In this document: in pieces, positions 1-27,929 of the stretch | Position numbering within the stretch: the stretch's first letter is position 1 | How the letters are laid out: each line of letters starts with the position of its first letter | IMG/VR virus record: IMGVR_UViG_3300006874_000098 | Span: 1-27,929 of that record | DNA from: a virus | Length of the DNA stretch: 27,929 nt | Direction: 5' to 3' (one strand) | Position numbers and translations under genes: made by a program | Notes under the pieces: model-generated | What the model was told of the DNA's origin: nothing | What the model saw: the letters and a program-made list of their open reading frames with translations, nothing else | Database searches by the model: none

Positions 1-132
1 GATTCTACCATCCATGCAAAAGGTGACATCTCTACAGATGCAGGTAACGGCCCAACACTTGCAACACATAAACACAAGTATAAGGTTCCAGTCCATGTTG
101 CAAGTAATTCAGATACAGATAAACCTAGTTAG
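1..132 (+). CDS. Baseplate central spike protein, C-terminal end (partial)
   Basis: The frame is open from base 1 to a TAG at 130-132; the start lies outside the window. The visible 43 residues are hydrophilic and contain THKHKY, an HxH motif about 20 residues from the end. In phage spike proteins (P2 gpV, phi92 gp138, Mu gp45 types) a C-terminal HxH triad-forming motif holds an iron ion at the needle apex, so this is probably the membrane-piercing tip of the tail. The position just upstream of gp25 and gp6 agrees, because T4-like phages carry spike/hub genes near here. It could be the C-terminus of a gp5-like hub protein or a separate spike protein; the missing N-terminus prevents a choice. 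Confidence 0.6.
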   Translation, partial: DSTIHAKGDISTDAGNGPTLATHKHKYKVPVHVASNSDTDKPS

Positions 133-136
133 GATG

Positions 137-144
137 TATAAATA
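137..144 (+). promoter_or_regulatory. T4-type late promoter upstream of gp25
   Basis: TATAAATA followed by GTAT, matching the T4 late-promoter octamer read by the gp55 sigma factor with the gp33/gp45 co-activators. It lies 6 bases before the gp25 ATG, so the expected transcription start (about 6 bases after the octamer) falls on or next to the start codon. There is no -35 element, as expected for this class. Confidence 0.75.
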
Positions 145-149
145 GTATA

Positions 150-566
150 ATGGTTGATATAGTTAATAAAGCAAAAATAGTAGTAAATGACAATCTATAT
201 TCTGACATAGACCTACTCTTTTCTGCTCACCCCATTACAGGTGATGTGAGTAGACGGACAGACTCAGATGCAATCAAGAGGTCAGTAAAAAACATAGTAT
301 TAACTAATTACTATGAAAGACCATTTAAACCTAGTTTAGGTGGTGGTCTAAGAAATATGCTTTTTGAATTAGACACAGATAGAAGACTACAACGTGTTCA
401 AAAACAATTAAAGAATACTATTGAAACTTTTGAACCTAGAGTTAGTAATGTTTTCATCACGTTAAACAAACTTGATAATAACGAACTGAGTGTAACTGTG
501 AACTACTCTATAAAATCAGGACAACCATCACAACAGACACAGTTTAATATAAGAAGGACACGATAA
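150..566 (+). CDS. 25: Baseplate wedge subunit gp25 (GPW/gp25 family)
   Basis: A 138-residue protein, close to the T4 gp25 length of about 132. It shows the family layout: LYSDID near residue 16, the ERPFKP...GGLRNMLFE segment at about 56-73, and the FEPRVSNV segment at about 94-101 that carries the conserved E-P-R core. In T4, gp25 sits with gp6 and gp53 at the inner baseplate and helps start sheath polymerisation; the EPR core contacts gp6. The ATG at 150 is the only in-frame Met before the conserved region, and a late promoter lies directly in front. The stop codon overlaps the gp6 start by one base (TAATG), so the two are probably translationally coupled. Confidence 0.93.
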   Translation: MVDIVNKAKIVVNDNLYSDIDLLFSAHPITGDVSRRTDSDAIKRSVKNIVLTNYYERPFKPSLGGGLRNMLFELDTDRRLQRVQKQLKNTIETFEPRVSNVFITLNKLDNNELSVTVNYSIKSGQPSQQTQFNIRRTR

Positions 567-2437
567 TGACAACTAAAAGTTCACAGATTAATGTTACAGA
601 TTTAGACTTTGAAGGTATTGGTGATAATCTTAAGAACTATCTTAAGGGACAAGACAGATTAAAAGACTATGACTTTGAAGGTTCAACCCTTTCAGTCATT
701 ATTGACCTTCTTTCTTATGCATCACATATCAGTGCAGTAAACACTAACATTGCAGCTTCAGAGTTATTCTTAGACTCTGCACAAATTAGAAAAAATGTAG
801 TGTCACGTGCAAAAGATTTGGGATTTGTTCCTGCATCTGAGAAAGCATCAAAGGCTATCGTTGAGATGAGTCTTAGAAATGTTAGAAATGCAGATGGAAC
901 ATTCCCTACACTTAATGAAATGACTCTCTTAAGAGGTTCAAGATTTCAAACAGTGTTTGACGGTTCAACTTATGAGTTTGTAGTTTCATCTTCAGTTAAA
1001 CCAACACAAAACAGTGCAACCTATAACTATGTGGACATTCCACTTGTTCAGGGAACTTACGTAACAGATGTATTTGTATACGACAGACAGGTTAAAAATT
1101 CTAAGTTTGTATTATCAAATGAGAGAGTAGATAGAGCATACATTGATGTTGCAGTTAACTCAGGTGGGACTTCAACAACATTCAGTCTTTCAACAGATGT
1201 ATCAAACATTAATACACAGAGTGCAGTCTACTACACCCAAGAAAACGAAGAAGGTCACACTGAAGTATATTTCGGTGACGGAGTATTAGGTAAGGAACTT
1301 TTAGACGGTGACATTATCACTGTTACTTATATTGTTGTTTCAAAAGAACATGCTGAAGGTGCAAAAACATTCCAACAGTTGACAACCATCAATGGATTCA
1401 GTGATTCAGTAATCACCACTATTGAAAAAGCAGCTGGTGGTTCAGAGAAAGAATCAATAGAGTCTATCAAATTTAAAGCAAACAAATTCTACACTTCACA
1501 AAACAGACTAGTGACACTTAACGACTATAAAGCAAAAGTATCAGAGTATTATCCAAATGCAGATGCAGTTGCAGTGTGGGGTGGTGAAGATAACAGCCCA
1601 CCTGAATACGGTAAGGTGTTTCTTGCAATCAAACCTACAAACAATGACTACTTAACAACAGAAGAAAAAAGAGTTATTAGAAATAAACTTGATCAGTTAA
1701 ACATGTTAACTGTAAGACCAGTTATTGTAGACCCTGCAATCGTTAAGATTATTATTTCAACAACATTCAAATACAATCCAAATTTCACACAGTTATCAAA
1801 AGGTGAACTGGAGACAATAGTATCTAATGCAATTATAAACTATGATGATATGAATCTGAATAACTTTGATTCTATCTTCAGACATTCAAAACTAGTGAAT
1901 GCAATCGATGAAGCAGAAACATCTGTTCTTTCCAATATTACAAATATTCGTTTAAGAAAGAGAGAGTCAGTTACAATAGGACAAAACTTAGGTTTCTATG
2001 CAGACTTTGCTAATGGTTTCTACCATCCTAATGATACCTATAACAAATCAGGTGGTGGTATTTTATCAACCACAGGATTTTATGTTCAAGGAGATTCAGT
2101 CAACGTCCAATACTTTGACGATGACGGGTCAGGCAACCTGAGAAGATACTATCTCTCGGGTGCAGTAAGAGTTTACCAAGATAATCAAGCTGGTTCAGTT
2201 GATTATTCAAACGGAAAAATAACAATTGGGTCTATCACAATAACTTCTACAGTTAATACAGATAGTTCCATTGATTTCACTGTTATACCTAACAGTTATG
2301 ATGTAGTAGCAACTAGAGGTAATCTAATTGATATATCTGCGTCAGACATTTCGGTAAAAGGTGAAGTAGACACCATCGCAAGTGGTGAATCGAGTGCAGG
2401 TGTTGGATATCGTTCAACATCGAGCTCAGACTATTAA
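566..2437 (+). CDS. 6: Baseplate wedge subunit gp6 (baseplate J-like)
   Basis: A 623-residue protein, similar to T4 gp6 (about 660). The N-terminus INVTDLDFEGI...LKNYLKGQ, followed by YDFEGSTLSVIIDLLSY and ASELFLDSAQIRKNVVSRAKDLGFVP, is the typical gp6/baseplate-J start. The middle (about residues 220-330) has the YFGDGVLGK and ARG-like beta segments of the J-domain, and about 310-460 hold the NRLVTLNDYKAKV and ADAVAVWGGED segments typical of gp6. gp6 forms the iris-shaped inner ring of the wedge and joins neighbouring wedges. The last ~130 residues are beta-rich and Ser/Thr-rich and diverge from T4. The start overlaps the gp25 stop; AGAAGGAC lies upstream as a ribosome-binding site inside gp25. 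Confidence 0.93.
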   Translation: MTTKSSQINVTDLDFEGIGDNLKNYLKGQDRLKDYDFEGSTLSVIIDLLSYASHISAVNTNIAASELFLDSAQIRKNVVSRAKDLGFVPASEKASKAIVEMSLRNVRNADGTFPTLNEMTLLRGSRFQTVFDGSTYEFVVSSSVKPTQNSATYNYVDIPLVQGTYVTDVFVYDRQVKNSKFVLSNERVDRAYIDVAVNSGGTSTTFSLSTDVSNINTQSAVYYTQENEEGHTEVYFGDGVLGKELLDGDIITVTYIVVSKEHAEGAKTFQQLTTINGFSDSVITTIEKAAGGSEKESIESIKFKANKFYTSQNRLVTLNDYKAKVSEYYPNADAVAVWGGEDNSPPEYGKVFLAIKPTNNDYLTTEEKRVIRNKLDQLNMLTVRPVIVDPAIVKIIISTTFKYNPNFTQLSKGELETIVSNAIINYDDMNLNNFDSIFRHSKLVNAIDEAETSVLSNITNIRLRKRESVTIGQNLGFYADFANGFYHPNDTYNKSGGGILSTTGFYVQGDSVNVQYFDDDGSGNLRRYYLSGAVRVYQDNQAGSVDYSNGKITIGSITITSTVNTDSSIDFTVIPNSYDVVATRGNLIDISASDISVKGEVDTIASGESSAGVGYRSTSSSDY

Positions 2438-2439
2438 TA

Positions 2440-2496
2440 ATGAAAGGAGTGATCAGGAGTCCCCTGAGTAGTTTCCCATTAATTTGGATTAAATAA
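2440..2496 (+). other. Possible leader peptide ORF and small hairpins between gp6 and the next gene
   Basis: The 72-base gap holds an 18-codon ORF (MKGVIRSPLSSFPLIWIK) that starts 2 bases after the gp6 stop and ends in TAA at 2494-2496, which overlaps the AAGGAG ribosome-binding site (2495-2500) of the next gene. Inside it are a TCAGG/CCTGA hairpin (2453-2467) and an AT-rich TTAAT/ATTAA hairpin with a TTGG loop just before the ribosome-binding site. It may tune translation of the 157-aa protein by coupling. It could also be chance; the ORF has no clear ribosome-binding site of its own. Confidence 0.25.
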
Positions 2497-2509
2497 GGAG
2501 AAAACCAAA

Positions 2510-2983
2510 ATGGCAGATAAAAAAATAAGTGCATTAACACAAGTTGCAGATTCAGACATCGGTGCCGATGATCTTTTGCATATTGTAGACAACCCTGGCG
2601 GCACACCAGTAAATAAGAAGATGACTATTGGTCAGCTTTTTGAAAATATCCCAACGCATTTAGCGATTGACGATATTAACACACTGACAGCAACAGCATC
2701 AAACCTTGCATCCACTTTTGCAACAGCAATTGATGGTTCTGCATTTTCAGCTAATGTTGCATTTACATTAGATGACGGAACAGATACAGGACAGATTAAA
2801 GTAATCTATGCCTCAACTGAACCTGCATCTAGTTACAGTGCAAACATCACTGTATCATCATGGGGGTATTCAACAGATACCACAGAACAAATTATTCTTG
2901 ATTCAAGAGGTGAAGCTGTGATTTGTATTTGGGACGGTTCTAACTGGTTCCCAATTTCAACTGTTGGAGCTACATTAAGTTAA
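2510..2983 (+). CDS. Small virion structural protein (157 aa)
   Basis: The first 45 residues, KKISALTQVADSDIGADDLLHIVDNPGGTPVNKK, match the short 'KISALT...D.D.L.iVd...' head found on many structural proteins of marine tailed phages. The remainder is a compact beta domain with GQIKVIYAST (about 95-104) and ICIWDGSNWFPIS near the end; the WDGSNW turn resembles capping strands in phage fibre and baseplate proteins. No enzyme motif and no signal peptide are visible. It is inserted between gp6 and gp7, where T4 has no gene, behind a strong AAGGAG ribosome-binding site, which suggests a high-copy baseplate accessory or decoration protein. The exact role is unknown. Confidence 0.7.
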   Translation: MADKKISALTQVADSDIGADDLLHIVDNPGGTPVNKKMTIGQLFENIPTHLAIDDINTLTATASNLASTFATAIDGSAFSANVAFTLDDGTDTGQIKVIYASTEPASSYSANITVSSWGYSTDTTEQIILDSRGEAVICIWDGSNWFPISTVGATLS

Positions 2984-2995
2984 GGTAACCTCTAA

Positions 2996-5900
2996 ATGTC
3001 ACACCAAGAGTATATCTCTGAAAAATTAAGTCACAGACTTCCCTCTCTGCTCCCCGAGCATTTGAGAGAGGAGTCTCCTGCACTTGAACAATTCTTAAGA
3101 GCATATTTTGAATTCTTGGAAGCTGAGATTCTAGTTTTAGAATCTCAGAGTGACCTAGACGGAGTTGCATTGGAAGATGGTCAAGGTTCTCTTTTATTAG
3201 AGACTGCGACCGTCTCTCCATCTCCCGATCAAGACACTTCTAAAGTTATCAATGAAAGAAGTGCAACAAATACAAAGTCATATGCAGACCCATTTATCGT
3301 AGGTGAATATATCTACGGTAAGACCAATGGTGCTGTATCTCGCATTGATGTTATCAATGGAAACATATTATATGTTAAAGCCGTTTCAGGAAACGGTTAC
3401 TCTCCAAAAGAAGTTGTAGAGGGTAGAGATGGTGGTCAAACTGCAATTGTTAAATCTTATAAAGAAAATACAATTACTGCTAGTAATAGACTTTTAGACT
3501 ATTCAGATATTGACCATACCACAGAAGATTTCTTAGACTATTTTCAGAAGGACTTTGTTCCTTCACTTGATTTAAGAAATGTTGTCAACAAACGTTTGAC
3601 AATCAAGAACATTAAAGATTTATACAAGAAAAAGGGAACACAAGAATCAGTTCAGTTCCTAATGCGTTTGTTGTTCGGTCAAGATGCAGAGATTAGATAT
3701 CCCGACAACGAAACCATGTATCTTTCTGATTCAAACTATAATCAGAGAAGAAGCCTTGCAGTTAGAATGACCTCAGGTATTCCAAGTGCAACAGACAAAA
3801 TTACAGAATACTACGATGACACAAATAGAAGAATCGTTACTGCACAAGCTAATGTTGAGAATGTATATGCAATTGACACAAATAGTGGTATATACTACTG
3901 TGACATAACTCAGAACCATTATGGTGAGTTCACTATTGGTAAGGATGTATCATTCTTAGATAGAGATGAAATCACAGAATACCGTGGTGAAATCCTTGGT
4001 ATCATATCAGATTTTGATAAAGGAACAGAGTCTTCCTCTATTTTTATTTCACACGATGACGATGGTATTATTACATTAGAATCAGGTTTAGCTGCATCAT
4101 ATGACGGTGATTACGAACCACACAAACCAAACTTAGAAACAACAGTTGGTGGTGCATTAACATTAGAATATAATAGAAGTGGTTCTATGTATTCTATAAA
4201 TGACAAACTAAACTTCAAAGGTGCAGTAGATAACACTAGAGATGCAGATGAATCATTAACAGTCATCAGTGCATTGTTATCAGGAACCGTAGACGAAATC
4301 TATATTGAAGACGGTGGTCTTAACTACGAAGGTGGTGAGATGGTTGTCTTTGAAGAAGACGGAACGGAAGGTAACGGTGCAGAAGGTATAATCGGTTCTA
4401 CTGGTGACGAGATTGTATTAGAGAATGCAACCTACTGGGGTCAATTTGAAATACATGCAGAGACCAATGGTCAAACACTATTCGGTGGGCCTGGAGTCAA
4501 AGATGTTAATGGTAGATACATTGTCTTCAATGATAATCAGATTGATGTCTATGTTGATGGTGTTCTTCAAGTTAAATCTGCATACACATCTCAGAACGAT
4601 AGAGTTACATTTACAAGTGGATTAAATGCAGGTCAGATAGTTGAGATATACACTCAGTATAATAGACTGTTAAATGAAAATGGTAGTGTCATTAACTATG
4701 ATGGCTACATCGATTCTGCAACAAACACACTGGTTTCAAACGATGGTAGAATTAGAAGTATACAAATCAATGACGGTGGTGTAGGTTTCACTAAACCACC
4801 TAGAGTGTATCCAGGCGGATACATTTATTTCGATGATATCACAGGGTTTGAGGTTGGTGAACAGGTAGAAGGAACAACAAGTGGTGCAACTGCAACCATT
4901 ATTAAACTACAACCAAAAGAAAAAAGAGTTTTAGTCAAACGAGAATCAACTGATACAGGTGTTTTTCAAAACGGTGAAGAGATTGTTGGACAGACATCCA
5001 ATACTCAAAAAATAAACAGAAGACAAACCGTTGCAACTGGAACAGGTGCAAAACTATTTGTTTGGTCAGATAGTATTGGTGGTGTAGGAACAATCAATGT
5101 TCAAAGTCAAGGATATGACTTTGACAGGGATGCACAGTTATCTGAGACATCCCATTTCAACATGTTGATAACTGCTCCAACTGCAAACTTGACAAGAGAC
5201 CTAACCATTACTGGAGATATTTCAGGAACCACAGGTAAGGTTGTATCATACGATTCAAATACTCATGTTCTCACCTACACACAATTAGACGGTTACTTCT
5301 TAGACAATGAGACGGTAAGTTTTAACATTGTTGATGAGTTCACAGTTCTACGTTCTAATCCATTCTTTGGTAGAGGTGTTCATGCAGGTGAAGGTATTAT
5401 CCAAAAACAATTGTTGGGTGACAGAGGAATACTTGATGCAGATGCAGTAAACCTACAAGATGGTTTATACTACCAAACACACTCCTATGTAATTAGAGTT
5501 GGTGAGTCAATCAACAAATATAGAAGTATTGTAAAAGACTTAATTCACCCAGCTGGTCATATATTCTTTGGTGAGGTTGCAATTAAGAATGTGATTGATG
5601 ATGCACAAGTTGTTTCCACATTCCGTCCTACTATCATCATCAAACTCCATCCAACTTGGAGATATGAACTAGAAAATGCTTCTAGAGACTTGTATACAAG
5701 TTTTGCAGAGAGAGACGATGAGTCTCATATAATCTTTGAACAGGGTGGGTATCCTCTATTAGAGGACGGCCCTGATATGAAGGCAGTTACCGTTCATGAA
5801 CATATCCTATTTCTTCATCTAGATGATGGTGGTGTTGGACATGACTTAAAATCAATTCTTAGAGCAGCTGGTATTCCTGATGCAGAGACAGACCCAAGAA

Positions 5901-6802
5901 CAGGTCTTGCAATCACTAATACAGTATACGACACTACAAATGTTACGAACCCTGCTGGTGCAGCAAGTGGTAGAGACACAGAGGTTGGTGACTCTTCAAT
6001 GAGAAGTAGACACTTAAACATTAACATCATCAATTCATTTGCACACACTTATACACAGGGTTCACCTCGTATAGATGGTGCAACCTCAGTTTTAAACCTT
6101 GTAAGAGCAGACAATAACTACCTTGCATTAGGAACAGATGATGCAGATAATATCTCATGGCCATATACAAAGAGACCATCAGATCAAGGTAAGGTGTTTC
6201 AAATCTCTGATGCATTTACAGAAGAACATTTAATACACGAAGACGGTAGTCATATTATATTGGAAGAAGAAGCATGTCTCTTAAGATTTGAACCTTCTGC
6301 ACATGCAATTCATAAAGGTGACTATGGAGACAACATATTAAGTGAAGATGGTGAAACACTTCTTCGTTTAGAGACTGCAACTACAGAAGAAGAAATTGAT
6401 TTCTTTGTAACAGAAAGATCAATAGAGTTGACAGGAAAACATTTATATTATGAAGATGGAATAAATATCATCACTGAAGAAGGTGATTATATTATTAGAG
6501 AAGAGAGTGGTGCAAACCATTCTACATCTTTTGTTCCGATGGGTTCTACTTTGAGAACCATAAATACAATCAGTAGTCAAAATGCATATGATATTGCATA
6601 CTACTTAAAAGATGAAACCGATGGTGACGATATACTTTTAGAAGATGGTTACGGTAACCTACTCAGTGAGGAATCAAAATCAGAAGGTCTCAGAATTCAT
6701 CAGCTTGATGCATTCTATCCAAACTTCTTTATTGCAGAATATGATAATCATGCAAGAAGAAGGACAAATTTAACATTTAGTGCTTATGTAAAGTCTGCAT
6801 AA
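2996..6802 (+). CDS. 7: Baseplate wedge protein gp7 (enlarged, 1268 aa)
   Basis: Position between gp6 and gp8 is the T4 gene 7 position, and two segments resemble the C-terminal half of T4 gp7: KDLYKKKGTQ...FLMRLLFGQDAEI at about 207-235 (T4 has STKG...FLFKVLYNEEVEIEI) and YVIRVGESINKYRSIVKDLIHPAGH at about 831-855 (T4 has YVMKIKSNLPSSRWKSDVIRFVHPVG). In T4 gp7 joins gp10, gp8 and the gp6-gp25-gp53 core. Here the two gp7 segments are split by about 580 residues of beta-rich inserts, including TSGATA-type repeats and an aromatic module at about 480-557 that also occurs in fibre proteins. Residues 60-75 and about 910-1225 carry six or more copies of an LLEDG...LLEE hairpin motif. T4 gp7 is about 1032 aa. 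The start follows AAGGTAACC 10 bases upstream. Confidence 0.82.
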   Translation: MSHQEYISEKLSHRLPSLLPEHLREESPALEQFLRAYFEFLEAEILVLESQSDLDGVALEDGQGSLLLETATVSPSPDQDTSKVINERSATNTKSYADPFIVGEYIYGKTNGAVSRIDVINGNILYVKAVSGNGYSPKEVVEGRDGGQTAIVKSYKENTITASNRLLDYSDIDHTTEDFLDYFQKDFVPSLDLRNVVNKRLTIKNIKDLYKKKGTQESVQFLMRLLFGQDAEIRYPDNETMYLSDSNYNQRRSLAVRMTSGIPSATDKITEYYDDTNRRIVTAQANVENVYAIDTNSGIYYCDITQNHYGEFTIGKDVSFLDRDEITEYRGEILGIISDFDKGTESSSIFISHDDDGIITLESGLAASYDGDYEPHKPNLETTVGGALTLEYNRSGSMYSINDKLNFKGAVDNTRDADESLTVISALLSGTVDEIYIEDGGLNYEGGEMVVFEEDGTEGNGAEGIIGSTGDEIVLENATYWGQFEIHAETNGQTLFGGPGVKDVNGRYIVFNDNQIDVYVDGVLQVKSAYTSQNDRVTFTSGLNAGQIVEIYTQYNRLLNENGSVINYDGYIDSATNTLVSNDGRIRSIQINDGGVGFTKPPRVYPGGYIYFDDITGFEVGEQVEGTTSGATATIIKLQPKEKRVLVKRESTDTGVFQNGEEIVGQTSNTQKINRRQTVATGTGAKLFVWSDSIGGVGTINVQSQGYDFDRDAQLSETSHFNMLITAPTANLTRDLTITGDISGTTGKVVSYDSNTHVLTYTQLDGYFLDNETVSFNIVDEFTVLRSNPFFGRGVHAGEGIIQKQLLGDRGILDADAVNLQDGLYYQTHSYVIRVGESINKYRSIVKDLIHPAGHIFFGEVAIKNVIDDAQVVSTFRPTIIIKLHPTWRYELENASRDLYTSFAERDDESHIIFEQGGYPLLEDGPDMKAVTVHEHILFLHLDDGGVGHDLKSILRAAGIPDAETDPRTGLAITNTVYDTTNVTNPAGAASGRDTEVGDSSMRSRHLNINIINSFAHTYTQGSPRIDGATSVLNLVRADNNYLALGTDDADNISWPYTKRPSDQGKVFQISDAFTEEHLIHEDGSHIILEEEACLLRFEPSAHAIHKGDYGDNILSEDGETLLRLETATTEEEIDFFVTERSIELTGKHLYYEDGINIITEEGDYIIREESGANHSTSFVPMGSTLRTINTISSQNAYDIAYYLKDETDGDDILLEDGYGNLLSEESKSEGLRIHQLDAFYPNFFIAEYDNHARRRTNLTFSAYVKSA

Positions 6803-6805
6803 GTG

Positions 6806-6824
6806 TATAAATAGTATATAAATA
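6806..6824 (+). promoter_or_regulatory. Tandem T4-type late promoters upstream of gp8
   Basis: Two complete TATAAATA octamers at 6806-6813 and 6817-6824, offset by 11 bases (about one helical turn). They start 3 bases after the gp7 stop and lie 27 or more bases before the gp8 ATG at 6851. A strong GAGGAGA ribosome-binding site (6836-6842) follows. The doubling suggests strong late expression of gp8 and the giant gene after it. Confidence 0.8.
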
Positions 6825-6850
6825 ACTACATATCTGAGGAGATATAAGAA

Positions 6851-8326
6851 ATGGCAGCAATAATAACAGAAAAGTTTCGTGTTCATAATGCGAAACAGTT
6901 TAAGGAAGATTTTGGTGAATCAGCTTCATCAACCTATGTCTTCATTGGTAGACCACAAGCATGGTCTGATGAGAATGCACCCCCAACACCTGCAAACGGT
7001 ATTGGTCAGGAAGTAGATTCATGGTCAGATATGATTGCACTCAAGAAGATTGGGACAGCAGATGTATCACATGGTATAACAAGATACGACCACACATCTG
7101 GCACAACCTATGATGAGTATGCACACGATTATAGTGCAACCAACACTTCACCAGCAACTAGTTCAGATAATCTTTATGATTCAAGATTTTATGTAATTAC
7201 AGACGAATACCATGTATACAAATGTATCAGAACAGGTAGAGATACTAATGGAGCAGTTGTTGCATCGACAGTAAAACCTACAGGAACAAGTGCAACAACA
7301 GTTATAGAAACCTCAGACTCAGGAGCTGCCTCAGGTCGTGGTTACAAATGGAAATACATGTATACAATTGGTGCCTCAGATACAATTAAGTTCGTTACTA
7401 GTGATTTCATGCCAGTGAAAACACTTGGTGCTCAAACAGAAATCGATGGAACAGGAACTGCACTCAGTAGTGGTGGATTAGGAGTTGCAGCTACTGACGA
7501 TGGTTCTGCACAATGGGATGTGGAGAACAGTGCAACTGATGGTGGTATTTTCCATGTAGTTGTAACTAACGGTGGTTCAGGTTATAATGACGGAACATAT
7601 ACTAGTGTTCCAATTGCTGGAGACGGTTCAGGTGCAACATGTAGTGTTGTTGTTTCTTCAGGTGCAATTTCTTATGTAACTGTCCCAACTGGAGAAGAAG
7701 GAACTGGTTATAGAAGAGCATCTATTGACATTGACAACATTCCATCTATTGGTTTAGGTTCAAACGGAACAGTTAAACCAATTATCTCACCTGAGATTGG
7801 TCATGGTGCAGACCCCGTTCAAGAACTTGGTGGTAACTATGTAATCGTAAACTCAAGACTTGAGTTTGCAGAAGGTTCAGGTGACTTCCCAACAGATAAC
7901 GACTTTAGAAGTATCGGTCTTATTCAAGACCCATTTACAGTTGGAACAACAACTGTAGCATCTGCTGAAACACTTGCATCTTATAATAAGATGACACTTT
8001 CTACAGTGTCAGGAATTTCTGTAGATGATATCATTTTGAATGCATCTTCAGATGGTTCAGGTGTTGCAGTAGGAAGAGTGGTTTCAATATCATCAAATGA
8101 TGTTTCATATCTACCTATTGCTAACAGTGCAGGTGGTTATGCAGCTTTTGTTAACGCTAATACTGTATATGTAAGTGGTTCATCAATTGGAACAGTTACA
8201 AATGTCAACAGTGCATTCCCTGAAGTTCAAAGATATTCAGGACAAGTGATGTATGTTGAGAACAGAGGAGCAGTTTCAAGAGCAGCCGACCAAATCGAAG
8301 ATATTAAACTTATCATCGAAATGTAA
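6851..8326 (+). CDS. 8: Baseplate wedge subunit gp8 (enlarged, 491 aa)
   Basis: The C-terminus RYSGQVMYVENRGAVSRAADQIEDIKLIIEM lines up with the end of T4 gp8 (RHSGEMIYMENRPP...DQTEEINILF). The N-terminal half has the family features ITEKFRVHN, STYVFIGRPQAW, YHVYKCI and GRGYKWKYMYTI (about 160-172). gp8 is a dimer in each wedge and links gp7 to gp10 in T4. The protein is about 150 residues longer than T4 gp8 (334). Most of the excess is a glycine-rich beta insert at about 231-297 (TNGGSGYNDGTY...GSGATCSVVVSSGAI) that also appears in the neighbouring 2242-aa protein. Expression is from the tandem late promoters with the GGAGATATAAGAAATGG ribosome-binding cassette. Confidence 0.92.
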   Translation: MAAIITEKFRVHNAKQFKEDFGESASSTYVFIGRPQAWSDENAPPTPANGIGQEVDSWSDMIALKKIGTADVSHGITRYDHTSGTTYDEYAHDYSATNTSPATSSDNLYDSRFYVITDEYHVYKCIRTGRDTNGAVVASTVKPTGTSATTVIETSDSGAASGRGYKWKYMYTIGASDTIKFVTSDFMPVKTLGAQTEIDGTGTALSSGGLGVAATDDGSAQWDVENSATDGGIFHVVVTNGGSGYNDGTYTSVPIAGDGSGATCSVVVSSGAISYVTVPTGEEGTGYRRASIDIDNIPSIGLGSNGTVKPIISPEIGHGADPVQELGGNYVIVNSRLEFAEGSGDFPTDNDFRSIGLIQDPFTVGTTTVASAETLASYNKMTLSTVSGISVDDIILNASSDGSGVAVGRVVSISSNDVSYLPIANSAGGYAAFVNANTVYVSGSSIGTVTNVNSAFPEVQRYSGQVMYVENRGAVSRAADQIEDIKLIIEM

Positions 8327-8328
8327 TC

Positions 8329-8352
8329 ATTCGTCCTCTCTTGGGGACGAAT
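8329..8352 (+). terminator. Strong hairpin after gp8, no U-tract
   Basis: ATTCGTCCTC / GGGGACGAAT form a 10-bp stem (one G-T pair) around a TCTT tetraloop, starting 3 bases after the gp8 stop. The following bases are AAATATAATAAAG, not a T-run, so this is not a standard intrinsic terminator. It may protect the 3' end of the gp8 message or mark a processing site. Confidence 0.5.
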
Positions 8353-8357
8353 AAATA
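8350..8357 (+). promoter_or_regulatory. Weak late-promoter-like octamer before the 2242-aa gene
   Basis: AATAAATA (one mismatch to TATAAATA) overlaps the 3' arm of the preceding hairpin and lies 17 bases before the ATG at 8375. Firing from it would leave a leader of about 11 bases containing the ATAGGAC ribosome-binding site. Confidence 0.4.
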
Positions 8358-8374
8358 TAATAAAGAGATAGGAC

Positions 8375-11300
8375 ATGGCAGAAAAAACCGATTTAAATAT
8401 ATCACCATATTATGACGACTACAATGAAGACAAGAATTTTCATAAGGTTCTTTTCCGTGCAAGTCGACCACTACAAGCAAGAGAATTAACTCAGTCTCAA
8501 TCTATACTTCAAAATCAGGTTGAGAAATTTGGTGACCACTTCTTTAAAGAAGGTGCAATCGTCCAAGGTGCTCAAACAGATATTGACATGGAAGCATACT
8601 ATGTCAAGGTTTCTGCAGCCAATCCAAATTCAAACGGAGATGCAAATGTTGAAACCTACAGAACTGCAACTCATGAACAATATCTTCAAGGTAAAACCTC
8701 AGGTGTTATTGCAAAGTGTGTTTACTCTGCAGCTGAGACAGAAGATGAATCATTAACTCTTTTTGTTAAATACATTTCACAAGGAACTAATGATACACAC
8801 TCATTTGCGTTTTTAGCAAATGAAGAACTTCAAGTAGTTACACTTGACGGAGATGGTAATGCATCAGAAGTTGGGTCAAACAATAATGACTTTACAGTTT
8901 TAAGTGCAGATAAACTACCAATTGGTAGAGGTTCACTTGCAAAGATTACCGAAGGAATTGTTTATGTCAGAGGTTTCTTTGTTAAGGTTCCTGCACAAAC
9001 TTTAATCCTAGAGAAATTCTCAGGTAGACCTTCATACCGAATTGGTCTAAGTATTGTAGAATCTCTCATCAGTTCTGCCGAAGATAGTTCACTTTTAGAT
9101 AACTCTTCAGGAACTACAAACGAAAACGCTGCAGGTGCAGACCGTTTAAAAATTTCACTAACTCTATCTAAGTTTGCAATTGATACAACAGACGATATTA
9201 ACTTCGTTGAACTTGCACGAGTTAGTCAGGGTCTTATTGAATCACTAGTCAACACAACAAGATATGGTGACGGTATTACCTCAACCCTTGCACGAAGAAC
9301 ATTCGATGCAAACGGTGACTTTGTTCTTAGACAATTCACTCACTCACTTAGAGAACACTTAGACGATACCACAAACAGAGGATTTTATCCAAAGAGATAT
9401 GGTGGTGTAGAAGATAAATTCGTCCTACAGATTTCGCCTGGTAAGGCATATGTCCGTGGTTATGAAATTGATAAGATTGGAACAACCAATCTACCTTTTT
9501 CTAAAGCACGTTCAACAAAATCTATTCAAGATGCAAACACTCCTATTCGTTTAGGTAATCATCTTAGAGTATACAACGCACATTCACTTCCTGAATTCGG
9601 TAACGAAACAGGTTCAGACTCTATTGACCCATTCAACACATGTAAGTTATGGCCTAGTGTTGTTTCAAGTGCAGGAACAGAAAACTCAGAAGACCCTATT
9701 GGTTTTGCAAGAGTTAGAGACATTACATTAAGAGAAGGAACAGATTCCTCTAATGTATATACTGATGCAAGTGTTTGGGAACTCTCAATGTTTGACATTA
9801 AGATGTTCACAAAAATTTCAGGAACCCAAACAAACACATTCACAGCTGGTGACAGAGTTGTTGGGTCATCCTCAGGTGCATCAGGTATTGTTGCATACAC
9901 TTCATCAGGACAACTATATGTCCACGATGTAGTCGGAACATTCACAACTTCAGATTCTATTTCATCTCAAGGTTCTAATACAGGTTCAATTTCAACAGTA
10001 ACAGCTGTTAGAAACTACAACATTGATAGAGTAAGATCAATTACACAGGTTCCTGAAAATACTTCAAGAGAAGTTTTTACAGCTGATGTTCAATTAGATG
10101 CAGACAAGACTTTAACAGGAACCGTTATCTTTGCAAGTGGAAGTCCCACGGTTACAGGTTTTGGAACAAAGTATGTCACTGAACTTAAAGAAGGTGACTT
10201 AGTTTATAACCCTAGTGCATCAGAACTTCTAGTCGTAAGTTCAGTAACAAATGATACTTCTTTTACTGCAACAACAAATGCTGGTGGTTCATATCAAGGT
10301 AATGCAACGAGAAGAAGAGCACAACTGCACAATCAAGATCAGACAGTTAATATCTTCTCATGGCCAAGAAACTGGATTGCATCACATACACCCGAATCAG
10401 TAACAATTAAGAAACAAGAAGTTGTTACAATTTCTTCAGGTTCATTTACTGTAGATACAGATTCAAATGGAACCTTCTTACAGAGAAATACTGATAACTT
10501 CTCTATTGCAGTAGTTGAAGAATCATCAGGTTCACCAACAATTAACAATGGTGATATCCTTAACATTGAAGACTATACACTAAGTGTAACAACTTCAGGT
10601 TCAGGTCAACAGTTAACAGTATCAGGATTTGACTCAGCAGACAATGGTGCAAGATTGAAGGTAACCTTCTCTGCATCATATGTCAATCCAGTAAACAGAG
10701 ATAAGACACTACGACAAGCAAGATGTTTGAAAGTAGGTAGTGCAAGAAGTGCTGGTGGTTTTTACGGAACTGCATACGATGATAAAGATATATCACTAGG
10801 TGTTACAGATGCATTTAAGATTAGGGGTATCTACGAAGGTGTAGATGGAACTCCTCTACCACCGAATGCAGCTTTCAGTATTTCAAGTGGAACACCAGTT
10901 GCATATGAAAAGATTGTTGGACAAACATCTGATGCACATGCTGTCATTATTACATACAACGGTAGTGGTGCAACATCATACTTCTACTACACAAACAATA
11001 ATAGATTCCAAGATGGTGAAACTGTTATTGGACAAACATCAAATGCAATTTTCACTGTAGGTTCTATTTCAGCTGGTTCACCAAACATTACAAAGAGATA
11101 CTTCTTTGATGATGGACAGAGAGATGGATTCTATGACCTTTCAAAACTTACAAGAAAGGCAGGAGAACCTGCACCAAATAATGCTATCTTAGTAGTGTTT
11201 GACTACTTTACCTCATCAGGTGGTGGTGACTTCTATGATGTTAACTCTTATTCATCAATTGATTATAAAGATATCCCTGTCTACTCTCCAAGTAGAGTTG

Positions 11301-14300
11301 ACTTAGGTGGTTTAGAACCCGATGGAACTTATGAGTTATCAGATTCCGTAGACTTTAGACCATCTGTTGGACAGGTTTTAGGAAGTTCTACATTTGCAAC
11401 TGCAAATGCAGACCCCACATCTCCAGTTGATTTATCTAATTCATCCACTGGTGCTGTTTATGCACCGATGAGTTATGACACTGGTAGGTCATATAAGAGC
11501 AGTAGAACAGGTATTACATCATCAAACGCAAGTGTTGTAGATACACCTGTCAATGAAACATCCGTAGTGGGTGACCTAAGTTTCTATGTGGGAAGAATTG
11601 ATAAAGTGTTCCTACACAGAAGTGGAGAGTTTAGACTTTCACAAGGTATTCCAGCTCTTTCTCCAACAAAACCTAAATCTCTAGATGAATCTATTGAGAT
11701 GTTTGAGTTAACAATTCCACCTTATACTTTAAACTTATCAGAGATTAAAGTAAGGTCGTTTGAACACAGACGTTATACAATGTCAGACATTGGTAAGATT
11801 AATAATCGTGTAACTAACCTTGAAAGAATTACATCTCTTTCTCTGTTAGAAAAAGATACACAAACAAAACAGATTTTAGACTCAGATGGTTTTGATAGAT
11901 TTAAATCAGGTTTCTTAGTAGATAACTTTAGAGGTCACAGAGTTGGTGATACTCAACATCCCGACTATTCAATTTCAATTGATAATAAGTTGGGTGCAAT
12001 GAGACCTAAAAACTTTACACAGTTTTTTGACATTGAGTTAAACACAGGTGCTTCAGGAAGTTACCAAAAGACTGGTGACCTAATCACACTACCATATACT
12101 GAACAAACCTATATTAATAACACTAAAGCATCAAGACAAATAAATGTTAACCCATATAATGTGTTTGCATTTATTGGTAACATTAAACTAACTCCTGCAA
12201 CAGATATCTGGCAGGACACTGAACAACTACCCGAAGTAAGAGTAAATAGAGAAGGTAACTTTGATGCACTTTCAGGTATCAATGGTATTGGAACAGTTTG
12301 GAATAACTGGCAGACCACATGGGTTGGTGAACCTAGAACAGTTTCTAGTCAAGTTACTGCAACCTCTAATGGTCAGTGGTCAGGTGACCCTGCACAAGGT
12401 GGTGAATGGCAAGCTGGATTCCAGTTAACAAGAGAGATTACTGAAACACCCGAAACACAAACTAGAACAGGTGTTACTACATCTGTTGTGGAAGATTTTG
12501 TTGAAACAAGAAACGATAGAATCGTATCAGTTTCAGTCGTTCCTTTCATTCGTGCAAGAACAATTGAAATTGATGCAACTAATTTAAAACCTAATACTAA
12601 TCACTTTATATTCTTTGATGGTATTAGAGTCGATCAATATGTAAGACCATTTAGCGGTTCCTTCTCACAAGACGGTGGAACTGGTGCATCTTCAGGTGTT
12701 AAAACAAATGGTAACGGTAGACTTCGTGCATACTTTGATATTCCAAGTAACTCTGCACAGAGATTCCCAACTGGTCAAAGAGATTTAAGAATTACATCAA
12801 GTTTCTATAACTTGACTAACCCTGCATCTAGTGGTAATACACAGTATCAAGCACAGGGTCTTCTTCAATCTTCACAGACAGAAATTGTATCAACTAGAAA
12901 TGGTAGGATTGTAACTGAAACAACATCAGAAAATAGAGATTTTTCAAGTAGAGGTGAAATATTAAACTCAACTGCAATTGATACCTCTGCAACTCCATAT
13001 CCATCTCCACCTGAGATACCACCAGCTGCACAGATTCCAGTTGACAACACATCTGTTCCTGAACCAGTTTCAGAACCAACTCTTCCTACACCCGAACCTG
13101 CACCACAGTGGTCACCAATTGCAGCTCCAGTTCCTGAGCCATCTCCACCTATACCTACGGTAACCGAACCAGTAGTAGAAGACTTATGGGTGGAACCATG
13201 GTTTGAAAGAAGAGATTTAGCGAGACTACCTATATGGAGAAGAGAATTTCAAGAAGACCAAGACCCTCTTGCACAATCATTTTTGGTTGATGCATCAGGT
13301 GGTATGTTCTTAACTTCAGTAGGTATATACTTTGCAACCAAAGATGAGTCTATTCCAGTAAGAGTAGAAATCAGAAACATGGTTAATGGTTATCCAGGCC
13401 AAGTTATTCTACCATTCTCAGATGTAACTAAGAATCCTTCAGAAGTCACCACTTCAGTTGATGGTTCCGTTGCAACTACATTTACATTTGATTCACCTGT
13501 TTACTTAGAACAAGGTAAGGAATATTGTTTTGTAGTCTTATCAAACTCTGATAAGTATGAAGCATTTATTTCTAGAATGGGTGAACCTGATCTTATCACT
13601 GGACAAACCATTGCAGAACAACCTGCAACAGGTTCACTATTCATGTCTCAGAATGCATCCACATGGACAGCAGAACAGACTGATGACTTGAAGTTCCATC
13701 TAAAACATGCAAAATTTGATACAACAAAATATGCAGATTTAAGATTCGATAACGCTGCACTACCTGTTGCAAATCTTCAAGATAATCCAATTGAGTCATT
13801 TAGTGGACAGAACTATGTTAAAGTCTACAGTTATACACACGGAATGTATACGACTAGTTCTAATGTAACAGTTAGTGGTGTAACAGGTAATATGACAGGA
13901 TGTGTTGTGAACATTGGTGGTGCATCATTAGTAACAGGAAGTCTTCCAGCAGATGGAACATATACAGGTATTGCAACTACTACAGATGTAGGAAGTAGTG
14001 GTCAAAACTGCACAGTAGATATTGTAGTATCTTCAGGTGCAATCACATCAACCAAGATTTCAAATCCAGGCTTATCATATACAACAGATAATACACTAAC
14101 AGTTACAAACTTTGGTGGTGTAAGTGAAACAAACAGTGTTACCATAGCAATTGATACTGTTGCAGAAACACTAGGTGGTATACCAGTTGATGCAATCAAT
14201 CAGACATTTACATCAATCTCTAACATAGGTATTGATTCATTCTGTGTAATACCCGATGTGTCATCATACGATTTCGTTTCAGGTTATACAGCAGTAGAGT

Positions 14301-15103
14301 CAACATTGAGTGGTGGTGCAGATGCAAAATCAACTAGAAACTACTACTTTGATGCAATTCATACCATGATACCAAACACTATGTTGGAAAGCACACTGAT
14401 TAGTGTTGCAGTAAACACAACTGCAATGGATTCACCCGAAGGATATAGTGGTGGTGGAACTGCTTATCAGATGAGAGCAGCTGGTGATATGATAACACTA
14501 AATGATAATGTGTTCTTCAGTTCACCAAGTATTGTTGCATCTCCTATTAACGAAACAAATGAAATGTCTTCACAGAAATCATTCTATTGTAGAGTTCAGA
14601 TGAAGACACAAAACAGTAATGTGTCACCAGTATTGGATGTTGCAACTATAGGTTGTTTGGGTATTGCAAACAGAATAAATGAGATTAACTCATCTAATGA
14701 TGTTCCACTTGGAACTACCTATATTGCATCTACAGAACCCGATGGTGATAACAACAAGATGGTTTATGTAACGAAGAAAGTTAACTTGAAAACTCCTGCA
14801 ACTGCATTGAGAGTTACAGCTGATATCTTCAACCCACCTACAACGAATGTTAAGTTCATGTATAAAGTGTTAAGAAATGATGAAGCAACTCCTTTCGATG
14901 ATACAGGATGGGAATATTTTAACTCTAACGGTTCACCTGATTCTTCATTAGTATCAGATGCAAGAAACTTTAAAGAGTATGAGTTCACAGTTGAGAACCT
15001 ACCTGAGTTTGGTGCATTTGCAATTAAAGTTATAGGACAAGGAAGTAATACCTCAGTAGTGCCACTCGTATCTGCACTTAGATGTATTGCACTTGCAACA
15101 TAA
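8375..15103 (+). CDS. Giant baseplate/tail structural protein, DUF4815 type (2242 aa)
   Basis: The N-terminus (about 1-75), with NISPYYDDYNEDKNFHKVLF and SRPLQARELTQSQSILQNQV, is the conserved head of DUF4815 proteins, large virion proteins of T4-like marine phages. Further along are SSSGASG/QTSNA beta repeats (about 490 and 850-890), a long beta-rich body, a proline-rich hinge (about 1541-1600, many PEP/PSPP units), a DPLAQSFLVDASGGMFLTSVGIYF domain after it (about 1630), and a glycine-rich GTY...GAI module (about 1843-1914) shared with gp8. It lies directly after gp8, where T4 has gp9, gp10 and gp11, so I infer a peripheral baseplate role, possibly holding fibres. It is the largest protein in the window and nothing resembling gp9-gp12 follows. 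The exact function is not established. Confidence 0.8.
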   Translation: MAEKTDLNISPYYDDYNEDKNFHKVLFRASRPLQARELTQSQSILQNQVEKFGDHFFKEGAIVQGAQTDIDMEAYYVKVSAANPNSNGDANVETYRTATHEQYLQGKTSGVIAKCVYSAAETEDESLTLFVKYISQGTNDTHSFAFLANEELQVVTLDGDGNASEVGSNNNDFTVLSADKLPIGRGSLAKITEGIVYVRGFFVKVPAQTLILEKFSGRPSYRIGLSIVESLISSAEDSSLLDNSSGTTNENAAGADRLKISLTLSKFAIDTTDDINFVELARVSQGLIESLVNTTRYGDGITSTLARRTFDANGDFVLRQFTHSLREHLDDTTNRGFYPKRYGGVEDKFVLQISPGKAYVRGYEIDKIGTTNLPFSKARSTKSIQDANTPIRLGNHLRVYNAHSLPEFGNETGSDSIDPFNTCKLWPSVVSSAGTENSEDPIGFARVRDITLREGTDSSNVYTDASVWELSMFDIKMFTKISGTQTNTFTAGDRVVGSSSGASGIVAYTSSGQLYVHDVVGTFTTSDSISSQGSNTGSISTVTAVRNYNIDRVRSITQVPENTSREVFTADVQLDADKTLTGTVIFASGSPTVTGFGTKYVTELKEGDLVYNPSASELLVVSSVTNDTSFTATTNAGGSYQGNATRRRAQLHNQDQTVNIFSWPRNWIASHTPESVTIKKQEVVTISSGSFTVDTDSNGTFLQRNTDNFSIAVVEESSGSPTINNGDILNIEDYTLSVTTSGSGQQLTVSGFDSADNGARLKVTFSASYVNPVNRDKTLRQARCLKVGSARSAGGFYGTAYDDKDISLGVTDAFKIRGIYEGVDGTPLPPNAAFSISSGTPVAYEKIVGQTSDAHAVIITYNGSGATSYFYYTNNNRFQDGETVIGQTSNAIFTVGSISAGSPNITKRYFFDDGQRDGFYDLSKLTRKAGEPAPNNAILVVFDYFTSSGGGDFYDVNSYSSIDYKDIPVYSPSRVDLGGLEPDGTYELSDSVDFRPSVGQVLGSSTFATANADPTSPVDLSNSSTGAVYAPMSYDTGRSYKSSRTGITSSNASVVDTPVNETSVVGDLSFYVGRIDKVFLHRSGEFRLSQGIPALSPTKPKSLDESIEMFELTIPPYTLNLSEIKVRSFEHRRYTMSDIGKINNRVTNLERITSLSLLEKDTQTKQILDSDGFDRFKSGFLVDNFRGHRVGDTQHPDYSISIDNKLGAMRPKNFTQFFDIELNTGASGSYQKTGDLITLPYTEQTYINNTKASRQINVNPYNVFAFIGNIKLTPATDIWQDTEQLPEVRVNREGNFDALSGINGIGTVWNNWQTTWVGEPRTVSSQVTATSNGQWSGDPAQGGEWQAGFQLTREITETPETQTRTGVTTSVVEDFVETRNDRIVSVSVVPFIRARTIEIDATNLKPNTNHFIFFDGIRVDQYVRPFSGSFSQDGGTGASSGVKTNGNGRLRAYFDIPSNSAQRFPTGQRDLRITSSFYNLTNPASSGNTQYQAQGLLQSSQTEIVSTRNGRIVTETTSENRDFSSRGEILNSTAIDTSATPYPSPPEIPPAAQIPVDNTSVPEPVSEPTLPTPEPAPQWSPIAAPVPEPSPPIPTVTEPVVEDLWVEPWFERRDLARLPIWRREFQEDQDPLAQSFLVDASGGMFLTSVGIYFATKDESIPVRVEIRNMVNGYPGQVILPFSDVTKNPSEVTTSVDGSVATTFTFDSPVYLEQGKEYCFVVLSNSDKYEAFISRMGEPDLITGQTIAEQPATGSLFMSQNASTWTAEQTDDLKFHLKHAKFDTTKYADLRFDNAALPVANLQDNPIESFSGQNYVKVYSYTHGMYTTSSNVTVSGVTGNMTGCVVNIGGASLVTGSLPADGTYTGIATTTDVGSSGQNCTVDIVVSSGAITSTKISNPGLSYTTDNTLTVTNFGGVSETNSVTIAIDTVAETLGGIPVDAINQTFTSISNIGIDSFCVIPDVSSYDFVSGYTAVESTLSGGADAKSTRNYYFDAIHTMIPNTMLESTLISVAVNTTAMDSPEGYSGGGTAYQMRAAGDMITLNDNVFFSSPSIVASPINETNEMSSQKSFYCRVQMKTQNSNVSPVLDVATIGCLGIANRINEINSSNDVPLGTTYIASTEPDGDNNKMVYVTKKVNLKTPATALRVTADIFNPPTTNVKFMYKVLRNDEATPFDDTGWEYFNSNGSPDSSLVSDARNFKEYEFTVENLPEFGAFAIKVIGQGSNTSVVPLVSALRCIALAT

Positions 15104-15104
15104 G

Positions 15105-15317
15105 ATGTCAGAGTATAGTAGAGTAGAAGGACATTCAAATCTTATTAGAGATGAAGAAACCACTGCTATCGTTAATACCGATATCAATGCATACTACATG
15201 GCTAAGAGAAGAAAAGAAATTTTTATGACTCAGGTAAATGAAATAAATACATTAAAGAAGGAAGTAACGGACATTAAAATCCTTCTTCAAAAAATGGTAG
15301 AAAAATTAAATGGCTAA
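15105..15317 (+). CDS. Small coiled-coil structural protein (70 aa)
   Basis: The start chosen is ATG 15105, 1 base after the giant gene's stop, giving MSEYSRVEGHSNLIRDEETTAIVNTD; an earlier in-frame ATG at 15087 lies inside the giant gene and is less likely. The VEGH..LIRD...AIVNTD head is a pattern found in small proteins of marine T4-like phages. Residues about 43-68 (NEINTLKKEVTDIKILLQKM) have hydrophobic residues in heptad spacing, a probable short coiled coil for oligomerisation. The 3' end overlaps the next fibre gene by 8 bases, so the two are translationally coupled. Likely a baseplate or fibre-attachment adaptor; the role is inferred from position only. Confidence 0.75.
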   Translation: MSEYSRVEGHSNLIRDEETTAIVNTDINAYYMAKRRKEIFMTQVNEINTLKKEVTDIKILLQKMVEKLNG

Positions 15318-16890
15318 GACAGTAGACAACCACAGCACAATCGAAGACTTTAGAAGACGTTATAACGAACTTGCAACAGACGTTGGTGATATATCAGGCC
15401 TAAGAGACACTATTAAAAACTTTAATGGTGGTTCAATTGTAGATGCTGTAAATGCAATCGAAGATAAAACTTTTTTCTTTCAAGAATTTATTTATACTGC
15501 AACTTCAGGTCAGACTACATTTAGTGGTGATGATGAATTCGAAAATGAACTAAAATTTAAAAGAAACAGAATACAGGTTTTCAAAAACGATCAACATTTA
15601 TTAGAGACAGATGATTATATTATCGCCTCACCATTAGGTGCATTTCATACTTCTATTGTTTTAAATGTAGCTGCATCTTTAAATGATAAGATTACTATCT
15701 ATTCATATACTGGTTCCTTTGAGGGAACAGCTAATGCAGCTAATATTATAGGGTATTTTTCAGAGTCTGCTGCAAACACTATTTACAATACCAATGATAA
15801 CGGTGTTATTCTAAATGGTGATAACTCTACACCAACTACTACATTACAAGCAGGTTACACACTTCAACTTGCAGGTAAAACATATGCAGAAGAAGATATT
15901 ACACTTGCAAGTGGTAAGACATTAACTGCACCTATTATTACAGATGGCACTGCACAAATCACTGGTGGAGTCGGAACTTCATTCTCAAGTATTACCTCAA
16001 CAAGTTTTGTGGGTAATCTAACAGGTAACGTTACATCCAGTGGTCTATCAACATTTTCAAATGCTGACATTAATGGTGGTGCTATTGATGGAACAACAAT
16101 TGGAGCAACAACTACTTCAACTGGTGCATTTACAACTGTTAGTGCAAGTGGTGGTTTTAGTGGTAACCTAACAGGTAACGTAACTGGTAATGTAACTGGT
16201 AACTTGACAGGTAATGTTACAGGTAATGTTACAGGTGATCTGACTGGTGATGTTACAGGTGATGTAACTGGTAACTTGTCAGGAAACGTAACTGGTAATG
16301 TTACAGGTAATGTAACAGGTAATGTCACGGGGACAGTTTCAAGTATTTCTAATCACAGCACAACTAACTTAACAGAAGGCACAAATAAATACTACACTGA
16401 TGCAAGGGTAGACTCAAGAATGAGTGGTAAGGATTTAAACTTCTTTGATGATGTTAATTATACCACAACCCCAACAGCAGGTCAAATTCTAGTATGGGAC
16501 AACGCAAATCAATATTGGGAACCTGCTGATAATTCAACAACCTCAGATAGTGTTACTGAAGGTTCAAACAATTTATACTTTACGAATGCTAGAGTTTCTA
16601 CAAGAGTTGACACAATACTTAATCACTCTAATCACAGTAATATTACTGCGACTAAAGTCGGTGATGAAATTAGATTGTCTGCTGCATCACAATATGGTGA
16701 CTCGGATGTTCAATCTTATTTGAGTGGTGGGGCAGGACTTGCATTGAGTGGTTCAGGAAGTTTTTCTGTAAATACAAGTAATGGTGTGAAAATTTCAGGT
16801 GATAATGTCGTATTAGATTACGAGACTACGTCCACTGCACCATCAAGTGTTGGTTCAACATCTACAGGACACCTTTGGTTTGTAATTTAA
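15310..16890 (+). CDS. Tail fibre protein with tetrapeptide-repeat array (526 aa)
   Basis: An N-terminal helical segment (about 1-50, TIEDFRRRYNELATDVGDI) probably anchors it. It is followed by a beta module (about 57-136, QEFIYTATSGQTTF...RIQVFKNDQHLLETDDYI) similar to the aromatic 'GQT-F...V-NG' modules of phage baseplate and fibre proteins. Residues 285-341 are 14 tandem G-N/D-V/L-T units, expected to form an elongated beta shaft. After this come two LTEGTNKYYTDARV / VTEGSNNLYFTNARV units (about 350-435) and a C-terminus ending GHLWFVI. This is the classic modular tail fibre architecture of marine myoviruses. The start overlaps the 70-aa gene. Binding target unknown. Confidence 0.85.
   Translation: MAKTVDNHSTIEDFRRRYNELATDVGDISGLRDTIKNFNGGSIVDAVNAIEDKTFFFQEFIYTATSGQTTFSGDDEFENELKFKRNRIQVFKNDQHLLETDDYIIASPLGAFHTSIVLNVAASLNDKITIYSYTGSFEGTANAANIIGYFSESAANTIYNTNDNGVILNGDNSTPTTTLQAGYTLQLAGKTYAEEDITLASGKTLTAPIITDGTAQITGGVGTSFSSITSTSFVGNLTGNVTSSGLSTFSNADINGGAIDGTTIGATTTSTGAFTTVSASGGFSGNLTGNVTGNVTGNLTGNVTGNVTGDLTGDVTGDVTGNLSGNVTGNVTGNVTGNVTGTVSSISNHSTTNLTEGTNKYYTDARVDSRMSGKDLNFFDDVNYTTTPTAGQILVWDNANQYWEPADNSTTSDSVTEGSNNLYFTNARVSTRVDTILNHSNHSNITATKVGDEIRLSAASQYGDSDVQSYLSGGAGLALSGSGSFSVNTSNGVKISGDNVVLDYETTSTAPSSVGSTSTGHLWFVI
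16162..16332 (+). repeat. In-frame 12-bp tandem repeats (GNVT array)
   Basis: Fourteen 12-base units encode G-(N/D)-(V/L)-(T/S), residues 285-341 of the fibre. Units vary at synonymous positions (ggtaatgttaca, ggtaacgtaact and others), so the array is not a fresh slippage product. A short version (GNLTGDVTGDVTGNAS) recurs in the 801-aa fibre. Confidence 0.9.
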
Positions 16891-16899
16891 TGGGACAAA

Positions 16900-18156
16900 A
16901 TGACAGATATATACGTAAATACTGGAACAACCTTTCAACAACCTTATAATGCTCGCCAACCTGCAATTGGTAGGGTTCCTGCGAACTCACAATTAACAGC
17001 TAGGCAACCTGTAAATGCACAAACACCATTTACCTATCAGAATAGGTCACCGTTCACTTATAGAAACCCTGTAAGTGGTCAACAACCTTATATTGCTGAT
17101 GCTCAGCAACCATATCCGTATATTGCTAATGCACAGCAACCCTATATTGCGAATAGTCAAACACCATTTACTTATCAGAACAGACAACCTGCAATAGCAC
17201 AACAACCTTATATTGCTAATGCTCAACAACCATACATTGCTAATGGACAAACTCCATTTACCTATCAAAACAGATACCCTGCTAATGCACAAACACCATA
17301 TATTGCAAATGCAAGACAACCTGCTACCTACCAAGCAAGGTCTCCATTTACATATAGAAATCCTTATATTGCAAATGCTCAACAACCCTATATTGCAAAT
17401 GCTAGACAACCTTCTATTGCAAATGCACAAACACCGTTTATCTATCAGGCTGCCTATCAAGCACAGGGAAATTATCGAGTTCCTTTCACTTATCAAGTTT
17501 CAGTCCCAGCAATAGGAACAGCTCCTGCTAATGGAACACAGCCTGGTGCAAATATAACGGTAACTGAAACAGTTTCAAATTCCACAACAGGCATGTCTTT
17601 GTGGTTGTATAAAAGCACACAAAATGCCCCACCAAGTGTGTTTGCTAATTTTATAATTTATATAAAACTTAATTTTACCTCTACAACTGCTGTAACTATG
17701 TCAGCAAAATTTACAACTGGGCCATATAGTAACAGGTCTCTACCCTCATGGGCTTCCTCTTGGGGGACTTATTATGTTATGTGGTATCTGAGTGTTAGTT
17801 CAACACCTGATACTTTTCAACATGAAACTTCTACATCGTATATGATAGAAGACAATGGGGGAAACCAGTATGTGGCAACTAATATAGGCACCAATAGTGA
17901 TGTTACTTACTCAATTAATGGCACTTCAACAAATTATACTTGGCCAACAACCTCATATCTTGGAACTTATGGATATCAAATTAATATGACAATGGAGCAA
18001 GAAGGTTATGGTGGGGGAACAGCCACTTTTACCCATGGTCATACTTTCAGAATGAATAAATCAGGGTTTCCTACATATACAGGCCCTAGTGTTGATACTG
18101 ATAATGAGATAATAATGCTAAATTCTGGTGGTGGAACACCGCCTCCACCTGTTTAG
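16900..18156 (+). CDS. Octapeptide-repeat fibre/adhesin-type protein A (418 aa)
   Basis: Residues about 13-200 are a run of octapeptide units of the form (Q/R)-(Q/T/S)-P-(Y/F/S)-(I/T)-(A/Y)-(N/Q/R)-(A/N), such as QQPYIANA, QTPFTYQN and RSPFTYRN. The run contains almost no acidic residues, no Cys and no Lys; Arg is the main charge and Tyr/Phe recur every few residues. Residues about 216-408 form a separate beta-rich, Ser/Thr-rich domain (NITVTETVSNSTTG, then SLWLYK) that could be a receptor-binding head, followed by a GGGTPPPPV tail. I do not recognise a named family for the repeats. It starts 9 bases after the preceding fibre and its stop overlaps the ribosome-binding site of the second repeat protein. 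A cell-surface binding fibre is inferred from context. Confidence 0.75.
   Translation: MTDIYVNTGTTFQQPYNARQPAIGRVPANSQLTARQPVNAQTPFTYQNRSPFTYRNPVSGQQPYIADAQQPYPYIANAQQPYIANSQTPFTYQNRQPAIAQQPYIANAQQPYIANGQTPFTYQNRYPANAQTPYIANARQPATYQARSPFTYRNPYIANAQQPYIANARQPSIANAQTPFIYQAAYQAQGNYRVPFTYQVSVPAIGTAPANGTQPGANITVTETVSNSTTGMSLWLYKSTQNAPPSVFANFIIYIKLNFTSTTAVTMSAKFTTGPYSNRSLPSWASSWGTYYVMWYLSVSSTPDTFQHETSTSYMIEDNGGNQYVATNIGTNSDVTYSINGTSTNYTWPTTSYLGTYGYQINMTMEQEGYGGGTATFTHGHTFRMNKSGFPTYTGPSVDTDNEIIMLNSGGGTPPPPV
16936..17499 (+). repeat. 24-bp coding repeats of protein A
   Basis: Roughly 23 in-frame octapeptide-type units (some shortened to 6 or lengthened to 10 residues) with P at the third position. 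Units alternate between the YIANA and FTYxN classes. Base differences are mostly synonymous. Confidence 0.85.
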
Positions 18157-18168
18157 GAGATATAAGTA

Positions 18169-18939
18169 ATGGCAATTTGGACAGGCAACCCTACACCATA
18201 TACGTTTCAACAACCGTATCCGTATATTGCACAGCAACCAGCACATGCAAGACAACCTGCAACTTATCCATTTATTGGATATGCTCCTGCTAGTGCAAGA
18301 CAACCTTCTACTTATCATTTAAGAACACCGTTTACATATCATGCAAGGTCACCGTTTACGTATCATAATAGGTATCCTGCTAATGCCCAACAACCGTATA
18401 TAGCTAATAGTCAGACACCGTTTACCTACCATTCAAGACAACCTTCTACTTATCAGGTTCCATATATTGCAAATGCAAGACAACCTTTTACGTATCATGC
18501 AAGGTCACCGTTTACGTATCATAATAGGTCTTCAATAGATTATCAGGTTCCTTATATTGCAAATGCAAGACAACCGTCTACCTATCATGCAAGGTCACCG
18601 TTCACTTATCAGGCAACTGGTAGAACACCGTTTACCTATCAAGCAAGGTCACCGTTTACCTATAGAAACCCTGTAAATGCACAGCAACCTTATATTGCAA
18701 ACGCTAGACAACCCTCTACGTATCAAGTTGTATATCAAGTTCCTACCATTTATGCAACTCCGTATATCTATACTGTTCCTTATATTGCAACAAGACCCAT
18801 TGGGCCTCTTGCAAAAGTCAAGGGTGTTTTTGTAAATGATAGTGGAACTTTAAGGAAGTTGGATGAAGTTTATGTAAATGACAGTGGAACTGCAAGAAAA
18901 ATTCATCAATCAGTTCCAACTGCACAGTATCAAGAATAA
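18169..18939 (+). CDS. Octapeptide-repeat fibre/adhesin-type protein B (256 aa)
   Basis: Residues about 14-207 use the same octapeptide repeat as the gene before it, with a higher share of His-containing units (FTYHA, FTYHN, STYHA). The C-terminus (about 213-246) carries two copies of a short beta unit, KVKGVFVNDSGTLRKL and DEVYVNDSGTARKI, of the V-x-V...G-x-W/R type found in phage fibre proteins. There is no separate large head domain, unlike protein A. The start is fixed by AGGAGATATAAGTAATGG, with AGGAG overlapping the stop of protein A. Likely co-assembles with protein A or is an alternative fibre; this is inference. Confidence 0.72.
   Translation: MAIWTGNPTPYTFQQPYPYIAQQPAHARQPATYPFIGYAPASARQPSTYHLRTPFTYHARSPFTYHNRYPANAQQPYIANSQTPFTYHSRQPSTYQVPYIANARQPFTYHARSPFTYHNRSSIDYQVPYIANARQPSTYHARSPFTYQATGRTPFTYQARSPFTYRNPVNAQQPYIANARQPSTYQVVYQVPTIYATPYIYTVPYIATRPIGPLAKVKGVFVNDSGTLRKLDEVYVNDSGTARKIHQSVPTAQYQE
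18208..18789 (+). repeat. 24-bp coding repeats of protein B, with a 37-bp perfect direct repeat
   Basis: In-frame octapeptide units cover most of the gene. One 37-base stretch at 18337-18373 is repeated exactly at 18493-18529, 156 bases away (52 codons, in frame), so recombination between the copies would delete or add whole units without a frameshift. Confidence 0.85.
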
Positions 18940-18944
18940 AAGGA

Positions 18945-18952
18945 CATAAATA
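18945..18952 (+). promoter_or_regulatory. Late-promoter-like octamer before the 110-aa gene
   Basis: CATAAATA followed by GTAAT, one mismatch to TATAAATA, ending 5 bases before the ATG at 18958. The spacing is the same as at gp25, so the expected transcript start falls on the ATG. AAAAGGA just upstream can serve as the ribosome-binding site only for read-through transcripts. Confidence 0.55.
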
Positions 18953-18957
18953 GTAAT

Positions 18958-19290
18958 ATGGCTATTATTGCAAACCTCTACATAGATCAAGGAACAGACT
19001 TCAGTATCACTGTTGATGTAACTGATTCTGCTGGTGAGATATTGGAATTAGATGATTACACTGCAGCTGCACAGATTAGAAAGACCTATAGTTCTTCGAC
19101 AGTGAGTGCAACTTTTGCTACATCAATTGCAGCGTTGGCAGGTCAAGTAACTATTTCTTTAACTGATACTCAGACATCTGCACTTGAAGCAGGAAGATAT
19201 GTATATGATTTAAATATCACTAGTGCTGCAGGAGTAGTCACAAGAGTAATTGAAGGACAGGCAATCATAACGCCTGGTGTAACAAGGTAA
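18958..19290 (+). CDS. Small virion-associated beta protein (110 aa)
   Basis: The start NLYIDQGTDFSITVDVTDSAGEILELDDYTAAAQIRKTYSS and the end TQTSALEAGRYVYDLNITSAAG...RVIEGQAIITPGVTR match a common phage virion pattern ('DQG.DF...V...G...DL.gY.a..qiR......AG.Y.YDl......V.ri.eG...v.p.vT'), an immunoglobulin-like beta-sandwich protein encoded near tail fibres. Its length is normal for that group. It probably forms part of the fibre or baseplate collar. The next gene begins 4 bases after its stop, suggesting an operon with the 72-aa gene and the amidinotransferase. Confidence 0.72.
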   Translation: MAIIANLYIDQGTDFSITVDVTDSAGEILELDDYTAAAQIRKTYSSSTVSATFATSIAALAGQVTISLTDTQTSALEAGRYVYDLNITSAAGVVTRVIEGQAIITPGVTR

Positions 19291-19294
19291 TAAT

Positions 19295-19513
19295 ATGTCA
19301 GGAAATATTAAAGCAAGAGTTTTACAAACAAACACTATTCGTGCAAAACAGGTTGCAATTGGTAACTCAGCAACTAATGTAAACTTGTCTGCAAAATCTA
19401 TCAATGAACTTGCAGATGTTAATGTGGTTGAAACAGATGATGGACTTCTTTCTTATGATGCAGCTACGGATAAGTGGGTTACAAAAACTGTTTTAGATGG
19501 TGGAACATTCTAA
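19295..19513 (+). CDS. Small fibre-type protein ending in DGGTF (72 aa)
   Basis: SGNIKARVLQTNTIRAKQVAIG at the N-terminus and SINELADVNVVETDDGLLSYDAATDKWVTKTV near the C-terminus follow the 'L.DV.......G.lL.YD....kW' pattern of phage fibre proteins. The last five residues, DGGTF, recur exactly at the end of the 510-aa fibre and as DGGTL in the 86-aa fibre. It has too few residues to be a shaft; it may be a fibre tip, connector or chaperone. It lies 3 bases before the GTG start of the amidinotransferase. Confidence 0.7.
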   Translation: MSGNIKARVLQTNTIRAKQVAIGNSATNVNLSAKSINELADVNVVETDDGLLSYDAATDKWVTKTVLDGGTF

Positions 19514-19516
19514 TCA

Positions 19517-20419
19517 GTGAGTCCTACTTTATGGTCATGTGATGAGTGGTCACCCCTAAAAGAAATCATTATTGGTTCACTCAAGGGTCACGAACAACTC
19601 AAAAAATATTCTTACTACATTAAAGATATTTCTATAATAAGAGATATCTTAGATGAAGCACAAGAAGGGTTAGATACCTTTCAATCTATTTTAGAAAAAC
19701 TTAACATAAAGGTTTACAGACCACATGGTTTCTGTTATAATGTAAGAGACTGTGCTGTAGTCATAGAAGATACAATTCTAGAATCTTCGATGAGATATAA
19801 AGAAGAATACGGTTATCTTGAAACATTAAAACCTATTTTTGAAGAAAAGGTTTCAGAGGGTGCAAAATTAATTACTGCACCAAAACCTACATGGAGACCT
19901 TGGGTAAATCCAAACGAACCTATTTTTGATGCAGCTAACATATGTCGATTAGGTAAGGACATATTAATCAGTATAAATGAAACTGCAAATGAACATGGAA
20001 GAGATTGGGTCTTTAAAACATTCAATCATTTAAATCACCATCATATAGTTCAAAAAGAAAGAATATCACACATTGACACTACCTTTGTTCCAATATCTAA
20101 CGATACAGTTATGATAAATCAGGAAAGAGTAAAAGAGATACCATCCGTATTTAAAGATTGGAAACATATCTTTATCAATATTGAGGACATGAATAAGGAA
20201 AAACCACCTATTGTGACGACAAGATGTGCATCGGCATTTATTGGAATGAATACCCTTTCTATAGATAATAATACTGTATGTGTCAATGAAAGGGAAGTAA
20301 AATTAATAGAAAAATTAGAAAGACATAACTTTAATTGCATACCTATACCCCTCAAACAAACTAGAACTCTATCAGGTGGACTGCATTGTTGCACTTTAGA
20401 TTTACTTAGAACATCTTAA
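19517..20419 (+). CDS. Amidinotransferase (glycine/inosamine amidinotransferase family)
   Basis: A 300-residue enzyme of the guanidino-group modifying superfamily, which transfers the amidino group of arginine to an amine acceptor through a cysteine adduct. Visible family motifs: CDEWSPLKEIIIG at 8-20; NVRDCAVVIEDTILESSMRY at 75-94; FDAAN at 137-141 (FDAAD in human AGAT, around the catalytic Asp); HIDTTF at 185-190 (catalytic His in HIDATF of AGAT); and GGLHCCTLDLLR at 287-298, with Cys291 in the place of AGAT Cys407. All catalytic positions look intact. The start is GTG at 19517, the only plausible start before CDEWSPL, and has no clear ribosome-binding site, so translation probably depends on coupling to the preceding gene (3-base gap). 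The acceptor is unknown; glycine, a sugar amine or a fibre-associated amine are possible. Deiminase or hydrolase activity cannot be ruled out. Confidence 0.85.
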   Translation: MSPTLWSCDEWSPLKEIIIGSLKGHEQLKKYSYYIKDISIIRDILDEAQEGLDTFQSILEKLNIKVYRPHGFCYNVRDCAVVIEDTILESSMRYKEEYGYLETLKPIFEEKVSEGAKLITAPKPTWRPWVNPNEPIFDAANICRLGKDILISINETANEHGRDWVFKTFNHLNHHHIVQKERISHIDTTFVPISNDTVMINQERVKEIPSVFKDWKHIFINIEDMNKEKPPIVTTRCASAFIGMNTLSIDNNTVCVNEREVKLIEKLERHNFNCIPIPLKQTRTLSGGLHCCTLDLLRTS

Positions 20420-20422
20420 TGT

Positions 20423-20430
20423 TATAAATA
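20423..20430 (+). promoter_or_regulatory. T4-type late promoter before the 510-aa fibre
   Basis: A perfect TATAAATA just after the amidinotransferase stop. Its predicted start would give a leader of about 129 bases, by far the longest in the window. Confidence 0.75.
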
Positions 20431-20435
20431 TTAGT

Positions 20436-20564
20436 ATCAAATCAAGGTGTCATTCAGTGAGACACGACCCACATAGTGAGTGGAGAGTATATAATGTATC
20501 TTTCTCGGAAAGTGAAGAGAAAAAATCTTAATTAAGCTTTTTAAAAAATTTCAAGGAGAAATAA
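20436..20564 (+). promoter_or_regulatory. Long structured 5' leader with a small ORF
   Basis: Downstream of the late promoter are three possible stem-loops: GTGTC/GACAC (20447-20465), CCAC/GTGG (20469-20483) and CTTTC/GAAAG with a TCG loop (20500-20512). A 13-codon ORF (MYLSRKVKRKNLN, 20494-20535) has GGAGAG six bases before its ATG. The real gene has its own AAGGAGAAATAA site. The function is unknown; stems are short. Confidence 0.35.
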
Positions 20565-22097
20565 ATGGCTACAGTAATTCAAATTAAAAGGTCGACTGGT
20601 TTATCCGCTCCAACGACTTCTGACTTATCAGAAGGAGAATTGGCGTATGTCCAAGACCGTGCAAACAGTGGTGCTTCGGCAAAATTGTTTATTGAATCTG
20701 TTGATTCTGATAACTCTACTCCATTAATACACGCAATCGGTGGTAAATACTTCACCGATATGTTGAGTGGTTCATCTGCAACACCTGCTAACTTTAAAGT
20801 TGGTAACGGTGCTACATCAGGTGGTTCTATTCAGTTGATGGAAGATTCAGACAACGGTGTTCACTCTGTAGGTTTGAAAGCTCCTGACTCAGTTGCTGCT
20901 GATCTTACTTTTGTTCTACCAGGCTCAGACGGTAGTGCAAACCAAGTATTAGCAACAGACGGTTCAGGTAACCTTTCATTCTTATCAACAACTTCAACAC
21001 TTGCTGGTGCAACAGACTCAGATATCTCTGCTCCTTCATCAGGACAAGTTCTTGTTCATGATGGTTCAGATTCATTTGACAACGTAAGTATCTCAGGTGA
21101 CGCAACACTTGCTTCAGATGGTTCTCTAACAATTTCTGCTGGTGCAGTTGAGAACTCAATGTTAGCAGGTTCAATCTCATATGATAAGATTGACTTCTTA
21201 ATTGACGAAGACAACATGGCATCTGATTCAGATGTTAAAGTTCCTTCTCAACAGTCAGTTAAAGCATATGTTGATTCACAATTAACAGCACAAGATGTTG
21301 ACTTCGCTGGTGACAGTGGAACAGGTGCAGTTGATTTAGACTCACAATCATTGACTATTGCAGGAACAACTAACGAAATCGTTACTTCTGCTTCAGGTCA
21401 AACTTTAACAGTTGGTCTTCCTACTAATGTCACAACTCAAGGTAACTTGACAGTTGGTGGATATCTTGCAGGGCCTGCTTCCTTCACAATCGACCCAGCT
21501 GCAGTTGGTGACGATACAGGAACAGTTATCATTGCTGGTAACCTACAAGTAGACGGAACAACAACAACAATCAATTCAACAACAGTTGCAATTGATGACT
21601 TAAACTTCTCAATAGCTTCAGACGCTGCTGATTCAGCTGGTGCCAACGGTGCTGGTATTACAATCGGTGGTGCAGGTGCAACCTTCACATATACCCATGC
21701 AGACACTTCATGGAATATGAACAAGTCATTGAACATCACAGGTGGTTTATCACTAAGTAGTTCAATTACTGAGATTGATGGTGCAGCTCCAACTGCTGGA
21801 CAACTATTAATTGGTAATGGTTCTAATGGAGACATGGAACTTGCTACTTTAACTGCTGGTGAAGGACTTGACGTAACTAACGCTGACGGTGCAATCACAT
21901 TATCAGCTGAAGATGCTACTGCTAGTAATAAAGGTATTGCTTCATTCTCAGGTTCATACTTCACTGTAACTTCAGGGGATGTTGCTATCAACAATGCTAC
22001 AACATCTGCAAAAGGTATTGCAAGCTTTGATTCATCTAACTTCACAGTAAGTTCAGGTGCTGTCTCTGTTTCAGCTATAGACGGCGGAACATTTTAA
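20565..22097 (+). CDS. Modular tail fibre protein (510 aa) ending in DGGTF
   Basis: The N-terminus MATVIQIKRSTGLSAPTTSDLSEGELAYV is the common phage fibre head ('IQ.kRS....P....L..GELAy') also seen in the next gene. The middle contains IDEDNMASDSDVKVPSQQSVKAYVDSQL (about 215-245), a unit repeated twice in the 801-aa fibre, and a GNLQVDGTTTTINSTTVAIDDLNF module (about 325-350) found in two other genes here. The C-terminal part has two KGIASF...F.V.SG.V units and the terminal DGGTF. No enzyme motif is seen. Expressed from its own late promoter with a long leader, so probably a major fibre subunit; a receptor-binding role is inferred. Confidence 0.82.
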   Translation: MATVIQIKRSTGLSAPTTSDLSEGELAYVQDRANSGASAKLFIESVDSDNSTPLIHAIGGKYFTDMLSGSSATPANFKVGNGATSGGSIQLMEDSDNGVHSVGLKAPDSVAADLTFVLPGSDGSANQVLATDGSGNLSFLSTTSTLAGATDSDISAPSSGQVLVHDGSDSFDNVSISGDATLASDGSLTISAGAVENSMLAGSISYDKIDFLIDEDNMASDSDVKVPSQQSVKAYVDSQLTAQDVDFAGDSGTGAVDLDSQSLTIAGTTNEIVTSASGQTLTVGLPTNVTTQGNLTVGGYLAGPASFTIDPAAVGDDTGTVIIAGNLQVDGTTTTINSTTVAIDDLNFSIASDAADSAGANGAGITIGGAGATFTYTHADTSWNMNKSLNITGGLSLSSSITEIDGAAPTAGQLLIGNGSNGDMELATLTAGEGLDVTNADGAITLSAEDATASNKGIASFSGSYFTVTSGDVAINNATTSAKGIASFDSSNFTVSSGAVSVSAIDGGTF

Positions 22098-22124
22098 TAA
22101 CACTTAAGTCTATAGGAGAAGCTC

Positions 22125-22952
22125 ATGGCAACAGTAATACAATTTAAAAGAAGTTCCACTCAAGGTGCAACACCTACTACAGGTGACTTGTCTTTGGGGG
22201 AACTTGCTGTCAATACCTATTCAGGTAGATTCTACACTGAAAAGAACGATGGTAGTGCAGCTGTTGTAGAGGTTGGTTCTAATCCATCAACCTTAACTGT
22301 GAATGATGCATTTTCCTTTCCTACAAGTGACGGTTCCTCAAATCAGATTTTAAAAACTGATGGTTCAGGAACTTTGAGTTGGTCAGACCAACCTTCATCA
22401 GGTGTAAAAACCTACACTTATACTATTACAACTACAACTACTTCTATTAGTGGTTCAGATGATAATAGTGATACTCTTGTATATACCTCAGGGTATGAGC
22501 AAGTGTATATCAATGGTGTGAAGTTGGTTGGTGGTGGTGCAGACTATACTGCAACCAATTCTTCCACAATCACTTTAACGGAAAACGCATTAAGTGGTGA
22601 TGTTGTTGAAGTTATTGCAATCACAAGTGCAGCTAATCTTGTTCAAGGTTACTTCACTGAGAGTTCATTTTCAACTACATCAAGTGATCAAATATTATCT
22701 GCAAATGCATTAGCAAATAAAGCAGTTAAATATGTGATTTCCGCCACTCACGCATCAGCAGGCACTCACGCAGCTGAAGTTTTATTGGTGAACAATGGTA
22801 GTAGTGCATACTTTGTGCAATACGGTGATGTTTATTCAGCATCATCGTTGTTTACATTGAATGCAGATGTTTCAGGTGGTAATGCTAGATTACTAGTTAC
22901 TCCTGCAAACACAGATACTACAATCGATACATTCCAAATCAGGTTATCATAA
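22125..22952 (+). CDS. Tail fibre protein with shared C-terminal domain (275 aa)
   Basis: The head MATVIQFKRSSTQGATPTTGDLSLGELAVNT pairs it with the preceding gene as a paralogue. Residues about 100-168 hold a beta module with YINGVKLVGGGADYTATNSSTITLTENALSGDVVEVIAI, the 'NG..L..g.DYT' type common in phage fibres. Residues 199-275 form a domain (KYVISATHASAGTHAAEVLLVNNGSSAYF...LLVTPANTDTT) also present at the ends of the next two genes. TATAGGAGA lies upstream as ribosome-binding site. Likely a fibre or fibre-tip subunit. Confidence 0.8.
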   Translation: MATVIQFKRSSTQGATPTTGDLSLGELAVNTYSGRFYTEKNDGSAAVVEVGSNPSTLTVNDAFSFPTSDGSSNQILKTDGSGTLSWSDQPSSGVKTYTYTITTTTTSISGSDDNSDTLVYTSGYEQVYINGVKLVGGGADYTATNSSTITLTENALSGDVVEVIAITSAANLVQGYFTESSFSTTSSDQILSANALANKAVKYVISATHASAGTHAAEVLLVNNGSSAYFVQYGDVYSASSLFTLNADVSGGNARLLVTPANTDTTIDTFQIRLS

Positions 22953-22965
22953 GGAGATATGAATA

Positions 22966-23376
22966 ATGGCTAAAACGAAAGCATTTGAAATAGCAGAACT
23001 TATTCGTCATCTTCGATATGATGCTGATAACGATGTTATTACAACAGAAAAAGCTACTCGGGATAAAAACAAAAAGAGAGGTAATGCAACTAGAACATCC
23101 ACAGATGAATTTGCATTAGACACTTTCACAAAAACTGATTACAGAGCTGCAAGATATATTGTAGCAATGTCAGATGGTGCAAAGTTTCACTCTACAGAAG
23201 TTGTTTTGGTTCATGATGGTAGTTCTGTAACAATGACACAATATGGAACACTTAAATCTCATTCATTGGCATCCTTTGATTCAGATATTAGTGGTTCAGA
23301 TGTTAGATTGTTAGTAACACCAGCGTCTACCTCATCAACAGTTATCAAATATGATAGAACAGTTGTAGAAGCATAA
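22966..23376 (+). CDS. Small fibre protein with shared C-terminal domain (136 aa)
   Basis: An N-terminal polar and basic segment (FEIAELIRHLRYDADNDVI, then TRDKNKKRGN) of about 55 residues is joined to the same 77-residue C-terminal domain (60-136, RYIVAMSDGAKFHSTEVVLVHDGSSVTMTQYG...RLLVTPAS) as its neighbours. This looks like a minimal anchor plus head. It starts 13 bases after the previous stop with AAGGAGATATGAATAATGG. The intrinsic terminator after it ends this transcription unit. Exact role unknown. Confidence 0.78.
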   Translation: MAKTKAFEIAELIRHLRYDADNDVITTEKATRDKNKKRGNATRTSTDEFALDTFTKTDYRAARYIVAMSDGAKFHSTEVVLVHDGSSVTMTQYGTLKSHSLASFDSDISGSDVRLLVTPASTSSTVIKYDRTVVEA

Positions 23377-23399
23377 CGATAAGTTTTGACAAAAACTTT

Positions 23400-23428
23400 G
23401 AAAGGGGACTTTATGTCCCCTTTCTTTT
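23400..23428 (+). terminator. Intrinsic terminator
   Basis: GAAAGGGGAC / GTCCCCTTTC form a perfect 10-bp stem with a TTTAT loop, followed by TTTT, 24 bases after the preceding stop. Confidence 0.9.
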
Positions 23429-23441
23429 ACCTATAAAAAAC

Positions 23442-23449
23442 TATAAATA
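23442..23449 (+). promoter_or_regulatory. T4-type late promoter after the terminator
   Basis: A perfect TATAAATA followed by GTAT, 29 bases before the ATG at 23479. It restarts transcription directly behind the terminator. Confidence 0.82.
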
Positions 23450-23478
23450 GTATTTGTAATTAGAGAGATAATTAGAGT

Positions 23479-24219
23479 ATGGCAACCAAAAAGAATTTAA
23501 TAGCTGATATTGGAATAGAGACACACGGTAGTTTGACTGTAGATGGTAATGCAACCATCACAGGAAACCTAACAGTAAATGGAACCAGTAATACAGTGGA
23601 ATCCACAACCACATCGGTTGAGGATAACCTTATTGAGCTTGCAAATAATAACACTAGTTCTGATACACTTGATATTGGTATATACGGTAACTATGACGAT
23701 GGACTAGCAGATGGGGCATCAGAGTATACAGGATTCTTTAGAGATGCAAGTGATTCCACATGGAAACTATTTGATGGATTAGAAGTTGAGCCTGGTTCTA
23801 CTGTTAATATTTCAGGGTCAGGATTTGCAAAAGCAGCTTTAGAAGTTGGTGACTTATCATGCACAACCATTACTGCATCTGATTCACTTACTATTGACAG
23901 TTTAGTAGTAGATTCCTCAAGTGGTTCTACATTAGAAACTACAAGTGAGACAGATTTAGATTCTTGGGCAACTTCTACATATAGAAGTGCAAAATATGTT
24001 CTTCAAGCAACCGAAGGAACTAAATACCATACAACAGAAGTTATAGTTATACATGATGGAAGTGATGCATACTTCACACAATTCGGTGAAATTATCACAA
24101 CTTCATCATTGTTTGAGGTTTCGACCTCAGTAGAAAGTGGAAGTGTAAAATTAAAAGTTACACCTGCTTCTGCAAATTCAACAGTTTTTAAATGGTCAAG
24201 AACTTTAATTAAAATTTAA
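23479..24219 (+). CDS. Tail fibre protein with shared C-terminal domain (246 aa)
   Basis: Residues about 17-100 carry the module GSLTVDGNATITGNLTVNGTSNTVESTT, then EDNLIELANN...DIGIYGNY and FFRDASDSTWKLFDGL, which recurs in the 510-aa and 801-aa fibres and is widespread in marine phage fibres. Residues 169-246 (KYVLQATEGTKYHTTEVIVIHDGSDAYFTQFGEI...KLKVTPAS) are the shared head domain of the two genes upstream. So it combines a shaft module from one fibre class with a head from another. Own late promoter; AGAGAGATAATTAGAGT leader with weak ribosome-binding site. Confidence 0.8.
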   Translation: MATKKNLIADIGIETHGSLTVDGNATITGNLTVNGTSNTVESTTTSVEDNLIELANNNTSSDTLDIGIYGNYDDGLADGASEYTGFFRDASDSTWKLFDGLEVEPGSTVNISGSGFAKAALEVGDLSCTTITASDSLTIDSLVVDSSSGSTLETTSETDLDSWATSTYRSAKYVLQATEGTKYHTTEVIVIHDGSDAYFTQFGEIITTSSLFEVSTSVESGSVKLKVTPASANSTVFKWSRTLIKI

Positions 24220-24241
24220 TACCTCTTGACGATTAAGAAGT

Positions 24242-24249
24242 GATAAATA
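24242..24249 (+). promoter_or_regulatory. Weak late-promoter-like octamer
   Basis: GATAAATA, one mismatch to the octamer, 37 bases before the ATG at 24287. It lies between ACGATT (24229) and AATCGT (24266), an inverted repeat with a 31-base spacer. Confidence 0.4.
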
Positions 24250-24286
24250 AAAGAGTTAAAACCACAATCGTTAGGACACACAAACT

Positions 24287-24547
24287 ATGGCAACACAAAA
24301 TACCTTTGTTATAGAGTATGGATTGTCGGTTGGTTCCACTGAGGTCATCAATTCGTCAGGTAAGTTGCAGGCAGCTGCAATCTCAGAGTTGGATACAGAT
24401 AATCTCTCAGAAGGTTCCACGAATCAATACTTTACAAACACAAGAGCGAGAGGTGCAATATCACTTGCATCAGGTGAAAGTAACTTGAGTTACGACTCTT
24501 CAACTGGTAAAATATCGTTACCACAGGTTGATGGAGGCACATTATAA
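24287..24547 (+). CDS. Small fibre protein ending in DGGTL (86 aa)
   Basis: NTFVIEYGLSVGSTEVINSSGKLQAAAI at the start resembles the start of the next gene (NFIIKNGLTVGTTEVITSSGSITSAAV), so the two are paralogous at the N-terminus. Then comes one LSEGSTNQYFTNTRARGAISLAS unit, YDSSTGKISLPQ, and the DGGTL end shared in form with two other genes here. It overlaps the 801-aa gene by one base (TAATG). It may be a truncated duplicate, a connector, or a partner needed for folding of the large fibre. Confidence 0.75.
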   Translation: MATQNTFVIEYGLSVGSTEVINSSGKLQAAAISELDTDNLSEGSTNQYFTNTRARGAISLASGESNLSYDSSTGKISLPQVDGGTL

Positions 24548-26952
24548 TGACAGCTAAAAATTTCATAATCAAAAACGGTCTTACTGTTGGAACAACAGAA
24601 GTCATCACTAGTTCAGGTAGTATTACATCAGCTGCAGTAGGAGATGCTCTAAACGAAGCAATTGCAGATAAGATTGGTGGTATTATTCAGGGTTCAGGTT
24701 CAACCACAGTAACCTATGATGATACAAACGATACTATCACCATTTCATCAACTGGTAAGACAGAAGAAGAGATTCAAGATATCGTTGGTGCTCAGTTAGT
24801 AACCAACGGTTCACATACAAATATTACTGCATCTTACGATGATTCAGGAGACGGTGCAGTTGACCTTTCTATCTCTGATACAGTTATCAGAGGAAAGATT
24901 AGTGCAGGTGGTGATTTAAGTTATGATAACAGCACAGGTGTTGTATCATTTACAGAAAGAACAGATGCAGAAGTTAGAGGACTTATTAGTGCAAGTGGTG
25001 ATTTAAGTTATGATAACAGCACTGGTGTAATTTCATTTACTAACGATGCTGGTGATATAGAATCAGTAATCGCTGGAACTGGTTTAACTGGTGGTGGAAC
25101 TTCAGGTGATGTTACATTAAGCATTGACCTTAAAGATGAAGATAACATGGCTTCAGACTCTGCAACTCATGCCGCTTCACAGCAATCAATTAAAGCATAC
25201 GTTGATTCACAAATAGCAAGTAAAGATAACACAGACGAAATTACAGAAGGTTCAACTAACTTATACTTTACAAATGCAAGAGCAGATGCTAGGATTACAG
25301 CGGCATTAATTGACGAAGATGACATGTCATCAGATAGTGCTACTAGAATCCCTTCACAACAAAGTGTTAAGGCATATGTTGATTCACAAGTTGATACAGT
25401 AGATGCATTAAGTGAACTAAGTGGTGATACTGATGATGTATCAGAAGGTTCGACTAATTTATATTATACTGATGCAAGAGCCAGAGCGGCCATAAGTGCA
25501 TCAGGAGATTTAAGTTATAACAGTTCAACAGGTGTTGTATCATACACAGAACCTACAATGTATGCCGATTCAGATGCCAGAGGTGCAATCTCAGTCACAG
25601 ATTCAGGTGGAGATGGTTCACTTGCATATAATTCATCAACAGGTGTAATTACATATACAGGCCCTAGTGCATCAGAAGTTCAAGCACATATTACTGCTGG
25701 AACTGGTGTGTCGGTTTCAAGTGGTCAAGTTAGTATTGGTCAGGCAGTAGGAACTTCAGATTCACCCACATTTGCAGGTGTAACACTTACAGGTGCATCA
25801 ACAGTTTCAGGACATGTTCTTCCAAGTGCAGATGTTACCTACGACTTAGGTTCAGCATCGTATCAATGGAGAGACGTATATGTCGGGCCAGGGTCACTTT
25901 ATGTTAACGGACAAAAAGTATTAGAAGATAGTTCAGGAACAATCGTTGTTTCTGCTGATTCAGACCAAAACCTTCAAATGAAAACTGCTGGTAGTGGTGA
26001 CATTGAGTTCAACCCATCAGGCACAGGTATCATTCAAGCAAAAGGAACACTTCAAATGCTTGATGGTGAGTTAATCACCAACAGTGCTGGTAATGCAGTT
26101 GCATTCGGAAACAACATCAGTGTAGATCAAATTGCTTCTAGAAGTGCAGACACAAACTTAGTATTGAGTGGTAACGGAACAGGTAATGTTACATTGAATG
26201 ACGATGTTGTCATCTCAGGTTCATTGACAGTTTCAGGAACAACAACTACAGTTAACTCAGAGACAATCAATCTTGCAGATAACATTCTAAACCTAAACTC
26301 TGATTTTACATCAGGTTCACCTACACAGGATGCAGGTATAAGTGTTTCAAGAGGTGGTTCAACTGCAAAAACATTCTTATGGGATGAAACCAACGATAGA
26401 TGGACAGTCGGTTCAGATAGCATGGTTGCAGGAACATTCATTGGTAATCTAACAGGGGATGTCACAGGAGATGTTACAGGTAATGCTTCAACAGCAAGTG
26501 CTTGGGCAACTGCAAGAACACTAAGTTTAACAGGTGCAGTTACAGGTTCTGCTTCAGTAGATGGTTCAGGTAATGTTTCACTTGCTACAACAGCAACAAG
26601 TGACCCAACATTGACACTTGCAGGAGATGCTTCAGGTAGTGCAACATTTACAAATTTAGGTAACGCAACATTAACAGTTACAGTTGCAAACAATTCACAT
26701 ACACACACTGTATCAAATATTTCAGACTTGACTGTAACAGCAGCTGAGTTGAACTTCATGGATAATGTAACATCTAATGTTCAAACTCAGTTGAATGCAA
26801 AATATGGTAGTGGTTCTAATGCAACACTAGGAACAATTACTACAAGTAATGCAAGTAATTCAGGTGGATATGTAAGAAATGTTTATCAATCTACATCAGC
26901 TCCTACTTCAGGTGATGGTGCAGTTGGTGATTTATGGATTCTCTACTCTTAA
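24547..26952 (+). CDS. Large modular tail fibre protein (801 aa)
   Basis: A tandem series of recognised fibre units. Near the start is KNFIIKNGLTVGTTEV. Three or more GDLSYDNSTGVVSF units occupy about 115-180. Two DEDNMASDS/DEDDMSSDS...SQQSVKAYVDSQ units lie at about 195-285, and two EGSTNLYFTNARA/EGSTNLYYTDARA units at about 235-315. GGSITVSGTT-type strands with LADNILNLNSD, AGISVSRGG and TFLWDETNDRWTVGSD lie at about 555-630, followed by GNLTGDVTGDVTGNASTASAWATARTL (about 635-665). It ends GAVGDLWILYS. The N- and C-terminal types are those of long fibres of marine myoviruses. It is coupled to the 86-aa gene and ends inside a terminator stem. A likely long fibre shaft; tip ligand unknown. 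Confidence 0.85.
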   Translation: MTAKNFIIKNGLTVGTTEVITSSGSITSAAVGDALNEAIADKIGGIIQGSGSTTVTYDDTNDTITISSTGKTEEEIQDIVGAQLVTNGSHTNITASYDDSGDGAVDLSISDTVIRGKISAGGDLSYDNSTGVVSFTERTDAEVRGLISASGDLSYDNSTGVISFTNDAGDIESVIAGTGLTGGGTSGDVTLSIDLKDEDNMASDSATHAASQQSIKAYVDSQIASKDNTDEITEGSTNLYFTNARADARITAALIDEDDMSSDSATRIPSQQSVKAYVDSQVDTVDALSELSGDTDDVSEGSTNLYYTDARARAAISASGDLSYNSSTGVVSYTEPTMYADSDARGAISVTDSGGDGSLAYNSSTGVITYTGPSASEVQAHITAGTGVSVSSGQVSIGQAVGTSDSPTFAGVTLTGASTVSGHVLPSADVTYDLGSASYQWRDVYVGPGSLYVNGQKVLEDSSGTIVVSADSDQNLQMKTAGSGDIEFNPSGTGIIQAKGTLQMLDGELITNSAGNAVAFGNNISVDQIASRSADTNLVLSGNGTGNVTLNDDVVISGSLTVSGTTTTVNSETINLADNILNLNSDFTSGSPTQDAGISVSRGGSTAKTFLWDETNDRWTVGSDSMVAGTFIGNLTGDVTGDVTGNASTASAWATARTLSLTGAVTGSASVDGSGNVSLATTATSDPTLTLAGDASGSATFTNLGNATLTVTVANNSHTHTVSNISDLTVTAAELNFMDNVTSNVQTQLNAKYGSGSNATLGTITTSNASNSGGYVRNVYQSTSAPTSGDGAVGDLWILYS

Positions 26953-26971
26953 TAAATAAGAGTAGATTTTT
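26942..26971 (+). terminator. Intrinsic terminator overlapping the fibre stop codon
   Basis: TCTACTCTTA / TAAGAGTAGA form a perfect 10-bp stem with an ATAAA loop, followed by TTTTT. The 5' arm contains the last codons and stop (26950-26952) of the 801-aa fibre. AATAAATA, one mismatch to the late octamer, lies across the loop at 26951-26958. Confidence 0.88.
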
Positions 26972-26988
26972 GAGGAATTAAAATATAA

Positions 26989-27929
26989 ATGGTTACTGGT
27001 AATCAGAAGGTAAAAACACCCGCAGGTTGGAATTCAACACAAGGTGCTTGGGTTAAGACACCTACAGCTTGGAAAGCAGTAGAACAAGTTTATGTAAAGA
27101 CCCCTACTGGGTGGAATAATGCCTCAGGACAGGACAATGCACAACAACCGTATCCATACATTGCAAATGCACAAACACCTTACATAGCAAATGCTCAGCA
27201 ACCATATCCGTATATTGCAAATGCTCAGACACCATATATTGCAAATGCTCAGCAACCGTATCCATACATTGCAAATGCACAAACACCATATATTGCAAAT
27301 GCACAACAACCGTATCCGTATATTGCAAATGCACAAACACCTTACATAGCACAAGCAAGGCAACCTTCTACTTATCAAAATAGGTCACCATTTACCTATC
27401 AGTTGCCTTATATTGCTAATGCACAACAACCTTATATTGCACAAGCAAGGCAACCTTCTACTTATCAGCATAGGAATCCATTTACATATAGGTTACCTTA
27501 TATTGCAAATGGTCAACAACCTTATATTGCGAATGCAAGGCAACCTTCTACTTATCAAAATAGGTCACCATTTACATATAGGTTACCTGTTATTGCTAAT
27601 GCACAACAACCTTATATTGCTAATGCAAGACAACCTTCTACTTATCAAAATAGGTCACCATTTACATACAGGGTTCCTTATATTGCTAATGCAAGACAAC
27701 CGTTTACATACATAGCATCTTATAGGGTTCCTTATATTGCTAATGCAAGACAACCGTTTACCTATAATGCAAGGTATCCTGCTAATGCAAGATATCCTGC
27801 AAACGGTCAAACACCGTTTACATATAACGCAAGGTATCCTGCTGGTTATCCTGCAAACTATCAAACACCGTTTACATATAACGCAAGGTATCCTGCTGGT
27901 TATCCTGCAAACTATCAAACACCGTTTAC
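26989..27929 (+). CDS. Octapeptide-repeat fibre/adhesin-type protein C (partial)
   Basis: An uninterrupted frame from ATG 26989 (GAGGAA ribosome-binding site at 26972-26977) to the window end, 313 codons with no stop. Residues about 6-43 are three copies of a V-K-T-P-x-x-W unit (KVKTPAGW, VKTPTAW, VKTPTGW), related in type to the C-terminal VNDSG units of protein B. From about residue 50 the octapeptide repeat of proteins A and B takes over: four tandem 18-aa units QQPYPYIANAQTPYIANA, then three and a partial 30-aa unit starting RQPSTYQN, then QTPFTYNARYPAGYPANY units that are still running at the end. So the order of modules is the reverse of protein B. Function unknown; virion fibre inferred. 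Confidence 0.8.
   Translation, partial: MVTGNQKVKTPAGWNSTQGAWVKTPTAWKAVEQVYVKTPTGWNNASGQDNAQQPYPYIANAQTPYIANAQQPYPYIANAQTPYIANAQQPYPYIANAQTPYIANAQQPYPYIANAQTPYIAQARQPSTYQNRSPFTYQLPYIANAQQPYIAQARQPSTYQHRNPFTYRLPYIANGQQPYIANARQPSTYQNRSPFTYRLPVIANAQQPYIANARQPSTYQNRSPFTYRVPYIANARQPFTYIASYRVPYIANARQPFTYNARYPANARYPANGQTPFTYNARYPAGYPANYQTPFTYNARYPAGYPANYQTPF
27142..27357 (+). repeat. Four tandem 54-bp coding repeats
   Basis: Units at 27142, 27196, 27250 and 27304 encode the same 18 residues three times and a one-residue variant the fourth time. The DNA copies differ at several third codon positions (cca/ccg, tac/tat, gca/gct, caa/cag). Confidence 0.95.
27358..27690 (+). repeat. Three and a partial 90-bp coding repeats
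   Basis: Units at 27358, 27448 and 27538, with a partial fourth from 27628, encode RQPSTYQ(N/H)R(S/N)PFTY(Q/R)LP followed by YIANA and QQPYIA(N/Q)A; the fourth carries V where the others have L. Each unit mixes four octapeptide-type sub-units. Confidence 0.92.
27808..27929 (+). repeat. Perfect 54-bp tandem repeat running off the window end
   Basis: The 54 bases at 27808-27861 are repeated exactly at 27862-27915, and the first 14 bases of a third copy reach the window edge. No synonymous differences, unlike the other repeats in this gene. Confidence 0.95.

Follow-up and report, generated by a model that had tools for sequence, protein, structure and literature searches.

A proline- and tyrosine-rich repeat family with a two-residue register, a candidate fiber shaft of uncultivated marine T4-like phages

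The window, a virus record of 27,929 bases from a T4-like phage with a GC content of 37%, carries members of a repeat-protein family that is real, widespread and undescribed in the sources searched. The repeats most likely represent shaft segments of host-recognition fibers encoded in a variable locus known from pelagimyophages, and we estimate a probability of roughly 55% that the 4 proteins of the family, A to D, are structural subunits of host-recognition appendages, with an elongated beta shaft, in uncultivated marine T4-like phages. This reading is based on the strict register of the repeats, the position of the locus, the neighbors of tail-fiber type on both sides, the conserved terminal modules, the A-B fusions, the coevolution of the genes and their confinement to phages; counted against it are monomer models that show no confident repeat structure and the lack of a match to any solved structure.

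The original prediction, made from the DNA letters alone, had placed 3 proteins built from one shared repeat in a single fiber locus, and both the open reading frames (ORFs) and the composition of A, B and C agree with this (Table 1). These genes belong to a locus flanked by VrlC on one side and the neck genes on the other. The gp6-like baseplate protein of the window is closest to that of Methylophilales phage Melnitz (41.5%), followed by those of Pelagibacter phages Mosig and HTVC008M (37% to 39%). In the pelagimyophage study, the "host recognition cluster" with tail fiber genes extends from VrlC to gp14, and glycosyltransferases and hydroxylases are reported within it (PMC7029224). Relatives of the LtfC-like protein encoded downstream of B bear the annotation tail fiber or L-shaped tail fiber assembly. 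The nearest cultured relatives, HTVC008M, Melnitz and Mosig, have the LtfC-like neighbor and no such repeats in the adjacent proteins examined; thus, the shaft would not be universal. The fiber-like protein at 15310–16890 contains many VTGN/VTGD tetrapeptide repeats, in arrays of 12, 24 and 36 nt, through which phrog_430 was also matched. Inside the fiber locus, at 19517–20419, there is in addition a protein of the arginine deiminase/dimethylargininase superfamily (PF02274, E 1.9e-6; phrog_25854), present in 12 related loci.

Table 1. Features of the repeat-protein locus (window positions unless contig L029 is named; aa, amino acids)
Feature	Position	Strand	Description
VrlC-type baseplate/structural protein	8375..15103	+	32–36% identical to HTVC008M VrlC; upstream border of locus
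Fiber-like protein with VTGN repeats	15310..16890	+	phrog_697 structural protein, E 8.4e-15; adjoins A upstream
Protein A	16900..18156	+	418-aa ORF; N-terminal tag MTDIYVNTGTTFQQPY, repeat domain, C-terminal domain
Repeat domain of A	16936..17535	+	Residues about 13–212; even Pro spacing, register
C-terminal region of A	17536..18153	+	Presumed globular; no family match
Protein B	18169..18939	+	256-aa ORF; repeats, then C-terminal module RPIGPLAKVKGVFVNDSGTLRKLDEVYVNDSGTARKIHQ; 20-member alignment
Repeat domain of B	18193..18804	+	Residues about 9–212
C-terminal module of B	18793..18921	+	Four predicted beta strands (two hairpins); phrog_13729 (unknown function), E 1.1e-6
LtfC-like small protein	18958..19290	+	phrog_3304, E 7.4e-24; 50–55% identical to HTVC008M and Melnitz phage proteins
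Protein C	26989..27927	+	313 aa, incomplete, runs off window; N-terminal hairpin-like module, then repeats from residue 51
N-terminal module of C	26989..27138	+	VKTPxGWNxTxGAWVKTxxxWKAVxQxYVKTPxGWNNASGQ; three predicted hairpins, low confidence
Repeat domain of C	27139..27927	+	Continues in contig L029
Protein D	L029 676–1608		Just beyond the window's end

The repeat regions contain, as had been anticipated, no Lys, no Cys and nearly no acidic residues (2, 1 and 0 in A, B and C, respectively), with pI values of about 9.8 to 10. The unit had been described as an octad with Pro about every 8 residues. A spacing of 8 is indeed common, being together with 6 the most frequent, but Pro spacings of 2, 4, 6, 8 and 10 all occur, and the underlying rule is a dipeptide register: autocorrelation of the repeats is high at even lags only. 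At the DNA level, Tandem Repeats Finder detected arrays of 24, 30, 54 and 90 nt in the A, B and C genes. Among 125 nonredundant relatives, 4,179 of 4,254 Pro-Pro spacings (98.2%) are even, compared with 46% in composition-preserving shuffles, and the even spacing is therefore not due to chance. Whereas generic disordered low-complexity segments have no fixed register maintained through indels, strict P[YF][IT][AY] anchors at most 20 residues apart yielded 1,696 even versus 4 odd spacings in 125 nonredundant proteins; a pattern-based collection, which shares some contigs with this set and hence is not independent of it, yielded 2,062 even spacings and no odd ones. Of the odd Pro-Pro spacings that were listed, most belong to globular tails or to divergent parts of A and A-B proteins.

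The 2 registers differ sharply in composition. The one containing Pro (27.6%) is otherwise populated by Gln (18.0%), Arg (12.8%), Thr (12.8%), Asn (10.8%) and Ile (9.1%), and the other by Tyr (22.7%), Ala (18.8%), Phe (9.0%) and Ser (8.5%), so that Tyr and Phe together account for 0.2% of the former and 31.7% of the latter; Val and Gly reach at most 4.2% and 5.3%, respectively, in either register. Within the window, units with the same peptide sequence are separated by about 2.5 synonymous changes per 24 nt, so that the DNA drifts beneath a conserved peptide. The simplest reading of the register would be selection for a two-residue alternation, as in an extended beta strand. A collagen-like triple helix, with Gly at every third position, was rejected, because the repeats lack a period-3 signal and correlate at even lags only. 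Antisense ORFs of 80 to 150 amino acids within the repeats were set aside as a by-product of the stop-free repeat period.

Instead of the 3 proteins originally envisaged, 4 classes recur among the relatives, the additional one, D, ending in ...RWDGxLxQxWPATPxSS. A D gene is present in contig L029, which overlaps the last 525 nt of the window at 100% identity and in which C ends with ...YPVGGGTPPPLPEGFGK and is followed by D; as the overlap consists of repeats, this contig may come from a close relative instead of from the same genome. Alignments of A, B and C revealed conserved terminal modules linked by repeats of variable length, with the 13 aligned A proteins sharing a conserved N-terminus and diverging at the C-terminus, and 4 of the listed relatives (L020, L023, L026 and L028) carry A-B fusions. 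The expectation that A, B and C join the repeat to different partner domains was borne out. B and C each have a short beta-hairpin-like module, C-terminal in B and N-terminal in C, and a profile comparison gave no support for assigning the two modules to one family (hhalign probability of 5%). Searched alone by BLAST against the phage collection, the end module of B gave just a weak match to Pectobacterium phage ZF40. The repeats of C and D share more DNA within a genome (15-mer overlap of 0.092) than between genomes (0.030; permutation p = 0.0005), which implies that these genes evolve together. In 3 loci, a 2OG oxygenase gene is inserted between A and B (e.g., L015, 7237–7986).

Relatives of C have one of 3 endings: a glycine-rich tail, a Hint (intein-like) domain preceded by polyglycine, or a presumed globular domain. 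Hint domains, which follow polyglycine, occur in some A and C relatives only and are absent from A of the window and from C as continued by L029; the C-terminal region of the window's A is also found in the A protein of L008, where a Hint domain comes after it. Matches above the Pfam cut-off were obtained for L035 (Intein_splicing, 1.2e-11; also matched by intein_Nterm of NCBIfam) and L018 (Hom_end_hint, 3.6e-9), and the confident model of the L091 Hint domain (pLDDT of about 95) retrieved the BIL2 domain of Tetrahymena thermophila in a Foldseek search (2.2e-10; TM of 0.84 by target length). Among the 16 Hint sequences listed, the block-B His is present in 15, as is a Gly preceding Cys1. Where the listed sequences finish with HN and a short tail, Asn is followed by a residue other than Cys, Ser or Thr; since no nucleophile follows the final Asn, cleavage rather than splicing would be expected. 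Hint domains attached to phage repeat proteins are in themselves not a novelty, as BFVD already holds viral proteins combining Hint with other repeats, one of which bears the name collagen triple helix repeat. L008 and L022 share a nearly identical Hint domain, with a VDS instead of a VHN end, on A in L008 (6301–7986) and on C in L022 (7830–9092), which suggests transfer between A and C genes.

Relatives are common in IMG/VR, with 36 loci encoding B, 261 stretches encoding C and at least 120 recovered by DNA pattern, the 3 sets overlapping. By contrast, tblastn detected no relative in the 84,980 species genomes of bacteria and archaea that were scanned, and the pattern scan yielded a single array, in a 121-kb contig (L324) of a Sphingobacteriales bin; 4 of the 5 pattern matches in bacterial genomes were not such arrays. 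L324, which matches these phages in gene content and combines C, D and a transferase-like gene, most likely represents a phage contig placed in the wrong bin; at 3845–7814 of L324, D is placed ahead of a Hint-tailed C, followed by the transferase-like gene. In these searches, the relatives are essentially confined to phage contigs, a result in favor of the original prediction, which had named a search for relatives as a check. When A, B and C were searched by BLAST against the phage collection, no record of a cultured phage matched, but the low-complexity filter masks such repeats, making the absence from isolates weaker evidence than it appears. The claim that the unit belongs to no described repeat family held up as well: no Pfam or PHROG family matched the repeats of A, B or C above the cut-off or above chance, no PDB chain resembles them by sequence, and no description of this Pro/Tyr/Arg repeat was found in the literature. 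Matches of the repeats to Cementoin, MbtH, OprD and terminase were below the cut-off or marginal and were rejected.

As components of the virion, the repeat domains would form an elongated, probably oligomeric, beta-structured shaft, with alternate residues facing opposite sides, Pro, Gln, Arg, Asn, Thr and Ile on one and Tyr, Phe, Ala and Ser on the other. The length of the shaft would shift in two-residue steps only, so that the alternation is preserved. The short end modules (N-terminal in A and C, C-terminal in B and D) may join or cap the segments. The tips would be formed by the variable parts at the C-terminus of A and C, some of them equipped with a putatively self-cleaving Hint domain. 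In AlphaFold models, the repeats of B have a pLDDT of about 30, with strands in the C-terminal module only, and the regular part of a C relative consists of short strands of low confidence; because these runs were of monomers only, with shallow alignments of 20 to 22 sequences, a low pLDDT cannot separate disorder from an obligate oligomer.

The original prediction had offered either an elongated fold or a sticky segment. The latter, a flexible Tyr/Arg/Pro-rich tether for attachment to polymers of the host surface or for connecting parts of the phage, would be in keeping with the low-complexity composition, the high pI, the lack of Lys and Cys, and the repeats being predicted as unstructured in the monomer. 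However, nothing in a flexible tether would rule out insertions of 1 or 3 residues or confine all aromatic residues to one register, and the register has been kept through hundreds of length changes. We thus consider such a tether unlikely and, owing to the strict two-residue register, favor the elongated fiber fold, even though the monomer models contain no confident repeat fold. It is also conceivable that the arrays persist mainly as a recombination substrate for shuffling tips and lengths, with little constraint from protein structure. The sharing of repeat DNA between C and D within genomes points in this direction, as does the occurrence of the C-terminal domain of the L025 A protein on C in L033, which may also be an error of metagenome assembly at the repeats. 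Nevertheless, the synonymous drift under identical peptide units and a register that only selection would maintain through length changes of 2, 4 or 6 residues render this explanation highly improbable.

The repeat genes are accompanied by a conserved set of enzymes. In all 70 loci that extend at least 6 kb beyond D, D is followed by 2 genes for 2OG oxygenases, the first of PF13640 and the second of PF13759, each preceded by an unknown gene, and 65 of these loci also contain a glycosyltransferase-like gene with a weak GT8 match. The order after C-D is the glycosyltransferase-like gene, the P4H-like (prolyl 4-hydroxylase-like) 2OG oxygenase, the second 2OG oxygenase and then the neck genes. Conversely, in all 49 glycosyltransferase loci checked, an octad gene is located directly upstream. 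The catalytic motifs are intact, HxD...H being invariant in 22 oxygenases and DDD in the glycosyltransferase-like protein, and the sole PDB profile match of the first oxygenase is a prolyl 4-hydroxylase (P4H) alpha subunit (E 0.0019). At 3247–3807 and 4496–5413 of L029, the cassette downstream of D includes 2 conserved genes whose function is unknown, the second matching phrog_7084.

This synteny and the motifs raise the possibility of a modified fiber, in which the putative P4H-like 2OG oxygenase would hydroxylate Pro (or Asn/Arg) and the glycosyltransferase-like protein would glycosylate the repeats, comparable to extensins or mussel adhesive proteins. Such modification can hold together with the shaft model. 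Yet the loci come from one phage group and partly from near-identical contigs, so that the synteny may reflect common ancestry; cyanophages, too, often carry 2OG oxygenases; and the pelagimyophage GT8 enzymes are read as LPS-modifying in PMC7029224. Given that many contigs are closely related and that similar enzymes also occur in phages in which no repeats were detected, the link between enzymes and repeats is suggestive only, and we regard the modified fiber as rather doubtful. A still less likely scenario unites all these elements: a new elongated fiber fold, governed by a two-residue grammar, that a dedicated phage cassette of prolyl-hydroxylase-like oxygenase and glycosyltransferase, in some phages with a self-cleaving Hint tail, would mature into a hydroxylated, glycosylated, length-tunable adhesive fiber.

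The host-recognition regions of marine T4-like phages, an abundant group, belong to the least annotated portions of these genomes. A widespread repeat family governed by a simple two-residue rule would provide a new building block for fibers, and with it perhaps a new fold and a scaffold of tunable length. It would also supply a substrate hypothesis for the 2OG oxygenases and glycosyltransferases that are now listed as auxiliary genes only.

The family resembles several known systems in part. Like the triple-stranded beta-helix of T4 gp5 (PMC4576200), it combines a phage structural role, here a proposed one, with an octad-based repeat, and its residue alternation would fit a beta strand. Unlike the VxGxxxxx octads of gp5, however, the repeats are Pro-rich, lack the V/G pattern and any sequence match, and have spacings that vary from 2 to 10 instead of a constant 8 residues. 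The pelagimyophage host recognition cluster, as presented in the sections of PMC7029224 considered here, occupies the same VrlC-to-neck position and likewise includes fiber genes, glycosyltransferases and hydroxylases, but the repeat family is not described in those sections, and the cultured relatives sampled have no such repeats in adjacent genes. With Hint/BIL domains, the C-terminal domain of some A and C relatives shares a Gly-Cys-Phe junction of the cleavage type. Finally, extensins and mussel foot proteins contain short Pro/Tyr-rich repeats. The phage repeats are similarly short and rich in these residues, and a P4H-like enzyme is encoded nearby; in contrast to extensins and mussel foot proteins, they have neither Lys nor contiguous Pro runs and follow a strict two-residue register.

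Follow-up and report, generated by a model that had tools for sequence, protein, structure and literature searches.

What is an intact amidinotransferase gene doing among the tail fibre genes of a phage? This question is raised by a 27,929-base viral fragment (the window, meaning the whole stretch of DNA analysed) with a gp7-like protein and a fibre region similar to those of pelagimyophages and related phages (HTVC008M, Mosig, and Melnitz). The phage belongs to a marine T4-like lineage. The gene occupies 19517-20419 on the + strand, starts with GTG, stops with TAA, and encodes 300 aa. A 72-aa small fibre gene (19295-19513, +) stops 3 bases before the GTG. Three bases past the TAA begins TATAAATA (20423-20430, +), the T4-late-type promoter motif of the next tail fibre gene (20565-22097, +, 510 aa, protein MATVIQIKRSTG...). 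A sequence-only reading of this locus had proposed an intact amidinotransferase-type enzyme in this position. The complete reading frame, the motifs FDAA (F137-A140), HID (H185-D187), and GGLHC (G287-C291), homology far beyond chance, and the coordinates all agree with that proposal.

Identifying the enzyme class is the first step toward an answer. Sequence searches of solved structures returned amidinotransferases as the sole matches. With the phage enzyme as the phmmer query against the PDB, StrB1 was matched at E 1.2e-30 and HsvA at E 2.2e-30, with SxtG and AGAT next. The predicted structure (pLDDT 93.2, pTM 0.92) matched StrB1 with a Foldseek E of 2.3e-26 and a VIA Z of 37.3. Structural Z values were 37.3 for StrB1, 37.3 for HsvA, 37.2 for SxtG, and 36.6 for AGAT, against 30.0 and 26 for the hydrolases arginine deiminase and DDAH; the fold thus separates amidinotransferases from hydrolases but not amidinotransferases from each other. 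By sequence, the profile of the enzyme's own clade gave 149.3 bits for StrB1, 138.6 for HsvA, 116 for SxtG, and 101-110 for AGAT, and a wide profile of 53 relatives gave StrB1 388 bits versus 266-289 for HsvA, SxtG, and AGAT. Counted from the phmmer alignment, the predicted catalytic residues D78, D138, H185, and C291 correspond to D108, D179, H227, and C332 of StrB1. R77, D78, H185, D187, G287, H290, and C291 are invariant across the 53 relatives, so the loss of the catalytic Cys that the sequence-only reading had named as a counterargument is not seen.

That reading had assigned the enzyme to the glycine amidinotransferase type (AGAT/GATM), a label that our results do not support. The closest solved relative is StrB1 (149.3 bits versus 106.6 for AGAT with the clade's own profile), and AGAT ranked after StrB1, HsvA, and SxtG by sequence. 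At the site of AGAT Met302, a residue of its acceptor loop, wild-type AGAT aligns with a gap, whereas the Met302-deletion mutant 2jdx aligns gap-free and with a higher score. Judged by this alignment, the missing residue is a StrB1-like feature. A further alternative is a hydrolase of guanidine groups, akin to arginine deiminase or dimethylarginine hydrolase, with no more than a resemblance to the amidinotransferases. The pentein fold is common to both, a weak dimethylargininase match was obtained, and Pfam labels the enzyme ADI (PF02274), a label explained by a model that spans the whole superfamily. Against this, NCBIfam hydrolase models reached at most 26 bits versus cut-offs of at least 300, the structural Z drops from 37 to 30 and below, the solved-structure searches yielded amidinotransferases only, and the window enzyme was placed in no hydrolase group. 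We consider a hydrolase highly improbable and rejected arginine deiminase/DDAH identity. PHROG 25854, which carries no function, also matches the enzyme. Sequence and predicted structure together make a StrB1-type amidinotransferase, as an enzyme class alone, very probable. Archaeosine-type 7-deazaguanine DNA modification was also considered as a role, but it is known to use a different enzyme family.

The gene is also maintained. dN/dS was 0.15 between the window and its relative L137 (79% identity), and other pairwise values were 0.13, 0.09, and 0.20, with 0.23 where dS was saturating; values of 0.09-0.23 indicate purifying selection.

The position of the gene is unusual and well-defined. 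Downstream of a VrlC-like large structural gene (8375-15103, +), homologous to HTVC008M gp057 and taken as the upstream limit of the host-recognition cluster described in PMC7029224, the order is a fibre-assembly-type gene (18958-19290, +; phrog_3304, L-shaped tail fibre protein assembly), a 72-80 aa gene, the amidinotransferase, the late-promoter motif, a leader, and the fibre gene. The small gene and the promoter motif border a cargo slot upstream and downstream. This slot is occupied by the amidinotransferase in 14 contigs (the window, L001, L007-L012, L137, L198, L204, L205, L340, and L359; L001 is cut inside the gene). The slot relatives are 51-79% identical to the window enzyme, with L359 at 45% in the alignment and 39% by tblastn. 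In quick trees, the slot copies formed one clade with 100 SH-aLRT. Fibre linkage, which the sequence-only reading had emphasized, is therefore conserved within the enzyme's own clade according to the neighbourhood survey; L013 is the one exception in gene order; there, a fibre-like gene and one of 236 aa precede the amidinotransferase.

In most related phages the slot is empty, and the promoter and leader come straight after the small gene. A leader-based survey, independent of the enzyme, found the amidinotransferase in 7 of 111 slots. Other slots carry proteins of 127-135 aa whose N-terminus is hydrophobic and signal-like (L227:3071-3478, L247:2250-2633, and L151:10045-10428) or, in one case, a 180-aa protein (L242:2164-2706). 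The L242, L227, and L247 proteins had no match in Pfam or PHROG. Mapped on the flanking-gene tree, presence and absence require 5 changes, at least 3 of them forced by well-supported branches; the amidinotransferase has been gained or lost several times. An optional gene downstream of a VrlC-like gene and among tail fibres is what host-recognition cargo looks like, and with the slot mostly empty and holding other genes in a few kin, the host-recognition cluster carries the amidinotransferase as optional cargo, not as a core assembly gene. The last codons of the L137 enzyme plus promoter (GAACATTTTAG TTTTATAAATA) are identical to the small-gene end in the empty site of L167, and this short shared sequence hints at a possible recombination joint of the slot.

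The promoter motifs bear on when the enzyme is made. On the + strand, TATAAATA occurs at 137, 6806, 6817, 20423, and 23442, which make up four sites just upstream of gene starts. Exact copies are modestly enriched, with 6 on both strands versus 2.2 expected, a number reached by 3 of 100 shuffles. The nearest copies upstream of the amidinotransferase (6806-6813 and 6817-6824, +) would mark the unit start. If these motifs act as T4-type late promoters, the amidinotransferase would be the final gene of the unit running from 6806 to the promoter at 20423, and its transcription is probably late, along with that of the fibre genes. Late expression, as the sequence-only reading had proposed, is thus a fair inference, but it has little bearing on function. 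That reading had also taken late timing as an argument against a host-metabolism role. The argument does not hold, since a slot that is empty in most kin and takes unrelated cargo in some leaves late timing with little to say about function, and a metabolic role is possible. Within the window, the 3' ends of the small gene (19497-19513) and the amidinotransferase (20407-20430) are alike, with GAACATYTTAR before the promoter.

Does the fibre location mean that the enzyme acts on the virion? One possibility is that it guanidinylates an amine of a virion protein during assembly, either fibre lysines, giving homoarginine, or an N-terminus. The conserved position in the fibre cluster fits this idea, with a fibre-like gene adjoining even in the differently ordered L013. 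The slot-clade enzymes are also short (287-302 aa versus ~347 aa for StrB1); loops are missing between R68 and D78 and around 125-135, and their absence could leave the active site more open. However, most close kin carry the same fibres without the amidinotransferase, and Lys and Arg enrichment of carrier fibres, considered as a sign of protein modification, was rejected because the content is equal in carriers and non-carriers. We know of no amidinotransferase family member with a protein acceptor. The earlier suggestion that the fibres are rich in Arg was contradicted by their composition, with 0.4% Arg in the 510-aa fibre, 1.5% in the 275-aa fibre, and 0.4-1.9% across the main fibres (20565-22097, 22125-22952, 23479-24219, and 24547-26952). 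Modification of a virion protein is improbable on this evidence. A broader version, in which the enzyme guanidinylates amines of the phage's tail fibres or of the glycans on them as virions assemble, and the guanidino groups carried by the virions tune receptor binding, appears similarly unlikely.

The fibre gene following the slot has a structured leader, a separate finding that may matter more than the amidinotransferase. Between the promoter and the fibre start (20423-20564), three hairpins span 20447-20522 (+), at 20447-20465, 20469-20483, and 20501-20522, with loops ending in GTGA or similar and covarying stems. The leader occurs in at least 119 contigs, and the start of the same fibre gene comes next in 117. 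All five pairs of hairpin 1 are kept in eight distinct versions, with 4 of the 5 changing on both sides, and its paired cells reach 100% versus 72% in shuffles. One covarying pair was found in hairpin 2 and three in hairpin 3. A hairpin 1 of 5-6 bp is present in 66 of 73 distinct leaders, in ten sequence versions. When arms were randomly re-paired across leaders, they still paired in 35% of draws because a few versions dominate; the support comes from the variety of versions and not from that control. An Rfam search of the window copy gave no match. The leader could serve as the operator of a phage protein that regulates fibre translation.

More distant relatives offer clues to the acceptor. 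StrB1-type amidinotransferases are known mainly from bacterial antibiotic and toxin biosynthesis. An alignment-based scan found at least 498 relatives in viral contigs, so this family is common in environmental phages and hardly described there. Bacterial relatives include those of Streptomyces, cyanobacteria, and large sulfur bacteria, among others. Neighbourhoods were counted for 80 loci out of these relatives. A UDP-sugar dehydrogenase, aminotransferase, or carbamoyltransferase lies at most 5 genes away in 48/80 loci, and an aminotransferase specifically in 37/80. A small oxygenase-like gene, with weak sub-cut-off PF05118 matches, is present in 43/80, usually one or two genes upstream; the 180-aa slot cargo of L242 had no match to it, and common descent of the two was rejected. 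The scattered positions that would have weakened the fibre connection thus appear among distant relatives, mostly in sugar or amine cassettes, while the enzyme's own clade is fibre-linked. In others (L014-L026 and the L066 group), the amidinotransferase stands alone in replication or tail regions. The sugar and amine neighbourhoods favour an amino sugar or similar amine as the putative acceptor. The large set of phage enzymes to which L007-L086 belong (at least 498 contigs) is mostly undescribed, and many of its members sit in cassettes with sugar dehydrogenase, aminotransferase, radical SAM, and carbamoyltransferase genes.

The slot copies themselves do not carry such cassettes. DegT aminotransferases were absent from all 8 slot-clade contigs searched, most of them fragments and one of 123.8 kb, and the surroundings of the slot copies yielded no amino-sugar genes. 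The 123.8 kb contig has a radical SAM-SPASM gene ~39 kb from the amidinotransferase and, at a greater distance, a split carbamoyltransferase. We therefore rejected a second amine-pathway gene in these slot-clade contigs, and the amine would have to be supplied by the host or by genes that escaped detection. The lack of DegT in these 8 contigs keeps a metabolic role as a serious rival. Here, the enzyme would guanidinylate glycine, lysine, putrescine, or a comparable free metabolite of the host. The yield would be ornithine for polyamines or a guanidino compound such as agmatine or homoarginine, with a use in DNA condensation or nitrogen metabolism, and the fibre site would be no more than a convenient insertion point. 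A slot that holds unrelated genes or nothing in kin is what a general cargo site would look like, and HsvA, whose PDB title names it a polyamine amidinotransferase, is nearly as close as StrB1 (138.6 versus 149.3 bits), which is also a point against an amino-sugar acceptor. On the other hand, the genes recognised beside the window amidinotransferase include none for polyamine or creatine pathways, and distant kin far more often have sugar and aminotransferase genes. We regard the metabolic role as possible but doubtful.

Other features were observed in related phages. A carbamoyltransferase is split into two overlapping frames at L087:485-2267 (N-terminal 485-1654, C-terminal 1647-2267). A small acyl-carrier-type gene (PP-binding, E 4e-15) at L089:4914-5129, in the downstream structural region, adjoins genes suggestive of neck proteins by size and order. 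Curli-like genes were recognised by eye at L090:17027-20000 and L091:500-1306 (CsgG-like, curlin-like repeats), as reported for pelagimyophages; one of these genes, checked against Pfam, gave no match.

Our preferred explanation builds on the class, catalytic residues, fold, selection, slot, and patchy presence, all read from sequence and model. In it, the gene encodes a StrB1-type L-arginine:amine amidinotransferase that is optional cargo of the fibre slot, probably made late, with a small amine destined for a surface or virion glycan as its acceptor. We give this reading as a whole a probability of roughly 45%. Cys291, assisted by Asp78, Asp138, and His185, would take the amidino group from arginine, the likely donor, ornithine would be released, and the amidino group would then be passed to a small amine, for which an amino sugar or a cyclitol-like precursor is the most likely candidate. 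The guanidinylated precursor would end on a surface or virion glycan, which would gain a positive guanidino group and could change recognition or superinfection. As single-gene cargo beside fibres in one lineage, the gene lends itself to a one-gene comparison of carriers and non-carriers that could reveal the benefit of the guanidino group.

Among characterized enzymes, StrB1, the L-arginine:inosamine-phosphate amidinotransferase of Streptomyces griseus (PDB 1bwd), is the closest. It shares the fold and four catalytic residues, is gap-free at the AGAT Met302 site, and has the top sequence score. The two differ in that they are 30% identical, the phage enzyme is ~50 aa shorter, and inosamine pathway genes are not nearby; the StrB1 subgroup acts on scyllo-inosamine phosphate as part of an aminocyclitol pathway. 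HsvA (PDB 5wpi) also shares the fold and catalytic residues and ties with StrB1 in Z, but trails StrB1 by ~10 bits with the clade profile and by 100 bits with the wide phage profile.

Among phages, Campylobacter CP220 and CPt10 and Synechococcus S-SCSM2R encode enzymes of the same superfamily that are annotated as amidinotransferases and show 23-32% identity in alignments. Their genes lie within radical SAM, glycosyltransferase, or 2OG-oxygenase clusters, unlike the one-gene slot before a fibre in the window. In CP220 and S-SCSM2R the company comprises glycosyltransferases, radical SAM enzymes, and 2OG oxygenases, and the S-SCSM2R neighbours include glycosyltransferases, 2OG oxygenases, and an aminotransferase-type gene. 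The CP220 and CPt10 clusters were already noted in PMC2853527. No specific report of an amidinotransferase in pelagiphages or cyanophages emerged from literature searches; PMC11360552 deals with creatine synthesis at its methyltransferase step rather than the amidinotransferase step, and a text search of PMC7029224 for 'amidino' gave no mention of an amidinotransferase. The arrangement most like ours is the pelagimyophage host recognition cluster, a variable island downstream of VrlC with tail fibres and optional, possibly surface-modifying cargo (PMC7029224). The glycosyltransferases of these fibre-linked islands are considered in PMC7029224 to change the host surface and impede co-infection, and a cargo enzyme that adds a guanidino group to a surface glycan would fit that picture.
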